In this document: in pieces, positions 1-64,000 of the stretch
Position numbering within the stretch: the stretch's first letter is position 1
How the letters are laid out: every line of letters begins with the position of its first letter
DNA from: Micromonospora sp. HM5-17
GTDB taxonomy: Bacteria > Actinomycetota > Actinomycetes > Mycobacteriales > Micromonosporaceae
Assembly (NCBI RefSeq): GCF_003762835.1
Contig: NZ_RJWA01000001.1
Location: 1-64,000, forward strand
Length of the DNA stretch: 64,000 nt
Direction: 5' to 3'
Translations under genes and position numbers: made by a program
The notes under the pieces: generated by a model
What the model was told of the DNA's origin: nothing
What the model saw: the letters and a program-made list of their open reading frames with translations, nothing else
Databases searched by the model: none

Positions 1-249
1 AGCGACGATCTGCTGACCGGCGCCGACGCGGAACGTGCCGCGCTCGGCTACCCGGCCGGCCTGGAGGTCAACCCGAAGCGCCGGATCGACGAACGCGTGC
101 TGTGGCTCGGGGATCGCGAGTGCGACATCATCGACCAGTCGAGCCGGGTGGCCGACTACGTCATCACCTTTGAGGAGACGCTGGAACGCGCGTTAGGCTC
201 GGACGAATCACTGGAGTTGATCCAGCAGATCGCCAAGGAGATGACGTGA
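1..249 (+). CDS. HTH regulator C-terminus (DUF5753-like), partial
   Basis: Open frame entering from the left edge with 82 codons before TGA. The visible part ends in a helix (ESLELIQQIAKEM) typical of the C-terminus of XRE-type regulators carrying a DUF5753 domain. The stop overlaps the GTG of the next gene (GTGA), so the two are translationally coupled. Pairing of an XRE/DUF5753 regulator with a small DUF397 protein is a recurrent actinomycete arrangement (bld/whi-type regulator pairs), and this is the main reason for the call. The DNA-binding domain lies outside the window, so the assignment is inferred. Confidence 0.5.
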   Translation, partial: SDDLLTGADAERAALGYPAGLEVNPKRRIDERVLWLGDRECDIIDQSSRVADYVITFEETLERALGSDESLELIQQIAKEMT

Positions 250-443
250 CCCCCAACGAGCGCACCCCTGAGCGGGACTGGTTCAAGTCGAGCCGCAGCT
301 CCAACAACGCTGCCTGCGTCGAGGTGCGGTTTATGGGCGAGGCTGTGGCCGTACGCGACTCAAAGGACCGCGGCGGGCCGGTCCTGGACTTCACCAGCCA
401 GGCATGGTCGGAGTTCATCGCCTCCCTTCGGGCCGACCGCTGA
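246..443 (+). CDS. DUF397 domain protein
   Basis: 65-residue protein with the DUF397 pattern: W-x-KSSRSS near residues 12-18, then a conserved Cys and V-E-V (ACVEVRF), VAVRDSKD, and a C-terminal F-T-x-x-A-W-x-x-F-I motif. Such proteins are small partners, proposed to be antagonists, of XRE/DUF5753 regulators in actinomycetes. The GTG start overlaps the upstream stop. Full length for the family and intact. Its regulatory target cannot be read from the sequence. Confidence 0.88.
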   Translation: MTPNERTPERDWFKSSRSSNNAACVEVRFMGEAVAVRDSKDRGGPVLDFTSQAWSEFIASLRADR

Positions 444-599
444 GCGGTCGGTTGAACGCGAAGACCACGAGGACCCTGCTCTAGCAGCGGGGGAAGGGGG
501 ACCTGGCCACCCCGCCACATCACCGCCGGCCGCGTTGGGCAGGACGTTGAACAGGTCCCACGAGATGGCCCAGCGAACCGCCGGGATTCCGTCGGCGGC

Positions 600-2279
600 G
601 GATCACCCCCGCGTGCGCGGGGAGCAGTTGGGCTGGTTCGGCTTGGGCTCTTCGGGGTCGGGGATCACCCCCGCGTGCGCGGGGAGCAGTCTGCGCTTGC
701 AGGATGTGGGCGAGCGCGGTCCCGGGATCACCCCCGCGTGCGCGGGGAGCAGATCGACTCTGCTGCTTTCCGCTCAGGGCAGCAGGGATCACCCCCGCGT
801 GCGCGGGGAGCAGCCCGCCCGGGGAGTCCCGGACGGGGCGTTGTTGGGATCACCCCCGCGTGCGCGGGGAGCAGGGCCCTGGCCGCCGCGACCGCCGAGC
901 TCGACGGCGGATCACCCCCGCGTGCGCGGGGAGCAGTCGCGCGCCCAAAGGCGCGCGCGTGCACACGCGGGATCACCCCCGCGTGCGCGGGGAGCAGCTT
1001 AAGGCTGGCTGAGACGTTCGCGGCGGTTGGGGATCACCCCCGCGTGCGCGGGGAGCAGTGTCTCCCGACGCCAGAGTCAGACTGGCGAAAGGGATCACCC
1101 CCGCGTGCGCGGGGAGCAGGCGTTGGACAGGACCGCCCTGGACGCCACCGCGGGATCACCCCCGCGTGCGCGGGGAGCAGTACCCGCCAAATCAGAGACC
1201 GTGGCGGTGTGGGGGATCACCCCCGCGTGCGCGGGGAGCAGAGGCCCCGGTCGCGCCAGCGCGGATGCTCGTAGGGATCACCCCCGCGTGCGCGGGGAGC
1301 AGGACGCAGACACCGGCGTCTGGCTGCGGGCCAGGGGATCACCCCCGCGTGCGCGGGGAGCAGATCTCCTGCTGGCCATTCTTCCGCAGCGCGTAGGGAT
1401 CACCCCCGCGTGCGCGGGGAGCAGGGTCAGATGGGCCATGGGCAGGCATGGTACACGGGATCACCCCCGCGTGCGCGGGGAGCAGGGAACTCGATCTGCT
1501 TGTCAACGCCGAGCTGAAGGATCACCCCCGCGTGCGCGGGGAGCAGCCGTGAAGATGCCGGTGGGCTGGCCGGAGCCGGGGATCACCCCCGCGTGCGCGG
1601 GGAGCAGGAACTGACCGAGGTCAGCGACGACACGCCGACGGGATCACCCCCGCGTGCGCGGGGAGCAGACTACATCAAATTTTTTCGCGACGGGAGCATG
1701 CGGATCACCCCCGCGTGCGCGGGGAGCAGCTAACAGTTCCTCGGAATCCTACTGGCGCAAGGGGATCACCCCCGCGTGCGCGGGGAGCAGTTGCCGCCGG
1801 TCACCCTCATCGCCAACGCCGCGGGATCACCCCCGCGTGCGCGGGGAGCAGAGGATCTCGTCGATGTTGTCGTCGGCGAAATCGGGATCACCCCCGCGTG
1901 CGCGGGGAGCAGAGCACACCGAGGCGGTGACCCGATGAGCCAGTGGGGATCACCCCCGCGTGCGCGGGGAGCAGCTCAATGATGCGCATCTCGGGCGTTG
2001 CAACCCGGGATCACCCCCGCGTGCGCGGGGAGCAGCAGCTCAGCAACCAGGGTGTCAGTTGTCGGAAAGGATCACCCCCGCGTGCGCGGGGAGCAGCGGC
2101 GCGCCCGCTCGTCGCGGACGGTGTTGTCGGGATCACCCCCGCGTGCGCGGGGAGCAGACCCGAGACGAATGGGTGAGGCTACAGCGGATAGGATCACCCC
2201 CGCGTGCGCGGGGAGCAGACCCTGCGACAGATCGCCGAGGAGGCCGCGCCGGGATCACCCCCGCGTGCGCGGGGAGCAG
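600..2279 (-). CRISPR. Type I-E-like CRISPR array, 28 repeats, 27 spacers
   Basis: Twenty-eight copies of a 28-bp repeat begin at 600, 662, 725, 786, 847, 909, 970, then every 61 bp from 1031 to 1885, then 1947, 2008, 2069, 2130, 2191 and 2252. All appear identical by eye. The repeat contains the hairpin CCCCGCG-TGCG-CGGGG. Read on the minus strand it starts CTGCTCCCCGCGCACG and ends GGGGTGATCC, the pattern of actinobacterial type I-E repeats, so crRNA is expected to be transcribed leftwards. Spacers are mostly 33 nt, with a few of 34-35 nt. No degenerate terminal repeat is seen. No cas gene lies in the window, so the array is an orphan here or its cas operon lies to the left. Confidence 0.97.
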
Positions 2280-2370
2280 ACTTCTTGACCTGCGGCGTTA
2301 AAGATCAACTCGCCGGTTTTCCTTCACTTGCCGCCTCAAGATCACTCTCCTCGACCGTCGGATGAGGACC
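2280..2370 (-). promoter_or_regulatory. CRISPR leader
   Basis: Sequence adjoining the repeat at 2252-2279 on the side expected for the leader (5' on the minus strand). It is less GC-rich than its surroundings. Read on the minus strand it ends ...TTAACGCCGCAGGTCAAG directly against the first repeat, resembling the conserved 3' end of I-E leaders. The heptamer AAGATCA (plus strand) occurs twice, at 2301-2307 and 2338-2344. The outer boundary is approximate and no -10/-35 is assigned. Confidence 0.6.
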
Positions 2371-2459
2371 GATGCCCGGGGTTCACCCTGGCAGGCATGC
2401 CTGTGCAGGCGCAAGAGGACCCGACCCCCGTCAGGGCGTCGATGTGGCTGGGGTGCTGG

Positions 2460-2725
2460 TCAGAGACCGAGGACGGTCAGGGCGGCCGGGAGGGTGGGTG
2501 CGGTGGCGAGGTGGTGTGCCTGGTGGTGGTCTCGGAGCCAGATCTGGTAGGCGCCGGCTGTGTAGTGGGCGGCGACGGACCTGGCTCGGCGGAGAGCGGC
2601 GCCGCCGTCGCGGCGGGACCGTGGTCGTAGCCGACGGTCCCACCGGAGCAGACGACGCGCACCGAACGGCTCAGCCGGAGCCGATTCAGGACGGCAACCC
2701 GGTCCGGAAAGACGACCCGCCCGCG
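2460..2725 (-). pseudogene. Unrecognised C-terminal gene fragment
   Basis: Minus-strand open frame of about 88 codons without a convincing start. It ends ...AHYTAGAYQIWLRDHH... LPAALTVLGL and stops at 2460-2462. The last 45 residues have protein-like composition, unlike the low-complexity alternatives in the other frames. An alternative minus frame starts with a GTG overlapping the stop of the pseudo-mycosin gene (2759-2761) but soon becomes a Pro/Thr-rich run. I read the stretch as the decayed 3' end of a gene, possibly left by a mobile element, between the CRISPR leader and the type VII operon. Family not recognised. Confidence 0.25.
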
Positions 2726-2757
2726 GTCAGCAGGATCTCGGTCGGCTTCCCGCCCGC

Positions 2758-4194
2758 TCACCGGCCCGGCGGATGCGCCCCCGACTTCGACACCGGTCGG
2801 CCGGACGCGCTCACCGGCGCATCCCAGAACGGGTCGTCGTCGGCCACCCGGGCGCGGGCCCGCCGCGCCTGCCTACTGAGCTGGCGGCGGGCGACGGAGT
2901 CGGCCAGGACACGGGCCGGGCGGCGGAGCAGGTACGGCGCGACCAGGAGCACCGCCAGAGCGACCGCGATTCCGAGCAGCACCTGGCTGAGCGTCCCGAG
3001 ACGGTTGGCCGGTGCCACGGCGGCAGCGTCCACCCCGACCCCCGCGGGCAGCGGCGTGGTGACCGCGGCGACCGGGTCGACGGTGCCGTCCCTGACCGTC
3101 GCGAGCACCTGCCGGGTCACCTCGGCGGCGCGTAGTTCGGGATGGGCCGACCGGAGCAGGGCGACCGTGCCGGCCACGAACGCGGCCGCGTACTCGGCAC
3201 CGCTGCCGGGTCGACCGATGCTCGCCACGCCGACGCCGGGAGCCAGCAGGTCCACCGCGTCGCCCGGGTGGTTTTCGGCCGGCTGCCGGTCCGGCCCGAT
3301 CGCGCCGACGCGGAGCAGGCCGTCCGCCCGAGCAGCCCCGGCCGACGCGGGCAACACCACGATCACGTCGTGCCCGAGCGCGGCGCTGACCGCGGCCCGC
3401 ACCGCCGGGTTCTCGGCGTCGACGTCGGCACCGACCAGGATGACCTGGACGCCGGACGCGACGGCGACATCGATGCCGGTCGCCGCGAGGCGAGACGAGA
3501 GCCTGCCGGAGCCGGCCTTGACGGGTACGACCCGGGCCCCGGGTGCCACCCCGAAGCTCTCACCCCCGGCGCCGTCGTCACCGGCGACGATGCCGGCCAG
3601 CGCGGTTCCGGAGCCGCCGCAGCCGGTGTCGCCACGGCCGGAACCGCGGACCAGGTCGACGCCGACCGCGACCCGGCCGGCGAGTTCGGGAGTCGCGCCG
3701 TCCACGCCGGAGCCGACGATCCCGACCTTGACTCCTGACCCGTTCGCCACCGTCCAGGCCCGGCTCGGCGTCAGGAGCGCCTGCCCCCAGAACGCCTCCG
3801 GGCCGCCGGGCTGACGCTCGCAGGTCGACGCCGTCGTGCCACTCGCCGGCAGCGGGCCGTGGCGCACCTCGGCGCCGACCGCGTCCCACGGCAGGACGAG
3901 GTGCCAGCCCGCGCGCAGCCGGGTCGGGTCCGACAGCCGGCCGCCGTCGGGCTGGACCCGCCCCGAGTTGAGTTCGAAGATCTCGCCGGCCCGGCCCGGG
4001 TCGCCCAGGAAGCGGGCCGCGATCTCCCACAGGTTCTCCGGCTTGCCCTGGTAGGAGTCGGCCACCGTGTAATACAACTGGTTCACCGCGCCATCCGCGG
4101 GTGGCGCGGCCCGGACGGGGAGCGGCGATCCGACGGTCACCGTGGCCGCCAGCACCGCCGCGAGCACCGCGCCGCGCAGGGTCATCCTCCGCAT
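2758..4194 (-). CDS. Mycosin-like S8 pseudoprotease, type VII associated
   Basis: 478-residue protein with an N-terminal signal sequence (about 1-30), a LysM-like segment (about 40-105), a subtilisin/mycosin fold and a C-terminal membrane helix (about 405-425) followed by a basic tail, the topology of ESX mycosins (MycP). Every catalytic position is altered. The Asp motif reads VGIVGSGVD where I-D-(T/S)-G is expected (about 160). The His motif reads GGSGTALAGIVAG, with Ser for His (about 196). The Ser motif reads GSGAEYAAAFVAG, with Glu in place of the GTS serine (about 333). The surrounding glycines and helices are kept, so this looks like a maintained pseudoenzyme. The ATG at 4194 follows GAGGG and lies 5 bp after the preceding stop. 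Last clear gene of the operon. Confidence 0.85.
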   Translation of the reverse strand: MRRMTLRGAVLAAVLAATVTVGSPLPVRAAPPADGAVNQLYYTVADSYQGKPENLWEIAARFLGDPGRAGEIFELNSGRVQPDGGRLSDPTRLRAGWHLVLPWDAVGAEVRHGPLPASGTTASTCERQPGGPEAFWGQALLTPSRAWTVANGSGVKVGIVGSGVDGATPELAGRVAVGVDLVRGSGRGDTGCGGSGTALAGIVAGDDGAGGESFGVAPGARVVPVKAGSGRLSSRLAATGIDVAVASGVQVILVGADVDAENPAVRAAVSAALGHDVIVVLPASAGAARADGLLRVGAIGPDRQPAENHPGDAVDLLAPGVGVASIGRPGSGAEYAAAFVAGTVALLRSAHPELRAAEVTRQVLATVRDGTVDPVAAVTTPLPAGVGVDAAAVAPANRLGTLSQVLLGIAVALAVLLVAPYLLRRPARVLADSVARRQLSRQARRARARVADDDPFWDAPVSASGRPVSKSGAHPPGR

Positions 4195-4199
4195 CGCCC

Positions 4200-5864
4200 T
4201 CACCACTCGGACTTCTCGACGAGGGCCCACTCGTGGTCGTCGTTGGCCTGGCAGGGGGCGAGCGCGAGTCGGGCGTCGCGGCCGCCGTCGCCCCGGCCCG
4301 GCACGTCGAGGCACATGTTGGACGCCGTGTTGCGCAGCCAGTAGTACTGGAGGCCCTTGGAGCTCTTCTTCGGCTCCAGCCGGAAGTACTGGTTGTCCCG
4401 GTCGAAGCAGCCCGTCTCGTTGAGCCCGGTGCCCGCCGCCACCGCCTCGAGGCCGGGCGGGTCGATGCAGAACTTGTCGTCGATGTTGCGGATCCAGTAG
4501 AGCTGGTTGCCGGTTCCGTCGACGGCGCGCGGCTCGAACCACCACTCCTGGTTGTCCTCGATGTTCTTCGCGCACGGGAACTGGTTCACCGGGCCGTCCC
4601 GGTCGCCCGCCCCGTGGCCGGGCACGTCGACACACATCTTGGTGACCAGGTTGACGATGAAGTACGGCCCGTAGCGGTCGGCGGAGCGGTCAGCCCCCTT
4701 GATCGCGGGCTGGTTGTCCCGGGTCTTGGGCTTCGAGGTCGTCTGCCTCGACTTCGGCGAGGAGGACGAGGGGGAGGTGGTGGGCGGGGTGAGCACCGGT
4801 GCCTGCAGCCGGGGGTCCTTGCTGTACTCGGCTTCCGCCCGGGTCACCGCCTCGGCGAGCGCGGTCACCGGGGCCGCCTCGTCACCGCGGGCGAAGGCGG
4901 CTAGGGCCGGGCCGTACTGGCCGCCGGCCTGCTTGATCAGCTTGCACATGGTGCGGCCGAGTTCCGGGATCGCCACGGCGGGGTCCCACGGCGACTTGGT
5001 GGCGGCCGACGTCGCGTGGGCCGACCATACCGCCGGGGTGAACTGGGCGATGCCCTGCTCGCCGGCGGGCCCGAGCCGGTCCGGGTCGAACCCGGAGGTC
5101 ACCATGATCTGCGCCGCGACCCGGGCGGGCGGCATGTCGGCACAGATCTTCCCGGCGGCGACGACCGCTTTCACGTACGGGGTGGGCACCGGCACCACGG
5201 CGCCAGCGGGCGAGGGCGTGGCGGCGGGTGCCGACGACGTCGGGCCGCTGGCGAACGCCGGCTGGAGGGCGTACCAGCTCGCGTACCGCTCCACGGTGTT
5301 GACATAGTCCTGAACGTCGCCGGGAACCCCGCCGGCCATGATCACCTGGCGCATGTCCCGCCGGTACGCCGCCAGCGCGATGCGCCACGGGTCCTCGTCG
5401 AGGTGCACGGCCCGCGCCTGCCCGACGAGCCGGCACATCAGCCGCGCGAGGGCGGTGATGGCGGCCCTGCGGTCGGTCGGCTGGGCACCGGGCCACGGCA
5501 CGTTGTCCTGCCACTGCGCGGGGGTCAGCGCGGCCACCCCGACCGCGCCGTTCTCACGCATCTCGGGGACCGGCTGGTTGCCGAACCCCGACGCGACCAT
5601 GATCTGGCCGGCGAGCCGGGCCGGGGTGAGCGCGGGGCAGGAGGACGCCGCGCTGACGAGGGTCCGCACGTCCGACGCGGGGATCCGGTCGCCCTCCAGC
5701 GGCTCGGCGGCGCTGGCCGCCCGCCGGGCCACCAGGCCGCCGGCACCGCTCAGGATGGCGAGCGCCAGCACGACCCCCAACGCCACCGGACGGGCCGGTC
5801 GCGGTCGCGGCACACGGAACCCCTTCCGCTCGGTGGCACTCTGTTTCTCGCCGCGGGTGAGCAC
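4200..5864 (-). CDS. Secreted degenerate transglycosylase with ricin-type lectin
   Basis: 554 residues with a basic N-terminus, then a membrane/signal helix (about 22-45). Two tandem lysozyme-like modules follow (about 75-200 and 240-330). Module 2 has SGFDPDRLGPAGEQGIAQF, the soluble-lytic-transglycosylase pattern, but the catalytic Glu position (E-S-G-F) is Thr; module 1 has Ala there. A Ser/Thr/Pro/Lys linker leads to a C-terminal ricin-B beta-trefoil (about 400-554) with paired cysteines and three repeats ending in NQEWWF, NQYFRL and DHEWAL. The likely role is non-catalytic cell-wall or glycan binding at the secretion site. GTG start at 5864 preceded by GGAAGG. Located between an unknown gene and the pseudo-mycosin, same operon. 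Confidence 0.75.
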   Translation of the reverse strand: MLTRGEKQSATERKGFRVPRPRPARPVALGVVLALAILSGAGGLVARRAASAAEPLEGDRIPASDVRTLVSAASSCPALTPARLAGQIMVASGFGNQPVPEMRENGAVGVAALTPAQWQDNVPWPGAQPTDRRAAITALARLMCRLVGQARAVHLDEDPWRIALAAYRRDMRQVIMAGGVPGDVQDYVNTVERYASWYALQPAFASGPTSSAPAATPSPAGAVVPVPTPYVKAVVAAGKICADMPPARVAAQIMVTSGFDPDRLGPAGEQGIAQFTPAVWSAHATSAATKSPWDPAVAIPELGRTMCKLIKQAGGQYGPALAAFARGDEAAPVTALAEAVTRAEAEYSKDPRLQAPVLTPPTTSPSSSSPKSRQTTSKPKTRDNQPAIKGADRSADRYGPYFIVNLVTKMCVDVPGHGAGDRDGPVNQFPCAKNIEDNQEWWFEPRAVDGTGNQLYWIRNIDDKFCIDPPGLEAVAAGTGLNETGCFDRDNQYFRLEPKKSSKGLQYYWLRNTASNMCLDVPGRGDGGRDARLALAPCQANDDHEWALVEKSEW

Positions 5865-5880
5865 GGCCGTGTTCCTTCCG

Positions 5881-6525
5881 TCAGTTGCCGGAGAGCTGCC
5901 CGAGCAGCTCGTCCTCGGTCGGGATGTCCACGTTGTCGGTCCAGCGCAGGGTGCTGACGACCGCGTCGAAGAGCAGGACGATGGCCTGCACCGGCTCGGC
6001 GTCGACATCGCCGTCGCTCAGCACGGTGAAGGTCAACACTCCCCAGACGCCGGGCGCGTCCGGCGCCGCCACGTAGTAGTTGACCCGTACGGCCGGCGCC
6101 GTGCGCTTGATCGGGCGGCTGTCGACGACCTGGCGGATCCGGACGGCCGGGCAGCCGCCGATCTCCAGTGCCATCCCGTCGGGGCCGGCGTCGGCGAGGA
6201 GCGCGTCCAGCACGAGCTTCGGGTCCTGGGGCGAGTCGACGTCCTCGATCACCGACAGCAGGAGCGTGCCGGGCAGTCGCATCCCGTGCATCTCCCGCAC
6301 CGGCAGCACCACCGCCCGGGCACCCTGCTGTTCGGCCTCGTCGGTCGCCTCGGTGAGTTCCCGACGCAGCATCCGCCGCCACGGTCCGGCCTTGTCCCGG
6401 GGCAGCGTGTCCGGCAGGGCGTGCCGGACGATCGCGTCGATGGTTCGTTCGCGGACCCGGCGGAACTCGGGCGTGGTGGGGATGTGTACCCAGCCGTCGG
6501 GGATGATGAGCCCGAAATCGATCAT
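5881..6525 (-). CDS. Hypothetical type VII-associated protein
   Basis: 214 residues, no signal peptide or membrane helix. Begins MIDFGLIIPDGWVHIPTT and contains an amphipathic helical region (about 20-75) followed by alternating beta-type segments. Composition suggests a cytosolic alpha/beta protein; I do not recognise the family. The ATG overlaps the stop of the preceding gene (ATGA at 6522-6525), so it is co-translated with its neighbour. Its fixed place between the coiled-coil export candidate and the secreted lectin protein suggests a chaperone or assembly function (EspG-like by position only, not by sequence). Confidence 0.7.
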   Translation of the reverse strand: MIDFGLIIPDGWVHIPTTPEFRRVRERTIDAIVRHALPDTLPRDKAGPWRRMLRRELTEATDEAEQQGARAVVLPVREMHGMRLPGTLLLSVIEDVDSPQDPKLVLDALLADAGPDGMALEIGGCPAVRIRQVVDSRPIKRTAPAVRVNYYVAAPDAPGVWGVLTFTVLSDGDVDAEPVQAIVLLFDAVVSTLRWTDNVDIPTEDELLGQLSGN

Positions 6526-7220
6526 CAGGATTCCTGCCTGGCCGCCGGTACGAACCGTAGGGGTGCCAGGTCGCCCCCCGGCTCGGCACCGAACTGGTTG
6601 GCGATCATGTGCATCACCGCCTCGACTCCGGGGCCGATCACCGCCAGCTGGTCCACACCGGTGACGCGCGTCGTCAGCAGGACGTCGACGTCACCCGTCG
6701 GTGCCTCCAGGCGCAGCGCGGCGGTGACCCGGCCGTGCAGGCCCTCGCCCTCCGACTGGGCCAGCGCGAGCACCCACACGCCGTCACCGTGGTCCGTGGT
6801 GACGTACTCGACGTGCGGCTCCCGTACGTCGTCGGGGAAGCCCTCCGCGCCGACCAGGTCCATCAGGTAGGCCGAGTCGCCGGGACGGGCCTCGCGGAAC
6901 TCGGCCAGGACCAGCAGCGGAAGCCAGCGCGCCTCGTCGCCGAGGAAGCCGGCGCCCCAGATCAGGCGGCAGTTCCGGGGCAGGCTGTCGGCGCGCTCCA
7001 GCAGGTCACGCGCCACCGCCGCGCCCATCTCGCCGGTGCTGAATGGGAACTCCTCCGCGGCGTCGGCGGGCCAGGCGGCGCGGGCGGCGGCCACCTTGTC
7101 GCCCACCCAGGCGTCCAGCCGCTCCGCCACGGATCCGGCCCAGGCGCTCCGCTCCGCGGCGTCGCTTCCGGCCGCCGGTACCCAGTCCCAGTACCAGGCC
7201 ACCTCGAGGTCGGTCCTCAT
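6525..7220 (-). CDS. Hypothetical type VII-associated protein
   Basis: 231 residues beginning MRTDLEVAWYWDWVPAAG. Soluble alpha/beta composition without signal peptide, membrane helices or recognisable enzyme motif. The start at 7220 is chosen because the ATG overlaps the stop of the preceding gene (ATGA); a longer in-frame reading upstream has no Shine-Dalgarno support. The stop likewise overlaps the next start. Strict four-base coupling on both sides ties it to the secretion operon. Function unknown; a cargo-specific chaperone is one possibility. Confidence 0.7.
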   Translation of the reverse strand: MRTDLEVAWYWDWVPAAGSDAAERSAWAGSVAERLDAWVGDKVAAARAAWPADAAEEFPFSTGEMGAAVARDLLERADSLPRNCRLIWGAGFLGDEARWLPLLVLAEFREARPGDSAYLMDLVGAEGFPDDVREPHVEYVTTDHGDGVWVLALAQSEGEGLHGRVTAALRLEAPTGDVDVLLTTRVTGVDQLAVIGPGVEAVMHMIANQFGAEPGGDLAPLRFVPAARQES

Positions 7221-8404
7221 CAGACGCCCTCGAGTGCCTCGTGCTGGGTCGCCTGCATACCCGCGATGATCAACCCGGCGCCGAGGTTGAACAGTTGGTT
7301 CAGCCCGCCCCACGAGGCGAATATCCACCTCAGACCGCTCGCCGTGTGGCCGAAGAAGTTGCCGAGGGCGGAGATGCCGCTCAGGAAGCCCAGGTCCTTG
7401 AAGACGTTCGTGCCGAAGAGCTGACTGAACCAGCTCTTCCCCACGTCGAAGAAGCCGGGCCGGGGCGCGCCGATCGCCGGCGGCCGGCTGAGGTCGAACA
7501 GCTCGATGACCTGCCCGCCCGGCCGGAAGTCCGGGTTGATCTTGAGGTGGGGGAACGTCTTCAGGAGTTTGGTGAACGCGTTGATCTGCTTGCCGAAGGC
7601 ACCGAAGGCCGCACCCAGTCCGGCGAAGCCGAGTCCGACGGCGTCGAGTACGACGCTGAGCACGCTGCCGTCACCGCCGGCCAGCAACACACTGTCGGCT
7701 ATCAGCAGGACGGCCCCGGCGACGGCGCCGGCTATCGCGAGGACGTTCAGCCCGGGAATCAGGAAGGCCAGCGCGGTCAGGACCATGGCGATGATCCCGA
7801 ATGCCTCGCTGATCTTCTTGAAGACGGCCATGACCCGCCAGTTGATCTTGTCGGTCAGCCCGTCGTCGTACCTCTTGCAGTTCACCGCGTCGCCGAACCG
7901 CTTGCCGGCCACGTCCAAGGCGTCCAGCGCGCGCGTCAGCCGGTTCTTCGCCGCGGTGATCTGCGCGTTCGCGGCGTCCTGCGCCCGCCGTTTGTCGTCG
8001 CCCTTCTGCTCCTCCTCCGGCGGGATCGTGCCGTCCGGGCCCGGCTGCGGGTCCGGCATGGCGTTCGCCCGGGTCAGGGAGGCGTTGCCCTCCTCCTCGT
8101 CCCGGGTGGCCGCGTTCACCTCGTCGATCGCGTGCGCCAGCTCCGGCTCGTACTTCTTGATCTCGGTGGCGACGTCCCGATAGCGCACCGCGGCCTTGCT
8201 GAGCTTGTCCTTGAGGTCCTCGGCGTCCTTCTTGAGCGGCACGACCCACTGACCCCGCAGGCCCTCCTCGCCAGCGTCGACGATCTTCTGAAGCCTGGTC
8301 ACCGCGTCGTCGATGGTCGCCGAGATGTGCTCGTAGCGCTTCCGCGCGGCCTCGATCTGGGTCAGGTCGGCGGCCCTGAGGGTGGCGAGCCGGTCGTCGC
8401 TCAC
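7220..8404 (-). CDS. Large coiled-coil protein with hydrophobic core, putative T7SS effector
   Basis: 394 residues. The N-terminal third (about 1-190) is a long charged helical/coiled-coil region of the size of a WXG/LXG domain, with an acidic Pro-rich insert (about 115-140). Then comes a strongly hydrophobic stretch (about 195-265: IIAMVLTALAFLIPGLNVL and AIAGAVAGAVLLIADSVLL), resembling glycine-zipper or membrane-inserting segments. The C-terminal 130 residues contain several aromatic helices. A GTG start overlaps the stop of the small WXG100 gene (GTGA). The order WXG100 gene, then long helical protein, then two small soluble proteins resembles effector-chaperone cassettes of type VII systems. 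A pore-forming or membrane-active cargo is plausible but unproven. Confidence 0.7.
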   Translation of the reverse strand: MSDDRLATLRAADLTQIEAARKRYEHISATIDDAVTRLQKIVDAGEEGLRGQWVVPLKKDAEDLKDKLSKAAVRYRDVATEIKKYEPELAHAIDEVNAATRDEEEGNASLTRANAMPDPQPGPDGTIPPEEEQKGDDKRRAQDAANAQITAAKNRLTRALDALDVAGKRFGDAVNCKRYDDGLTDKINWRVMAVFKKISEAFGIIAMVLTALAFLIPGLNVLAIAGAVAGAVLLIADSVLLAGGDGSVLSVVLDAVGLGFAGLGAAFGAFGKQINAFTKLLKTFPHLKINPDFRPGGQVIELFDLSRPPAIGAPRPGFFDVGKSWFSQLFGTNVFKDLGFLSGISALGNFFGHTASGLRWIFASWGGLNQLFNLGAGLIIAGMQATQHEALEGV

Positions 8405-8682
8405 TTCTTCTCCTCGAGGCTGTCCAGCATCTGCCGCTCCGCTTCGCTCCAGGCCTGGTCAGCGCCCTCCACCGACTCACGGAACTTCTTCATCGACTCG
8501 ACCATCTTGTCGCGGCTGCCGGTCCAGTTGTCGGCGAAGTCGCCCATCGACAGGTTCGCGTTGAGCTGGCCCCAGTGGCCCTTGTACTCGTTCTGGAAAT
8601 CCAGCGCACCCTCGAACTGGCTGATCAGCTCGCTGAGGTCACGGGCCAGGTCGGCCAGGTCCTTGACCACGATGTCGGCCAT
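8401..8682 (-). CDS. WXG100 family protein
   Basis: 93 residues predicted as two helices separated by a turn near N-W-T-G-S (about residue 53), which takes the place of the WxG turn of ESAT-6-like proteins. The second helix ends with QAWSEAERQMLDSLEEKK. Length and helical hairpin fit the family. ATG at 8682 is preceded by AAGGCGG within the 13-bp gap after the ATPase stop; an in-frame GTG at 8685 is a less likely start. Its position directly after the ATPase and before the hydrophobic protein suggests a secreted substrate or heterodimer partner. Confidence 0.8.
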   Translation of the reverse strand: MADIVVKDLADLARDLSELISQFEGALDFQNEYKGHWGQLNANLSMGDFADNWTGSRDKMVESMKKFRESVEGADQAWSEAERQMLDSLEEKK

Positions 8683-8695
8683 CACACCACCGCCT

Positions 8696-11600
8696 TCACT
8701 GTCGTTGTTCGTCGCCGGCCAGCAGCGGGATCTGCACGGTCTGCAGGGTGCCGTCGCCCAGGTGCACCCGGGCGACGCCGGGCACCACCCGCTCGGCCAG
8801 GTGGGCCCGGGACAGCCGGACGCCGACCAGATCCCCGGCGCTCAGGGTCGGCGGGGAGAGCAGCGCGCCGCGCCGGTTCTTCTTGATCTCCACCTGCCAG
8901 CCGGTGAAACCCATCGCCACCGAGGAGACCTCGCCGGCGATGACGACGGCCCGCCGCCGCCCGGACGCGCCCCGGACCAACTGGCGCAGCCAGTCCCGGC
9001 ACGGTACGTCGCGCCACGCCTCGGCGTCGTCGATCAGCAGCGCGACCGGGCCGTCCCCGGGATCGACCAGGGCCGCGAACTCCTCCTCGGTCGGGTTCTC
9101 CCCGGTGACGAACCCCCGCACCCCGGTACGGCCCGTGAGGTCGCTCAGCGGTGTCCGCCCCGGGGCGCCGATGACCAGCTCGGTACCGGAGCGGAGCAGC
9201 GACTCCGCCATCACGCGCAGCGCGGTGCTGCGGCCGGACCGGGACGGCCCGGCGATCAGGAAGGTCGGCTGGTCGCCGAGCAGATCCATGCCGATCGGCT
9301 CCAGCTCGTCGCCCCCGACGCCGAGCAACGCCCAGCCGGGTCGCGGCGTGCCGACGGACGCCCAGGCCTGGTCGAAGGTCAACTGGCTGGGCATCGCGGC
9401 GATCGTGCTGGGGCGCTGCTTCCGGGGGACGCCCGCCTCGCGCTCGGTCAGCCGGGCCGCCACGGTGTGCATCGCGGCGACCTGTGCCGGACCGCTCGGG
9501 TCCGCGGCCAGCAGGGCGACCTGCACCTCGACCGCGCTGATCGCCCGGTAGCCACGGCCGGGCGGCAGGTTCTCCGGGATCTTCCGAGGGTTCAGCCCGG
9601 CCATGCTGGCGTCGGCGCGGTCCGAGAGCCGCAGCACCAGTTTCTCCTCGCAGAGGGAACTGATCCGGCCACTGAGCAGGCTGTGGTCGCCCGCGACGAT
9701 CACATGGACGCCGGCGCTGGCACCCTCCCGCATCAGGACGTACAGGATGTCGGTCAGCGCCCCGCCGTCGTGCTCGCTGAGGGTTCCCATGAACCCCTCC
9801 CAGCGGTCGAGCAGCAGCAGGATGTGCGGCAGTCGCTCGTCGACGGGGGCGGCCGCCCGCTGCTCGGTCAGGTCGGCGAACCCGCCCTCGCCGAGCACCT
9901 TCTGGCGGCGCTGCACCTCGTCGCGTAGGCGGTGCAGCAGGCGGCTGGCGCGCTCCACGTCGGTGCGCTGCACGACCGCGCCGCAGTGCGGAAAGCGGGT
10001 GAGCGGCAGCAGGGCGCCGTTGCCGCAGTCCAGCCCGTACAGGTGGAGGTCGGCGACGCTCGCCGCGCAGGCCGCCGCGGTGGCGATCGTCCGCAGCGCC
10101 TGCGACCGACCCGACCGGGGGGCGCCGACGATGTGCAGGTGCCCGAAGGTGGCCAGGTCGATCGTCAGCGGCACCTGCTGCTGCGTTTTCGGCAGGTCCT
10201 GCGTCCCCCAGGCGAACGACGGCTCGCCCCGGCCGTGCCGAACCGGTTCGTCGGGCAGGTCGACCACCGACACGGTCGGCAACGGCGGCAGCCAGGGCCG
10301 GCGCTGCGCGGGCAGGCCCAGCATGTCGCTGGCCTGGCGGATCGCCGACACCAGCACCGACAGGTCCGTCGCCTCGTCGGTCTCGGCGGCGCTCCGGGGC
10401 CGCTGCGGCACCGGCCGACCCAGGTCGAGCCAGCCCACCGGGTGCAGGAACGGCGTGGCGACGGCACTGGACCGGTTCCGCTGCGGCCGACGGCCGCCGA
10501 CCCGGCCGGTCTGGAACGGGATGAGCGAGCTGTGCCCGAGCCGGGCGTACGCCCGTCCCGGGGTCGCGGCCGAGATGCTCGCCGCGTCCCGGGCGTCGAT
10601 GACGTCGGCGCTCTCCCCGGCGTCGGTCACCCGCAATGCCACCCGCAGGTTGGTGTTGGCGCGGATCTCCGCGTTCACCACCCCGTTGGGACGCTGGGTG
10701 GCCAGGATCAGGTGGATGCCGAGCGAGCGGCCCCGCTGGGCGATGTTGACCAGACCGGTGACGAAGTCCGGCAGTTCCCGGACCATCGAGGCGAACTCGT
10801 CGATGATGATCAGCAGCCTCGGAATCGGCTCCGGCACCGGGCGCCGGGTGGCGTAGTCGAGGTAGTCCTCGAGATCCTTCGCGCCGACCGCGGCGAGCAG
10901 GTGCTCCCGGTGCGTCAGCTCGGCGCTGAGCGAGGTGAGGGCACGCTCCACCAGGAACGTGTCGAGGTCGGTGACCATGCCGACGGTGTGCGGCAGGTCG
11001 ACGCAGTCCTTGAACGCGGCGCCGCCCTTGTAGTCCACGAGCACGAAGTTCATCGCGTCGGGGCGGTTCGCCACCGCGAGCGACGCCACCAACGTCTGCA
11101 GGAACTCCGACTTGCCCGCACCGGTGGTGCCCGCGACCAGGCCGTGCGGCCCGTGCTGCACCAGGTCCAGCGCGAACGGGCCGTCCAGGCTGTACCCGAC
11201 CAGCGCCCGGGTGCTGCGGGGCGAGGAGGTCCACCGGGCGCTGATCGCGGCCGGCGTCGGGTCCTCCAGGCCCAGCACCTCCAGCAGGCGCGCGGAGGTC
11301 GGCAGTGCGGCGTCGCTGTGGGTGTCGCTGACGTCGCGCACCGGTGCGAGCCGCCGCGCCACCGTCGGGAACCAGTCGTCGATGACCTCGTCGGCCTGGA
11401 TGTTCTCGATCGTCTCGGCGCGCTGCTGACGCAGGGTGGTCGGCAACCCGTCGCCGCCGAGGACCACGGTCGTGCACTCCTCCGGGAGGGTGCGCTCGTC
11501 ACTGTCGACGCAGATGAAGTAGACGCCGACGGCCGGGCCGCCCAGCAGGATGGAGACCACGCCGGGCAGGGCACGCAGCCGCCGGGCGCCGTCCAGCACG

Positions 11601-13066
11601 ACGACCACGTCGGGGTCGCTCGTCACCACGCCGGAGCCGGCGTTCAGCCGGGCCTGCCGCCGGGCTTCGATCAGTTCGATCAGCTCGGCGATCCGGCGGG
11701 CGATCGTCTCGGCGTCCGTGCCGAGCAGCGTCAGGGTCTGCTGCCCCAGCAGCGGGCGGGTGTGCGGCAGCCAGGCGGCCCACTCCCACAGCGCGCCGCC
11801 GCCCGGGTCGGTGAGCACATAGATCTGCAGGTCCCGGGGGCTCTGTGCGACGGCGAGCTGTCCGACCATCCAGCGGGCCAGGCGGCGTGGCCACTCGCCC
11901 CGCCCGGCGACCCCGACCACGCCCGCCTGGACGATGGAGAAGGCGACCGGTACGTCGTACAGGCGCCGCTCGGTGCGCCGGATCTGGTCGGCCACCTCCA
12001 CCTTGATCCGGCTGGGCAGATCCGCGATACCGACCCGGACCACGAGATGGTCGGGGTCGGTACGGCGGCGCTCCCACAACCGGGCACGCGGACCGGTCGC
12101 CACGATCAGCAGCTCGGCCGGGTCCGGGGTGGCGACCCGGCGGTCGTGGCGCTCCAGGACGATCGCCTCGGCGATGTCCTCCTCGATCGCGGCCACCCGC
12201 GCCCGGTGCTCGGCGAGCCGGCTGCGGTGGCTGCGGCTGCCCTGCCGGCGGCTGGACCACCAGTTGGCGACCACCATCACCGGCGACATCGCCGCGAACA
12301 TCAGGTAGATCGGGTTGCGCAGGACGAGGGCCATGATGCCGCCGAACGCGGCCGGCAGCGCGGCGGCCAGCCAGGGCAGGGCGTTCGGCGTCGGCGCCTT
12401 CGGCTCGGCCGGAATCTTGAACGTGTCCGGGCGGACCGGCGGCAACAACCGCGGCGGACGGTTGTAGTCGAGGTACTCGCTCTCCGCCGAGGGCTCGATC
12501 ACCGCGTCTGGGCAGCGGACCGGGTGCGCCTCCAGCGCGGTGCCACCCACGATCAACTGCGCGGTCTCCCGCCAGACCACCTCGCCGGTGCCGAGTTCCT
12601 CCCGGTCCAGCAGCAGGCCACCGTCGACGGCCCGGACGTGGACCTCGGCGTCGAAGGTGACCCGGACGACGGCGGCCACCGCGGGCACGTCGTCGGCCAG
12701 CCGGACGGCGCAGGTGGCGGCCGAGCCGATCCGGTGCTCGCCCGGGCCGAGGGACCAGATCCGACCGGCGCCGGCCCGGGTCACGGCCCGGATGGTGACC
12801 AGGCCCCGCGTCTCGTACGGCGCCGGACCCGGCCCGCCGACCCAGAGCACCGAGCCCTCGTGCACACCACTGGCGGACAGCGGGAGGTCGAGGTCGAGCG
12901 GGCGGTCGTCGAGGTAGACCGGTCCGGCGAGCCGGCCGTGCGCGGCGGGATCGAGGCTGTCCAGCAGGTTCTTGACGATGTCCCGCAGCGGGGTGGCGGG
13001 ATCGGCGTCCACGACCACGTCGGCCGACCACGCCTGCGGCGACGCCAGGGTGATCAGCATACGCAC
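8696..13066 (-). CDS. eccC: Type VII secretion FtsK/SpoIIIE ATPase (EssC/EccC-like)
   Basis: About 1456 residues. The N-terminus (1-200) has a ubiquitin-like/FHA-type region, then two membrane helices (about 230-275), then three FtsK/SpoIIIE ATPase domains. Domain 1 has an intact Walker A (GTTGAGKS, K near 650) and Walker B (LLIIIDEFASM). Domains 2 and 3 have Arg for Lys in the P-loops (GAPRSGRS near 986, GPSRSGRS near 1278) with Walker B-like LLLLDRWEG and VALLIDDAEA. This is the motor of ESX/WXG100 secretion; FHA fused to all three ATPase domains in one chain resembles firmicute EssC. GTG at 13066 follows GAAGAGG; ATG at 13060 is an alternative. No eccB, eccD, eccE or yukD/essB-type gene is visible nearby. 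Confidence 0.93.
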   Translation of the reverse strand: MRMLITLASPQAWSADVVVDADPATPLRDIVKNLLDSLDPAAHGRLAGPVYLDDRPLDLDLPLSASGVHEGSVLWVGGPGPAPYETRGLVTIRAVTRAGAGRIWSLGPGEHRIGSAATCAVRLADDVPAVAAVVRVTFDAEVHVRAVDGGLLLDREELGTGEVVWRETAQLIVGGTALEAHPVRCPDAVIEPSAESEYLDYNRPPRLLPPVRPDTFKIPAEPKAPTPNALPWLAAALPAAFGGIMALVLRNPIYLMFAAMSPVMVVANWWSSRRQGSRSHRSRLAEHRARVAAIEEDIAEAIVLERHDRRVATPDPAELLIVATGPRARLWERRRTDPDHLVVRVGIADLPSRIKVEVADQIRRTERRLYDVPVAFSIVQAGVVGVAGRGEWPRRLARWMVGQLAVAQSPRDLQIYVLTDPGGGALWEWAAWLPHTRPLLGQQTLTLLGTDAETIARRIAELIELIEARRQARLNAGSGVVTSDPDVVVVLDGARRLRALPGVVSILLGGPAVGVYFICVDSDERTLPEECTTVVLGGDGLPTTLRQQRAETIENIQADEVIDDWFPTVARRLAPVRDVSDTHSDAALPTSARLLEVLGLEDPTPAAISARWTSSPRSTRALVGYSLDGPFALDLVQHGPHGLVAGTTGAGKSEFLQTLVASLAVANRPDAMNFVLVDYKGGAAFKDCVDLPHTVGMVTDLDTFLVERALTSLSAELTHREHLLAAVGAKDLEDYLDYATRRPVPEPIPRLLIIIDEFASMVRELPDFVTGLVNIAQRGRSLGIHLILATQRPNGVVNAEIRANTNLRVALRVTDAGESADVIDARDAASISAATPGRAYARLGHSSLIPFQTGRVGGRRPQRNRSSAVATPFLHPVGWLDLGRPVPQRPRSAAETDEATDLSVLVSAIRQASDMLGLPAQRRPWLPPLPTVSVVDLPDEPVRHGRGEPSFAWGTQDLPKTQQQVPLTIDLATFGHLHIVGAPRSGRSQALRTIATAAACAASVADLHLYGLDCGNGALLPLTRFPHCGAVVQRTDVERASRLLHRLRDEVQRRQKVLGEGGFADLTEQRAAAPVDERLPHILLLLDRWEGFMGTLSEHDGGALTDILYVLMREGASAGVHVIVAGDHSLLSGRISSLCEEKLVLRLSDRADASMAGLNPRKIPENLPPGRGYRAISAVEVQVALLAADPSGPAQVAAMHTVAARLTEREAGVPRKQRPSTIAAMPSQLTFDQAWASVGTPRPGWALLGVGGDELEPIGMDLLGDQPTFLIAGPSRSGRSTALRVMAESLLRSGTELVIGAPGRTPLSDLTGRTGVRGFVTGENPTEEEFAALVDPGDGPVALLIDDAEAWRDVPCRDWLRQLVRGASGRRRAVVIAGEVSSVAMGFTGWQVEIKKNRRGALLSPPTLSAGDLVGVRLSRAHLAERVVPGVARVHLGDGTLQTVQIPLLAGDEQRQ

Positions 13067-13156
13067 GGCGTACCTCTTCGCATGTCCACGTGCCCGGCGA
13101 GCCGGCTCCACCCGGTCGGTGAGCCGGCTCAGGGTTTTCGCGAGTCGGCGAACCCC

Positions 13157-13453
13157 TTACTTGTTCAGCGAGCCGGCGAGCTGGCTGTCCATTTCCCGCA
13201 GCGCGTCGACCGCCTTGTCGAGCCACTCGGAGAGCAGGGAGAGGTTTTCCATGAGCTCGTTCGCGGCGTTCACGAACTCGGTGTGGACCTCCTCGAACCT
13301 GCCGGACGCCTGGTCGGTGACGAACCCGGAGGTGGTGAGGTTGTCGACAATGGACTTGCACTCGGTCAGCCGCGCGTCGATCTCGTTCTTGTTGTTGCGC
13401 ATCCGGGTCGCGCTGTCCGACATCTCCGAATAGGTGATGTTGAGATTCGCCAT
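13157..13453 (-). CDS. WXG100 family protein
   Basis: 98 residues, two long helices with a central turn at LTTSGFVTDQASGRF where the WxG motif normally lies (the Trp is absent). C-terminal helix LSEWLDKAVDALREMD. Start ATG at 13453 with GGAGGG 8 bp upstream. First gene of the minus-strand operon, so the promoter probably lies in 13454-13661, shared with the divergent gene at 13662. Probably the EsxA/B-like substrate required by the ATPase encoded next. Confidence 0.88.
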   Translation of the reverse strand: MANLNITYSEMSDSATRMRNNKNEIDARLTECKSIVDNLTTSGFVTDQASGRFEEVHTEFVNAANELMENLSLLSEWLDKAVDALREMDSQLAGSLNK

Positions 13454-13661
13454 CGGATCGTCCCTCCACGTGGTGCGAGCCGCGCTGCACGCCCGGCCCG
13501 GCGGTTGGCAACGCGGACAAACCTAAGAACGGTTTCCAACTCCGGTCCAGATCGACGACCGCGACCGTGGGCCCTAGGGCCCACGGTCCTCGTTGACAGT
13601 CGGCACCAGGTCCGCTGACGATCTCGGGTGGCCGCTGGCGGGGTGTGTCGAAGGGTGGACG

Positions 13662-14369
13662 ATGAGCTACGAGCGGTCCGGCGCGTGGACCGTGGACTAC
13701 GCGTTACGCGTCCTCGCCACCGGATGCGCCGTGTCGCGCCGGCCCGTCCCGGAGGTCGGAGCCCTGGTCCTGGGCCCGGAGTCGGTCCTGTTGCGGCTGA
13801 CCACCCCCGAGGAGGCACCGCCGCCGGGCTGGACGGTGGAGGACGACGGCCGCGCCTGGCGGTCGTCTCTCGCCTGGGTGCGGGGGGCGGAGGTTGACGA
13901 GCGGATCCCGGCGCCGTACCCGATGCTCGTCTCGGTCGGGGTGATCGACAGCGGCCGGTTGCTGCTCAACCTCGTCGCCGCGGAGGGCCTGGTCGGCGTC
14001 GAGGGAGACCCCGAACTCGCCCGGAACCTGGTCCGGGCGTGGGCGCGCCGGCTTGCCGCCAGTCCCTGGGCGGCCGGGATACGCGTGGTGCGGGTCGGCT
14101 TCCCGCCGGACAATGACGCCGCGGGGTGGGATGTGGCCCGGCTGGCGGGGACGCCCGTCCTGGACAATCCGGCGGGCGGGGTCGTGTTCTTCGCCGACCC
14201 GCCGCTGGGATACGACGTTCATCTGGTCAACCAGCTGCTCGGCGACCCGGCGCGGCGCTGGTCGGTGGTGGCGGTCGGCGTGCCGGACCCGACCTGGCGG
14301 TTCGTCGTGGGGGTGGACGGCACCGTCGACACCGGACTGCTGGCGGAGCCGGTACATATGCGCCTGTGA
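13662..14369 (+). CDS. Hypothetical protein, divergent from type VII operon
   Basis: 235 residues starting MSYERSGAWTVDYALRV. Soluble alpha/beta protein; segments such as YPMLVSVGVIDSGRLLLNL followed by an acidic strand resemble a module found inside larger actinomycete proteins that combine LysM or transcriptional-activator domains, but no catalytic motif is seen. ATG chosen at 13662 because AAGGGTGG precedes it; an upstream GTG would add 23 residues. It diverges from the WXG100 gene and is followed 59 bp later by a LuxR regulator, so it may help control the secretion operon. Function unknown. Confidence 0.7.
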   Translation: MSYERSGAWTVDYALRVLATGCAVSRRPVPEVGALVLGPESVLLRLTTPEEAPPPGWTVEDDGRAWRSSLAWVRGAEVDERIPAPYPMLVSVGVIDSGRLLLNLVAAEGLVGVEGDPELARNLVRAWARRLAASPWAAGIRVVRVGFPPDNDAAGWDVARLAGTPVLDNPAGGVVFFADPPLGYDVHLVNQLLGDPARRWSVVAVGVPDPTWRFVVGVDGTVDTGLLAEPVHMRL

Positions 14370-14428
14370 CGGGCCGTATGAAGCGTTTGTGAAGGGTCCG
14401 CGGGACCGGCCGTACCAGACTCACGGCT

Positions 14429-14977
14429 ATGATCACGGATCCTGCCCCGCCGGGTGCCACCGGCGGCCGGATACGTATTGCGATCTCCAGCCCCGAGATC
14501 ATCGCCCACATCCGGCACGAGTTCGCCAGCAAGGGCCTGGATGTGCGGATCGACGGTCTGCCCGCGGTCGACGTGGTCGTGACACCGGGTGCCGGCGCCG
14601 CGCCCGCCACCGGTGCCCTCGCCGACGTTCTCAGTGGACTCGCCGGCCCGCGCAGCCGGAACCGGGATCCGGCCACCGCCCGATACCGCCTGGCGCTGGT
14701 CCCCCACCACCGCCCGACCCGCGCGGCCGGACGACTACCGGGTCATGCCGCCGACCCGCCGCGGTCGGACCGGCGCCGCCCCCTGTCCCCCCGCGAGGCC
14801 CAGGTGATGGACGGGATCAGCCGCGGGATGCGGAACGCGGACATCGCCGCCATGCTGCGCGTCGAGCTGAAGACCGTGAAGAACCACGTGAACCGCATCT
14901 TCGGCAAGCTGGGCGCCCGCAACCGGGTGGAGGCGGTGCTGATCTGGCAGCGCTACCGGGCCGCTTCCGCCCGGTGA
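14429..14977 (+). CDS. LuxR-family HTH regulator with atypical N-terminus
   Basis: 182 residues. The C-terminal third is a clear LuxR/NarL HTH (LSPREAQVMDGISRGMRNAD ... LKTVKNHVNRIFGKLGARNR). The N-terminal part begins like a receiver strand (RIRIAISSPEIIAHIRHEF) but has no phosphoacceptor Asp context (VVVTPGAGAA), so it is not a conventional response regulator. Regulators of this kind recur beside type VII loci in actinomycetes. The stop lies inside a 22-bp repeat that recurs at the end of the convergent AfsR-like gene. Confidence 0.8.
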   Translation: MITDPAPPGATGGRIRIAISSPEIIAHIRHEFASKGLDVRIDGLPAVDVVVTPGAGAAPATGALADVLSGLAGPRSRNRDPATARYRLALVPHHRPTRAAGRLPGHAADPPRSDRRRPLSPREAQVMDGISRGMRNADIAAMLRVELKTVKNHVNRIFGKLGARNRVEAVLIWQRYRAASAR

Positions 14978-15034
14978 TCGCCGCCGCCGTCGAGTGACCG
15001 CCTCCGTGAAGCGATCGCCGCCGCCGTCTAGTGA
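14976..15034. repeat. 22-bp direct repeat at convergent gene ends
   Basis: GATCGCCGCCGCCGTC followed by (G/T)AGTGA occurs at 14976-14997 and again at 15013-15034, with one mismatch. The first copy begins inside the stop codon of the LuxR gene and the second contains the TAG stop of the convergent AfsR-like gene. Probably a short tandem duplication in the intergenic gap; no terminator-like dyad is seen here. Confidence 0.75.
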
Positions 15035-17805
15035 TCGTGCCCCGCGCCGGCGTAGTCGACCAGACCCGCCAGAAAGGCGCTCACCTCGGCCGCCTCCTCG
15101 GCGTCCAGCTCCTCGAAGCGGGCGAGAGCCCGACGGGCGAGGGCGACCGCCTGTGCGTCGCCCGCCCGCACCCGCGCCAACCCGAACAGGGCCAGCCCCT
15201 CGTGGTAGCGGTCACCGGCGTCCTCGCTGATCCGTAGCGCCTCACCGAACGTCGCCTCGGCCGCCTCCTGCTGCCCCAGGCCGTGCCGGGCCAGGCCAAG
15301 GTTGATCAGGAGGTTCGCCTCGAGGATCTGGCTGCGGGACCGACGGGCGTACTCCAGCCCCGGCAGCCCGTGGCGCATCGCCTCCGCCCACCGCCCGGTC
15401 TCGGCGGCGAGCTCGCAGACGGTGTCGTACGCCGAGGCCAGGTAGTAGTCGCGCCCCTCCCGGCGCGCGAGCTCCAGCGCCTCCATGGCCGGCGCGCGGG
15501 CCGCGTCGTACTCCTTGGCCTCACGCAACGTGGACGCCAGGTTGGCGAGCAGGCTGATCCGGTGCTGCCAGTCCTCCGGCTCGACGAGCAGCTCCAACCC
15601 GCGATGGAGCTGGGCGACCGCGGTGTCGTTCCGGCCCAGGCGGGAGTAGGCGACGCTGGAGTGGTTCAGCAGGACGGCCTGGGCCACCCGGCTGCCCAGG
15701 CTCTCGGCGGCGCGCATCGCCACCTGCAGCAGGTCCAACCACTCCAGCGGCCGTGCCGCGACATAGAAGTAGTGGAACAACAGATAGGTGAGGTGTATCG
15801 CCGGCCCGTGCTGCCCGTCCCGGGCGGCCCGGCGGACCACCGCGGTGATGTTCTGCCACTCGGTGCCGCACCAGCGCACGTAGTCGCGCTGCCCGTCGAA
15901 GCGGACCGGGGGTACGTCGCTGTGCGGCGGCTCGAACGGCAGGTCCCGGCCGACCTTGTCGTCTCCGATCCGGGAGAGCGTCACGCGGTACCAGGAGAGG
16001 ACCCGGGACAGGGCGTCCCGCCGCTCGCCGGGCGGGAGCTCGGCCGAGAGCTCCGCGGCGTACGCCCGGACGAGATCGTGCATGGTGAACCGGTTGCCGT
16101 CCTGCTCCAGCAGGCAGAGCGCGCACAGCCGGTCCAGCAGCACCGCGGCCCGCTCCAGCCCGACCCCGAACAGCGCCGCCGCGGTGTGCCGGGTCACGCT
16201 CGGCCCGGGGAAGAGCCCGAGGAGCCGGAACGCCCGGGACGCGTCCTGGTCGAGCGCCGCGAAGGACCAGGACAGGACACCGCGTACGGAGCAGAGCGCG
16301 TCGTCGGCCAGTTGCAGCTCGTCCAGCCGATGCTGGATGTTCTCGAGCTGCGCGACGAGATCACCGATGCCGACGCCCACGGTCGACACCACCTTCTCGG
16401 CGGCGATCTGCAACGCCAGCGGCGACCGGTCACACAGCGTGGTGAGCCGGCGGGCGGAGGACAGCTCGGCCCGTACCCGGTCCTCGCCGATCAACGTGGT
16501 GAGCAGCCGCAACGATTCCTCGTCGGTCAGCGCCCCGAGCGTGATCCGACGGGCGCCGTGCCGGACGGCCAGCCCGGAGAGGCGGCTACGGCTGGTCACG
16601 ATGACGAAGCAACTGCTGCCACCGGGCAGCAGGTCCTCGACCTGTTCGCTGGACGCGGCGTTGTCGATAATCAGCAGCACCCGCTTGTCGGCCAGCATGC
16701 TGCGCCACAGCGCCGCCCGCTCCGCGCGACCGGTCGGAATGTTCCGGGCGCCGACGGAGGTCAGCAGGTGGTGCAGGGCGGCCTCGGGGGTCAGCGCGGT
16801 GTGCGACGGGTCGAACCCGCGCAGATTGATGTAGAGCTGCCCGTCGGGGTATCCGTCGCGCAGCAGGTGCCCGGCGTGTACGGCGAGCGTGCTCTTCCCG
16901 ATCCCACCGGCCCCCACGATCATGACGATCCGCCGGCGCGGCGTCGCCCCACCGCCCGAGCTCTCCACCAGGGCGAGCAGTTCGGCGGCCCGCCCGACGA
17001 AGGCGTCGGTGTCGTGCGGCAACTGGGCCGGCCGGAGGACCCCGGCGGCCGGCCGGGAGCGGTGGCGGCTGTCGTCGGCGAGGATCGCGGCGTGGCGGTC
17101 CCGGGTCTCCGGCGACGGGCTGATGCCCAGCTCGGCGGCGAGCCCTCGGCGCAGGTCCTCGTACTGGGCCAGGGCGTCGGCGGTACGTCCGGCGCGGTGC
17201 AGCGCGGTCATCAGCGTGCCGCGTAGCCGCTCGTCGAAGGGATGGGCCGGAACCTCGGCGAGCAGCCGGCCGATCACCTCCGGAAGCATGTCGGTACGGG
17301 CCCGTTCGGCGTGCTCGATGAGCAGGTGCAACCGCAGTCCGGCCAGCCGGACCCGGGCCTGCGCGACGAACGGCCCGGGTACGCCGGCGAACGGCGTACC
17401 GGCCGGCCACAGCCGGAGCGCCTGCTCGTACGCGTCGAGGGTGCCGCGAACCCGCGCCCGTTCGGCCAGGTCCTCGGCCACGGCGACGTCGAACACCTCC
17501 CGCTCCAGCCGGAGGCGGTAGCCGGCCCGGCTGCTGACCAGCCGCTCCTGTGCCGGCCCCAGGACGCGGCGCAGTCCGGAGAGATAGGTGTGCAGACTTC
17601 CGGCGGCGGTGGCGGGCGCCGACTCGCCCCAGACCCGGTCGATGAGTTGGCCCCGGGATACGGTCTCGCCGGCGCACAGGGCCAGGATGGCGAAGACCGC
17701 GCGTTGCTTGGGCGGCCCGAGTTCGATTTCGTTGTCGCCGACGAATGCGCGGAGGGTGCCCAGGCCCTCGACCCGCAACGGGCCATTGACCGTACTCGCT
17801 GCCAC
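15028..17805 (-). CDS. AfsR/SARP-family regulator with NB-ARC and TPR domains
   Basis: 925 residues. Domain order: OmpR-type winged helix (about 8-95, with LGPPKQRAVFAILALCAGE), bacterial transcriptional activation domain (about 98-245), an NB-ARC/STAND ATPase (P-loop GAGGIGKST near 300, Walker B VLLIIDN, a TSRSRL sensor), winged-helix linker and C-terminal TPR array (about 640-920). This is the AfsR-type architecture used for global control of secondary metabolism and development. The GTG at 17805 is preceded by GAGGAG at 7 bp; longer readings upstream lack such support. Convergent with the LuxR gene. Target genes cannot be read from the sequence. Confidence 0.92.
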   Translation of the reverse strand: MAASTVNGPLRVEGLGTLRAFVGDNEIELGPPKQRAVFAILALCAGETVSRGQLIDRVWGESAPATAAGSLHTYLSGLRRVLGPAQERLVSSRAGYRLRLEREVFDVAVAEDLAERARVRGTLDAYEQALRLWPAGTPFAGVPGPFVAQARVRLAGLRLHLLIEHAERARTDMLPEVIGRLLAEVPAHPFDERLRGTLMTALHRAGRTADALAQYEDLRRGLAAELGISPSPETRDRHAAILADDSRHRSRPAAGVLRPAQLPHDTDAFVGRAAELLALVESSGGGATPRRRIVMIVGAGGIGKSTLAVHAGHLLRDGYPDGQLYINLRGFDPSHTALTPEAALHHLLTSVGARNIPTGRAERAALWRSMLADKRVLLIIDNAASSEQVEDLLPGGSSCFVIVTSRSRLSGLAVRHGARRITLGALTDEESLRLLTTLIGEDRVRAELSSARRLTTLCDRSPLALQIAAEKVVSTVGVGIGDLVAQLENIQHRLDELQLADDALCSVRGVLSWSFAALDQDASRAFRLLGLFPGPSVTRHTAAALFGVGLERAAVLLDRLCALCLLEQDGNRFTMHDLVRAYAAELSAELPPGERRDALSRVLSWYRVTLSRIGDDKVGRDLPFEPPHSDVPPVRFDGQRDYVRWCGTEWQNITAVVRRAARDGQHGPAIHLTYLLFHYFYVAARPLEWLDLLQVAMRAAESLGSRVAQAVLLNHSSVAYSRLGRNDTAVAQLHRGLELLVEPEDWQHRISLLANLASTLREAKEYDAARAPAMEALELARREGRDYYLASAYDTVCELAAETGRWAEAMRHGLPGLEYARRSRSQILEANLLINLGLARHGLGQQEAAEATFGEALRISEDAGDRYHEGLALFGLARVRAGDAQAVALARRALARFEELDAEEAAEVSAFLAGLVDYAGAGHDH

Positions 17806-18102
17806 CAGTGCACTCCTCGCGGTTACACGCGGGCCGGCCTCGTCCTCGGGTCCGTCACGCCGGCGCTGGATGGACAGTGCGGCGCTAACGATAGCGCAGC
17901 GGACACTATGGACATCCGCTCTTCCCACCGCGTGACTGTCGGGCCGGCCACGATGTCGCGCGGTTCTCACGGTGGTGCCGCGTGCCCGGAATGCCTCGAC
18001 CCGGCATTGTCCTTTGCCATCCCGCGCCGGGCCCGCCTGGCGACGGATGACTGGCGAAACGAGGGGTGCCGGCATCCCGCCACGTCGTGTCATCCTGACC
18101 GG

Positions 18103-18948
18103 ATGCGTGTAACCGCGATCTATACGTACCCGGTGAAGGGTTGCCACCGGATGGAGCGCGAGACGGCCCGGGTCGAGCCGTGGGGGCTCGACGGCGACCG
18201 GCGGTGGCTGATCGTGGACGAGCACGGGATCGGCCTGACCCAGCGCCAGCACCGAAACCTGGTGACGCTCCGGGCGGTGTCCCGGCCGGGCGGGCTGACC
18301 CTGGACGCGCCGGGGCTGGCCCCGCTCGACCTGGCCGAGCCGACCACGGGCGAGGAGATCCAGGTCCGGGTGTTTCGGGGCCGGCCACCCTCGCCGGTAC
18401 GCGCCGCCGGCCCCGAGGCGGACCGCTGGCTCACCCGGCTGCTGGGGCGCCCCGTTCGGCTGGTCTGGCTCGGCGACCCCGCCCGCAACCTCGTGCCCTG
18501 GTCGGTGCCGGACGGCTCCGGCGCCGAGGTGAGTTTCGCGGACGGTACTCCGCTGTTGCTGGCCACCACCGCGTCGCTGGACGCGCTCAACGGCTGGCTG
18601 CGGGAGTCGGGCAGTCCCGAGGGGCCGCTGCCGATGAGCCGGTTCCGCCCCAACCTGGTGGTCAGCGGGGTCGCGCCGTGGGCCGAGGGTGAATGGGTCG
18701 GCCGGCGCATCAGGATCGGCGGGGCGGTGTTCCACGGTGCCGCCGAATGCGGCCGCTGTCTGGTCTCGACGATCGACCAGGAGACCGGAGAGCGCGGGCG
18801 AGAGCCGCTGTGGATGCTCGCCGCACGGCGGAACATCGGGCGCAAGCTCCTCTTCGGCCTCCAGATGACGGTACGGTCCGAGCCGGGCGCGCCGTCGGCC
18901 GAGCCTCGTACGGTCAGCGTCGGTGACGCCGTGGAGGTGCTGGACTGA
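18103..18948 (+). CDS. MOSC domain protein (mARC/YcbX-like)
   Basis: 281 residues with an N-terminal MOSC beta-barrel domain (IYTYPVKGCHRMERETARV, then GLDGDRRWLIVDEHG) and a C-terminal MOSC domain (FRPNLVVSGVAPWAEGEW, AECGRCLVSTIDQETGER). The Cys in AECGRC is at the position of the conserved molybdenum-cofactor sulfur ligand of the family. Lacks the C-terminal ferredoxin domain of E. coli YcbX. Likely a molybdenum-dependent reductase of N-hydroxylated substrates. Monocistronic by context, starting about 300 bp from the divergent AfsR-like gene. Confidence 0.88.
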   Translation: MRVTAIYTYPVKGCHRMERETARVEPWGLDGDRRWLIVDEHGIGLTQRQHRNLVTLRAVSRPGGLTLDAPGLAPLDLAEPTTGEEIQVRVFRGRPPSPVRAAGPEADRWLTRLLGRPVRLVWLGDPARNLVPWSVPDGSGAEVSFADGTPLLLATTASLDALNGWLRESGSPEGPLPMSRFRPNLVVSGVAPWAEGEWVGRRIRIGGAVFHGAAECGRCLVSTIDQETGERGREPLWMLAARRNIGRKLLFGLQMTVRSEPGAPSAEPRTVSVGDAVEVLD

Positions 18949-19034
18949 CCGGTTGCACACCGTGCCCGGCTCACTCGCGGCCAACGTCGGCGCTGGCCAC
19001 GCATCCCGCCCAACCGGCCGTGGGCGGATCGCGC

Positions 19035-19694
19035 TCAGGTCACCAGCCCTCGGCGGTAGGCGTAGATCACCGCCTGCACGCGGTCCCGCAGATCGAGCTT
19101 GGTGAGGATGCGCGACACGTACGTCTTGATGGTCTCCTGGCTGAGCACCAACGTCGCGGCGATCTCACTGTTGGACAGCCCGTTGGCGATGAGCCGCAGC
19201 ACCTCCAGCTCCCGGGGAGTCAACGCCACGTCCGCCGGCTCGCGTTCGGCCGGGCGGATCCGCGCCGCGTACCGGCCGACGAGTTGCCGGGTCACCTCGG
19301 GTGCCAGCAGCGCGGCACCGGTCGCGACGGTCCGGATACCGTGCAGTAGCTGCGCCGGTGGGGCGTCCTTGAGCAGGAACCCGCTGGCCCCGGCGCGCAG
19401 CGCGTCATAGACGTACTCGTCCAGGTTGAACGTCGTCACCACGAGCACCTTGACCGGGTCGGCCACCCCGACACCGGCCAGCAGTCGGGTCGCCTCGATG
19501 CCGTTGAGCACCGGCATCCGTACGTCCATCACCACCACGTCGGGGCGCAGCCGGCCGGCGAGGTCCACCGCGGTCCGGCCGTCCCCGCACTCGCCCACCA
19601 CTTCCATGTCCGGCTGGGCGTCGATGATCGTCGTGAACCCGGTGCGAATCAACGCCTGGTCGTCGCAGACCAGCACCCGGATCGGCGCGGTCAT
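19035..19694 (-). CDS. NarL/FixJ-family response regulator
   Basis: 219 residues: receiver domain (VLVCDDQALIRTGF, phosphoacceptor in VVVMDVRMP, VLVVTTFNLDEYV) and C-terminal LuxR HTH (LTPRELEVLRLIANGLSNSE). The ATG at 19694 overlaps the stop of the histidine-kinase gene (ATGA), so the pair is coupled. Together with the kinase and a CPBP protease gene it forms a three-gene minus-strand operon 21714-19035. Confidence 0.95.
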   Translation of the reverse strand: MTAPIRVLVCDDQALIRTGFTTIIDAQPDMEVVGECGDGRTAVDLAGRLRPDVVVMDVRMPVLNGIEATRLLAGVGVADPVKVLVVTTFNLDEYVYDALRAGASGFLLKDAPPAQLLHGIRTVATGAALLAPEVTRQLVGRYAARIRPAEREPADVALTPRELEVLRLIANGLSNSEIAATLVLSQETIKTYVSRILTKLDLRDRVQAVIYAYRRGLVT

Positions 19695-20845
19695 GACGGG
19701 CTCCCGGTGGGGATGCGGGCCCGCACCACGAAGCTGCCGTCCGGCTGCCGGCCCGCGCTGAACTCACCGCCGAGCACGCGGACCCGTTCCCGGAGCCCGG
19801 CGAGCCCGCGCCCACTGCCGCCAGGCGATCCACCGGACGTGCCGGGACCGTCGGTGCTGACCTCCACTGTGGTCTCCTGGTTGCCGTGGCGCACGTACAC
19901 GACGGTACGACTGCCGTGCGCGTACTTGAGTGCGTTTGTCAGCGCCTCCTGCACGACCCGGTAGGCGACGGCCTCGGCGGTGCCGGTCACGTCCGCCGAC
20001 CGGCCCTCCTCGGTGAACTCGACCGGCTGCCCGGCCCGCCGGGTCTGCTCCACCAGCGCGGACAGCTCGCCGATGCTCGGCGTACGCGGCTCGGCGCCAT
20101 GATCCGGGTTGAGCACGTCGAGCAGGTGTCGAAGGTCCGTGATGGCCCGCCGCCCGGTCTCGGTGATGGCGGTCAGGGTCTGTTCGAGGCGTTCCGGCGC
20201 GGCGGTCAGGTAGCGCGCCGACTCGGCCTGCACCACCATCGCCGTCACGTGGTGGGTCACCACGTCGTGGAGCTCGCGGGCGATCCGGGTGCGTTCGGCG
20301 ACCCGGGTGGCCTCGGCGACCCGCTGCCGGCGTTCCGCCTCGGCGGCGCGGGTCTGCCGCAGCCAGGCCCCGATGCCCCAGGCGAGGGTCAGCGCCAGAT
20401 AGAACATGACGTACCCGGTCAGCCCCTCGGCCGCCCCACGCCGCTCCAGCGCGACAGCCAGGGGCACGTATGCCGCGGTGGCGAGCAGCATGGTGACCCG
20501 CCGGTGGCGCTCCAGGTGGGCGCCGGCGCTCAGCAGCGCGATGGGCAGTGCGGTGCCCGCGACCATGTGGTAGCCCCGGAGCTGGTCGATCGCGAAGCCG
20601 AGCGACACCAGGGCGAGGCAACCGGCCGGCCACCGTCGGCGTACGGCCAACGGAAGCGCCTGCAGGGCGGCTACCCCGACGGCCAGTGCGTCCAGCGGGC
20701 GGTCCGGCAGGTTGCCGAGCCGGGTCCCCCAGTTCTGCAGGGCCGGCATCAGCGACATGACGGCGAGCAACAGCGCGAGCGGGAGATCCCGGACCGTGAC
20801 GTTCCACCGCCGCCACCGGTCCGGGGCACTCCGGAGATCGATCAC
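19691..20845 (-). CDS. Sensor histidine kinase (HisKA_3/DesK-like)
   Basis: 384 residues with four to five N-terminal membrane helices (about 20-165), a HisKA_3 dimerisation domain with the phospho-His in RIARELHDVVTHHVTAMV, and an HATPase_c domain (VVQEALTNALKYAHGS, GRGLAGLRERV). Partner of the adjacent response regulator. The GTG start overlaps the stop of the CPBP protease gene. The signal is unknown; the short extracytoplasmic loops suggest a membrane-state sensor. Confidence 0.94.
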   Translation of the reverse strand: MIDLRSAPDRWRRWNVTVRDLPLALLLAVMSLMPALQNWGTRLGNLPDRPLDALAVGVAALQALPLAVRRRWPAGCLALVSLGFAIDQLRGYHMVAGTALPIALLSAGAHLERHRRVTMLLATAAYVPLAVALERRGAAEGLTGYVMFYLALTLAWGIGAWLRQTRAAEAERRQRVAEATRVAERTRIARELHDVVTHHVTAMVVQAESARYLTAAPERLEQTLTAITETGRRAITDLRHLLDVLNPDHGAEPRTPSIGELSALVEQTRRAGQPVEFTEEGRSADVTGTAEAVAYRVVQEALTNALKYAHGSRTVVYVRHGNQETTVEVSTDGPGTSGGSPGGSGRGLAGLRERVRVLGGEFSAGRQPDGSFVVRARIPTGSPS

Positions 20846-21714
20846 CGGGAGACTGTAGCGGTCGAGCCGGCGGCCGGCTCACCGGCCGATCCGACGGGCG
20901 ATCCAGCGGTGGCCCGGCGGCGGCGACACGGGACGAGGTGACCGCGGCGGTGGGCCAGCCACATGAACACCAGGGTCAGCACCAGGCCGGCGCCCACCGC
21001 GTACGGGCTTCCCTCCGGACCGAAGTCGCCGCCGGTGATCAGGGCCGGGCCGGACATCGTGGCGTCCAACAGCCCGGCCGACTCACCGTTGCCGGAGACC
21101 ACCGTGCTGAAGATGCCACCGGCGGCGAAGTTCCAGCCGAAGTGCAGTCCGATCGGCACCCACAGGTTGCGGGTGGCGGCGTAGCAGGCGGCGAGCATGA
21201 AGCCGGCCTCGATCGCGATCGCGGTCGCGCCCCACAGCGTGGCGTCCGGATTGACGAGGTGCACCAGACCGAACACCACGCCGGTCAGCAGCAACGCGAG
21301 CCAGGTCCCGGTGCGTTCCTCGACGATGCGGAACAACACGCCGCGAAAGAGCAGTTCCTCGGTCACGGCGGCGGCGGCCATGAACCCGAGCAGGGCCACC
21401 GCGCCGGGCACCGAGCCGAGGCCGTTGATCTCGTAGTAGCCGAGGAAGACGAGGTTGACGATGACCGCCACGAACATCCCGACACCGATCACCGTGCCCC
21501 GGATGAGCCGGCCGGCGGCGCCGGCGCGGGCGACCTCCGTGACGGGACGGCGCTCGGTACGCCGCACCACCCACGCGTAGCCGAGGATCGCGAGCACCGC
21601 CGTCCCGACGCCGATGGCCAGGGTGAGCCAGGGGTTGCCCCGTACCACACCGACAACCTGGCCGCCCACGAAGGCGATCGCCGCAACGACCAGGAGCTGC
21701 TTCAACAGACGCAT
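20842..21714 (-). CDS. CPBP-family intramembrane metalloprotease
   Basis: 290 residues with about eight membrane helices and the CPBP/Abi signature: EELLFRGVLF (motif 1 EExxxR), then GLVHLVN and HFGWN (metal-binding His/Asn). Family members process prenylated or other membrane proteins and some act in bacteriocin self-immunity. First gene of the operon with the two-component system, so it may be controlled by, or feed, that system. Ends with a basic, Ala/Gly/Thr-rich cytosolic tail. Confidence 0.9.
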   Translation of the reverse strand: MRLLKQLLVVAAIAFVGGQVVGVVRGNPWLTLAIGVGTAVLAILGYAWVVRRTERRPVTEVARAGAAGRLIRGTVIGVGMFVAVIVNLVFLGYYEINGLGSVPGAVALLGFMAAAAVTEELLFRGVLFRIVEERTGTWLALLLTGVVFGLVHLVNPDATLWGATAIAIEAGFMLAACYAATRNLWVPIGLHFGWNFAAGGIFSTVVSGNGESAGLLDATMSGPALITGGDFGPEGSPYAVGAGLVLTLVFMWLAHRRGHLVPCRRRRATAGSPVGSAGEPAAGSTATVSR

Positions 21715-21959
21715 GGTGACTCCTTCAACGCGATCGCGGCCGGTCCGCCGCGCCTGCGCTGAACGCTATGGACTCGCCGGCCGCAAATCGTCACCACGCG
21801 GTGGACACTGTGGGTAGCTCGCCCGGGGGACAAGCACCCGTCGACGGCGACGCGCCGGCCCCAGCGTCGGTGCCGGTCGTCGGTGTTGACGCACGGTCAC
21901 GTCCGCGCGGACCGGCGCGTCAGTCCAACACCCGCACGGTGTCCCCGCCACTGACCGTA

Positions 21960-22536
21960 CGAGCAGCGGGGGAAATCCGGCCGGCTCCCGGAGCCGAACC
22001 CGGACAGCCGGCCGAGAGAAGCACCCGCGGCGGGGAGATCGTCAACGCGATCCGGTACGTGATGCGGTCCGGGTGCCCGTGGCGGTACCTGCCGGGACCT
22101 GTCCATCCCGGTAGACGGTGTACTGGTACGTCACCCCGGTGCGAGAAAGCCGGGGGTGACGCGGAGACTGCCGGCCACACGCCGGGTCAAGGCCCGGGTG
22201 TGCGGCAGGGCCGCCGGCCGGAGCCATCGGCGATGGATCACCGACTCCCCGACGGTCAAGGCGCGGACACCGTCGGCCGGGACAGCCCGGGGCTACGACG
22301 CGGGCAAGACGATCAACGGCCGAAAGCGGTTCATCATCACCGACACTCTGGGCCTGCTGGTCACCGGGAGCGTGCTCGCCGCATCCTGGCAGAACCGCGA
22401 CGACGAACGCCACCCCGCCGTCTCCGAAGCCCTCATCCGCTGGGCCGCCATCGCCGGCATGACACGCCGCATCACCCGCCAGCGGCCACCCAACAACGGC
22501 GTCACATGTCCCTGTCGAAACGGTCGGCTCGGATAG
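21960..22536 (+). pseudogene. IS5-family transposase relic
   Basis: Two pieces of an IS5-type transposase in different frames. The first (about 22038-22100) reads IVNAIRYVMRSGCPWRYLPG, the N-terminal DUF4096-like motif. The second (about 22290-22400) reads ARGYDAGKTINGRKRFIITD then TLGLLVTGSVLAASWQNRD, around the DDE core. There are frameshifts between them, and the region after the GRKR motif is lost, so it cannot code for an active enzyme. Terminal inverted repeats were not found. The relic abuts, and may have truncated, the minus-strand gene ending at 22502. Confidence 0.8.
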
Positions 22537-23089
22537 GACCATGGGGAGGTGTAGGCCCAACCATAAGCTGGACATGGTTGGCGCCGGTCGGCTTCGGCGC
22601 CGGATCGCTGATACCCAACTGGGCGAGAAATTCCTTCCGCTGATCGCCACTCAACAATCCGTTGACGAGCGCAGCAGCGACCGTCCGCCAATCTCCGGTC
22701 AGCACGGCATGGAGAATCCGTCCGGTCTGCGCTCGCCGTCTCGCCGCCGAGCGGTCCTGCTCAGATACGAACCACAGGCCCCGAGGGTCACCGAGCGCCG
22801 TCTGCATCGCATAGTCCTGCGCCGCCAACTCCCGCAACACTCGACCGACGGGCAGACTGTCGATCACCACTGGCCGATCCCAGTCGTCTTCCGCCACGGC
22901 ACGTAGCGCATCAACCACTTCCGGGTAAGAATTCAAACCGTCGTCGACGACCATCCGCCGGGCCAGGCCCAAGACCGAATCAACCAGTCGCTGCTCATCC
23001 ACCGCGTCGATGGCAGCCCGCACCGCAGGCAACGGTTCTGTCGGCCAGGGATCCGCCAACAACGGCAGCACCAGGCCAGCCGATGGCAA
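22502..23089 (-). CDS. Hypothetical protein, possibly 3'-truncated
   Basis: 195 residues, mainly alpha-helical and acidic (AAIDAVDEQRLVDSVLGLAR; ILHAVLTGDWRTVAAALVNG). No signal peptide, membrane helix or known motif. The last 25 or so codons run into the IS5 relic, so the natural C-terminus is probably lost. The start at 23089 is the first ATG with protein-like sequence after it. Not recognised; moderate certainty that it was a real gene. Confidence 0.5.
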   Translation of the reverse strand: MPSAGLVLPLLADPWPTEPLPAVRAAIDAVDEQRLVDSVLGLARRMVVDDGLNSYPEVVDALRAVAEDDWDRPVVIDSLPVGRVLRELAAQDYAMQTALGDPRGLWFVSEQDRSAARRRAQTGRILHAVLTGDWRTVAAALVNGLLSGDQRKEFLAQLGISDPAPKPTGANHVQLMVGPTPPHGPIRADRFDRDM

Positions 23090-23480
23090 CGAGTCGAACG
23101 CACGGTCATCCAGCGGAAATCCGCAGATTGCAGCCGCCCACCGCAGGGCCGTATCGGGGGCCGCACATCCACATCACCGTCGGCCTGAAGGAAAACAGCG
23201 CCACCGCCCACACCAGCCACCTGCTGGACGCCACCGTGCAGTTCCTCACCGAGATGCTCATCATCGAGATCACCTCGCCGACGATGCACCGCCTACCGAA
23301 CCCCGACCTGTACGACGTACCACAACTGCACTTCAGCCAGCCCTCTGCGTCGTCTTCGACCGCGGCGACGACTTCTACACCGCCCTCACCGACGCCTGCC
23401 ACACCCACACCATCAAGCAGGATCACTTCCCCGTCCTCATCGCTGGCCTCAGCACGGCCGGCCACCGGCTAACAGCCTGA
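23083..23480 (+). pseudogene. Frameshifted hypothetical gene remnant
   Basis: Plus-strand protein-like segments in two frames. HIHITVGLKENSATAHTSHL ... FLTEMLIIEITSPTMHRLP ... LYDVPQLHFSQP runs to about 23337. The reading then continues in another frame as LCVVFDRGDDFYTALTDACH ... HFPVLIAGLSTAGHRLTA and stops at 23478-23480. The join points to a one-base indel. No 5' end is evident. Family not recognised; decayed gene beside the IS5 relic. Confidence 0.4.
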
Positions 23481-23541
23481 TCCGACAAGTGATGATGCTC
23501 ATCCGGCTGTGACCAGTCGGTCGAAGAAGTTGCCGGACTCC

Positions 23542-24282
23542 TTAGGCGTCTCGCCGTGTAGGCGGCTCAACTTCGCCGCGCAGCACGGCAAGAATGGCCG
23601 CGAACGAGGTGGTCAGGCTGTCCAACACGGCTTTCCCTTTGCCGGCGGTGGCCAAAGACGGCTGGCCGATGACGCCGCTGTCGGTGTAGCCACGCATACC
23701 CAGGACCAACAAGTCCGGGCGTTCCGTGATGTGGTCAGCACGCCGATAGCCGTTTCGGACGAGTTCGGGACACAGGTGCAGCAGCAGGGAGGTTTCAATC
23801 TCCCCGGCGTGCATGTCGTCGTGGCTGCTGCTGGCCAGCCCGGCCTGCTGACGGGCAGTCTCCCAGTCCTGCCGACGCGGATACAGGGCCATCCGCCGCC
23901 CGTCGACGTTGGCTTCCTGCACGATGTTGGACAACACGTAGTTCCCGCCGTGACCATTGACTACAACCAGGCGGTCGACACCAGACCGGCGCAGCGACTC
24001 CGCCACGTCGCTGATGATGCTGATCAGGGTGGACGAGCGGATACTCACGGACCCCGGCCAGCCAGCATGTTCCTGCGAGCAGCTGATCGTCACGGGAGGC
24101 AGGAGCATCAAGTCGTAGGTGGTGGCAACGGCCTTCGCGATCGCGCAGGCGACGATCGTGTCCGTCAGCAGGGGCAGATGATCGCCATGTTGCTCGAAAC
24201 TACCCACCGGCAACACCGCGACGTCCGCAGCGCGACTGGCCTCCTCCGTCGTCGTAGCGGTAGTGACCAAATCCATGATCAT
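23542..24282 (-). CDS. Creatininase-family amidohydrolase
   Basis: 246 residues matching the creatininase fold: VLPVGSFEQHGDHLPLLTDT (metal-binding Glu, His, Asp), VVNGHGGN, and DMHAGEIETS (second metal site). The family includes creatinine amidohydrolase, MftE of mycofactocin maturation and hydrolases of riboflavin and other antimetabolite pathways, so the substrate is open. The ATG at 24282 overlaps the stop of the upstream regulator gene's downstream reading frame (ATGA), indicating an operon. No mycofactocin genes (mftA-F) are nearby. Confidence 0.9.
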   Translation of the reverse strand: MIMDLVTTATTTEEASRAADVAVLPVGSFEQHGDHLPLLTDTIVACAIAKAVATTYDLMLLPPVTISCSQEHAGWPGSVSIRSSTLISIISDVAESLRRSGVDRLVVVNGHGGNYVLSNIVQEANVDGRRMALYPRRQDWETARQQAGLASSSHDDMHAGEIETSLLLHLCPELVRNGYRRADHITERPDLLVLGMRGYTDSGVIGQPSLATAGKGKAVLDSLTTSFAAILAVLRGEVEPPTRRDA

Positions 24283-25453
24283 AGTCTGGCCGCCGACGCA
24301 ACGAGGGAAAAGGCATTCCTGAATCCGACCACCTCGGTAGATGCCGTCTTGTCCGAGATGCGGGCTTTCAACTGGCCCAGAGTACGCATCGCGCGTGCGG
24401 AGGAGGTTGCGGCGGCCAAAGACAAAGCCCGGCTACCTTCAGCGCCCGCCTCGGTCAGTTGGCCGGCATCAGCGTAGGACAGGGCAAGCCAGGCTCGTGC
24501 CAGCGCCTCGTCCTGTCGGTAGTCGACGGGCCAGCCGTCCAAGCCTGGCGAATCAGACACAAGGCACGGTCACGGTCTGCGAGTGCCACGATGGTCTCGG
24601 CGGTCCTGGCGAGTGCCGCAGCCTTGGTGCCGTCGAGGCGGTCAGCGGCCTGCTGCGCTTGGCGCATAAACACGTAGGCGGTCATCCTTTTGTCACCCGC
24701 ACTGTGTGCCAGCCCGAGTGCCTGGTCAAGCCAGTGCGCCGCGGCGGTGGCATCCCCCAGATTGTCAGCTGCCCAGGACGCGAATTCCGCCCATCGCGCC
24801 TCCACCGCCAGCAACCGCGGCTTCAGGTCGTCCATGGCCTCATGCCGATAGCGGCGGATAACGGCCAGCTCACGGCAAACCGCATCGTAGACTTGCCGGG
24901 AACCGAAAATGTTGTGGGAGGCGGCAAGAAGCCGCAGCATCTCACTCCAATGCAAGGCCAACGCGGGATCAACACCTACCGAAGCCTGCCCCAGCCCTGG
25001 CCAACTGCAGCGCGTTGATTCGTCGGTCACTTCGGCTGTCTCCACCGCGCCGCCCAACGTTGTCGGCGCCCCTCCAATCTGAACACCAGGGAGCGGAACC
25101 CGACCCGCCACAGCCAGGACGCCATGCACGGCGGGCTCCGAATCGCCTTCGGCCTCACCCCACCGCGCACGTTGCCTAGCCTCGATTTTCTCTTGATCAT
25201 GACGCTGCTTGAGGCTCCGGTAGTCGTCGTACGCGGCAAGCAGCTCCCCACCTGCGCTCAGAAGCGTCTCGCAGCGCTGCCAGAAGATCCGATCAGCAAC
25301 CTGCTGGCCCCGCTCAACTCCCGCGATGGTGCTCCGAGTGCTATACACCCGCTCGGCTACATCGGCCTGCGTCAAGTCACGAATTTTCCGCCAGTGCGCG
25401 AGCTTCGCACCAAGTGCCCTCTTGACAACTTGAACTTGCTGCGGATCGATCAC
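24279..25453 (-). CDS. XRE-family HTH regulator with helical repeat domain, frameshifted
   Basis: Start GTG 25453 (VIDPQQVQVVKRALGAKLAH) with GGAAGG upstream. XRE HTH at about 10-70 (LTQADVAERVYSTRSTIAGV), then a TPR-like helical region. Near 24540-24560 the frame breaks: ...DRALCLIRQ should continue as GLDGWPVDYRQDEALARAWL ... NAFSLVASAARL, which lies in another frame and ends at 24279. The uninterrupted reading stops early at 24455 with an unrelated tail. The downstream part's stop overlaps the creatininase start, so the ancestral gene was full length and coupled to it. Either a recent one-base indel or a sequencing error. Confidence 0.72.
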
Positions 25454-25726
25454 GAAGCCCCGACCTTCCACAACCCCACCAACGGGCCGATAGCCAATCG
25501 ACGCAGAGCGAAGCCACCGTAAACGACTCCAGCGCAACCGCGCGAGACCTACCACACCGCAAGCGACCGCAGTCCCAACATTCGGGCATCTCTGCTCGCG
25601 TCGCGCAGCAACGGCGAAACGTCTTCGGATCCGACCAAACGCCGCCGGACCAGTCAGGACGTGAGGGATGTCCGTCGCACGAGCACCCACCGAGCACCCT
25701 ACCATCCACATGGGATGAAACACGAA

Positions 25727-25760
25727 GGCGCCTGACCCGCGTTTCCGCAGGTCAGGCGCC
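25727..25760 (-). terminator. Stem-loop terminator behind tRNA-Arg end
   Basis: Perfect 11-bp inverted repeat GGCGCCTGACC (25727-25737) and GGTCAGGCGCC (25750-25760) with a 12-nt loop, 12 bp beyond the 3' end of the tRNA fragment on its minus strand. Probably the original tRNA terminator, which places the host chromosome on the left of the att site. Confidence 0.7.
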
Positions 25761-25772
25761 TAGCGATCTTGC

Positions 25773-25815
25773 GCGCCCGAAGGGATTCGAACCCCTAACC
25801 TTCTGATCCGTAGTC
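25773..25815 (-). other. tRNA-Arg(ACG) 3'-half, attachment site of integrated element
   Basis: Read on the minus strand this is the 3' part of a tRNA-Arg: anticodon loop CTACGGA, 3' anticodon stem TCAGA, variable region, T-arm AGGGGTTCGAATCCCTT and acceptor strand CGGGCGC. The 5' half (acceptor GCGCCCG, D-arm) is absent; sequence upstream of the anticodon loop diverges after about 5 bases. Actinomycete integrative elements use tRNA 3' ends as attB and leave such a truncated copy at one junction. The orientation means the element lies at higher coordinates and the intact tRNA should lie at its far end, outside the window. Confidence 0.82.
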
Positions 25816-26454
25816 CGAAGTGGATTGCCAGTCCCCTCCACTATGCACTCTACAGAAAATCCGTCCGACCGCAACCCCTTCAGTCCCGACGAGTCCCGCC
25901 CCGTCCGCGCAGGTCCGGGGCCTGCATCCCGAGACATCCAAGGCAATAGATAGGCCGTACCACGTCATATGAGGCCGGCAATCCGGCTGCGTCCCGGTGT
26001 GTATTAATCAGTTCCCCGACGTCCGAGCACCCCCGGAGCACCCCACGAGCGCCCATCGGCCCCCTTCCTTACCGCCCAATCGCGAGGCTGACCTGGGACA
26101 GGAGACCTTGACCTCGCGCTGGTGGCGGGGACCTCGACCTTCTGTTGGTCCCAGTTACTGGGACGCCGAGTATGCACACGGCCGGCACCGCGTCCCTCAC
26201 CTTTCCTCCAGCGGCACCCACTTCGACGACCGTGGTGGGTGCCATCGTGGTCAAAACGAGCATGGACTTGCCTTGAGGGAAACAACTCTGATATTTAGGA
26301 GCCAGCTACGCGGCTGGGGTCGAACCCTGGCAGGCAGCCTCGAATCTTTGGGCAACGGCGACGTGGATGCACCGCGGCGTGCAGCCCGACCTGCTCCCTC
26401 CCGGTCGCCGGGCACACGCCAGTCGGGTGCCCGCTCGTCACCAAGGACTTCCAT
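25816..26454. other. Non-coding island edge, no gene seen
   Basis: About 640 bp between the att site and the first island gene. No open frame has protein-like composition, and no integrase or excisionase is recognisable here, although int genes usually sit next to att. It contains a hairpin (AGTGGA 25819-25824 with TCCACT 25837-25842) and the palindrome at 26148-26164. The AT-richer part around 25940-26020 may hold a promoter. Confidence 0.5.
26148..26164. promoter_or_regulatory. Operator-like palindrome
   Basis: Perfect dyad GTCCCAG-TTA-CTGGGAC, 290 bp upstream of the Cys-rich gene and within a stretch of repeated ACCTTGACC/ACCTCGACC-like hexamers. Likely a binding site for a dimeric regulator; which one is unknown. 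Confidence 0.35.
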
Positions 26455-27363
26455 ATGAAGATGACCTACCACGCCTTCTTGCCCCAGCACACGGCCGGCA
26501 CCCACCGCGTGTTCGCCGTCGTCGACCACGGTGCCGGCGAGACGGTGGAGGCCCTCGCCACCTTTCCCACCGCAGAGCGGGCCGATACCATCGCGGACCT
26601 GCTGAACCTGCTTACCGCAGGGCACCCGCCGGAACTGACGCGCGACCGGTTGCTGGCCGCGCTGGAGGCCGAGCCGGGCCCGGTCCGCGCGTCGGTCACC
26701 TCGATGCTGGATGCCATCCGCCCCAGTCGGTACCTCCTAGCCGTCCAACTGCAACGCCGGGCTACAGCCGGGATCGCTAGCTTCCCCGTCAACGGCTGCC
26801 CAGCGGGAGGATGTGGTACCTGCACGACCTGCGGCGGCGGTTGCCTCGACTGCCCGGCCTGCGACAGCGGCGAGTGTGAAACCTGTATCGCACCAGTGAT
26901 CACGCCCCGAACTGCGCGGCTGTTGTACGTCGCAGCGGAACTCCTCAGCGACCAGCTCAGCGGCATTATGGGAGACCTCGACATGTGGGGCTTTCCGCCG
27001 TTCGTCAAGCAGCTATCCCCGGTTACGCTCGCCCAATTCCGCACCGCGTTCCTCGCACTGGCCACCGACCTCGCCCACGGAGTCGAACCCCACCCACGGA
27101 CGAACGCCGAGGAGATCGCCCTACACCTGATGACCGACCGCGCCAACGTCGAACTCGAGACCGGTGTCTTCGACGACGAACTGGAGCGGCTGCCCGAGTC
27201 GGCGGCCGACTACGACTGGGAGGGCATCCTGGAGTCCCTCTTCCAGGACAACGACTACGCCGGGCTGTTGGCCTACCGGGGCAAGTTGCCCGCCAAGGAG
27301 GTTGTCAGCCTGTTCGAACGGTTCGACAACATGCCCGCGCGTCCGTACGCGACAACCGCCTGA
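26455..27363 (+). CDS. Cys-rich zinc-ribbon-like hypothetical protein
   Basis: 302 residues. An N-terminal alpha/beta domain (1-105, beginning MKMTYHAFLPQHTAGTHRVF) is followed by nine cysteines between 115 and 144 (C115, 120, 123, 126, 130, 133, 136, 141, 144), mostly as CxxC pairs, suggesting two zinc ribbons. An acidic helical C-terminal domain follows (about 150-302). No signal peptide. ATG at 26455 preceded by AAGGA. It ends at a strong bidirectional terminator, so it is transcribed alone as the first island gene. Family not recognised; a nucleic-acid or partner-binding role is suggested only by the Cys cluster. Confidence 0.7.
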   Translation: MKMTYHAFLPQHTAGTHRVFAVVDHGAGETVEALATFPTAERADTIADLLNLLTAGHPPELTRDRLLAALEAEPGPVRASVTSMLDAIRPSRYLLAVQLQRRATAGIASFPVNGCPAGGCGTCTTCGGGCLDCPACDSGECETCIAPVITPRTARLLYVAAELLSDQLSGIMGDLDMWGFPPFVKQLSPVTLAQFRTAFLALATDLAHGVEPHPRTNAEEIALHLMTDRANVELETGVFDDELERLPESAADYDWEGILESLFQDNDYAGLLAYRGKLPAKEVVSLFERFDNMPARPYATTA

Positions 27364-27381
27364 CGGCAGTACAGCGGTCAC

Positions 27382-27419
27382 GGACGGAGCGGCGCCTCGC
27401 CAGCGCTGCCGCTCCGTCC
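27382..27419. terminator. Bidirectional stem-loop terminator
   Basis: Perfect 12-bp inverted repeat GGACGGAGCGGC (27382-27393) and GCCGCTCCGTCC (27408-27419) with a 14-nt loop, between the convergent Cys-rich gene and the helicase gene. No long T tract on either side, as is common in actinomycetes. Confidence 0.8.
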
Positions 27420-27439
27420 ATGCAGCGCCCTGACCACGA

Positions 27440-30037
27440 CTACGCCAGATCGTCGTCTTTCGATCCAGTGGCGACTACCGCCCCATTGAGTGGGGTGGCG
27501 GTGAGGCGCGACACGACGTGGGTCGGGAGCACCCGATTTTTGCCGAGTACGTTGCGAATGAGCCGCTGAAGGTCATCGGCGCGCTGGCCGGGTGCCTGGC
27601 TGATCAGCTCCTCCCAGGCAGCGGCGGCATCGGCGGCGATAGCCAGTAGCTGTGCGGGCTCCGCGAGGTGCACGTGGTGCTCGGCCCCGTCCACGGCTTC
27701 TGGAGCGACAGCACCACGCGGAGACACGATGATCGAGGCGCTGCCGTCCGGGGGCGCGGCGGCGCCGCGGTCCGCAGCGAGTTGCCGGAGTTGCGTGTTG
27801 GCCTGCCGTACGTCGCGGAGCGCGACGGGTTTCGTGGGGTCCTGGCCGCTCTTGGCCTCGATGGCCAACCAGACGCGCTCGCCCCAGCACCACGCGGAGT
27901 CGCAGCGGCCACTGCCCTGCGGCTTGTAGGCTTCTGCGCCGAGCAGTACGCCGAGGTTGGACAGAGCGGGCTCGAACTTCGCAGCCTCGGTCGCGGCCAG
28001 ACCGTCGTTGATCGAGGTCAGCAGCGCTTCGTGGCTGGCGCGCTTCACGCCCTTGGTCAGCAGGTCGGCGACCTTCTGTACGGCTGGTGTGTCGTCGGCG
28101 CCGGTCTGGACGACCTGGTTGTCCGCCGGCTCGACTTCACGCAGCCACGTGGTGCCGCGCGAGGCGTTGGTGGCTCGGACGACGAGCGCCTCGGCTGCGG
28201 CACGTGCCGTCGGGTTGCCTTCGTCGGCGGCGGCGTGGAACCACACGGCCGCGAGATACAGCCAGAGCGCCCGGTAGTGCCGCACTTCATTGCTACCGCT
28301 GAGTGCGTTGGCGGCCTTCTCGGCGTAACCCGCCGCGTCCGACCACGAGCCGCGCCACGCTAGCCGGCACGCCTCAATTTCGTACGAGACCGACTTGCCG
28401 AGGTACTCGGTACCGGCCAACGGTGAGGTGCTTGCGGTTCGCCGTAGCTTTGCGATCTCGGGCTCGGCGTTGTCGCGCCATTCGTCGCCCTGCGCGAGGA
28501 AGGTCTTCACGTTCGCGACGACTTCCGCCGCCGGGGCACGGGAGTTGTCCCGGCCGAATGCGACCTCGGCCTGCAGGTCGGCAGTGAGCGCGTTGCGTAC
28601 ACCGGTCTCCGACAGGTATCGGGTCAAGGTGTCGCCGAGGATCACCACCACGGCGTGGTCGGCCGGCCCCCGGGTGCAACGGCCCGCGCCCTGGACGACT
28701 CGGGTTCGAATCCGCTCCTCCAAGGTGATCCGTGCCCTGAGTTGATCGGCGAGGTACCGCTCCTGAAGGTGCGCGGCGTCTGGCTTGCCATCGAGGATCA
28801 CCAGCCGACAGGTCGCGCCCGGCAGGTCCATGCCGTCGTAGCGGGCTAGGGCGAGCATCGCGTGCCTGGCCGTGGTGAACGGCTCAAGGCTGGTTGCCAC
28901 AGCGTCCTTGTCCATCACCGGCCACCCAGCCGGGCTGAGTGCGTTGGCGGTTTCGACGGCCGTCTCCACGGTCGGCGCGAGGACCAGCGCCTTGCCTGCC
29001 TCTTGAACCAGGGCGCGGGTGAGGTCTTCGCCGTCGTCGGTGCCGTCGCTGGCGAGGCCGGCGAAGATGAAGAACCGGCGGCCGTTACGAGGGGTACCGG
29101 CCTCGGGTGGCAACTCCAGTCGAGTGATCGACGCCCGCCCGAAGGCTCGCTCCAACTCACCACCCCGGCCGAGAGTGGCCGACAGGTACACCCGTTGCCG
29201 GGCGGCAGTGAATGGATCGTTCTCGAACGTCGGCGGCACGAACGGCCGGACCAGCACACGGCCCCACGACACATACACGAGACAGGACGCCAGACCCGCC
29301 CGAGCCATGGTGAAGCGCCACCCCAGGTTGCCCTTCGTCGCAGACAGCGCCTTGTCCAACTCGGCGACCAACCCACGCCGCACCGGCACCACCAGCCGCA
29401 CGTCGGGCCGGGTAAGCGGGTCAGGATTATCTTCGTTCAGCCGCTGGTAAAACATGCCGTCGAGCGCCGGCCGCATGGCGTCGACCACGGCGGCATACAC
29501 CTCTGGGTCGTCGAACCGGGAGATGTCCACGCTCCACGCCTCGGCCACGAACTGCTCCGCAGCGTGCGCATCGTCGAAGAACAAGCTGCCCGGCCGTCCG
29601 AGTTTCGGCGATGCGTTGAACACGGAGCTGTAGTTGGTGATGGCGATAGCCTCAGCTCCGTCGTAGCGAGTCACCTCAGCCAGCGGCCACGAAGCGTGGC
29701 TGCCGACGAGCGTGACGGCCGGGATGCCCTCCCGACGCGCGACCCGGGCCGCCTGGTGTGCCAGTTGCACTGTTGGGCACGCGTAAACAACCTGCTCGAC
29801 CAGCTTGCGCCGCCGCCAATCGGCGAGGAGTAGACCGGGCACGGTCTTACCCGTTCCAGTGGGCAGCTCAATCGCCAGATCCGGCGTGCTCACGTGCGCA
29901 TCGACGTACTCGCTCAACACGCCAGTCTGGTGGCCCCACAGGTTCGGGACCGCATCTCCCATCCGGGGAAGATCCGCGAACAGCTCCAGTGGTGAGGCTG
30001 GTACCTCGCCGGCGTCATGTGCCTTCTTGAACGCCAC
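27440..30037 (-). CDS. SF2 helicase with C-terminal PD-(D/E)xK-like motif
   Basis: About 865 residues. Helicase motifs: ELPTGTGKT (motif I, about 65), SLFFDDAHAAE (motif II, DDAH variant), RVYLSATLGRG (motif III), KALVLAPTVETA (motif IV) and VVQGAGRCTRGPADHAVV (motif VI), closest to XPD/DinG-type enzymes but without the four-Cys iron-sulfur cluster. The C-terminal 300 residues carry helical repeats and then CDSAWCW...WLAIEAKSGQ, a D...ExK arrangement like a PD-(D/E)xK nuclease. GTG 30037 chosen for the upstream GGGGTGGG; TTG 30052 is possible. Divergent from a nuclease-like gene; probably anti-phage or anti-plasmid. Confidence 0.75.
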   Translation of the reverse strand: MAFKKAHDAGEVPASPLELFADLPRMGDAVPNLWGHQTGVLSEYVDAHVSTPDLAIELPTGTGKTVPGLLLADWRRRKLVEQVVYACPTVQLAHQAARVARREGIPAVTLVGSHASWPLAEVTRYDGAEAIAITNYSSVFNASPKLGRPGSLFFDDAHAAEQFVAEAWSVDISRFDDPEVYAAVVDAMRPALDGMFYQRLNEDNPDPLTRPDVRLVVPVRRGLVAELDKALSATKGNLGWRFTMARAGLASCLVYVSWGRVLVRPFVPPTFENDPFTAARQRVYLSATLGRGGELERAFGRASITRLELPPEAGTPRNGRRFFIFAGLASDGTDDGEDLTRALVQEAGKALVLAPTVETAVETANALSPAGWPVMDKDAVATSLEPFTTARHAMLALARYDGMDLPGATCRLVILDGKPDAAHLQERYLADQLRARITLEERIRTRVVQGAGRCTRGPADHAVVVILGDTLTRYLSETGVRNALTADLQAEVAFGRDNSRAPAAEVVANVKTFLAQGDEWRDNAEPEIAKLRRTASTSPLAGTEYLGKSVSYEIEACRLAWRGSWSDAAGYAEKAANALSGSNEVRHYRALWLYLAAVWFHAAADEGNPTARAAAEALVVRATNASRGTTWLREVEPADNQVVQTGADDTPAVQKVADLLTKGVKRASHEALLTSINDGLAATEAAKFEPALSNLGVLLGAEAYKPQGSGRCDSAWCWGERVWLAIEAKSGQDPTKPVALRDVRQANTQLRQLAADRGAAAPPDGSASIIVSPRGAVAPEAVDGAEHHVHLAEPAQLLAIAADAAAAWEELISQAPGQRADDLQRLIRNVLGKNRVLPTHVVSRLTATPLNGAVVATGSKDDDLA

Positions 30038-30396
30038 GAGGGCCCACCCCAAACATGATCACTAAATGGATTCACCCGAACTCGAAAAGTGAGGAGCCGA
30101 CCGTATCAGCCATCCCCCGACCTCCGGCAACCCCGGTTACCCCCACCCGCCGACCAAACCCCGAGGCTGGTGACACCGCCGCTGACTCGATCGCTGGGCG
30201 ACCACCGTCCACTTGAGTTCGTGCGCCAACTCGGCTCGCCGACACCTCAACGGCGACTCCCCCAAGGCCCGAGTCCGCGCCGGGCTCTCCATCGCGGGTG
30301 TGGTTCACCTGCCGCCTGTTGCGGGCGAGCGATCCGCCCACAAAGAAGGCCGATCCACTCGGCAGGGTGCTGCGGCTCACGGATCGCCTGGGACCG
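30038..30396. promoter_or_regulatory. Divergent promoter region of helicase/nuclease pair
   Basis: About 360 bp between the divergent helicase and nuclease-like genes. An AT-richer segment at 30045-30075 (CATGATCACTAAATGGATTC) is the most promoter-like part. A GTG at 30298 could extend the plus-strand protein by 33 residues, but that extension is basic and not protein-like. No palindrome found. Confidence 0.35.
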
Positions 30397-32178
30397 ATGA
30401 TGGTCCGGATGCACGAGTTGAACCATCTGGGCGAGCGTCCCTTCGAGGACCTGTGCCGGGCGCTGGCCGCCCGAGTCCTTGGAGTCGGTATCCAGTCGTT
30501 CGGCGACGGTCCCGATGGAGGGCGGGAGGCAACCTTCGAGGGACCACTCGACTACGTCGGGGCGGACGGTCCGTGGAACGGCTACGCAGTGTTGCAGGCG
30601 AAGTATCGCCGTGTCGGGCTCGGCAGCAAGGACGCCGATTGGCTCTGCCAGCAGGTCACACGTGAGTGCGATGCGTGGCTCGACCCCAGCCTCCGACGGG
30701 TGACCGGGGGTCGGCGGCCCGAATATCTGATCTTCGCCACGAACGTACGGCTGTCCGGCGTGCCTTCCACCGGTGGCATCGACCGCGTGATCACGCTGCT
30801 GCGCGGTTACGCCGATCGGCTCGGCCTCAAGGACTTCGCCCTGTGGGATGCCAACACGCTGTCGACGTACCTAGATCTTCACCCCGGGGTACGGCAGAGC
30901 TTCTCCCACCTCATCTCGGCGGCAGACGTGCTCGCGAAGACCTTCACCACGTTGGGCCGCATCGACGACGCCCTTCAACCACCCACCATCCAGGTCGGTC
31001 AAGGATCGCCGAGCAACGAGCGGGCATTCCAAGCAGCCCACCGGGCAGCCGGCGGCGAGCAGATTCTCGGGAAACCCACCAGCGAGGTCTACGACCACGG
31101 TCCCGGCTGGGTGCAGCACTTCCACGGCGGGCCCGGCCAGCCTGAGGCCGTAATCTGCGCACGGGACGGGCACGACCCGGTTGCCATGCACGCCGTCATC
31201 TGGGACGCGCTGAAGGTGACCAGTCCGGGGCAGCTCGCCGACGTTGGCTACCCGGTCCGGTCCGCGTCGCCCCCGCTCATCGACAGCACCTCTGAGGTAG
31301 TCAAGCTGGATGGGGGCCTGTGGGAGCCCGGCGAACTCGTGCGCCGGGCTGATAGGTCTTGGCACTGGCAACCGCGGCTGCGCTTCAGCTTCGAGACGCG
31401 CGAGCGGGACAAGTGGACCTCTACTGGCGACCGCATGGACCTGCGGCTGCGGTGCGCGGCACGACTGCTCTGGCAGCACAGCGAGCGGGCCATCGACGGG
31501 GCAGGCCGTAAGCGTCTGCGTGCGGCGTTGGCCGCGGGCCCGTTGCCCGAGCTCGTGACGGCTTTGGCCCGGCGCATGGGCCTGGCCGTTGACGTTGCGA
31601 GTTGGGAGCGGACTCCTGCCGACGAGGGCTACAACGACCAGCGCTTCGCCAGCTACCGCCTCCTCATTAGCGGCGAGTCCGGACGCACTGCCCTGGGGCT
31701 GTGGGCGCGGTTCCAACTACCCGACGGTCTGCAGCCGACCATCGTGGCCCTCGTTGACCTGCGGATCGACGCCACCGCATTGCCCGGACCGGGCGGGACA
31801 CCACGCGAGACAGTCCTCCGCCTGGATCTCGACGATCTACGCGAGTTCTTCACGGCGGCTTGGACCACGGCACACCATGATCTTCCGCTGGCCGTGACCC
31901 TGAACCCGCAGGACCAGGCTCCCGCCGGACCGACCATCACGGAACTGCATCTGCATGCCGAGCATGCCAACACACCGGCCGGCGGCCACGCCCGTGACCT
32001 GCAGGAACTGATCGACCTGAGCATGCTCGGCGAGCCCACCCGAGACTCGCTTCCCCAAATGTCGATCGCCGTCACCTCTGCCCCGGAGCCGCCGGGGCCC
32101 CTTGACGACCTCATCGGCGACGCGCTGCGGCACATGGCCGAGGGCTTCGGCTTCCTCGAACCCGAGGATGACGCCTGA
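30397..32178 (+). CDS. Mrr-like nuclease domain protein, defence candidate
   Basis: About 593 residues. The N-terminal domain (about 1-170) has LNHLGERPFEDLCRALAARV, then FGDGPDGGREATFEG and YAVLQAKYRRVG: the D...(Q)xK layout of Mrr/REase-like nucleases, with GxDGGRE as metal site and QAK as catalytic Lys. After it comes RPEYLIFATNVRLS and an alpha/beta region, then a long C-terminal domain (about 250-590) that I do not recognise, with no NACHT or STAND P-loop. Several Met starts cluster at 30397-30411. Followed 64 bp later by another nuclease-like gene, and divergent from the helicase. Probably a defence effector; the sensor part is unknown. Confidence 0.65.
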   Translation: MMVRMHELNHLGERPFEDLCRALAARVLGVGIQSFGDGPDGGREATFEGPLDYVGADGPWNGYAVLQAKYRRVGLGSKDADWLCQQVTRECDAWLDPSLRRVTGGRRPEYLIFATNVRLSGVPSTGGIDRVITLLRGYADRLGLKDFALWDANTLSTYLDLHPGVRQSFSHLISAADVLAKTFTTLGRIDDALQPPTIQVGQGSPSNERAFQAAHRAAGGEQILGKPTSEVYDHGPGWVQHFHGGPGQPEAVICARDGHDPVAMHAVIWDALKVTSPGQLADVGYPVRSASPPLIDSTSEVVKLDGGLWEPGELVRRADRSWHWQPRLRFSFETRERDKWTSTGDRMDLRLRCAARLLWQHSERAIDGAGRKRLRAALAAGPLPELVTALARRMGLAVDVASWERTPADEGYNDQRFASYRLLISGESGRTALGLWARFQLPDGLQPTIVALVDLRIDATALPGPGGTPRETVLRLDLDDLREFFTAAWTTAHHDLPLAVTLNPQDQAPAGPTITELHLHAEHANTPAGGHARDLQELIDLSMLGEPTRDSLPQMSIAVTSAPEPPGPLDDLIGDALRHMAEGFGFLEPEDDA

Positions 32179-32242
32179 ACTGCCGAGACCTTGATGACCG
32201 CGCAAGGCTGTGTAGGGCAGAGATAGCTGGCAGGCTATCCGC

Positions 32243-33610
32243 ATGCCGGCACGCGATGTGATCTTATGGGCACTCGACGAGGTCATGACCGACGAGGATC
32301 AGCGGCGCGTCTCGACCCGGGTCACGGACGTGTTCTACCGGGACAGCCGGCCAAAGCCCGATTCTCTCATGCTCGGCATCGGCGCCGTCGGTGACGACAC
32401 CGGTGATCCTGGCGCGGTGGTGTTGGTCGGCGTTGCCCGTCGCTCGCAACAGGTTGCGACCGGTAAGGACCGTACCTCGGTCACGCCGGTGTTCCGTCTT
32501 CCCATGCCGGTGCCGGTCAAGCGCCTGCAGGCGGCGCTACCGCAGGACGTGGAGCGACGCCTCGATCTGATGAGCCGGATGCCATATCCCCTTGCGCCGA
32601 CACGGCTGCCCCCGCAGGGCGGTGCCGCGGTGGTCGCCGCGCTGCAGCGGCTCTCGCCCGCTGTCGGGCAGTGGATCGCCGCGCTGCGTGAGGCCGACGA
32701 GCCGCTGGTCGGGCCGCACGCCGCTCGGTTGCGTGAGGAGCGTGACGCCGTCTCATTGGCGATCGACATCTCCGGCGTGTCGGCACCCGACGACCTGTTG
32801 TACACCCTGGGCGACGGGCTCAACCCCGGGGAGCCGTTCGGCGCCACGGTCAATCCGCTGTACCTCATGGACAACCCGCTGTTCGTGGCGGACAACGAGG
32901 ACGACCTGCTTGCCGAGGACCTACGCCGCTTCGACCCTCACGGTCAACTGCAGATGCAAAGCTCTAGCATCGCCCGCTTTACCGACGACAATTTCACGCT
33001 CACCATCACCAACGTCAACCGCAAGCCACTGGAGAAAGCCCTGGGCGTCGACCTCATTTACTACGACGAAATCGAACAGATCTTCACGCTCGTGCAATAC
33101 AAGCGCATGACCCAGCGCGTTGTCGGCCGGAACAGTGACATGGAGCGGTGGGCGTACACGGGCCAGGCGGACCTTGAGGAACAACTGCAGCGGATGGACA
33201 TCGGGTTGAACGAGCCGGTCAATTCGCGTGACTGGCGCATGGTGCCCAGCCCGTTCTGGTTCAAGTTCGTCCGTGACCAGGACTTCACCCCCGGCGACCC
33301 CTTCGTCCTCAAGGGCATGTACGTACCGGCCGACTACCTTCAACGTGCGATCGCCGACGGAAGCCTGCGCACCGGCCCCCGCACCGGATTTGAGGTCACC
33401 TGGGGCAACACCCGAAACCTTCCCCGAGAGGTCTTCGTCGCCCTCGTACGCCGGGGGTTCGCGGGCACCACCAGGGCGGGAACCGGAGCTGTCCGGGAGG
33501 TGGCCGCCCAGCGAGCCCAGACGCGGGAAGTCGTTTTCGCCAGGAAGACGCCGCGCCGGGAGTTCGACCGCCCGAACCGCGCCTACCGCGTTTCGGAGGC
33601 GATCTTCTGA
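32243..33610 (+). CDS. Putative PD-(D/E)xK nuclease-like protein
   Basis: 455 residues starting MPARDVILWALDEVMTDEDQ. The N-terminal half is of unknown fold. At about 270-300 the segment GVDLIYYDEIEQIFTLVQYKR has the D...(Q)xK arrangement of a restriction-endonuclease-like active site (Asp on one strand, QYK on the next). The C-terminal tail is very basic. ATG at 32243 preceded by a weak Shine-Dalgarno. Probably co-transcribed with the Mrr-like gene. Convergent with the ABC-3C operon. Family not identified; nuclease function is inferred from the motif only. Confidence 0.6.
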   Translation: MPARDVILWALDEVMTDEDQRRVSTRVTDVFYRDSRPKPDSLMLGIGAVGDDTGDPGAVVLVGVARRSQQVATGKDRTSVTPVFRLPMPVPVKRLQAALPQDVERRLDLMSRMPYPLAPTRLPPQGGAAVVAALQRLSPAVGQWIAALREADEPLVGPHAARLREERDAVSLAIDISGVSAPDDLLYTLGDGLNPGEPFGATVNPLYLMDNPLFVADNEDDLLAEDLRRFDPHGQLQMQSSSIARFTDDNFTLTITNVNRKPLEKALGVDLIYYDEIEQIFTLVQYKRMTQRVVGRNSDMERWAYTGQADLEEQLQRMDIGLNEPVNSRDWRMVPSPFWFKFVRDQDFTPGDPFVLKGMYVPADYLQRAIADGSLRTGPRTGFEVTWGNTRNLPREVFVALVRRGFAGTTRAGTGAVREVAAQRAQTREVVFARKTPRREFDRPNRAYRVSEAIF

Positions 33611-33700
33611 TCCGGCGGGGCGGTCAGCCGGGAGGGATGACATGTATAGCACCTACAAGCTCGACGCCCGCCATCTCCTCCTTGCGGCTACGATTTTGTT

Positions 33701-35443
33701 TCAGAACCGGAAGCCGAAAAGTCCACCTTCATCAAAGCTGTCGGTGAGTCTTTGTTCGAGGACATGGCCAGCCGGGTCGAAGCCGCGGCGAACGGCTTTG
33801 TCAAGTTCATCGGAGTTCAGCGTGACGATGTACTGGAGCCCCTCCTGACGACTCACCTCGGCTGCGAGAGTGAGAGCGCGGGCGAGCTGGCGTTCGTCGA
33901 CGCCGTCATAGAGGTGACTGTCGTGGACGAAGAAGTCCGGTGCTCGCCCGCTTCTGTGCGCTAGGACGGCGACGGTCAGGTCGAAGCAGAAGATGACCAT
34001 GTTGCCGATGCCGCCGCTATTGTCGCTCGCGATGTGCGTCTCGATCTTCAGGCTGGTCTCACCTGGACCGATACGGAGGTATGCCTCGCGGCTGGCGCCA
34101 TAGAGGGCTTGGGCGTACTGGGCGAACAGGACGACCGCATCGTTGACGATGGGCCGCCGCTCTTCGATGTCGGTCTCCATCTCCTGTTGGAGACCGACGC
34201 GCTGTTGCTTAATCTCACGACGGTTTGATTCGAGCGCCTGTGCGGCGTCGAAGCGGTGCCGGAGAGCTCCGAGTTGTGCCTGCTCCTGGGCCAGGATCTG
34301 TTGAAGGGTGGTCAGCGCGTCGAGTGCGCCACCTTCGTTGAGGGTGCGCAAGGTTGCAGCGAGTCGGTCACCGAGTTGTTCTCGCTCGGCCTCGCGTTCC
34401 TGGAGACGTGATCTGATCGCCGAAGCCTCTTCGTCCAGGTACTGGCGCCGGTTGCGGACAACGGATCCGTGGAACGCCCGTACATCGTCGAAACTTCGAC
34501 GCACCTGGTCGCCGAGCACCACGCCGAGTTCTGCGTAGGCCCTTTCGAGGTAGGCGAGGTCGGGATCTACGGTTTCGTCGACGGCCCGTTCCAGGTCGGC
34601 GAGGTTGCGCCGGTCGATGACGTCATCGTTACGGAGCTGGCGGATTCGCTGGTCAGTCTGGTCGGCTTGGGCGCGGAGGTTGTCGTACTCCGGGACCACC
34701 CTGAAGTTCTCGATCCGTCGTTGGATCTCCGCGACACGGTGTTCCGCAATGGCGATCTGACCTCGGAGCTCCGCGGTCTGACCGATGATTCGTCCAAGAA
34801 CCGGATCGGAGGCGGCTTTACGTAGCTGCTTGCTGACGGCTTCGCGGGCCTGTAGCTCGCGGTAGCGATCGGCAAGCCGCCAGTCCAGCCCGAGTAGGTA
34901 CGCCAGCGACGTGGCCGCTTCAGCGTTCGCCTGGCGGGCGAAGCTGCGGGTGGCCTCGTTGAAGGCGTGCGAACCGACTCTTCGCATGAGAAAGCTAAAG
35001 AGGCTACGGCCGGTGATGCCCGGGTGTTCGGCTGGAAGGTTGAAAAGCTCCCGTTCGATCAGTGTCTGCCACTCGGGCAGCGTGACCTGGCCGTCGCCGA
35101 GGTCAAGTTGGTCTGAGCCAACTCCTGCAGGCAGAGGCCGTAGGCGGACGGCACCAGCGCTTGCTCCCGTGCGCTCGACGGTGAGCCCTTCGGGCAGGCC
35201 GGGCCAGTCCAGGTTCAAGGCGAACGTTGTCTGCCGAAGCTTCGGGTGAGCCGGCAACGAGTTCTTGTCCGCGCTGCTGCCCAGCAGGAAGTGCAGAAGT
35301 TCGATCATGCTGGACTTGCCGGCACTGTTCCGGCTGTCGGTCTCGGCCGAAGCACCGGTGGTATCCGCGACCAGGATGTTGAGGCCAGGATGGAATGTCA
35401 GGGCCTTGAAGCGTGGATCATCGGCGCTCAAGTGCCGCAGCAT
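33701..35443 (-). CDS. ABC-3C system ATPase (DUF2326, SMC-like)
   Basis: 580 residues of the SMC/RecN-like DUF2326 family. N-terminal HPGLNILVADTT strand and Walker A in SRNSAGKSSMIELLHFLLG, central coiled coil (about 190-420) and C-terminal DFFVHDSHLYDGVDERQLA (Walker B and D-loop). In ABC-three-component systems this ATPase is thought to sense invading DNA and trigger an associated effector. ATG at 35443 with GGAGGAGGG upstream; it overlaps the end of the middle-component gene by 26 bp. Third gene of a coupled three-gene operon. Confidence 0.92.
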   Translation of the reverse strand: MLRHLSADDPRFKALTFHPGLNILVADTTGASAETDSRNSAGKSSMIELLHFLLGSSADKNSLPAHPKLRQTTFALNLDWPGLPEGLTVERTGASAGAVRLRPLPAGVGSDQLDLGDGQVTLPEWQTLIERELFNLPAEHPGITGRSLFSFLMRRVGSHAFNEATRSFARQANAEAATSLAYLLGLDWRLADRYRELQAREAVSKQLRKAASDPVLGRIIGQTAELRGQIAIAEHRVAEIQRRIENFRVVPEYDNLRAQADQTDQRIRQLRNDDVIDRRNLADLERAVDETVDPDLAYLERAYAELGVVLGDQVRRSFDDVRAFHGSVVRNRRQYLDEEASAIRSRLQEREAEREQLGDRLAATLRTLNEGGALDALTTLQQILAQEQAQLGALRHRFDAAQALESNRREIKQQRVGLQQEMETDIEERRPIVNDAVVLFAQYAQALYGASREAYLRIGPGETSLKIETHIASDNSGGIGNMVIFCFDLTVAVLAHRSGRAPDFFVHDSHLYDGVDERQLARALTLAAEVSRQEGLQYIVTLNSDELDKAVRRGFDPAGHVLEQRLTDSFDEGGLFGFRF

Positions 35444-35687
35444 CTGCCCTCCTCCTGACCAGGAGTTCGTTGTCCAGCTCGACAACTCCGAGGGCATACA
35501 ATAGGTCAAGAGCTAGCACAAACCACCAGAAAGGTACCGGGGCGTGGTGATCATGCTTGCGACGCCATTGCCGCAGTCTCGCCCATGCCTGGCTCACCGT
35601 GAGCGGCCCGTCCATGATCTCCAGGATCTGAGCGCCCACGGCGATGAGCGAACGCTGTGGCGTGATGCCCTTGGTCGGGATGATCAT
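35418..35687 (-). CDS. ABC-3C system middle component (MC6-like)
   Basis: 89 residues starting MIIPTKGITPQRSLIAVGAQ, a small winged-helix protein with WFVLALDLLYALGVVEL near the end. The I-I-P-T-K start and the DLLYALG helix are hallmarks of the ABC-3C middle component that bridges effector and ATPase. ATG at 35687 overlaps the stop of the effector gene (ATGA), which fixes the start. Confidence 0.9.
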   Translation of the reverse strand: MIIPTKGITPQRSLIAVGAQILEIMDGPLTVSQAWARLRQWRRKHDHHAPVPFWWFVLALDLLYALGVVELDNELLVRRRADAAALERR

Positions 35688-36646
35688 GTCAGCGCAGGTT
35701 CCCGGGCTGGCGGGGTCCAACCCGTTGGCGGCTCCGCGAGGATGTCGCAGGTCTCGAAGAAGTAGGCCAAGACGACGGACAGGGCTCTCGCACTCGCGCG
35801 GTCGAGGTGGCGGTTGCCCGCTACGTACTTTTCAAGCTCGTAGATGACGTCGGCGGCTGTCGAGTAGACCGTCGCGATTTCACGGTAGTAGGCGTTGAAG
35901 TCGGCTGCCACCTCGTCTCGCTCGGTGACGTCCGTGAGGCCCTGGTAGTACTCCTCGACGAGGTGGGTGTGGAGCATCCCGCGGCGGAGCATCTCTCGAT
36001 CATCCTCGTCGAGCTGGTTGTAGTCCATTTTCAGCGCAGATACTTCCCGCAGCGACTGCTGTCCGCTGGTTTGTCGCCGGCGTTCGACGAGATGGTCCAG
36101 AAGGGGCTTGAGGTCCTCTAAGCCCACGCCGTAGACGACGTCCTCTACCGGGATGGGGGCGCCGAAGACCTCTTCGATCTGATACTTCACCAGCCGAAAT
36201 AGCTCGCCAAGCAGCTGACGTGGCCCTAGGGTCTCGAACGCCAACGGGGCATGACCGCGCCGCGCTTGCGCCAGCAGTTGGGTGATCTCGGGGTGCAGCC
36301 CGCGCCGCGGGTCGTTGTAGACAAAAACGAACGTCTGGAACTCGCCCGCTCGTTTGGCCAGCGCGCCGGTCAGGTCACCGGTGAACTTCTTCTTCACGTC
36401 GCGGGCGCTGTCCGCGTCGAAGGTCTCTGGTGCGTAGCAGGCGTACAACCTACCGTCGTGAAGGCGCAGGCCGTCCGACGAGAGATCGCCGATGTTCCCG
36501 TGGGTCCTAACCTCGACGAAGTCGGTGTAGCGGGCGGTCATGATGCGGATGAAGAAGTCCTCGAACGCTGATCCGGTCAGGTCCGCCATCCGATCGCGGA
36601 ACATGGTCTTTACGAACATGCGTTCCGTGAAGCTGAGGACCTCCAC
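35684..36646 (-). CDS. ABC-3C system effector protein
   Basis: About 320 residues. The N-terminal domain (about 10-150) reads LTGSAFEDFFIRIMTARYTD then VRTHGNIGDLSSDGLRL and GRLYACYAPET, the D...(E/Y)xxYxPE pattern of a REase-like fold that may lack a full active site. The C-terminal half (about 165-320) is helical and corresponds to the part that docks ABC-3C middle components. GTG at 36646 has GGAGGT 4 bp upstream; ATG at 36619 is an alternative. First gene of the operon with the middle component and the ATPase. The actual toxic activity is uncertain. Confidence 0.82.
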   Translation of the reverse strand: MEVLSFTERMFVKTMFRDRMADLTGSAFEDFFIRIMTARYTDFVEVRTHGNIGDLSSDGLRLHDGRLYACYAPETFDADSARDVKKKFTGDLTGALAKRAGEFQTFVFVYNDPRRGLHPEITQLLAQARRGHAPLAFETLGPRQLLGELFRLVKYQIEEVFGAPIPVEDVVYGVGLEDLKPLLDHLVERRRQTSGQQSLREVSALKMDYNQLDEDDREMLRRGMLHTHLVEEYYQGLTDVTERDEVAADFNAYYREIATVYSTAADVIYELEKYVAGNRHLDRASARALSVVLAYFFETCDILAEPPTGWTPPAREPALT

Positions 36647-36921
36647 GAACACCTCCACACAGACAGCGAGCACCGAACGTATCCGGTCAGTGCGGATGGG
36701 TAAATGACCAGAACGGCCATGGCTTCCAAGCGGTCTGTTGCGTTGGGCGAGAGCATGATCGACTTCAGCGGGCACGATGTGGTCTGCTTGGCCGGTGAAG
36801 TCGTCGTCTCGCGTCCGGATCCTGGTCCCCGCGGTGTCATCGTCGACCGCATACCTCATGGATCACGGCGGACCGAATGACGATGGCGGCTCCGTCCTCC
36901 CACGGCAGGCGGGCGGGTGTG

Positions 36922-37362
36922 CTACTCGATGGTTCCGCCTCGGTAATCCATCCAGCGGGGTCGGTCCCGTGCTTGGAGGCCGAGTTCGGCCAGGGCGGCG
37001 TGGAGCATGGTGTCCCAGTCGCTGTCGACGGCGGCGTCGGGGACGGGTTCCTCGGGGTCGGTCAGGTCTGCGGCGGAGTCGTTGATCACGAGCACGTACC
37101 GAGGGCTGGTGAACCTGTCCAGGTCCACGGTGAGGTGCTGCTCCTCAATCATGTACGGCAGTCGCTCCTCGGCCAGATCCCGCTCGCGCCGGTCCCTGAC
37201 CTCACCGACGAACCGCGCGGTGGCGGCGGTCAGGAAGTCGTGGAGCGGATCCAGCTCGTCGTACCAGTCGGTACGTAGCTGATCGCCCGGGTTGAAGCCC
37301 TGGAGGCGCCAGTCGCCAGGCCCACCAAGATCAAGGCCGTAGGCGAGCATCGAACGGAGCAT
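36922..37362 (-). CDS. Hypothetical protein next to ABC-3C operon
   Basis: 146 residues, acidic, no signal peptide or membrane segment. Begins MLRSMLAYGLDLGGPGDWRL, then an alpha-helical part with LHDFLTAATARFVGEVRDRR and a beta-rich acidic C-terminus. ATG 37362 with GGAAGG 9 bp upstream. Same strand as the ABC-3C operon but separated by about 280 bp, so probably its own transcript. Not recognised; could be an accessory gene or an unrelated passenger. Confidence 0.6.
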   Translation of the reverse strand: MLRSMLAYGLDLGGPGDWRLQGFNPGDQLRTDWYDELDPLHDFLTAATARFVGEVRDRRERDLAEERLPYMIEEQHLTVDLDRFTSPRYVLVINDSAADLTDPEEPVPDAAVDSDWDTMLHAALAELGLQARDRPRWMDYRGGTIE

Positions 37363-38422
37363 GCGTCAAATCCTTCCCGTACATCCGGCTCACCTCGCCG
37401 AATGACACGACTGGACAAACTCGGCCGGGCTGCGGGCACCTACGTCAGCGCGCAAGGTAGACGACCTCCGGAAATGAACGACGGACCGGCCGTGCGACCC
37501 GCCAAACGAGACACCTGGCCGCACGGGGGGCGAACCTGGCATTCTGCGGTGTCCTACCTGGTCACGGCTGTGACGGCGACCGTTAGTTGGCCAGCCCCGG
37601 TGCGTTGACCGGTAGCAGCGTCCTGATCTGCAGCGGTCCATTGGCCATTGGTGCGAGGGTTAGTTGGCCACATGCGGCGACAGGGCGGGTGGCCTGGATG
37701 TGTGTGATGCTCACGATCGCGCGATGGGCCTGACATGTCTGATAGACCGGTGAGGATCTCTCGCGCAGCCTTGCCGGCTGCGGCGAGAGTGCTGTCGTCG
37801 TCGTGCAGTGTCTTCCACCTGTGTGTGGATGGTCCAGATCTCGACGGCCCACAGAGCCAATTGCTGTTGGAGGCGGGCTGGTCTAGGCGGTGGACGGCCG
37901 CGTGGCGGAGGTGCGGGTCCGATATGGTGTCGCCGGTGAGGAACCTGGGCTCGGTGCCGCTGGTGGGGTGGGAGCCGACCGCGCTGACTACGGCGACCGC
38001 AAACGCAACACCGCTTCTGCCCTGGTGTGGATCAAGCTCACCCACGGAGAGCACCTATTCGCTCCACACCGCCGATCAGCGCCTGGCTACCGGCCCGGGA
38101 GCGTTCAAGACCGAGGGCTGAGTATCGACCGGGCGTGGTGGCGTGCCCGCAACGACCACGCCGACCGGCATTACCCGAGCCTGGATCGGATCTGCGCCAG
38201 GCTGGCTGACAGCATGTCTGGCCAGATCGATCACGCCAGATCCTGACTGGACCCACCACCATCGGGACTCGGTACCCCACCGGCCCGCCTGTGACTGGCA
38301 GGAGCGCAAATTCGAACTGCGCGGGTTCCTGTGGCGGGAGGGCCGACGGTTTCAGCCGGTTACTGCCGGAACGAGTCGATCATCGTCAGAGTCTCGGAGG
38401 TTCGGATCTTTGGCCGTCCGTA
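37363..38422. other. 1-kb gap, no supportable gene
   Basis: No open frame here has convincing protein composition, start and Shine-Dalgarno together. The undecamer GTTAGTTGGCC occurs twice (near 37582 and 37659). A plus-strand frame at about 37950-38246 (LVWIKLTHGEHLFAPHRRS) is weakly protein-like and could be gene debris. This gap separates the defence cargo from the metal-resistance cargo. Confidence 0.45.
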
Positions 38423-39373
38423 TCACTCGGGTGGTTGTGCCCCGAGAAGCAGCGGTTCGAAGATGTCGCGGCCGAGCGTGACGGCCTGGTCCTGGTTGAG
38501 GATGGTGGCGGCCAGGCTGGGGTGGGCGCTGATCCACGCGCGGGCGGCGGAGGCGTTGGTGAAGAAGTTGATGGTGGAGCAGCAGGTGTCCACGGATCGG
38601 CCGGCGGCGCTGATGGCCGCGTACACGACCACTGCCTCGGTTGGCTGCCAGGTGGCGGCACTGTTGGCGATGGTGACGTGGACCGGTTGCCCGGTGTGCG
38701 GATCGGTGGAGGTGATCACCGCGTTGGTGCGCAACATGAACGGCATGCCCAGCGCGTCGATGGCGCACATCGCGTACGTGTCGACGTTTCCGAGTGACAC
38801 CCGGTGGGGGGTCGGTGTCGGGGAGAACGGGTAGGCCGCGACCAGTCGTCCAGCCTGATTGGCGGCGATCAGGTCGTGGCGGGCGAGTTCCCGCAGTGTC
38901 TCCGCGGTCTTCATGCCGGCCGCGTCGGCGACGGGGCGGAGGTCGGCGTAGGTGGGGGCGGTCCCGGTGGCGGCAAAGTGCCGCAGGATCGCCTGGTGTA
39001 CCTGCCGCAATCCTGGAGGGAGGTGCTGAGCGTGGCGGGGCCGGTCGGTCCGTATGGCGTTGCCCGGTGGAGCGCAGCAGTCGACAAGGTCGAGCCGGGT
39101 CGCGGTATTGGTGACGGGTTCGACGGTGATCGCGCGGCGTAGGGCGTCGCGGATCTGTTCGCTGGTGGGGAGGTCCAGTCGGCACGCGGCCGGGCCGTCG
39201 CCAGTGCCGCCCATCACGTCCACGCCGTTGATCAGGACCGTCGGGGAGGGGTAGTCCCCGACGTGTTCGGTGACCACCGGAGGTAGTCCGACGTCGGCCA
39301 GCGCCGCGTACAGCGCCTGCCGGACCGGGCCGAGGTTCGGACAATCAGGTACGGAACGAAGCTCGACTGTCAC
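38423..39373 (-). CDS. merB: Alkylmercury lyase with N-terminal thioredoxin-like domain
   Basis: 316 residues. An N-terminal thioredoxin/glutaredoxin-like domain (about 1-85: VTVELRSVPDCPNLGPVRQA, SPTVLINGVDVMG) is followed by a winged-helix linker and a MerB domain. Catalytic residues are present: MCAIDALGMPFML supplies Cys and Asp (C96/D99 of E. coli MerB) and CCSTINFF supplies the second Cys (C159). The enzyme cleaves C-Hg bonds of organomercurials. GTG start at 39373, directly downstream of a MerR-type promoter, probably giving a leaderless mRNA. Divergent from merR. No merA or merT is in the window, so Hg(II) reduction must be encoded elsewhere. Confidence 0.93.
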   Translation of the reverse strand: MTVELRSVPDCPNLGPVRQALYAALADVGLPPVVTEHVGDYPSPTVLINGVDVMGGTGDGPAACRLDLPTSEQIRDALRRAITVEPVTNTATRLDLVDCCAPPGNAIRTDRPRHAQHLPPGLRQVHQAILRHFAATGTAPTYADLRPVADAAGMKTAETLRELARHDLIAANQAGRLVAAYPFSPTPTPHRVSLGNVDTYAMCAIDALGMPFMLRTNAVITSTDPHTGQPVHVTIANSAATWQPTEAVVVYAAISAAGRSVDTCCSTINFFTNASAARAWISAHPSLAATILNQDQAVTLGRDIFEPLLLGAQPPE

Positions 39374-39379
39374 TAGACC

Positions 39380-39411
39380 AGTGTGAACCCTGTATCTGGC
39401 TTCAGGGTCAA
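39380..39411 (-). promoter_or_regulatory. MerR-type promoter/operator for merB
   Basis: On the minus strand: -35 TTGACC (39411-39406), a 20-bp spacer, and -10-like CACACT (39385-39380). The spacer contains the dyad ACCCTG-10nt-CAGGGT (39387-39408). A long (19-20 bp) spacer with the dyad inside it is the hallmark of MerR-family promoters. The merB start codon begins 7 bp after the -10, suggesting leaderless translation. Confidence 0.75.
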
Positions 39412-39436
39412 GGCCCGGGGCGGGGATGCTGGGGGT

Positions 39437-39838
39437 ATGCGGATCGGGCAGGTGGCAGAAGCCACCGGAGTTACTGTCGAGGCGCTGCGCTTCTACGAGC
39501 GTCGAGGATTGCTGCCCACGCCGGCGAGGACGTCGGGCGGCTACCGCGATTACCCGCTCGAGGCGGTGGCGGTGGTCCGGTTCATCAGGCATGTCCAGCA
39601 ACTCGGCTTCAGCCTCGACGACATTGACGGGATGCTGCACTTGGCGGCGGGTGGCCCGGACGACTGCGACGCCGTGCGCGACCTTGCCGAAGCGAAGATC
39701 GACCAGATCAGCCAGAAGATCGCCTACCTCACGGCGATGCGCGCCGCCCTCGGGCAGCTCGTCGGCACCTGCCAACGCCCGCGCCCGGACCGACGGTGTC
39801 CATTGCTGGCCGAAGTACTCCCGGCATCTGCGAGCTGA
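39437..39838 (+). CDS. merR: MerR mercury-responsive regulator
   Basis: 133 residues. MerR winged HTH (MRIGQVAEATGVTVEALRFY), coiled-coil dimerisation helix (about 80-110) and metal-binding cysteines at 77, 112 and 121. The 35- and 9-residue spacing equals that of Cys82, 117 and 126 in Tn501 MerR, so Hg(II) sensing is well supported. ATG at 39437 follows GGGGGT; upstream in-frame codons exist but lie in the operator. Divergent from merB, with the operator between them. Confidence 0.93.
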   Translation: MRIGQVAEATGVTVEALRFYERRGLLPTPARTSGGYRDYPLEAVAVVRFIRHVQQLGFSLDDIDGMLHLAAGGPDDCDAVRDLAEAKIDQISQKIAYLTAMRAALGQLVGTCQRPRPDRRCPLLAEVLPASAS

Positions 39839-39883
39839 TCAACCTGGGCTCTTCCTGCGCGCGAGTCCGTAGCTAGGCGGAAG

Positions 39884-40090
39884 TCATCGTGACCAGGTGC
39901 GCCCCGCGCGGGTCGGCAGCTTGCCGAGTCCGGGTATGAACCGGCCGACCCGGGCGGCGTAGCGGTGGTAGCCATCGCCGTGTGTGCGGCGGAGGTAGGG
40001 CTCTTCGATCCGGCGGACTTGGAGTTGGACGCCGATAATCGCGGCGGCTAGGCCGGCGAGGGCGATGGGGTTGGGACGGCCAGCGCTGTT
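39884..40090 (-). pseudogene. Isoprenylcysteine-methyltransferase-like C-terminal fragment
   Basis: The minus-strand frame ends with ALAGLAAAIIGVQLQVRRIE and EPYLRRTHGDGYHRYAARVG, the C-terminal signature of the ICMT/PEMT membrane methyltransferase family (E-E-P-x-L-x-x-x-H-G-x-x-Y-x-x-Y). The 5' part is missing: at about 40090 the sequence switches to an opposite-strand transposase fragment. Truncated relic. Confidence 0.75.
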
Positions 40091-40370
40091 CGCAGATGTG
40101 CTGCCTGATCCTGGCGACGAACGCGATCGTGTGCTGGTCGACGGAGTACCACGGCCTCGCAATCGGGGCGCTACGCCGGGACGGCCGCCAGGTCGATGAC
40201 GAGGTGTTGGCGCACATCTGGCCGGCCCACCACGAGACCGTGCATTTCTACGGCACCCATACGGTCGACATCGACGGCGAACTCGCCCAGCTCGACGCCG
40301 GCGGCTACCGGCCCCTGCGCCCACGGCCGGACCCGCCGCCGACTGAACCACCGGGTCGGTTCAGGGAGGA
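40090..40370 (+). pseudogene. Tn3-family transposase (TnpA) C-terminal fragment
   Basis: Plus-strand frame LILATNAIVCWSTEYHGLAI ... VDDEVLAHIWPAHHETVHFY then DGELAQLDAGGYRPLRP corresponds to the extreme C-terminus of Tn3-family TnpA (NA(I/V)V-W-NT-Y..., H-I-N-x-x-G-x-Y, LRPL). Only about 90 of about 1000 residues remain. The frame runs on to 40416 through a short tandem repeat. Marks a past Tn3-type insertion at the ICMT gene. Confidence 0.8.
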
Positions 40371-40382
40371 CTTCGGCGTGCC

Positions 40383-40416
40383 GGTTGGCGGTTGGCGGTT
40401 GGCGGTTGGCGGTTGA
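40383..40416. repeat. GGTTGGC heptamer tandem repeat
   Basis: Four perfect head-to-tail copies of GGTTGGC followed by a partial fifth copy (GGTTGA), at the end of the TnpA remnant. Likely replication slippage; could vary in copy number between strains. Confidence 0.85.
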
Positions 40417-40496
40417 TCATGAGCCAGTGCCGCTCGGGCGCGGTTGGCAGCCCGTGGGGATTGACGTTCGACCGGTGTGAGCGTCGGATGGGGGGC

Positions 40497-41105
40497 GTGA
40501 GCGAGCAGGCGGTCGCGCTGACGGTGTTCGGCATCGAGGTACCTGATGCTGGGCCGGTGTTCCTGGCCGCTCTGACCGTGCACATCCCGGCGGGTGTGGT
40601 GGCTGTGGTCGCGGGCACCGTGGCGGCGCTGGCGCCGAAGCGGCGGGGTCGGCACCCACGGGCGGGTGTCGTGTTCGCCGTCGCGGTCGCCGTCATCGTG
40701 GTCACCGCGGCGGTTATGGCGGCTGTTCGCTGGCGGGAGAACTGGCACCTGCTGGCGGTCGCCACGCTCACCGCGGTACTCGTGGCGGTGGGTTGGCGGG
40801 CGCGGCGGCGGCGCGGGCGGCGGTGGCGGTTGTGGCACGGCGTGGCGATGAGTGGCGCCTTCATCGCTCTGTTGACTGGCTTCTACATCGACAACGGTCC
40901 GCAGCTACCGGTATGGGATCGGCTGCCACCGCTGGCGTTCTGGTTCCTGCCGACCGCCGTCGGCGCGCCCGTGACCTGGTGGGCGCTGGTGCGCAATCGT
41001 GCGCTGCCGCGCCGGCGCGCTCACCCTCGACGGCCTCCCGGAGCGCGTGAAGCCCGCCCGGCGCAAACACCAGAAGCGGGCCGCGACGTCGGCCAGGTCA
41101 GCTGA
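40497..41105 (+). CDS. DUF2306-like membrane protein
   Basis: About 202 residues with five or six membrane helices and the DUF2306 pattern: VHIPAGVVAVVAGTVAALAP, a basic loop, VVFAVAVAVIVVTAAVMAAV, WRLWHGVAMSGAFIALLTGF. The conserved His residues in the helices may bind heme or metal; function is unknown in the family. GTG at 40497 (VSEQAVALTVFG) follows a G-run; ATG at 40488 is an alternative. Overlaps the convergent cadD-like gene by 8 bp at the 3' end. Confidence 0.75.
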   Translation: MSEQAVALTVFGIEVPDAGPVFLAALTVHIPAGVVAVVAGTVAALAPKRRGRHPRAGVVFAVAVAVIVVTAAVMAAVRWRENWHLLAVATLTAVLVAVGWRARRRRGRRWRLWHGVAMSGAFIALLTGFYIDNGPQLPVWDRLPPLAFWFLPTAVGAPVTWWALVRNRALPRRRAHPRRPPGAREARPAQTPEAGRDVGQVS

Positions 41106-41706
41106 GCAGTCGGTGCGCGACTCCGGACTCGATGACGATGACGGCGCCGATCAGCATGAACACTGCAGGCACGATCCAGTGCCCGAAGCGCTGCACGACG
41201 GCGATGACCGAGCGGTGGGAGCCGAGCCAGGAACCGGCCAGACACCACACCGCCACGCCGGCGGTGAACACGGCGATGGTGATGAGGCTGTCGGCGGGGC
41301 CGATCGTACGGAACAGCGGCGTGTAGACGGAGATGTTGTCGGCGCCGTTGGCGATCGTCACCCCGGCCACCGACAGCAGCCCGGCCGCCGCCGCGGGGGC
41401 GGGCGGCTCGTCGTCGCCGCGGGCCCGGATCGCGGTGATCAGCCCTCGGACGCCGAGCGCGAACGGGACCAGCCCGAGTAGCCCTACCCACGCATCCGGC
41501 ACGATCGTCAGGCCGATCGCGGCCAGCGCGGAGACGGCCACCAGCACGGCGATCCCGGCGTACTGCCCAGCCCAGACCTGCCACTGCCGTGGCTTGCCGG
41601 CGGCCCGCGCGGACAGGAACAGCACGGTCAGCACGATGAGGTCGTCAACGTTCGTGCCGGCGAACACCACGGCCGCAGCCGCGAGCGTGCCGAGAAGATC
41701 TCCCAC
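41098..41706 (-). CDS. cadD: CadD-family cadmium resistance transporter
   Basis: About 202 residues with six membrane helices. Begins VGDLLGTLAAAAVVFAGTNV, containing AGTNVDDLIVL, the conserved Cad/LysE-superfamily motif, and a second half with ANGADNISVYTPLF, the hallmark of the CadD family (TNxDD and NGxDNI). Predicted Cd(II) efflux. GTG 41706 chosen; TTG at 41736 would add 10 residues. Neither has a strong Shine-Dalgarno. Confidence 0.88.
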   Translation of the reverse strand: MGDLLGTLAAAAVVFAGTNVDDLIVLTVLFLSARAAGKPRQWQVWAGQYAGIAVLVAVSALAAIGLTIVPDAWVGLLGLVPFALGVRGLITAIRARGDDEPPAPAAAAGLLSVAGVTIANGADNISVYTPLFRTIGPADSLITIAVFTAGVAVWCLAGSWLGSHRSVIAVVQRFGHWIVPAVFMLIGAVIVIESGVAHRLLS

Positions 41707-41736
41707 GGTTGCGCACTGTACGGTCCTCGCCCCCAA

Positions 41737-41818
41737 CCCCGATCACCCCAGCGGGCATCTGCCGTCGGCCGCGCCGGCCGGCGCATCTCCACGCGCAGAC
41801 TGCTCGCACACATCCTGA
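41737..41818. other. Short spacer before integrase relic
   Basis: With the adjacent relic (to 41994) this forms a 325-bp stretch without an intact gene. The sequence 41740-41818 shows no recognisable promoter or coding content. Confidence 0.4.
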
Positions 41819-41994
41819 TCCGTCGCCCTCGAACTAACCCACCTCGCCGGCCACGGCCGCACCGCCGCAGAACTCCAGGTCAAGTCCCGCCGCCGGCACC
41901 TCGCCACCCTCGCCTCTACGTCCACCTCGGCGAGGACACCGCCGCCCGGATCACCACCGAGAACGACGACACGAACCGCCGTCGACGCCGCTGA
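41819..41994 (+). pseudogene. Tyrosine recombinase C-terminal relic
   Basis: The first frame reads VALELTHLAGHGRTAAELQV then KSRRRHLATLAS, and after a frameshift near 41912 LYVHLGEDTAARITTEND...RRRRR-stop (41992-41994). The pattern AE(I/L)Q-KSRHRHLxTL-YVHLGE resembles the end of actinomycete phage-type integrases, including the region of the catalytic Tyr (Y of LYVHLG). Only about 58 codons remain. Confidence 0.6.
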
Positions 41995-42062
41995 TCCTTA
42001 CCGTTGTTCTTGGTCCGGAAACTACGGACGGCCCCACCGGCAGGCAGGTTGACTCGACGCGC

Positions 42063-42707
42063 TCAATCGTCATCGTCATCGTCTTCGACGAGTTCGCCTT
42101 CCCAGGCTTCTTTGCCTTCCCAGATGGCGAAGCCGGCGATGATGAAGCCGGCGATGGGGTCGAGCCAGGTCCAGCCGAGCAGGGCGAAGGCGAGCAGGCC
42201 GGCGAAGGTGGAGACGGACAGCCAGGCGCAGAGTTTGGTTTCCGCGGCGTCGGCGATGACGAGCCGGGAGCCCATCTGCTGGCCAGCTTTGCGTTTGGCG
42301 TGCGCCAGCCACGGCATGATGATGATGGAAGCGCCGGTGAGGACGATACCGACGACGCTGGTGTCGGGGGCTTCGCCGATGATCAGGTCGCGGATGCCTT
42401 CGACGGTGACATAGGTTGCGAGGGCGAAGAAGGTCAGGGCGATGAACTTCAACGCCCGGCGTTCCTTGGCCTCGTCGGGCTCACCGCCGCGGATTTCGGC
42501 GGTGAGTCGGGTGAGCACGACCGCGGCGGCGGCGACTTCGATGCCGGAGTCGATACCGAAGCCGACCAGGGAGATCGCGGACGCGGCCAGGCCGGAGGCG
42601 ACGGCGATGACGCCTTCGATGAGGTTGTAGCCGATGGTGAACCGGGCGTAGCGGACGGCGCGGCGGGCGGGACGGCCGGTGACGTCTGGCAGGGCGGTGG
42701 CGCTCAT
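42063..42707 (-). CDS. Cation diffusion facilitator transporter
   Basis: 214 residues with about six membrane helices. The first CDF metal site is suggested by FGIDSGIEVAAAAVV (D...E variant of HxxxD) and the second half contains VIADAAETKLCAWLSVSTFA and GWTWLDPIAGFIIAGFAIW. It lacks the usual C-terminal cytoplasmic domain and ends in a run of six Asp (EDDDDDD), possibly a metal-binding tail. ATG at 42707 overlaps the stop of the CmtR-like gene. Predicted Cd/Pb/Zn efflux under that sensor. Confidence 0.88.
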   Translation of the reverse strand: MSATALPDVTGRPARRAVRYARFTIGYNLIEGVIAVASGLAASAISLVGFGIDSGIEVAAAAVVLTRLTAEIRGGEPDEAKERRALKFIALTFFALATYVTVEGIRDLIIGEAPDTSVVGIVLTGASIIIMPWLAHAKRKAGQQMGSRLVIADAAETKLCAWLSVSTFAGLLAFALLGWTWLDPIAGFIIAGFAIWEGKEAWEGELVEDDDDDD

Positions 42708-43081
42708 CAGCAGGTGCCCTCGCAGCCGGCTGCGGTGCCGTAGGTGGGGCAGAGAGCGACCTGCTGCCCGGTGGCGGCCAGGAGTCCTTCGGCGGCGGTG
42801 AGCAGGTCGAGCAGTTCAGGACGGGCCAGGGCGTAGAACATCTGCCGGCCTTCGGGGCGGCCGATGATCAGGCCACAGTCTCGCAGGCAGGCCAGGTGCG
42901 CGGAGATGGTCGACTGCGCCAGGCCGAGTTCGCCGGTGAGGTCCACGACCCGGGCCTCCCCGTTGGCGAGGCGGCGCACGATCGCCAACCGGGTCGGGTC
43001 GGCCAGTCCTCGGAACAGGGCCGCCGCCGGCATCAACTCTTCGCCGGGCCGGGCCGGCACCGCACTACTTCTCATCGCCAT
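42707..43081 (-). CDS. cmtR: CmtR-like ArsR/SmtB metal sensor
   Basis: 124 residues, winged helix of the ArsR/SmtB family (LADPTRLAIVRRLANGEARV, AQSTISAHLACLRDCGLI). The cysteines in ACLRDCGL (CxxxC) and in VALCPTYG correspond to the Cys57, Cys61 and Cys102 Cd/Pb ligands of mycobacterial CmtR. Extra Cys residues lie at the C-terminus (GCEGTC). Coupled (ATGA) to the CDF gene. A 10-bp-arm palindrome lies just upstream, between it and the divergent MFS gene. Confidence 0.9.
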   Translation of the reverse strand: MAMRSSAVPARPGEELMPAAALFRGLADPTRLAIVRRLANGEARVVDLTGELGLAQSTISAHLACLRDCGLIIGRPEGRQMFYALARPELLDLLTAAEGLLAATGQQVALCPTYGTAAGCEGTC

Positions 43082-43084
43082 GCG

Positions 43085-43114
43085 GCGATGATAGCGTCAC
43101 CTTCCTATCATCGC
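43085..43114. promoter_or_regulatory. Operator between cmtR-like and MFS genes
   Basis: Perfect inverted repeat GCGATGATAG (43085-43094) and CTATCATCGC (43105-43114) with a 10-bp spacer, 4 bp upstream of the ArsR-type gene and 54 bp before the MFS start. Most likely the CmtR-like repressor site controlling both directions. Confidence 0.75.
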
Positions 43115-43168
43115 CAATCGTCGTTGATAGCGACTGGCGACGTTGATTCGAGGGAATGGAGGATGGCC

Positions 43169-44713
43169 ATGACGGAGGTAGACGGCCGGCGCTGGTGGGC
43201 CCTGTCCGCGCTCGTGCTCGCCGCACTGACACTCGGTTTCGACATCACGATCATGAACGTGGCGCTACCGACAATCGCCGGCGAGTTGTCCGTCGGTACC
43301 GACGGGTTGCAGTGGATGGTGAACGCCTACGTGCTGGTGTTGGCCGGGTTGATGCTCACCTGCGGCGCGTTGGGTGACCGGTACGGGCGTAAGCGGCTGC
43401 TGCTGATCGGTCTGCTGCTGTTCGGTGTCGCCTCGGCGGCGGCGACCTGGGCCGACACGGCCGGGCTGGTGATCGCCGCCCGTGCGGTGATGGGTGTGGG
43501 TGGGGCGATCATCATGCCGGTCGCGTTCGCGGTCCTGCCGGCACTGTTCCCGCCTGCTGAGCGGCCCAAGGCTGTCGCGGTGGTGGTCGTCGGCACCGGT
43601 GTGGGGATCCCGCTGGGGCCGCTGATCGGCGGGTACCTGCTCGAACACTTCTGGTGGGGCTCGATCTTCCTGATCAACGTCCCGATGGTCGTGATCGCGT
43701 TGGCCGCCATCGGGCTGCTCCTGCCAGAGTCCCGCGACCCCAAGCCGCCACGTCCGGACCTGCCCGGTAGTGCCTTGTCAATCGGGGGCCTTGGCATGCT
43801 GGTCTACGGGTTGATCGAGGCTCCCGGTAGAGGGTGGAGTGACCCTGTCGTGCTCGGTGTGCTCGGCGGCGCGGCCGTGCTGTTGGCGGGGTTCGTCTGG
43901 TGGGAACTACGTGCCGCGCAGCCGATGATCGATCTGCGGTTGTTCGCCCGGCCGCAGTTCCTGTGGGGCAGTGTCGCCGGGGTGCTGGTCACGTTCGGGC
44001 TGCTCGGCATGCTGTTCGTCGTCCCGCAGTACCTGCAACTCGTGGTCGGCTACGACGCGTTCGGCACCGGTCTGCGGCTGCTGCCGCTGATCGGCGGCCT
44101 GGTCGTCGGCGCACCGGTCGGGGAACGCTTCGCCGCTCGGACCGGCTACCGCGGCCCGGTCGCGCTCGGGCTGCTGATCCTCGCCGCCGGCCTCGCCGCC
44201 GGTGCCACCACAAACGCCGGCAGCGGGTACGGGTTCGTGGCCGGCTGGCTCGCGGCGGTCGGCCTGGGGATCGGCATGGCCCTGTCCCCGGCGATGGACG
44301 CCGTCCTCGGTGCCCTGCCGCCTGAGCGTTCCGGCTCCGGCACCGCGATCACCATGACGCTGCGGCAGGTCGGCGGGGCGCTCGGCGTCGCGCTGCTGGG
44401 CAGTCTCCTCGCCCAGGGCTACACCGACCGCCTCGACACCACCGGCCTGCCCGCACCCGCCGCCGACACCGCCCAGGATTCGATCGCCGGGGCGTTGGCC
44501 GTTGCCGGCCAACTCGCGAACCCGGCCCTGGCCGACGCCGCGAAGACCGCCTACCTGCACGGCATGACTCTCGTCCTCGTCGCCACCGCCGGCCTCGCCC
44601 TGGCCAGCGCCGTCCTCACCGCCCTGCTCCTGCCCGGCCGACCGGCCCAAGCGACCACCAACAACGACGAGGTCTCCCGGCCGGAACAGCTCGCCCCGGA
44701 CGGCAGCCGGTGA
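43169..44713 (+). CDS. DHA2-family MFS drug exporter (14 TMS)
   Basis: 514 residues with 14 predicted helices. Motifs: LTLGFDITIMNVALPTIAGE (motif D1), GDRYGRKRLLLIG (motif A), VGTGVGIPLGPLIGGYL (motif C, antiporter). Resembles EmrB/QacA/LfrA proton-coupled multidrug exporters. ATG at 43169 has GGAGG at 6 bp; the ATG six bases upstream is too close to it. Shares the operator region with the CmtR-like gene and is coupled (GTGA) to an AraC regulator. Confidence 0.93.
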   Translation: MTEVDGRRWWALSALVLAALTLGFDITIMNVALPTIAGELSVGTDGLQWMVNAYVLVLAGLMLTCGALGDRYGRKRLLLIGLLLFGVASAAATWADTAGLVIAARAVMGVGGAIIMPVAFAVLPALFPPAERPKAVAVVVVGTGVGIPLGPLIGGYLLEHFWWGSIFLINVPMVVIALAAIGLLLPESRDPKPPRPDLPGSALSIGGLGMLVYGLIEAPGRGWSDPVVLGVLGGAAVLLAGFVWWELRAAQPMIDLRLFARPQFLWGSVAGVLVTFGLLGMLFVVPQYLQLVVGYDAFGTGLRLLPLIGGLVVGAPVGERFAARTGYRGPVALGLLILAAGLAAGATTNAGSGYGFVAGWLAAVGLGIGMALSPAMDAVLGALPPERSGSGTAITMTLRQVGGALGVALLGSLLAQGYTDRLDTTGLPAPAADTAQDSIAGALAVAGQLANPALADAAKTAYLHGMTLVLVATAGLALASAVLTALLLPGRPAQATTNNDEVSRPEQLAPDGSR

Positions 44714-45417
44714 CCCACACCGTCACACCGACGACGGCGCGGTGGTCGGGCACGGTGGACATCGCTCCCGGACGGCTCGCGTTCACCGGCGAGATCGGAT
44801 CCGCCGCGCCGCACCGGCACACCTGTCTCCAACTGCTCATCATCACCACCGGCGAGGTGATCCTCCGTGACGATCAGGGCGAGGAACAGCGCGTACGCGC
44901 AGCGATCATCCCTACCCAGACCCGTCACGAGGTCCTCGCCGAACCCGGTACAACCGGCCTACTCGCCCTGCTGGACCCGGCCGGGCCGGCGGGCCGGGCT
45001 GCCGCCGCCCGCGTTACGCACGTCGGGACCGACCCGCGACAGGTCCGGACCTGGATCGCGGCCACCAGACCGGCACCCGCGCCGCACCCCGCTCCGTTGC
45101 ACCCCGGCTTGGCCCGCGCCCTGCGACCCGGCACGCACGCGGGGCGTGCCGGGTTGACGGACGTCGCCGCCCAAGTCGGAATCTCCGCCAGCCGGCTCGG
45201 ACACCTGTTCGCCGGCCAACTCGGCCTCACCTATCCGTCCTGGCGTCGCTGGACCCGCCTGCTGGACGCCATCCAGGCCGTGCGTGCCGGCGCCACCCTC
45301 ACCCAGGCCGCCCACGACGCCGGCTTCGCCGACAGCGCCCACCTGTCCCGCACCTTCCGAGCAATGTTCGGCATCACCCCCACCGAAGCGCTCCACGCCG
45401 CCGGGTGGCGGCCCTAG
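44710..45417 (+). CDS. AraC-family transcriptional regulator
   Basis: 235 residues: N-terminal cupin (PHRHTCLQLLIITTGEVILR, about 35-90) and C-terminal AraC double HTH (about 145-230: LTDVAAQVGISASRLGHLF, AHDAGFADSAHLSRTFRAMF). GTG start overlaps the MFS stop. Its 3' end and the following 20 bp are duplicated, diverged, at 57264-57520. Probably controls the adjacent exporter. Confidence 0.9.
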   Translation: MTHTVTPTTARWSGTVDIAPGRLAFTGEIGSAAPHRHTCLQLLIITTGEVILRDDQGEEQRVRAAIIPTQTRHEVLAEPGTTGLLALLDPAGPAGRAAAARVTHVGTDPRQVRTWIAATRPAPAPHPAPLHPGLARALRPGTHAGRAGLTDVAAQVGISASRLGHLFAGQLGLTYPSWRRWTRLLDAIQAVRAGATLTQAAHDAGFADSAHLSRTFRAMFGITPTEALHAAGWRP

Positions 45418-45629
45418 CAGCGAATCCGTTCAAGGCACACCGACCCAGGGCCGCGAGCACCAGCGGATTGGCCCATCCCCGGCCGGGTCCCTCGATGATG
45501 CCGTAGACGAGGGCGACCAGGCCGGCGGTGGACAGCAGGGCGCCGGACAGGTCGGTACGGGACGATCACGGCGAAGACGAGCGCCGCGAGGGCAGCCCAT
45601 CGACGCGGGTCGGGCGAGCGCGTCATCAC
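45418..45629 (-). pseudogene. Collapsed MFS exporter remnant
   Basis: The minus strand starts with MTRSPDPRRWAALAALVFAV, a typical DHA2 exporter N-terminus, and within about 60 bp continues in a different frame as ALLSTAGLVALVYGIIEGPG then RGWANPLVLAALG, matching the central TMS7 region of the same family. The intervening about 180 residues and everything after are missing. An internal deletion relic of a second MFS gene, adjoining the AraC gene tail. Confidence 0.7.
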
Positions 45630-45716
45630 AACCTCCAGGTGAGCGCCAAGCAGCCCTGACTACATCGCTTTGACCGGATGTGATCGGGATCAAGCGATTC
45701 AAATTGGGAGGTGCGG

Positions 45717-45740
45717 TATCATCGCGTTATGGCGATGACG
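45717..45740. promoter_or_regulatory. Putative ArsR operator over the start codon
   Basis: Imperfect dyad TATCATCGC (45717-45725) and GCGATGAC (45732-45739), sharing its half-site with the 43085-43114 operator. It overlaps the ATG at 45729, so repressor binding would block transcription start or early elongation. TATCAT could also serve as a -10 for a leaderless mRNA. Confidence 0.4.
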
Positions 45741-46076
45741 CATGAGATGGACCGGGCGGCGCTGGCGCCGGCGGCGGCGCTGTTCCGGGGGTTGGCTGAC
45801 CCGACGCGGTTGGCGATCCTGCGCCGGTTGGCGGCAGGCGAGGCCCGGGTGGTGGATCTGGTGCGGGAGTTGGGGTGGGCGCAGTCGACGGTGTCGGCGC
45901 ATCTGGCCTGCCTGCGTGACTGTGGCCTGGTCGACTACCGGGCGGTGGGTCGGCAGTCGTTCTATTTCCTGAGCCGGATGGAGCTGTTGGACCTGCTCGC
46001 CGCCGCTGAGGGTGTGCTGGCGGCTGCCGGTGACCAGGTGGCGTTGTGCCCCGTCTACGGCGAGACCGGTCAGTGA
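45729..46076 (+). CDS. CmtR-like ArsR/SmtB metal sensor
   Basis: 115 residues, closely related to the sensor at 42707 (LADPTRLAILRRLAAGEARV, ACLRDCGLVDYRAVGRQSFY, VALCPVYGE). The three CmtR-type cysteines are kept. Start ATG 45729 (an in-frame ATG at 45735 is an alternative). Followed with GTGA overlap by a signal peptidase II gene, so it heads the operon LspA, CaCA exchanger, P1B-ATPase, CDF (45729-50479) and likely autoregulates it. Confidence 0.9.
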   Translation: MAMTHEMDRAALAPAAALFRGLADPTRLAILRRLAAGEARVVDLVRELGWAQSTVSAHLACLRDCGLVDYRAVGRQSFYFLSRMELLDLLAAAEGVLAAAGDQVALCPVYGETGQ

Positions 46077-46600
46077 CCGGCACGCCGAGTCGGCGGGTGG
46101 GGTGGCTTGTCGGGGCGGCCGGCGTCGCGCTGCTGGTGGATGTGGCGTCGAAGTCGGCGGCGGTGGCGTGGCTGCCCGGCAGGTCGGTTGATCTCGTTGG
46201 TGGGATGACGCTGCGGCTGACTCGGAATCCGGGTGCGGCCTTCTCGATCGGCACCGACTTCACGGCGGTGTTCACCGTGCTCGCGGTGGCGGTGGTTGCC
46301 GGGATCGGCTGGTACGGGCGTCGGGTCACTCACCGGGGTTGGGCGATCGGGTTGGGATTGATCGCTGGAGGCGCGGCCGGAAACCTGGTCGACCGGCTGT
46401 TTCGCTCCCCCGGACCTGGACGTGGCCACGTGGTGGATTTCCTGCACCTGACCTGGTGGCCGACGTTCAACTTGGCCGACAGTGCGCTGGTGTGTGGGGT
46501 CGCGATCGCGGTCGTGCTGAGTCTGCGCAATGTGCCCGTCGTGGCGGCACCGCCCAGTGGGGTTGAGGCGACCGACGCGGGTATGGGGCAGCGGGGGTAG
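46073..46600 (+). CDS. lspA: Lipoprotein signal peptidase (LspA)
   Basis: 175 residues, four membrane helices, catalytic Asp pair in GNLVDRLF (about 113) and FNLADSAL (about 135), plus LRLTRNPGAAFSIG, the conserved family motif. An accessory LspA inside a metal operon recalls PbrB/PbrC of lead-resistance loci, where LspA-related domains accompany a Pb P1B-ATPase. GTG overlaps the sensor stop. It may process lipoproteins made by this cluster, such as the TlpA-like protein at 52663. Confidence 0.93.
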   Translation: MTGTPSRRVGWLVGAAGVALLVDVASKSAAVAWLPGRSVDLVGGMTLRLTRNPGAAFSIGTDFTAVFTVLAVAVVAGIGWYGRRVTHRGWAIGLGLIAGGAAGNLVDRLFRSPGPGRGHVVDFLHLTWWPTFNLADSALVCGVAIAVVLSLRNVPVVAAPPSGVEATDAGMGQRG

Positions 46601-46602
46601 CC

Positions 46603-47814
46603 GTGACTGGGCGGATCGAGACCACGGTCACCGGCCGCGGCGCGGCGGCCCGTATCGCGATTGCGGGCGTGGTCGCGGCCCCCGCCGTGGCGGCGCGGCT
46701 GGCCGGCGTCGAGTCGGCGCCGGTGGCGGCCATGCTGGTGTTCGGCGTGGCGGTGCTGGCCGCCGTGGCGTTGCTGATGTGGGCCGCCGAGGCGGCCCGG
46801 GTCGACATCTCCGGCAGCCTGGCCCTGGCCATCCTCGCTTTGGTGGCGATCCTGCCCGAGTACGCGGTCGACATCTACTTCGCCTACACCGCCGGACACA
46901 ACCCGCACTACGCCGCCTACGCCACCGCGAACATGACCGGCGCGAACCGGCTGCTGATCGGTGTGGCCTGGCCGCTGCTGGTCGCCTTCGCGATCTACGC
47001 GGTCCGGCGCCGCAGGCTGCGCGGTGACCGTAGCGCCGTGGCTCTAGCACCGCACCGACGCACCGAGATCGTCTTCCTGGCCGCGGCGACCGTCTATGCC
47101 CTGGTCATCCCGCTGACCGGCCGGCTGGCCTGGTACGACAGTCTGGTGCTGGGCGGGCTGTTCGGCCTCTATTTGTGGCGCATCCGCGGTGGGGAGGAGA
47201 GCGAGGAGGAACTGACCGGGGTCGCCGCCACTGTCGCCGCGCAACCCACCCGCCGTCGCCGCGGCCTCGTCGTGGCGCTGTTCGCCGCTGCCGGCATCGT
47301 CGTCCTCGCCGCCGCGGAGCCGTTCGGCGACTCCCTCGTACGCGCCGGCGCCGACCTGGGAATCGACGAGTTCCTGCTGGTGCAGTGGCTGGCCCCGATC
47401 GCCTCCGAAGCCCCCGAGGTGATCGTCGCGGTCACCTTCGCGCTGCGCGGGCGGGCCGATGACGGCATGGGCGCCCTGCTCGCCGCGAAACTCAACCAGT
47501 GGACCCTCCTGATCGCCTGCCTACCGCTGGCCTTCTACCTCGGCGGCGGCGAGTTCGCCGGGCTGCCGCTGGACGCCCGGCAAACCGAGGAACTGGTACT
47601 GACCACCGCGCAGACGCTGCTCGGCGTCGCCGTGCTGGCCGACCTGCGTCTGACCGGCGGTGAGGCCGCCCTGCTGTTCGGCCTGTTCGCCGCGCAGTTC
47701 GCCCTGCCCGCCGAGAACATCCGCTACATGATCGCCGTGGCCTACACCGTTCTGGCCATCGTGCTGCTCGTCCGGCAGCGCCGGCACCTGCCCGACCTGA
47801 TCAAAGCCCTTTAA
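46603..47814 (+). CDS. CaCA-family cation/proton exchanger
   Basis: 403 residues, about 11 helices in two halves. The two alpha-repeats are AILALVAILPEYAVDIYFAY (about 88) and WLAPIASEAPEVIVAVTFAL (about 265) with the conserved Glu of (S/L)xxPE. An acidic loop lies between halves (GGEESEEELTG). Related to Ca2+ or Na+/H+ antiporters. Two bases after lspA in the same operon, so likely a divalent-cation exchanger contributing to metal tolerance. Confidence 0.87.
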   Translation: MTGRIETTVTGRGAAARIAIAGVVAAPAVAARLAGVESAPVAAMLVFGVAVLAAVALLMWAAEAARVDISGSLALAILALVAILPEYAVDIYFAYTAGHNPHYAAYATANMTGANRLLIGVAWPLLVAFAIYAVRRRRLRGDRSAVALAPHRRTEIVFLAAATVYALVIPLTGRLAWYDSLVLGGLFGLYLWRIRGGEESEEELTGVAATVAAQPTRRRRGLVVALFAAAGIVVLAAAEPFGDSLVRAGADLGIDEFLLVQWLAPIASEAPEVIVAVTFALRGRADDGMGALLAAKLNQWTLLIACLPLAFYLGGGEFAGLPLDARQTEELVLTTAQTLLGVAVLADLRLTGGEAALLFGLFAAQFALPAENIRYMIAVAYTVLAIVLLVRQRRHLPDLIKAL

Positions 47815-47912
47815 CACGGAACGGAGACCGACATCGTGCACAGCCCTCATCGCCGTCGCCAGGCGGCGGCATCTGGACACACCGGTGTGTCGCGGCATCT
47901 GGCAGGTGCCCG

Positions 47913-49883
47913 ATGAGCGACGCCTGCGGCTGCGACGACGACAAGCCCACCCCCGCCGACGGCGAAGAAGAGGAACACGAGCCGGAACGGCTCTGGGAGG
48001 TCAGCGAGCTGCGTGCCGCCGCCGTCGCCGGTGTGCTGCTGGTGGCCGGCCTGATCGCCGGCTGGCTGGACGCCCCCCGATACGTCGAACTCGGCCTGCA
48101 GGCGGTGGCCCTGGCGGTCGGGGCGTGGACGTTCGTGCCCTCCACCCTGCGCCGTCTGCGTCGAGGCAAGATCGGCGTCGGGACGCTGATGACGATCGCT
48201 GCCGCCGGCGCCGTCGTCCTCGGCGAGGTCGGCGAGGCCGCCATGCTCGCCTTCCTGTACTCGATCAGCGAAGGTCTGGAGGAGTACTCCCTGGCGAGGA
48301 CCCGCCGCGGCTTGCGCGCCCTGCTCGCCCTGGTGCCGGCAGAGGCGACCGTTCGCCGCGACGGTGTCGAACGCAGCATCGCCCCCGCGCAACTTCGCGT
48401 CGGCGACGTCATGATCGTGCGTCCGGGTGAGCGGATCGCCACCGACGGGATCATCCGCACCGGTCGCACCGCCCTGGACGTCTCGGCCATCACCGGCGAG
48501 TCGATGCCGGTCGAGGCGCAGCCCGGCAGCACCGTCTACGCCGGATCCATCAACGGCACCGGTGTGCTCGACGTCGAGGTCACCAGCACCGCCGAGGACA
48601 ACTCGCTGGCCCGGATCGTGCGCATCGTCGAGGCCGAACAGGCTCGCAAGGGCGCCAGCCAGCGGATCGCCGACCGGATCGCCAAACCCCTCGTACCGGG
48701 CATCATGATCGCCGCCGCGCTGATCGCCGCGATCGGCAGCATGTTCGGCGACCCGGGCACATGGATCGAACGCGCGCTGGTGGTGCTGGTCGCGGCCTCC
48801 CCATGCGCGCTGGCGATCTCCGTGCCGGTCACCGTGGTCGCCGCGGTCGGCGCCGCCAGCCGCCTCGGCGTACTGGTCAAGGGCGGCGCCGCCCTGGAAG
48901 CCCTCGGCACCATCCGCGGCGTCGCGTTGGACAAGACCGGCACCCTGACCCGCAACCAGCCCGTCGTCATCGACGTCGCCACCACCGCCGGCGCCACCCG
49001 CGAGCAGGTTCTCTACGTCGCGGCGGCGCTGGAGGCCCGCAGCGAACACCCCCTCGCCCGGGCCATCCTCGCCGCCGTCGACACCCCCCAACCGGCCAGC
49101 GATGTCGAAGCCGTCACCGGCGCCGGACTCACCGGCACCGTCGACGGTCGCAGCGTCCGGCTCGGCCGACCCGGCTGGCTGCACCCGGGCGACCTGGCCG
49201 ACACCGTGCAGCGGATGCAGCACGCCGGCGCCACCGCCGTGCTGGTCGAGGACGACGGCACCGTCATCGGCGCGATCGCCGTACGCGACGAACTACGTCC
49301 GGAAGCCGCCGAGGTCGTCGACCGGCTCCGCCGCGACGGCTACCACCTGTCCATGCTCACCGGCGACAACCCCGCCACCGCCACCGCCCTCGCCGCCCAG
49401 GCCGGCATCACCGACGTGCACGCCGACCTGCGCCCCGAGGACAAAGCCCGTATCATCGACGCCTTGCGTGCCCGCCGGCGCACGGCGATGGTCGGCGACG
49501 GGGTCAACGACGCCCCCGCCCTGGCCACCGCCGACCTCGGCATCGCCATGGGCGCCATGGGCACCGACGTGGCCATCGAGACCGCCGACGTCGCCCTCAT
49601 GGGCGAGGACCTGCGCCACTTGCCCCAGGCCCTCGGCCACGCCCGCCGCGCCAGAGCGATCATGCTGCAGAACGTCGGGCTCTCCCTGGCGATCATCATC
49701 GGGCTGATGCCGCTGGCTCTGCTCGGCGTGCTCGGACTGGCCGCCGTCGTCGCCGTCCACGAGGTCGCCGAGGTGGTCATCATCGCCAACGGGGTCCGCG
49801 CCGGCCGTGCCCGCGCCCTGAAACCCCTGCCCACCCCGGCCACCACGCATACCCCGACACCCGCCCCCGTGGGCGTCGGATGA
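47913..49883 (+). CDS. P1B-type heavy-metal-transporting ATPase (Zn/Cd/Pb class)
   Basis: 656 residues. The N-terminus MSDACGCDDDKP holds a CxC metal motif but no HMA fold. Actuator motif ITGESMPVE, transmembrane metal site SPCALAISVPVT (about 295), phosphorylation DKTGTLT (about 340), TGDNPAT (about 482), GDGVNDAPAL (about 527), and C-terminal HEVAEVVIIANG. The CPx motif is SPC, as in CadA/ZntA/PbrA. A 98-bp gap separates it from the exchanger. Coupled (ATGA) to the CDF gene. Confidence 0.95.
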   Translation: MSDACGCDDDKPTPADGEEEEHEPERLWEVSELRAAAVAGVLLVAGLIAGWLDAPRYVELGLQAVALAVGAWTFVPSTLRRLRRGKIGVGTLMTIAAAGAVVLGEVGEAAMLAFLYSISEGLEEYSLARTRRGLRALLALVPAEATVRRDGVERSIAPAQLRVGDVMIVRPGERIATDGIIRTGRTALDVSAITGESMPVEAQPGSTVYAGSINGTGVLDVEVTSTAEDNSLARIVRIVEAEQARKGASQRIADRIAKPLVPGIMIAAALIAAIGSMFGDPGTWIERALVVLVAASPCALAISVPVTVVAAVGAASRLGVLVKGGAALEALGTIRGVALDKTGTLTRNQPVVIDVATTAGATREQVLYVAAALEARSEHPLARAILAAVDTPQPASDVEAVTGAGLTGTVDGRSVRLGRPGWLHPGDLADTVQRMQHAGATAVLVEDDGTVIGAIAVRDELRPEAAEVVDRLRRDGYHLSMLTGDNPATATALAAQAGITDVHADLRPEDKARIIDALRARRRTAMVGDGVNDAPALATADLGIAMGAMGTDVAIETADVALMGEDLRHLPQALGHARRARAIMLQNVGLSLAIIIGLMPLALLGVLGLAAVVAVHEVAEVVIIANGVRAGRARALKPLPTPATTHTPTPAPVGVG

Positions 49884-50479
49884 GCGAACCGGACCAGGCG
49901 CCGCGCCAGCGGGCGCGGCGCCTGGCCTGGCTCATCATCATCTGGGACGTCATCGAGGGAGCGGTCGCGGTCACCGCCGGGCTGGCCGCCGGCTCGATCG
50001 CCCTGCTCAGCTTCGGCATCGACTCCGTCATCGAGGTCTTCGCCGCTGCCGTCATCGTCTGGCAGCTACGCGCCGGCCCGCACGCCCGCCAGCGCCCCGC
50101 GCTGCGGCTGATCGCCGTCAGCTTCCTCGCCCTGACCGTCTACGTCACCTACCGGTCCATCTCCGACCTGATCGGTGGGGAACGGCCAGACGCCTCCCCG
50201 GTCGGGATTGGACTCAACGTGGTCGCCCTCGCCGTCATGATCCCCGTCGCCGTGGCGCAGCGCCGCGCTGGCAGGCAACTCGGTAACGAGGCGGTGCTCG
50301 CCCAGGCCAAGGAGACCTGGGTGTCGAACTACCTGTCCGTCAGCCTACTCGCTGGGCTCGGCCTCAACGCCGCCTTCGGCTGGTGGTGGGCCGACCCCGC
50401 CGCCGCCCTCGTCGTCGCCGCCGTCGCCGGCAAGGCCGGCGTCGACGCCTGGCGCGACAGCAACGGATCGGGCCGGTAG
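49880..50479 (+). CDS. Cation diffusion facilitator transporter
   Basis: 199 residues, six helices, with FGIDSVIEVFAAAVIVWQL as first metal site and AKETWVSNYLSVSLLAGLGL in the second half, paralogous to the CDF at 42063 but without its poly-Asp tail. Like that protein it lacks the C-terminal cytosolic domain. ATG overlaps the ATPase stop. Last gene of the operon. Confidence 0.9.
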   Translation: MSEPDQAPRQRARRLAWLIIIWDVIEGAVAVTAGLAAGSIALLSFGIDSVIEVFAAAVIVWQLRAGPHARQRPALRLIAVSFLALTVYVTYRSISDLIGGERPDASPVGIGLNVVALAVMIPVAVAQRRAGRQLGNEAVLAQAKETWVSNYLSVSLLAGLGLNAAFGWWWADPAAALVVAAVAGKAGVDAWRDSNGSGR

Positions 50480-50640
50480 CCGAGTCATCCGGGGCCTGTC
50501 CTCGCCACGGCACACGAACCGGTGTGGACGTTCGGCCTGGGCCCGGGCGGCTCTGGCCGGGTGAGTCCATACCTCGCATCAGGTTGCAACCCGCCGGCCG
50601 AGCGGCAGGGGCGGCGTAACTTGGCATCGTCGTCGGCTGT

Positions 50641-50662
50641 TATCGTCGCTGAGCAGCGATGA
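50641..50662. promoter_or_regulatory. Putative ArsR-type operator upstream of resB-like gene
   Basis: Imperfect dyad TATCGTCGCTG and CAGCGATGAAT, 22 bp before the GTG start of the ResB-like gene. The half-site ATCGTCG/CGATGA resembles those at 43085 and 60216. Its regulator is probably the ArsR-type sensor encoded two genes further on in the same operon. Confidence 0.4.
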
Positions 50663-50684
50663 ATGCGCCGGTGGAAGGGGCCAG

Positions 50685-52319
50685 GTGACAGGACGCGGTG
50701 TGAGGTTTCTGACCGCGACGGCCCGCGGTTGGTGGCGACAGTTGACCAGCATGCGCACGGCGCTGCTGCTGTTGTTCCTGCTGGCGATCGCGGCCGTGCC
50801 CGGATCGGTGCTGCCGCAGCGCAACGTCGCCACCGAGCAGGTTGACGTCTATCAGGCCGAGAACCCGCAGCTGAGTCGGTGGCTGGACCGGTTCGGCTTC
50901 TTCGACGTGTACTCGTCTCCCTGGTTCGCCGCGATCTACCTGCTGCTGTTCACCTCCCTGGTCGGGTGTGTACTGCCCCGGTTGCGGGAGCATGTGGCGG
51001 CCCTGCGGCGGCGTCCACCGGCGGCGCCTCGGCACTTCGCCCGATTGTCGGTCCACGCCGAACTCGGTGACTCGGCGTCGACGGCCGACGACGCCGCCCA
51101 GCGGCTGCGGACGCTGTTGCGGTCGCGTCGCTACCGGATTGCGGTGCGGACCGGTGAACGCGGCGAGGTGACGGTCTGCGCCGAGAAGGGCTACCTGAAG
51201 GAGACGGGCAATCTGCTGTTCCACACCTCGCTGCTGGCGATGCTCGCCGCGGTGGCGTTCGGCTACGGCTGGGGCTGGTACGGCAACCGGATCCTCGTCA
51301 CCGGCCCGGACAGCGGCTTCTGCACGAACCTGCAGCAGTTCGACGAGTACGGCCTCGGACCGCGGCTGCAGCCCGCGGACCTGCCCCGGTTCTGTCTGGA
51401 ACTGGCCCGCTTCGACGCCGAGTTCCTCGACGATGGGCAGCCCACCGTCTTCCGCGCCGATGTCACCTGGTCCACCCCACAAGGTGAGGACGGGCGACAC
51501 CTGCTGGAGGTGAACACACCGCTGCGGCTGGACGGGGCGAACGTGTACCTGCTGGGGCACGGTTACGCGCCGATCCTGCGCTACACCGACCGGGCCGGGC
51601 GGGCGCAAACCTCGGTGTCCCCGTTCCTGCCCATCGACGGCATGATGACCAGCGAGGGCGCCGCCCTGTACCCCGACGCCAACGCCGACACCCGCTCCGG
51701 GCAACGCTCCACCGACGCGCAGGCCGCGTTCTCCGGAGTCTATGTACCGACGGTGCCCGCCTCCGGCCCGCCGGCCCTGTCCGCCCATCCCACCGAACGC
51801 GCGCCGGGTCTGTTGCTGACCGCCTACCGCGGCAACCTCGGTTTGGAGACCGGCATACCGCAGTCGGTGTACGAGGTGCCCCGCCGGGCCCTCGACGATG
51901 GCCGGCTCAAGCAGCTGCCTGGCTCGGCGAAGATGCTTCGCCCCGGCGAGCGGTGGACCCTCGACGACGGCAGCACCGTCGAGTTCGTCGGCACCCGCCG
52001 GTGGATCGCGATCACCGTCCGCCACGACCCAGGCGGGCCGATCGTGTTGGCCACCGTGATCGTCATGATGGCCGGGCTGGTCGCGATGCTGACGGTCCGC
52101 CGACGGCGGCTCTGGTTCCGGCTCACCCCCACCGCGGGCGGGTGTCAGATCACCGCCGCCGGCCTGCCGCGTAGCGACCATCCCGCCTTCGGTACCGAAT
52201 TCACCACCATCACCTCCGCCGCCCGAGACGCCACCGACATCACACCGCCAGCTGTTAGCACCGTCGAAGAGGTGGCCACCGAACCAGCATCGTCGCTCGC
52301 TGATAACATCCGGTCATGA
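50685..52319 (+). CDS. resB: ResB-like cytochrome c biogenesis protein
   Basis: 544 residues. Three N-terminal helices (LTSMRTALLLLFLLAIAAVP, the ResB signature; a second near 85; a third near 195), a large extracytoplasmic domain (about 215-445) and a last helix near 460. ResB (Ccs1) works with ResC/CcsA in system II heme delivery. GTG 50685 after GGAAGGGG. First gene of a coupled operon running to CcsB (57173), with a metal sensor as second gene. No CxxCH apocytochrome is in the window. Confidence 0.92.
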   Translation: MTGRGVRFLTATARGWWRQLTSMRTALLLLFLLAIAAVPGSVLPQRNVATEQVDVYQAENPQLSRWLDRFGFFDVYSSPWFAAIYLLLFTSLVGCVLPRLREHVAALRRRPPAAPRHFARLSVHAELGDSASTADDAAQRLRTLLRSRRYRIAVRTGERGEVTVCAEKGYLKETGNLLFHTSLLAMLAAVAFGYGWGWYGNRILVTGPDSGFCTNLQQFDEYGLGPRLQPADLPRFCLELARFDAEFLDDGQPTVFRADVTWSTPQGEDGRHLLEVNTPLRLDGANVYLLGHGYAPILRYTDRAGRAQTSVSPFLPIDGMMTSEGAALYPDANADTRSGQRSTDAQAAFSGVYVPTVPASGPPALSAHPTERAPGLLLTAYRGNLGLETGIPQSVYEVPRRALDDGRLKQLPGSAKMLRPGERWTLDDGSTVEFVGTRRWIAITVRHDPGGPIVLATVIVMMAGLVAMLTVRRRRLWFRLTPTAGGCQITAAGLPRSDHPAFGTEFTTITSAARDATDITPPAVSTVEEVATEPASSLADNIRS

Positions 52320-52666
52320 CGATCCCGGTGGTGGCATCGCGGGCCGACGTGCAGGTGGCTGCGCGGCTGTTCCACGGGCTGGCGGAGCCGACCCGCCTGG
52401 CCCTGCTGACAGTCCTGCTCGACGGGGAGCGCACCGTCACTGAACTGGTGCGGGCAGTCGGGGCCAGCCAGTCGGGGGTGTCCGGGCATCTGGCGTGTCT
52501 GCGTAGCTGCGGCCTGGTTACCAGCAGCCCGGGTCCGGGCCGTTCGGTGCGGTACCGGCTGGCCTCGACCAGCCTGCACACCCTGCTGCGCGCCGCGGAG
52601 GAACTGCTCGCCGACGGCGGGCATCCCGTCACGTTGTGCGCCGAACAGGGGAGCCAGTACCTGTGA
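52316..52666 (+). CDS. CmtR-like ArsR/SmtB metal sensor
   Basis: 116 residues. Winged helix (LAEPTRLALLTVLLDGERTV, ASQSGVSGHLACLRSCGLVT) with cysteines in ACLRSCGL and VTLCAEQG matching CmtR metal ligands. ATG overlaps the resB stop (ATGA) and its stop overlaps the TlpA gene, so the sensor is embedded in the cytochrome-maturation operon and probably controls it through the dyad at 50641. Confidence 0.9.
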   Translation: MTIPVVASRADVQVAARLFHGLAEPTRLALLTVLLDGERTVTELVRAVGASQSGVSGHLACLRSCGLVTSSPGPGRSVRYRLASTSLHTLLRAAEELLADGGHPVTLCAEQGSQYL

Positions 52667-53277
52667 TCATCCGACACCGGTGGTTCGGCGGGGTGGCAGT
52701 GTTGGCGGCGATGGGTGTGGCGGTAGCCGGCTGCGCCGGCGGGCCGCCCCGCGACGCCGGCCTGTCCGGCAGCGGCGTGGTGTCAGCCGCAGATGCCGGC
52801 CGGGTAGAGCCGGGCGCGAGTGTCGTCTATGCCGCCGCGGACCGGGCACCGGCCCCCACGTTGGCCGGTGAGCTGCTCGACGGGGTCCAACTCGACACCA
52901 CCACGCTGGATGGACAGGTCGTCGTGGTGAACTTCTGGGCATCGTGGTGCGCGCCGTGCCGGGCCGAGGCCGGCGAGCTGAACGCCACCCACGCTGCCAC
53001 AGAGAAGCTCGGGGTGCGGTTCGTGGGGGTGAACATCCGCGACGGGCGGGACCAGGCCCGCGCGTTCGTCGAGGGCCGAGAGGTGTACCCGAGCCTGTTC
53101 GACCCGGCCGGGAAGATCGCGTTGGGGTTCACCGACGTGTCACCCAACACGATTCCGGCCACACTGATCATCGACCGGCAGGGGCGCGTGGCGGTGGTGC
53201 TGCGCAAGGCGGTCACCCAACGAGAGCTGGAACCGCTGGTACGCCAGATCGCCGAGGAACCGACAAGTGGTGGGTGA
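52663..53277 (+). CDS. TlpA/ResA-like thiol-disulfide lipoprotein
   Basis: 204 residues with a lipoprotein signal (lipobox VAGC near residue 24) and a thioredoxin fold with active site FWASWCAPCRAEAGEL and cis-Pro in SPNTIPATLIID. A membrane-anchored extracytoplasmic reductant for apocytochrome or metal-site cysteines (ResA/CcmG role), fed electrons by the CcdA protein encoded next. GTG overlaps the sensor stop. Confidence 0.92.
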   Translation: MIIRHRWFGGVAVLAAMGVAVAGCAGGPPRDAGLSGSGVVSAADAGRVEPGASVVYAAADRAPAPTLAGELLDGVQLDTTTLDGQVVVVNFWASWCAPCRAEAGELNATHAATEKLGVRFVGVNIRDGRDQARAFVEGREVYPSLFDPAGKIALGFTDVSPNTIPATLIIDRQGRVAVVLRKAVTQRELEPLVRQIAEEPTSGG

Positions 53278-54061
53278 CGTGTTCGCCGAGGTGGCGACCT
53301 CCGGGCCGCTGATCCTCGCTGTCGGGGTAGCCACCCTGGCCGGGTTGGTCAGCTTCCTGTCCCCCTGCGTGCTGCCGCTGGTGCCCGGCTACGTCTCCTA
53401 CATCACCGGCATGGCCGGCGACGACGTGACCCGCCACACCAACCCGGTGGCGAGCGCGCCGGTCCTCACCGCCCGTCGAACAGGCCGGGGTCGTGTGCTC
53501 GCCGGTACCCTGCTGTTCGTCGCCGGGTTCACCGTCGTGTTCATCCTGACCGCCGTCGCGGTAGCCGGCGCCGGCAGGCTGCTGCTGGTACACGCCCGCA
53601 CCGTGGAAATCGTCGCCGGCGCGCTGACGGTCGTACTCGGACTCAGCTTCCTCGGCCTGGTGCCGATGGGCCAGTACGAGCGGCGCCTGCGCCGGCTACC
53701 CGCGCCGGGCCTGGCTGGCGCTCCGATACTCGGGTTGGTGTTCGGCATCGGATGGGTGCCCTGCGTGAGCCCCACACTGGGCGCGGTGCTCGCCCTGTCC
53801 GCGGTTGACGCCACCACCGGCCGGGCGATCGTCCTCGCCGTCGCCTACTGCGTGGGTCTCGGCGCCCCGTTCGTGTTGTTCGGTCTGGGCCTGCGTCGGG
53901 TACTCGGCGCCCTCACCGTCGCCCGCCGGCACAGCCGCGCCATCACCCGCGCCGGCGGGCTGCTGCTCATCCTGGTCGGAGTCGCCTTGATGACCGGGTG
54001 GTGGTCGGCGTTCACCATCTGGCTGCGCGCCACCATCGGCCCCGGTCAGGTCGGAATATGA
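53267..54061 (+). CDS. ccdA: CcdA-family thiol:disulfide transporter
   Basis: 264 residues with six or more helices and the paired redox cysteines in LVSFLSPCVLPLVPGYVSYI and IGWVPCVSPTLGAVLAL. Carries electrons from cytosolic thioredoxin to TlpA-like proteins. GTG 53267 lies 11 bp inside the end of the TlpA gene; its stop overlaps the Lnt start. Confidence 0.94.
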   Translation: MVGDVFAEVATSGPLILAVGVATLAGLVSFLSPCVLPLVPGYVSYITGMAGDDVTRHTNPVASAPVLTARRTGRGRVLAGTLLFVAGFTVVFILTAVAVAGAGRLLLVHARTVEIVAGALTVVLGLSFLGLVPMGQYERRLRRLPAPGLAGAPILGLVFGIGWVPCVSPTLGAVLALSAVDATTGRAIVLAVAYCVGLGAPFVLFGLGLRRVLGALTVARRHSRAITRAGGLLLILVGVALMTGWWSAFTIWLRATIGPGQVGI

Positions 54062-55710
54062 ACGTGCGGGTGCGGCAACCCCCGGCCAACCCCGATCCGG
54101 TGACCCGGTGGGTACTCCGGCGGCGGCTCTCGCCTGTCGAGGCCGTGGCCGCCGCCGGTCTCGCCGGGCTGGCGTTGGTGATGTCGTTCCCGCCCTACAA
54201 CTGGTGGTGGGCTGCCCCCGCCGCGGTGGCGCTGCTGGCGGTGGCGGTGCACCGCCGCACCACCCGGGCAGGCGCCGGGCTAGGCGCGATGACCGGACTG
54301 GTGTTCTTCACCCCGCTGCTGTCCTTCACCGGGCTGCAGGTCGGCTGGTGGCCATGGCTGCTGCTGGCCGCGCTCCAGGCGCTGTACCTGGCTCTGCAAG
54401 GCGCCGCCGCAGCCTACGCAAGCGCGCTCGTCGACCGCGCGTGGTGGATGTGGCCGCCCCTGACCGGGCTGCTGTGGGTCGGGCAGGAAGCACTGCGTTC
54501 ACGTACGCCTTTCGGTGGTTTCCCGTGGGGACGGCTCGCGTTCGCCCAAGCCGACGCTCCGACGCTGCGACTGGCCTCGTTCGGCGGCGCCCCCCTGGTC
54601 ACCTTCGCGGTCGCCGTCGCCGGCGGCCTGCTCGCCACCGCGATATGGCGGCTCACCGTGCGGATCGACATCCCGGTACGCCACCGCGCCAGCCAAGCCA
54701 GCCTGCTCACCGCAGCCGCCGTTGTGGTGATCGGGCTCGGCGCCCTGGTGCCCACGCCCGCCGCCGACGGCCGAACCGTGGTCGTAGCCGTCGTGCAGGG
54801 CAACGTGCCCCGCATGGGTTTGGACTTCAACGCCCAACGCCGGGCCGTGCTCGACAACCACGTCACGGCGACACTCAATCTCGCGCACGCCGTGAACGAG
54901 CAGCGCGAGCCACGCCCCGACCTGGTGGTGTGGCCGGAAAACTCCTCCGACATCGACCCGCTGACCAACCCGGACGCCGCCGAACGGATCAACACCGCCG
55001 CGCGGGCCATCGGCGTACCCATCCTGGTCGGCGCCGTCCTGCAAGGCCCAGGACCGGGCAAGGTCCGCAACGCCGGCCTGGTGTGGACCCCACAGGACGG
55101 GCCGGCCGACACCTACGTCAAACGCCACCCCGTGCCGTTCGCCGAGTACATACCGATGCGAACACTGGTGCGCAGGATCACCCACCTGGTCGACCGGGTC
55201 CGCGCCGACTTCATCGCCGGTACCCGCCCCGGCGTGCTCACCATCGCCGGAACCCCCGTCGGCGACGTCATCTGCTTCGAGGTCGCCTACGACAGCCTGG
55301 TCCGCGACACGATCACCGGCGGCGCCCAGCTCCTGGCCGTCCAAACCAACAACGCCACCTTCAACTACGCCGAGGCCACCCAGCAGTTGGCCATGGTGCG
55401 GCTGCGAGCCGTCGAACACGGCCGTCCCGCGTTGATGGCCTCGACCGTAGGGGTCTCCGCGTTCGTCGACCCCGACGGCAGCGTCCACCAGGCCACCAGC
55501 ATGAACACCCAGGCCGTTCTCGTCCGCGAACTACGCCTCGCCGCTACCCGCACCCTCGCCACGCGACTCGGCGCCGCCCCCGAATGGGTGCTCGTAGCGG
55601 CCGTCATCGCAGCGTTGATCGCCGCCAGCCACCTGCGGCGCGCAAACAGACGGCCGACCAGGCCGACCATGCAACCGACCGGCCCCGTTGCCGCCCGGGA
55701 GGATCCGTGA
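54058..55710 (+). CDS. lnt: Apolipoprotein N-acyltransferase (Lnt)
   Basis: 550 residues: N-terminal membrane part (about 35-235, VMSFPPYNWWWAAPAAVALL typical of Lnt) and a nitrilase-like catalytic domain with Glu in LVVWPENSSDID (about 295), Lys in YVKRHPVPFAEYIP (about 354) and Cys in DVICFEVAYDS (about 403). Acylates the N-terminal Cys of lipoproteins. As an accessory copy within a metal-regulated operon it pairs with the island LspA. ATG overlaps the ccdA stop. Confidence 0.94.
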   Translation: MNVRVRQPPANPDPVTRWVLRRRLSPVEAVAAAGLAGLALVMSFPPYNWWWAAPAAVALLAVAVHRRTTRAGAGLGAMTGLVFFTPLLSFTGLQVGWWPWLLLAALQALYLALQGAAAAYASALVDRAWWMWPPLTGLLWVGQEALRSRTPFGGFPWGRLAFAQADAPTLRLASFGGAPLVTFAVAVAGGLLATAIWRLTVRIDIPVRHRASQASLLTAAAVVVIGLGALVPTPAADGRTVVVAVVQGNVPRMGLDFNAQRRAVLDNHVTATLNLAHAVNEQREPRPDLVVWPENSSDIDPLTNPDAAERINTAARAIGVPILVGAVLQGPGPGKVRNAGLVWTPQDGPADTYVKRHPVPFAEYIPMRTLVRRITHLVDRVRADFIAGTRPGVLTIAGTPVGDVICFEVAYDSLVRDTITGGAQLLAVQTNNATFNYAEATQQLAMVRLRAVEHGRPALMASTVGVSAFVDPDGSVHQATSMNTQAVLVRELRLAATRTLATRLGAAPEWVLVAAVIAALIAASHLRRANRRPTRPTMQPTGPVAAREDP

Positions 55711-56162
55711 CCGCCGTACCGCCCAGCCGTCCCCCAGCCGCCGCACCCCGACCCACTCTGCTCGCTCCACTCGGCGCGGCCGGTCTGTTCGCCGCCGCCA
55801 TCGCATGGGTGCTCACTCACGACCCCACCGATGCGATACCCGATCCCGGCGGCGCCTGCCTCTGGACCGCGCTGACCGGAACCCAAGGACCAACCTGCGG
55901 CGGCACCCGGATGATGTGGTACCTGCTGCACGGCGACCTCGTGCAGGCCGCCCGCCACCACCTGCCCGCCCTGCTCGCCGTGCCGGTCGTCATCTACGCC
56001 TGGGCGCGGTGGACCGCCCAGGCCGCCGGGCGACACCTACCCACCCCGCCGGCACCCCGCTGGCTGCTGATCACCTACGCCGCATCCTGGCTGGTGTTCG
56101 CGGTGGCGCGGAATCTGCCCTGGCCGCCGTTCACCGGGCTGCACCTGACCGACATCCAGTAA
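55707..56162 (+). CDS. DUF2752 membrane protein
   Basis: 151 residues with three helices and the DUF2752 motif: CLWTALTGTQGPTCGGTRMM then YLLHGDLVQAARHHLPALLA (C-P-x-x-x-L-T-G...CGGTR, H-G-D). Function unknown. GTG overlaps the lnt stop, so it is part of the operon. Paired Cys residues face the extracytoplasmic side and could accept electrons from CcdA/TlpA. Confidence 0.88.
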   Translation: MTAVPPSRPPAAAPRPTLLAPLGAAGLFAAAIAWVLTHDPTDAIPDPGGACLWTALTGTQGPTCGGTRMMWYLLHGDLVQAARHHLPALLAVPVVIYAWARWTAQAAGRHLPTPPAPRWLLITYAASWLVFAVARNLPWPPFTGLHLTDIQ

Positions 56163-56201
56163 CCACCAACCCCAGGCTCTCGCCCCGAGAAGGAATTTCC
56201 C

Positions 56202-57173
56202 ATGGCAGCGCTGTCCGACCAGTTCCTCATCGCCACCCTGCTGGCCTACCTTGCCGCGATGGTGGGCTACGCCGCCGAACACGCCGCCCGCCGCACCGCC
56301 ACCGCGACCCCAACCCGCGCCCGGATCCCGGCCATGGCGGGCGCACCCACACCCCAGTCGCTGCCACCCGAGCCAGACAGCAGCACCCAGCCGCCCACCC
56401 GAGGGCGATGGGCCGGATGGCTCGCCACCGCCGCCACCACGCTCGGCGCCGCCACCCAAGCGGTGTGCCTCGTCACCCGCGGACTAGCGGCCGACCGGGT
56501 CCCGTGGGGAAACATGTACGAGTTCGTCCTCGCGGTCACCCTGGTCGGCATCCTCGCCTGGCTCACCCTGCTCACCCGCCGCCCCGCCGTCCGGCCGGTC
56601 GGGCTGTACGTCACCCTCGCCACCGTCATCCTGCTCGGACTCGCCGGCATGCGCCTGTACACCCCCGCCGGCCCCCTCGTCCCCGCGTTGAACTCGTACT
56701 GGCTGAAAATCCACGTCAGCACGGCCGCGATCGCCACCGGAATCTTCCTCCTCGGATTCGTCGCCGCCAGCGCCTACCTGATCCGACTCGCACACGACCG
56801 GGCCACCACTACCGGCCGCTCACCGGGATTCGTGGCCTCACTCGGCCGGCACCTACCAACCACCGACGCCCTCGAACGGCAGTCGTTCCAGCTACACGCC
56901 ATCGCATTTCCCATCTGGACCTTCGCCGTCGTCGCGGGCGCCATCTGGGCCGAAGCCGCCTGGGGCCGCTACTGGGGCTGGGACCCCAAAGAAACCTGGG
57001 CATTCATCTCCTGGGTCGCCTACGCCGGATACCTCCACGCCCGCGCCACCCCCAGCGTCAAACGCCCCCTCACCGCGTGGCTGGCCGTCCTCGGCTGGGC
57101 CACGATGATGTTCAACCTATTCGCCGTCAACCTCGTCATCGCCGGCCTGCACTCCTACGCCGGCACCGACTGA
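56202..57173 (+). CDS. ccsB: CcsB/CcsA-type cytochrome c heme-delivery protein
   Basis: 323 residues, about eight helices, with the heme-handling WWD-type motif WGRYWGWDPKETWAFISW and conserved His in WLKIHVSTAAIATGIF and SFQLHAIAFPIWTF. Partner of ResB in system II cytochrome c synthesis. An unusual 40-residue Pro/Thr-rich cytosolic insert (about 30-70) follows the first helix. Start ATG 56202 with AAGGAA upstream. Last gene of the operon. Confidence 0.93.
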   Translation: MAALSDQFLIATLLAYLAAMVGYAAEHAARRTATATPTRARIPAMAGAPTPQSLPPEPDSSTQPPTRGRWAGWLATAATTLGAATQAVCLVTRGLAADRVPWGNMYEFVLAVTLVGILAWLTLLTRRPAVRPVGLYVTLATVILLGLAGMRLYTPAGPLVPALNSYWLKIHVSTAAIATGIFLLGFVAASAYLIRLAHDRATTTGRSPGFVASLGRHLPTTDALERQSFQLHAIAFPIWTFAVVAGAIWAEAAWGRYWGWDPKETWAFISWVAYAGYLHARATPSVKRPLTAWLAVLGWATMMFNLFAVNLVIAGLHSYAGTD

Positions 57174-57263
57174 CCCCTGCCCATCAAAGCCGGGGCAACG
57201 TCCCTTCTCGCGGTGCAGCTCGACGTGCTCGGTGTGTCTGTCGGCTCCGCCTGATAACTGAAT

Positions 57264-57500
57264 CTGTCTGCCAGTCGGCGCGGGCACCTGTTCGCCGGCC
57301 GGCTCGGCTTCTCCTACCCGGCGTGGCGCCGCTGGAGGCGGCTGCTGAAGGCCGTCCAGGCGGTGCGAGCCGGCGCCAGTCTCACTCAGGCCGCGCACGA
57401 CGCGGGTTTCGCCGACAGCGCTCACCTGTCCCGCATTTTCCGGGCCATGTTCGGCATCACCCCGAGCGAGGCGCTGGCCGCGATCAGACGGCGGCGGTAG
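57264..57500 (+). pseudogene. AraC-family C-terminal fragment (duplicate of 44710 gene)
   Basis: Frame LSASRRGHLFAGRLGFSYPA ... AHDAGFADSAHLSRIFRAMF ... stop at 57498-57500. It is an evident paralogue of residues 157-235 of the AraC regulator at 44710-45417, and the 18 bp after the stop (CAGCGGATCCGTTCAAG) match the sequence after that gene with one change. No cupin domain or start. Together the two copies bracket the 12-kb metal/cytochrome block. Confidence 0.88.
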
Positions 57501-57550
57501 CAGCGGATCCGTTCAAGCCCGTCGGCCGCCCCCGGTGGACGCTCAACGGC

Positions 57551-59830
57551 ATGTCCACGAACCAGCCACCGACGGCACCACACACTCGCCACGCTCCAGG
57601 CCATGTTAGGGAGGAGCAGGCGACAAGAACGGCGCCCGTGCCGGACGGTGTTCTGGCCAGGCTGGGACGTTTCTCGGCCCGCCACCGCCGCCTCGTGCTC
57701 GCTCTGGCGTTGGCCGCGGCGGTCCTGGCCGCCGTGGTCGGCGCGGGCGCCGCCGACCGGATGGGCTCCGGAGGGCTCACCGACCCGAACGCCCCATCAG
57801 CGCGGGCCGCTACCCTGCTCGCCGACCGGTTCGACGCAGGCGATCCGCACCTCGTGCTCCTCGCCGAAGCGCCGCACTCGGTCGACGACCCCGCCGCGGT
57901 CGTCGCCGGTACCGACCTGACGCAGCGGGTCCACCGCACTCCGGGGGTGCGGGCGGTCGACTCGTACTGGTCGCCGGGCAACCCACCAGCACTGCGGTCC
58001 AAGGACGGGCGGGTCGGACTCCTGCTGATTCGTATGCACGGCGACGAGGACGCCGCCGAACTTGTGACCGCCCAGGTGATGGAGCAAGTCACCGACGACG
58101 GGGTCCTGCGCGTGCGCGCGACCGGGCCCGCGCAACTGGACCGGGAGATCGACGCGCAAGCCGACGCCGACCTCACCCGCGCCGAACTGCTCACCGCGCC
58201 GCTGACGCTCCTCGTCCTCGTCCTCGTCTTCGGCAGCGTGGTCGCGGCCGGACTTCCCCTACTCATCGGGGTCTTCGCCATCACCACCACTCTCGCCGTC
58301 CTGGCAGCGATCACCGCGATCACGGACGTGTCGGTGTTCTCTCTCAATCTGACCACCGCGCTCGGCCTCGGCCTGGCGATCGACTACAGCCTGTTCCTCA
58401 TCACCCGCTACCGGGAAGAACTCGCCACTGGTCACACCGTCGTCGACGCCATCGCCGCCGCGATGCACACCGCCGGCCGGACGATCCTGTACTCCGCGGT
58501 CACGGTTGCCCTGGCGTTGTCAGCGCTGCTGGTCTTCCCCGGCTACTTCCTCCGCTCGTTCGCCTACGCCGGCATCGCGGTGTCCCTGCTGACCGCCGCC
58601 GCGACACTGCTCGTCCTACCCGCCCTGCTCGCCATCACCGGGCACCGCATCAACGCCCTCAACCTGCGACGACTGTTCGGCCGCACCGGCACCACCACCC
58701 GGGCCGGTAGGGGAGGTGGCTGGCATCGGCTCGCCATGGCGGTGATGCGCCGGCCCGTCCTGGTGTCCCTGGTCACCGTCGCCGCGCTCGGCGCTCTCGC
58801 CGCTCCGTTCACCCGCGCTGAGTTCGGCATCAACGACCACCGCGTCCTGCCCGACGACGCACCCGGTCACGTGGCTGCCGAACAACTCCGTACCCGGTTC
58901 GCCGCCGGGCTGACCACCGGCACCACGGTCATCCTGGACGGACCCGTCACCGTCCAGGATCTCGGGAGCTACGCCGACGCGGTGTCACGGCTGCCGCACG
59001 TCACCCGCGTCGACACCGCGCTCGGCAGCCACATCGACGGCCAGCACGTCACCGACACCGCCGAGCAGTCAGGCCGGTTCCGCACCGACGACGGCTCCAC
59101 CTGGCTGTCAGTCAGCACGGACATCGAACCGATCTCCGCCGACGGCATTGGCCTGGTCAACGACATCCGGCAGCTACCAGCGCCCGCACCCGTCCTGATC
59201 GCCGGAGCTGCCGCCACGCTCGTCGACACCCGCGACACGATCGTCGACCGGCTGCCATGGGCCCTAATCATTGTCCTGGCCACCACCGCGTTGCTGCTGT
59301 TCGCCCTCACCGGCTCGCTGCTGATCCCCGCCCAAGCCATCCTGCTATCCACCCTCAGCCTCACCGCGACGTTCGGCACCCTCGTCTATGTCTTCCAGGA
59401 CGGCAACCTCCGCAACCTGCTCGGCGACTTCACCCCCACCGGCTGGATCGACATCACCGCCCCGATCCTGATGTTCTGCGTCGCCTACGGCCTCGCCATG
59501 GACTACGAAATGTTCCTCATCTCCCGCATCAAGGAGGAACACGACGCCAGCGGCGACAACAGCCACGCCGTCGCCGTCGGCCTGCAACGCACCGGCCGCC
59601 TCATCACCGCCGCTGCCATCCTCATCGCCATCGTCCTCGGCGCCCTGGCCACCTCCGGCATCACCTACCTCAAAATGCTCGGCGTCGGCCTCACCATCGC
59701 CGTTCTCGTCGACGCCTTCATCATCCGCACCCTGCTACTACCCGCCCTCATGCGCCTCACCGGACCAGCCAACTGGTGGGCACCCGAACCACTACGCCGC
59801 CTTCAGACAAGACTCGGGCTCAGGCACTGA
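57551..59830 (+). CDS. MMPL/RND-family transporter
   Basis: 759 residues with two RND half-units, each one helix, an extracytoplasmic domain and five helices. Conserved GLGLAIDYSLFLITRYREE (about 280) and VAYGLAMDYEMFLISRIKEE (about 645) carry the MmpL-type Asp-Tyr proton-relay pair. Actinomycete MMPL proteins export lipids, siderophores or drugs. The ATG at 57551 has only a weak Shine-Dalgarno. Its 3' end overlaps a truncated oxidoreductase by 39 bp on the opposite strand. Confidence 0.9.
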   Translation: MSTNQPPTAPHTRHAPGHVREEQATRTAPVPDGVLARLGRFSARHRRLVLALALAAAVLAAVVGAGAADRMGSGGLTDPNAPSARAATLLADRFDAGDPHLVLLAEAPHSVDDPAAVVAGTDLTQRVHRTPGVRAVDSYWSPGNPPALRSKDGRVGLLLIRMHGDEDAAELVTAQVMEQVTDDGVLRVRATGPAQLDREIDAQADADLTRAELLTAPLTLLVLVLVFGSVVAAGLPLLIGVFAITTTLAVLAAITAITDVSVFSLNLTTALGLGLAIDYSLFLITRYREELATGHTVVDAIAAAMHTAGRTILYSAVTVALALSALLVFPGYFLRSFAYAGIAVSLLTAAATLLVLPALLAITGHRINALNLRRLFGRTGTTTRAGRGGGWHRLAMAVMRRPVLVSLVTVAALGALAAPFTRAEFGINDHRVLPDDAPGHVAAEQLRTRFAAGLTTGTTVILDGPVTVQDLGSYADAVSRLPHVTRVDTALGSHIDGQHVTDTAEQSGRFRTDDGSTWLSVSTDIEPISADGIGLVNDIRQLPAPAPVLIAGAAATLVDTRDTIVDRLPWALIIVLATTALLLFALTGSLLIPAQAILLSTLSLTATFGTLVYVFQDGNLRNLLGDFTPTGWIDITAPILMFCVAYGLAMDYEMFLISRIKEEHDASGDNSHAVAVGLQRTGRLITAAAILIAIVLGALATSGITYLKMLGVGLTIAVLVDAFIIRTLLLPALMRLTGPANWWAPEPLRRLQTRLGLRH

Positions 59831-60211
59831 CTCCGCCCACAAAAGCGGAGTGTCAGCGAAAGCACGTGCCGTCAAGCGCTGACGAGCTGCCAGAGCAGAA
59901 AGACGTTCGACCCGCATGCCCGTGCGGATCTCCACGCCCAGCGTGGCGGCGTACCGCTGGAGGTAGGCGATCACCTCGTCCCGCCCCGGGTAGCGGTCAG
60001 GGTCGCCGGGAAACGGCATGTCCGGCATGCCGCTGTACCGGGCGGGGGAGAACAGGGTCAGGCTGTCGTAGTAGCCGGACCAGGAGCCGGTGATCCGGTC
60101 ACCTGCTTCGAGGATCAGGGGGCGCAGTCCGGCGCGCTGTGCCGCGCGGGCGGCTGCCAGCCCCGACTGGCCCGCTCCGACGATGACCACGGGCAGTGAT
60201 TCATTGCTCAT
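59792..60211 (-). pseudogene. Truncated FAD-dependent monooxygenase (ArsO-like)
   Basis: Begins MSNESLPVVIVGAGQSGLAA (Rossmann FAD-binding GxGxxG), then GDRITGSWSGYYDSLTLFSP and MPFPGDPDRYPGRDEVIAYL, typical of flavin monooxygenases found in ars operons. Homology-like sequence stops at about residue 100 (near 59910); the full enzyme is about 350 residues. The tail overlaps the MMPL gene end. Probably truncated when the MMPL block arrived. Divergent from an ArsR gene. Confidence 0.75.
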
Positions 60212-60215
60212 GCAG

Positions 60216-60253
60216 CCATTATATCGTCATTTCGCGAGACGACGATATGATGG
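60216..60253. promoter_or_regulatory. ArsR operator between arsO remnant and arsR
   Basis: Thirteen-bp arms CCATTATATCGTC (60216-60228) and GACGATATGATGG (60241-60253) with one mismatch and a 12-bp spacer, centred between divergent genes. Likely binding site of the ArsR encoded at 60272. Confidence 0.75.
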
Positions 60254-60271
60254 TTGTCCTAGGCTAGGGAC

Positions 60272-60628
60272 ATGCGTGCACTAGCCGATGGCGACGAGGG
60301 ATCCGCCCCGTCCGTTCGTCGTGGCCCCCAGGACTCGGGGCCGGCGGAGCTGTCGGAGAAGACCCACGAGTTCCTCAAGGCCCTGGCCAGTACGTCACGT
60401 CAGCGGATCATGATGCTGTTCTCCCAGGGCGCCGAACTGTCGGTCAACGAGGTCGCCGCACAAGCCGGCATCGGACAGTCGACCGCGTCGGAGCAGCTGA
60501 CGCTGCTGCGTCGCGGCGGCATCCTCACCTCCCGCCGCGAGGGCAAGATCGTGCTCTACCGTGCGGATCGTGACAGCGTCCTGGACGTGCTGGACAACCT
60601 CCGGGCCTACCTGCTCACCTGCTGCTGA
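60272..60628 (+). CDS. arsR: ArsR-family regulator
   Basis: 118 residues, winged helix (LASTSRQRIMMLFSQGAELS, AGIGQSTASEQLTLLRRGGI) with a vicinal Cys pair at the very C-terminus (LLTCC), reminiscent of ArsR proteins that bind As(III) with C-terminal cysteines. ATG at 60272 preceded by AGGGA. Divergent from the arsO remnant, with a palindromic operator between. Confidence 0.88.
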   Translation: MRALADGDEGSAPSVRRGPQDSGPAELSEKTHEFLKALASTSRQRIMMLFSQGAELSVNEVAAQAGIGQSTASEQLTLLRRGGILTSRREGKIVLYRADRDSVLDVLDNLRAYLLTCC

Positions 60629-60835
60629 ACCGTAGCCGCGCAAGTGCGGGGTATCGGCTGCGTAGGTACGCAAGCATCCGGGCGTTGGCGCCGGTGCGTG
60701 CCGGCGCCGGGCCCGTCGGGTGGCGAGAGGGTCGACATCCCCTCGGCGGCGAGACGCCGGCTTCACTGGCGGGTTCGTGCCCCGCGCCACGTCAGGGCCT
60801 GCTCCCAGTCATGGCCGGCGTCAGGCCGGCAGTGC

Positions 60836-61252
60836 TCAGCCAGCGACCTGGCCCGCGGACAGCTCGGTCAGCAGCTTCTCCACGCGAGCGCGGATCTCGT
60901 CGCGGATCGGGCGCACCGCGTCAACGCCCTGACCGGCGGGGTCGTCGAGTTGCCAGTCCTCGTAGCGCTTGCCGGGGAAGACGGGGCAGGCGTCGCCGCA
61001 TCCCATGGTGACGATCACATCGGAGGACTCGGCCGTCTCCCATTCCAGGAGTTTCGGGGTCTGGTCGGTGATGTCGATGCCGACCTCGCGCATCACCTCG
61101 ACAGCGGCAGGGTTGATCTGGGTAGCGGGTGCGGAGCCGGCGGAGCGGACCTCGACGCTGTCGCCGCCGAGATGGCGGAGCCAGCCGGCAGCCATCTGGG
61201 AACGGCCGGCGTTGTGCACGCAGACGAACAGGACGCTGGGTTTGTCGGGCAT
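60836..61252 (-). CDS. arsC: Arsenate reductase (low-MW phosphatase type)
   Basis: 138 residues: SVLFVCVHNAGRSQMAAGWL with the CxxxxxR anion loop (Cys10, Arg16), then VIVTMGCGDACPVFPGKRYE with the resolving cysteines and DWQLDDPAG. Reduces arsenate to arsenite for the ACR3 pump encoded upstream. ATG 61252 with GAAGGA. The same frame is open back to an ATG overlapping the acr3 stop (61495), but that extension is not conserved in the family as known to me. Confidence 0.93.
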   Translation of the reverse strand: MPDKPSVLFVCVHNAGRSQMAAGWLRHLGGDSVEVRSAGSAPATQINPAAVEVMREVGIDITDQTPKLLEWETAESSDVIVTMGCGDACPVFPGKRYEDWQLDDPAGQGVDAVRPIRDEIRARVEKLLTELSAGQVAG

Positions 61253-61491
61253 GATCGGTTCCTTCGCGGTCAGGTGGTACGGCCGGCGGCTCGCAGGCGC
61301 GTCGAGGGTTGGCTCGGCCGGGGTGATGTCGCGGCGTGTGGGTTTCCCGGCTAGCCGCTGGTCGAGCCGGGCGTTGCGGAAGCGGGGCTGGTAGGGCTTG
61401 TTGACGTGACCGTCGATCGGCCCGGTGGTCGAACCGCCGGGCGTCGTCGGCCCGCCGGTACCCGTCCCGCTCGTCCCGCGCCGCCCGGGTG

Positions 61492-62589
61492 TCATGGGGA
61501 GTTCCGGGCGGGGACTGTCGTCGGGAACAGGCGTCGGCGTAGGGCGAGGCTGACGTAGACCAGGGCGACGAGGACGGGTACCTCGATGAGTGGTCCGACG
61601 ACGCCGGCGAGGGCCTGGCCGCTGGTGACTCCGAAGGTGCCGATCGCCACGGCGATGGCCAGCTCGAAGTTGTTCCCGGCCGCGGTGAAGGCGAGGGTGG
61701 TCGTCCGTTCATAGCCGAGCCCGATCGTCCGGCCGAGGGCGTAGGAGCCGGCCCACATGATCGCGAAGTAGGCCAGCAACGGCACCGCGATCAGCGCGAC
61801 GTCCCACGGCCGATTGGTGATCGCATCACCTTGCAGGGCGAAGAGGATGACGATGGTGAACAAAAGTCCGTACAGGGCGACCGGGCCGATCTTCGGCAGG
61901 AACGTGTCCTCGTACCAGACGCGGCCCTTTCCGCGCTCGCCGAGGCGTCGGGTGAGGTAGCCGGCGAGCAGTGGGATGCCGAGGAAGATCAGTACGTTGC
62001 CGGCGATGTCCCAGCCGGAGACCTGCAACGCCTGCCCGGACAGGCCGAGCCAGTCCGGTAGGACTGACAGGTAGAACCAGCCGAGGACGCCGAAGGCGAG
62101 GACCTGGAAGACGGAGTTGAGAGCGACCAGGACGGCGGCGGCCTCCCGGTCGCCGCAGGCGAGGTCGTTCCAGATGATCACCATGGCGATGCAGCGGGCC
62201 AGGCCGACGATGATCAGGCCGGTGCGGTACTCGGCGTGGTCGGCCAGGAAGATCCAGGCCAGGGCGAACATGACCGCCGGGCCGATCAGCCAGTTCAGCA
62301 CCAGCGACGAGATGAGCAGGCGGCGGTCGCCGGTGACGGTGTCGAGCCGGTCGTAGCGGACCTTCGCCAGCACCGGATACATCATGACCAGCAGCCCGAC
62401 CGCGATAGGCAGCGAGATTCCGCCGACCTTGACCGCTTCCAGGGCGGTGTTCAGGCCGGGGATGGCCCGGCCGAGCAGCAGCCCGGCGACCATCGCCAGG
62501 CCGATCCACAGCGGCAGGAACCGGTCCAGGCGAGAGAGTCGGGCAACGACCGCAGGTGCCGTGTCCGTGGTGGGGGCGGTGGTGGTCAT
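61492..62589 (-). CDS. acr3: Arsenite efflux transporter ACR3
   Basis: 365 residues, ten helices. Contains LARCIAMVIIWNDLACGDRE with the essential Cys, and FTAAGNNFELAIAVAIGTFG with the conserved Glu of the bile/arsenite/riboflavin transporter superfamily. Exports As(III). The ATG at 62589 overlaps the stop of the upstream ArsR gene (ATGA). Confidence 0.95.
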   Translation of the reverse strand: MTTTAPTTDTAPAVVARLSRLDRFLPLWIGLAMVAGLLLGRAIPGLNTALEAVKVGGISLPIAVGLLVMMYPVLAKVRYDRLDTVTGDRRLLISSLVLNWLIGPAVMFALAWIFLADHAEYRTGLIIVGLARCIAMVIIWNDLACGDREAAAVLVALNSVFQVLAFGVLGWFYLSVLPDWLGLSGQALQVSGWDIAGNVLIFLGIPLLAGYLTRRLGERGKGRVWYEDTFLPKIGPVALYGLLFTIVILFALQGDAITNRPWDVALIAVPLLAYFAIMWAGSYALGRTIGLGYERTTTLAFTAAGNNFELAIAVAIGTFGVTSGQALAGVVGPLIEVPVLVALVYVSLALRRRLFPTTVPARNSP

Positions 62590-63014
62590 CAGCACTCCCG
62601 GCGGGCTTCGGCGTTGGCGCGGGCCTGGGCGGCCAGGTCGGCGAGGTGGGCGGCGGCGGCTTCCAGGGCGTCGGGCAGCAGCCGGTAGTAGGTGAACCGG
62701 CCGCGTGGTTCGGCGACGACCAGACCGGCGTCACGGAGTTGCCGCAGGTGCCCGGAGACGTTGGGCTGCTTCGCGCCGGTGTCGGCGACCAGGTGGCAGG
62801 TGCACGCCGGCCCCTGGGCGAGGAGGTCGACGATCTGGGCCCGGAGCGGGTCGGCCAACAACCTGATCACATCAGGTGTGTCTGATATCAGCACGGCCTG
62901 ATGCAAGCATGCGCAGTTGCCAACCGTCCAGTTGGCCGGAGTGAACATCAGATGTACGGGCCACCGGAACGCGATCCGACGAGCCGGCAGCGCGGCCCGG
63001 GGCTCGCCCGTCAC
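62589..63014 (-). CDS. ArsR-family metalloid sensor
   Basis: 141 residues from GTG 63014, whose GTGA overlaps the stop of the next upstream ArsR gene; a GTG at 62894 (VLISDTPDVIRLLADPLRAQ) would give the usual 101-residue size. Winged helix with LAQGPACTCHLVADTGAKQPNV has a CxC in the alpha-3 helix region as in As(III)/Cd sensors. The optional N-terminal extension carries another CxC (NCACLHQA). C-terminal Cys. Coupled to acr3. Confidence 0.85.
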   Translation of the reverse strand: MTGEPRAALPARRIAFRWPVHLMFTPANWTVGNCACLHQAVLISDTPDVIRLLADPLRAQIVDLLAQGPACTCHLVADTGAKQPNVSGHLRQLRDAGLVVAEPRGRFTYYRLLPDALEAAAAHLADLAAQARANAEARREC

Positions 63015-63388
63015 GCGCTCGCCGGCATCCCGATTTGGAGCAGACTTGCGAGTTGCCGCATGATCCCCGGCCGCGCCCGGTAGTAGACCCAGGTGCCTCG
63101 GCGTTCGGCGTCAACGAGGCCGGTCTCCCGCAGAGTCTTGAGGTGGTGGGAGATCGTCGGCCCGGACAGGTCGAACGCCGGGGTGAGATCGCAGACGCAG
63201 ATCTCCCCGGCTGGTGCTGAGGCGATCATCGACATCAACTGGAGACGCACCGGGTCCCCGAGGGCCTTGAAGGCCGGGGCGAGCACGGCGGCGGTCTGCG
63301 CCGGGATCCGCTGCTCGCTCATTGGGGCGCAGCAGGGCGTTCCGGCGTTGAGGTCGGTCAGGCTGAGCACCGGCGACTGCTTCGACAT
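63011..63388 (-). CDS. arsR: ArsR-family arsenite-responsive repressor
   Basis: 125 residues with the classical ArsR sensor helix GEICVCDLTPAFDLSGPTIS (CxC in ELCVCDL-type motif) and HHLKTLRETGLVDAERRGTW. An N-terminal Cys pair (TPCCAP) is additional. First gene of the minus-strand operon arsR-arsR-acr3-arsC. A 9-bp-arm palindrome lies directly upstream, shared with the divergent small-protein genes. Confidence 0.93.
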   Translation of the reverse strand: MSKQSPVLSLTDLNAGTPCCAPMSEQRIPAQTAAVLAPAFKALGDPVRLQLMSMIASAPAGEICVCDLTPAFDLSGPTISHHLKTLRETGLVDAERRGTWVYYRARPGIMRQLASLLQIGMPASA

Positions 63389-63407
63389 GCGTCTAGGTTG
63401 ACAGGTC

Positions 63408-63436
63408 TCGAATCAGCATGCAACTCTCTGATTCGA
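63408..63436. promoter_or_regulatory. ArsR operator, divergent ars promoter
   Basis: Perfect inverted repeat TCGAATCAG (63408-63416) and CTGATTCGA (63428-63436) with an 11-bp spacer between the ArsR gene and the divergent small Cys-containing genes. A TTGACA hexamer lies at 63398-63403. Probably regulates both directions. Confidence 0.75.
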
Positions 63437-63472
63437 AGAACGTCGAGACAACCCCGACGTGGAGAGGAAGCG

Positions 63473-63619
63473 ATGCTCCGACTGTTCCGCCGCCGGTCCC
63501 CCGTCGCGGGGGTGCGGTTCTGCGACGGCTGCGCCGAGGTCACCACCGCCGAACAGCGCGTCCGCCGCCGCTACGACCGTGATCACACCGACCTCTACCC
63601 GCTGATCCTGCCCCGCTGA
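63473..63619 (+). CDS. Small CxxC protein in ars cluster
   Basis: 48 residues, MLRLFRRRSPVAGVRFCDGC followed by AEVTTAEQRVRRRYDRD. One CxxC pair and a basic N-terminus. Good Shine-Dalgarno (GGAGAGGAAG) before the ATG at 63473. Divergent from arsR across the palindromic operator and followed by a Cys-pair-rich gene. Function unknown. Confidence 0.7.
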   Translation: MLRLFRRRSPVAGVRFCDGCAEVTTAEQRVRRRYDRDHTDLYPLILPR

Positions 63620-63637
63620 CACATGAGGAGTCCCACC

Positions 63638-63879
63638 ATGACCGGAAACGAGAGCACCGGGGGTTTCGCTGGAGACCCGGCCGCCGCACTGAATGTCGCC
63701 GGTTCCACCGGCTGCTGCGGCAACCCCGCCCAGTCGACGAACATCACCCTGCCCGACCCCGCCAACCCCACGGGCGGCACCTGCTGTGGCACCCCGGCGG
63801 CGGCCGTCGCCGCGAACTCCTGCTGCGCCCGGAGGCCAAGGCCGAGGCCGTCGCGACTGGAACGGGGTGCTGCGGATGA
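63638..63879 (+). CDS. Cys-Cys-rich small protein, frameshifted
   Basis: ATG 63638 (MTGNESTGGFAGDPAAALNV). Vicinal cysteines occur as STGCCGN, GGTCCGT and NSCC. Near 63828 the frame breaks: a missing C would restore PEAKAEAVATGTGCCG-stop at 63877-63879, giving a fourth pair and an ATGA overlap with the next gene. The uncorrected frame runs into an Arg-rich tail ending at 63928. Regularly spaced CC pairs in an ars locus suggest arsenite or thiol chemistry. Indel or sequencing error. Confidence 0.6.
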
Positions 63880-64000
63880 GCGCCCGACCCAGCCCGACCG
63901 TGCGGCCGGCCACCGTCGCCGACCTTGACGCGGCGCTGGGCGCTCTGTCGGCCGACCAGCTGGCCGCGACGGTCGCCACTCTGGCCGGCGACGCCTTTAC
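63876..64000 (+). CDS. Hypothetical protein, partial at window edge
   Basis: ATG 63876 overlaps the corrected stop of the Cys-rich gene (ATGA). Visible N-terminus MSARPSPTVRPATVADLDAA followed by an Ala-rich helix to the window end. Too short to assign; TVRPATVADLDA is like the start of GNAT acetyltransferases, but this is weak. Confidence 0.45.
   Translation, partial: MSARPSPTVRPATVADLDAALGALSADQLAATVATLAGDAF

What the first reader, a model, noticed from the sequence alone, without database searches (positions are those of the whole stretch)
2758..4194. Mycosin-like protease with all three catalytic residues replaced
The scaffold of a type VII mycosin is kept (signal peptide, S8 fold motifs, C-terminal membrane helix), but Asp, His and Ser are changed to Gly, Ser and Glu in otherwise conserved motifs. 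Simultaneous loss with a preserved frame suggests a structural role, in line with the known protease-independent role of MycP in ESX complex stability. It also carries a LysM-like segment before the S8 domain.
Basis: partly seen in the sequence, partly recalled or inferred. Interest (0 to 1): 0.72.

Follow-up and report, generated by a model that had tools for sequence, protein, structure and literature searches.

The report
Dead mycosin protease with wall anchor
A soil-type bacterium carries a cell-surface relative of a secretion-system protease that has lost every catalytic residue, and it belongs to a large family of dead, probably wall-anchored relatives that look like structural parts of type VII secretion systems.

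Summary
Window 2758-4194 (minus strand, 478 aa) is an intact mycosin-fold protein with catalytic Asp, His and Ser replaced by Gly161, Ser195 and Glu334, a LysM-like domain before the fold and a C-terminal hydrophobic helix. No other residues rebuild a triad: among seven clade members (window plus six) no His is invariant and the only invariant Ser lies outside the S8 domain.

It is not a single oddity. It belongs to a LysM-plus-pseudo-mycosin family seen here only in Micromonosporaceae. All 89 LysM-type rows lack the catalytic Ser, 79 lack the His, 7 the Asp. With catalytic motifs masked, 57 non-redundant rows form one clade (100/99). So the losses were stepwise, not simultaneous. dN/dS is 0.16-0.53 in 19 pairs. 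The own genome also holds triad-bearing mycosins.

In the window it is the last gene of an operon with an EssC-type ATPase, a WXG100 protein, a second protein of that size and an SLT-like/ricin protein, without EccB or EccD. Best reading: a non-proteolytic, wall-tethered scaffold of a type VII secretion system (0.55). That function is inferred. MycP-like stabilisation of EccB cannot apply directly, and the gene pair can occur without this ATPase.

The parts
2758..4194 (-). LysM pseudo-mycosin, 478 aa, last gene of the operon
3856..4080 (-). LysM-like domain, residues about 39-113
3046..3789 (-). S8 (mycosin-like) domain, residues about 136-383
3712..3714 (-). Asp site, now Gly161
3610..3612 (-). 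His site, now Ser195
3193..3195 (-). Ser (nucleophile) site, now Glu334
2926..2982 (-). C-terminal membrane helix, residues about 405-423
   Evidence: hydropathy; helix in model
4200..5864 (-). SLT-like repeats plus ricin-type lectin, 554 aa; partner gene; no Glu at the catalytic place of either SLT-like repeat (place recalled from the SLT motif)
   Evidence: longer ORF 4200-6008
5881..6525 (-). conserved operon protein, 214 aa, no family
6525..7220 (-). conserved operon protein, 231 aa, no family
7220..8404 (-). 394-aa protein with a hydrophobic middle, candidate membrane part or substrate
8401..8685 (-). protein of WXG100 size, 94 aa, no Pfam WXG100 match
8696..13060 (-). EssC/EccC-type FtsK ATPase with weak N-terminal YukD-like match; ORF to 13111
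13157..13453 (-). WXG100 protein, 98 aa, first gene of the operon
13593..14369 (+). divergent 258-aa protein, homologous to the cytosolic part of a LysM-TM-cytosolic protein beside the same ATPase in G076

Best explanation
The protein is a catalytically dead mycosin: exported, held in the membrane by its C-terminal helix, with a LysM-like domain that should grip peptidoglycan and a pseudo-S8 domain used as a protein-binding scaffold. I think it works as a wall-tethered structural subunit (cap or anchor) of type VII secretion systems, here of an EssC-type system, together with the SLT/ricin protein encoded beside it. Shown by computation: fold, loss of the catalytic residues, hydrophobic ends, operon, family and purifying selection. 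Inferred: lack of activity itself, peptidoglycan binding, physical contact with the ATPase or its substrates, and the structural role.
For: No catalytic Ser in 89 of 89 LysM-type rows; oxyanion Asn also absent in the 22 of 89 rows printed. One clade 100/99 with catalytic motifs masked. dN/dS 0.155-0.533 in 19 pairs. Same operon with EssC-type ATPase in L049, L093, L094 and L097. Of 78 LysM-type genes in fetched loci, 28 have EccC/EssC within 10 kb, 44 have the SLT/ricin gene within 4 kb, 63 have at least one. In seven genomes (G010, G020, G034, G060, G079, G093, G120) a pseudo-mycosin of or near the window's sister group lies about 21-22 kb from an EssC-type ATPase of 47% identity (coordinates). 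Domain reassortment: beside a 75%-identical ATPase in G076, one protein fuses a related LysM module, a membrane helix and the domain that stands alone at window 13593-14369. Precedent: MycP1 and MycP5 with a mutated catalytic Ser still support secretion, and MycP stabilises the complex (PMC5156307, part 1 of 2; PMC5082899, passages; PMC8131196, passages).
Against: The module is separable. G029 and L095 have the pseudo-mycosin and SLT/ricin pair with no EssC or EccC called in the fetched stretch, and G029 has no EssC-type match at E 1e-200, although a canonical EccC lies about 20 kb away. G076 has the ATPase without the pair in the fetched stretch. 15 of 78 LysM-type genes had neither partner nearby. 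The six other genomes of the window's genus in the sample have no such ATPase at E 1e-200. The window gene's dN/dS (0.43-0.51) is higher than in two pairs of triad-bearing mycosins (0.21, 0.30), so constraint looks weaker. No interaction was tested.
Confidence: 0.55

Rival explanations
1. It is a receptor: the pseudo-S8 domain senses a ligand or peptide and the LysM domain reads wall state, in the manner of the subtilisin-like pseudoproteases CspC and CspA of spore germination.
For: Bacterial S8 pseudoproteases that act in signal reception are in print (PMC6636752 and PMC12880746, search listing with start of abstract only). The nucleophile site is diverse across the family (E, Q, R, D, H, P and others), as expected if the pocket binds different ligands. 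50 of 78 copies have no EccC/EssC within 10 kb.
Against: CspC and CspA are called soluble in those abstracts, whereas this protein has a predicted membrane helix. T7SS genes are conserved neighbours in most of the window clade.
Confidence: 0.2
2. It regulates triad-bearing mycosins, for example by entering their trimeric cap in place of an active subunit.
For: LysM-type genes stand near triad-bearing mycosin genes in L064, L083 and L139. Triad-bearing mycosin-like proteins exist in the own genome. MycP5 forms a trimeric cap (PMC8131196, passages).
Against: No triad-bearing mycosin was found in the window operon. Of 15 EccC-bearing loci with both a LysM-type gene and a called non-LysM mycosin, that mycosin is itself dead in 12.
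Confidence: 0.12
3. It is a decaying pseudogene.
For: All three catalytic residues are gone; L097 has lost the nucleophile segment; the member in G082 has its LysM and S8 parts in different frames.
Against: Open frame in the window and in the clade members, dN/dS below 1 in every pair tested, family-wide conservation including Cys125 and Cys192. Several matches are marked with one TGA; in the five I could place (G003, G006, G029, G067, G084) it is the gene's own stop, by the coordinates; the others were not checked.
Confidence: 0.02
4. It is an enzyme of another kind using the substituted Glu or another residue set.
For: Glu sits at the nucleophile site in the window's tree clade and its sister group.
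Against: No invariant His and no invariant Ser inside the S8 domain among seven clade members; L097 lacks the segment.
Confidence: 0.04

Closest known systems
Mycosins MycP1/MycP3/MycP5 (S8, TIGR03921) of ESX/T7SSa
   Same: S8 fold with MycP1 as top structural hit, hydrophobic N-terminus and C-terminal membrane helix, T7SS gene context
   Different: No catalytic triad, extra N-terminal LysM-like domain, below the TIGR03921 cut-off, no EccB/EccD found in the operon
CspC/CspA subtilisin-like pseudoproteases
   Same: Bacterial S8 fold without catalysis (search listing)
   Different: Those are spore germination proteins described as soluble; this one has a membrane helix and a LysM-like domain and lies in a T7SS-type operon
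T7SS variants T7SSb-T7SSj (EssC/TsxC systems)
   Same: EssC-like ATPase plus WXG100 protein
   Different: The survey PMC11217815 has no mention of LysM, Micromonospora or Actinoplanes in its main text (find) and gives only T7SSd as a new Actinomycetota variant (abstract; section 9). The T7SSd kinase was not found among the window operon proteins by Pfam or NCBIfam; TsdH and TsdI were not searched for. The window operon adds a pseudo-mycosin and an SLT/ricin protein

Membership tests
Mycosin (MycP) | S8 fold with Asp/His/Ser triad | tested here: not met
   Fold met, triad Gly/Ser/Glu
Mycosin (MycP) | TIGR03921 curated score | tested here: not met
   128.4 bits against 278.75
Mycosin (MycP) | Signal peptide and C-terminal membrane helix | tested here: met
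   Hydropathy only, no signal-peptide program; helix in the model
Mycosin (MycP) | Encoded with EccB, EccC and EccD | tested here: not met
   EssC-type ATPase present; the two EccB and two EccD genes found in the genome lie elsewhere
Mycosin (MycP) | Common descent with mycosins | tested here: met
   All dead rows except L073 form one clade beside triad-bearing mycosins, 97/89; the tree holds no general subtilisins, so it does not test descent against them
LysM domain | LysM sequence profile | tested here: inconclusive
   Pfam 1 of 22 at E 0.16; PDB profile best hit a LysM protein, E 0.0088; Foldseek E not significant
LysM domain | Binds peptidoglycan | not testable with these tools
   Needs a binding assay
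Type VII secretion system | EccC/EssC ATPase plus WXG100 protein | tested here: met
   ATPase 565 bits to TIGR03928, under its 778.4 cut-off; 98-aa protein matches Pfam WXG100, E 7.2e-12
Type VII secretion system | Secretes WXG100 proteins | not testable with these tools
   Needs secretion assays
SLT transglycosylase (partner gene) | SLT profile and catalytic Glu | tested here: not met
   16.3 bits against a 21.3 cut-off; Glu absent in both repeats of the window protein; motif position recalled, not from a call

The most novel reading that the evidence does not exclude
Micromonosporaceae have a type VII secretion variant (EssC-type ATPase, no EccB/EccD) whose outward-facing apparatus is built from retired enzymes: a LysM-tethered pseudo-mycosin and an SLT-like protein without its catalytic Glu, replacing the EccB-MycP periplasmic chamber. 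In canonical ESX loci of the same family the mycosin beside eccC is itself often dead.
Probability: 0.3. Interest if true: 0.78.

Novelty: new variant of a known kind. Interest (0 to 1): 0.6.

Why it matters
Mutants showed that MycP is needed for secretion while its protease activity is not. Here evolution appears to have done the experiment: a family-wide, long-lived set of mycosins without an active site, kept under selection. They let the scaffold role be studied apart from proteolysis, in soil-type actinomycetes, and they point to a T7SS arrangement with a wall-anchored part that I did not find described.

Tried and rejected
Rejected: decay (open frames, dN/dS below 1); a triad supplied by other residues; simultaneous loss of the triad. 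Tried without use: counting a Trp in the segment before the membrane helix as a sign of EccB docking; it was present in some and absent in others of the larger groups (LysM-type, D/R/A, D/H/S). Rfam over window 1-25000 gave nothing. A second look at the fold with VIA-align was not available. Family-wide counts with the alignment failed for technical reasons, so the number of pseudo-mycosins per genome is not given. The strand motif that I first read as the oxyanion Asn is another part of the pocket; the oxyanion Asn was read.

Weak control: in the class-wide search the window's own protein was itself reported only over its S8 part, so the span of a match there does not tell LysM-type from plain mycosins; the statement on genomes outside the family rests on the triads of the seven loci fetched and the absence of the LysM pattern in them.

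Rows and duplicates: the census has 89 LysM-type rows and 53 others. L041 and L067 are one gene fetched twice, as are L006/L069 and L012/L072. 13 of the 36 D/H/S rows score under 100 and are general subtilisins by my reading. L041/L067 was counted as LysM-type although its LysM part lies in another frame. L097 was not in the census. Domains with identical sequence were dropped before the census, and the trees used 89 of 129 rows after a cut at 80% identity. For the oxyanion Asn I printed 22 of 89 LysM-type rows and all 53 others. Gene calls come from a home-made script, and the neighbour labels from BLAST or phmmer against window and own-genome genes.

Full report
What is there. The minus strand of window 2758-4194 encodes an intact 478-aa protein. 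It has an S8 domain by Pfam and a sub-threshold match to the NCBIfam mycosin model. Its AlphaFold model has MycP1 as best PDB match, with many subtilisins close behind. Aligned with triad-bearing proteins of the same genome, the three catalytic positions are Gly161, Ser195 and Glu334.

Could another triad exist? Among seven members of the window clade (window, L049, L050, L093, L094, L095, L097) no His is invariant, and the only invariant Ser, Ser123, lies before the S8 domain. L097 lacks the nucleophile segment. Two cysteines, Cys125 and Cys192, are invariant there and nearly invariant in the 22-row alignment A1. Mycosins have a disulfide joining the N-terminal extension to the protease domain; that is recalled, not from a call.

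The LysM-like part. About 75 residues after the signal region are well conserved in the family (mean column identity 63% over 42 rows in A2, against 32% for the whole of A1). It models as beta-alpha-alpha-beta at pLDDT 93.9. Sequence and fold searches point to LysM but weakly, so 'LysM-like' is the right wording.

A family, not an oddity. Searching 150 genomes of the same family with the protein gave matches at E 1e-20 in 108; these include triad-bearing mycosins. A scan of genome contigs by one peptide pattern of the LysM region gave 51 loci, all from genera of Micromonosporaceae (titles; family for the genera printed there, and for Winogradskya, Catenuloplanes and Phytohabitans). In a class-wide sample of 197 genomes, 10 had a match at E 1e-60: three of the same family and seven outside it. 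The seven loci fetched from outside all keep Asp/His/Ser and showed no LysM pattern. The span of the matches cannot be used as a test, because the window's own protein was reported there only over its S8 part.

Census. Of 89 LysM-type rows, 0 keep the catalytic Ser (E 28, Q 25, R 11, D 9, H 8, P 4, A 2, G 1, M 1). 10 keep His, 82 keep Asp. Of 53 other S8 rows, 36 are D/H/S, 14 D/R/A, and one each D/H/A, D/H/G and D/R/G (recounted in part). The oxyanion Asn was present in all 36 D/H/S rows and absent at the aligned place in the dead rows printed (22 of 89 LysM-type, 17 of 17 others; L118 has an Asn one place off). This link is an internal control for the alignment.

Order of losses. On a tree of 89 non-redundant S8 domains with four catalytic motifs masked, the 57 LysM-type rows form one clade (100/99). 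All dead rows except L073 form one clade (97/89). The window's clade of 5 has 96/95 and the clade of 8 with its sister group 100/99. Simplest reading: Ser was lost once early, His later in several lines, and Asp last, in the window clade and L062. This contradicts 'simultaneous loss'. L073, a mycosin in an ESX locus of the window's own genome, has Ala for Ser and falls elsewhere, on a long branch.

Selection. Nei-Gojobori dN/dS in 19 pseudo-mycosin pairs ran from 0.155 to 0.533. The window gene against four relatives gave 0.43-0.51. In the same operon the ATPase gave 0.205 and 0.235, the SLT/ricin gene 0.38 and 0.53, and five other genes 0.20-0.37. Five pairs of D/R/A mycosins gave 0.25-0.47, two pairs of triad-bearing ones 0.21 and 0.30. 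High GC makes dS uncertain. This says purifying selection, weaker than on the ATPase or on the two triad-bearing pairs.

Neighbourhood. The window operon runs from a WXG100 gene at 13453 down to the pseudo-mycosin: WXG100, EssC-type ATPase (TIGR03928 565 bits, below its 778 cut-off), a 94-aa protein of WXG100 size, 394-aa, 231-aa and 214-aa proteins, an SLT-like/ricin protein, pseudo-mycosin. The order is the same in L049, L093, L094 and L097; in L049 the first small gene was not called. No EccB or EccD was found there; the two EccB and two EccD genes found in the genome are elsewhere. EccE was not searched for. Across 78 LysM-type genes in the fetched loci, 44 have the SLT/ricin gene within 4 kb, 28 have EccC/EssC within 10 kb, 63 have either and 15 neither. 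In seven genomes (G010, G020, G034, G060, G079, G093, G120) a pseudo-mycosin of or near the sister group lies about 21-22 kb from an EssC-type ATPase of 47% identity (coordinates); I did not fetch the whole stretch between them in all seven.

A domain reassortment links the LysM module to this ATPase. In G076 a 75%-identical ATPase operon lacks the SLT/ricin and pseudo-mycosin genes in the 20 kb fetched. Beside it stands a protein made of a LysM module, a membrane segment and a cytosolic domain; G006 has a similar one beside a 52%-identical ATPase. That cytosolic domain is homologous (E about 2e-60) to the 258-aa protein encoded just upstream of the window operon at 13593-14369, and to the corresponding proteins in L049, L093, L094 and L097. 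So the LysM module sits either on the cytosolic-domain protein (two cases) or on the pseudo-mycosin (five cases). These are few, and the EssC-type loci L179 and L180 showed neither.

Results against the reading. Actinoplanes philippinensis (L096, apparently the same as G029 from equal contig length) and A. xinjiangensis (L095) carry the pseudo-mycosin and SLT/ricin pair without EssC or EccC called in the fetched stretch. G029 has no EssC-type match at 1e-200, though it has canonical EccC genes, one about 20 kb away. The six other genomes of the window's genus in the sample have no such ATPase at 1e-200. The pair is therefore a separable module, and its dependence on this ATPase is not shown.

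A second dead group. Of 28 fetched loci with an EccC, 20 had a non-LysM mycosin in the census: 12 D/R/A, 1 D/R/G, 1 D/H/G (L087), 1 D/H/A (own L073) and 5 D/H/S (L064, L071, L083, L088, L139; L071 is from the own genome). The other eight include L078, L108, L117 and L136, whose mycosin was dropped as an identical copy, so overlapping fetches make these numbers rough. Two genomes with D/R/A mycosins (G107, G137) also have mycosins over the TIGR03921 cut-off elsewhere; their triads were not read.

The SLT/ricin partner. It matches SLT below the cut-off and ricin lectin above it. Among aligned homologues the second SLT-like repeat has Glu at the catalytic place in 0 of 48 rows (one of these, L062, is poorly aligned). 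The first has it in 23 of 49, but not in the window or its clade. The catalytic place is recalled from the SLT motif.

Mechanism. In ESX-5 a MycP5 trimer caps an EccB5 chamber and stabilises the complex through EccB5 and EccD5 (PMC8131196, passages). MycP mutants at the catalytic Ser still support secretion (PMC5082899, passages; PMC5156307, part 1 of 2). A dead mycosin can therefore be useful as a scaffold. Without EccB in the window operon its partner must differ. The LysM-like domain suggests the wall itself as the support, with the pseudo-S8 domain holding a system component or substrate near the channel. That chain is inference.

Known or new. Searches of the held open-access library: mycosin with type VII secretion and pseudoprotease (no paper); mycosin, catalytic triad, Streptomyces; mycosin, inactive, LysM, actinobacteria (20 of 51 listed); Micromonospora and mycosin; mycosin and catalytically inactive; MycP, protease-dead, EccB (20 of 93 listed); pseudoprotease and subtilase (20 of 77 listed). 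None of the listed titles and abstract starts describes these proteins. I saw passages of PMC10924467, PMC1779556 and PMC3482391, which speak of mycosins as proteases. The T7SS survey PMC11217815 (abstract and outline, find, section 9) does not mention LysM, Micromonospora or Actinoplanes. Supplements, most subscription journals and bioRxiv were not searched, so 'undescribed' means not found there.

Verdict. A confirmed pseudo-mycosin by sequence and a clade-wide family of them. It is a new variant of a known kind with a plausible, untested structural role in type VII secretion.

Noticed in passing
window about 600-2300: CRISPR-like array with 61-base period and a repeat containing GGATCACCCCCGCGTGCGCGGGGAGCAG, just beyond the 3' end of the pseudo-mycosin gene; cas genes not looked for.
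   Followed up: no
L073:9318-10466 (G000:C12), own genome: Mycosin in an ESX locus with EccB, EccC and EccD keeps Asp and His but has Ala for Ser: an apparently separate inactivation.
   Followed up: partly
L053, L054, L063, L066, L082, L109, L116, L118, L123, L126, L128, L129: Mycosins without LysM in EccC-bearing loci with His to Arg and Ser to Ala at the aligned sites (D/R/A): dead mycosins in canonical ESX loci.
   Followed up: partly
window 8696-13060: The EssC-type ATPase has a weak N-terminal YukD match (E 0.022), as if the ubiquitin-like component were fused to it.
   Followed up: no
L177:4215-5609 and L178:14600-16297: LysM-TM-cytosolic proteins beside EssC-type ATPases; the cytosolic domain stands alone in the window at 13593-14369.
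   Followed up: yes
L061:10129-12780: Right-handed beta-helix fused to an AAA ATPase with AAA_lid_6, next to a pseudo-mycosin of the sister group.
   Followed up: no
window 14429-14977 and 15028-18984: A protein whose C-terminus reads like a LuxR-type DNA-binding domain (by eye) and a large AfsR/SARP-type regulator next to the operon.
   Followed up: no
L067:9203-10707 (G082): The LysM part and the S8 part lie in different frames, a possible frameshift or assembly error in this one member.
   Followed up: no
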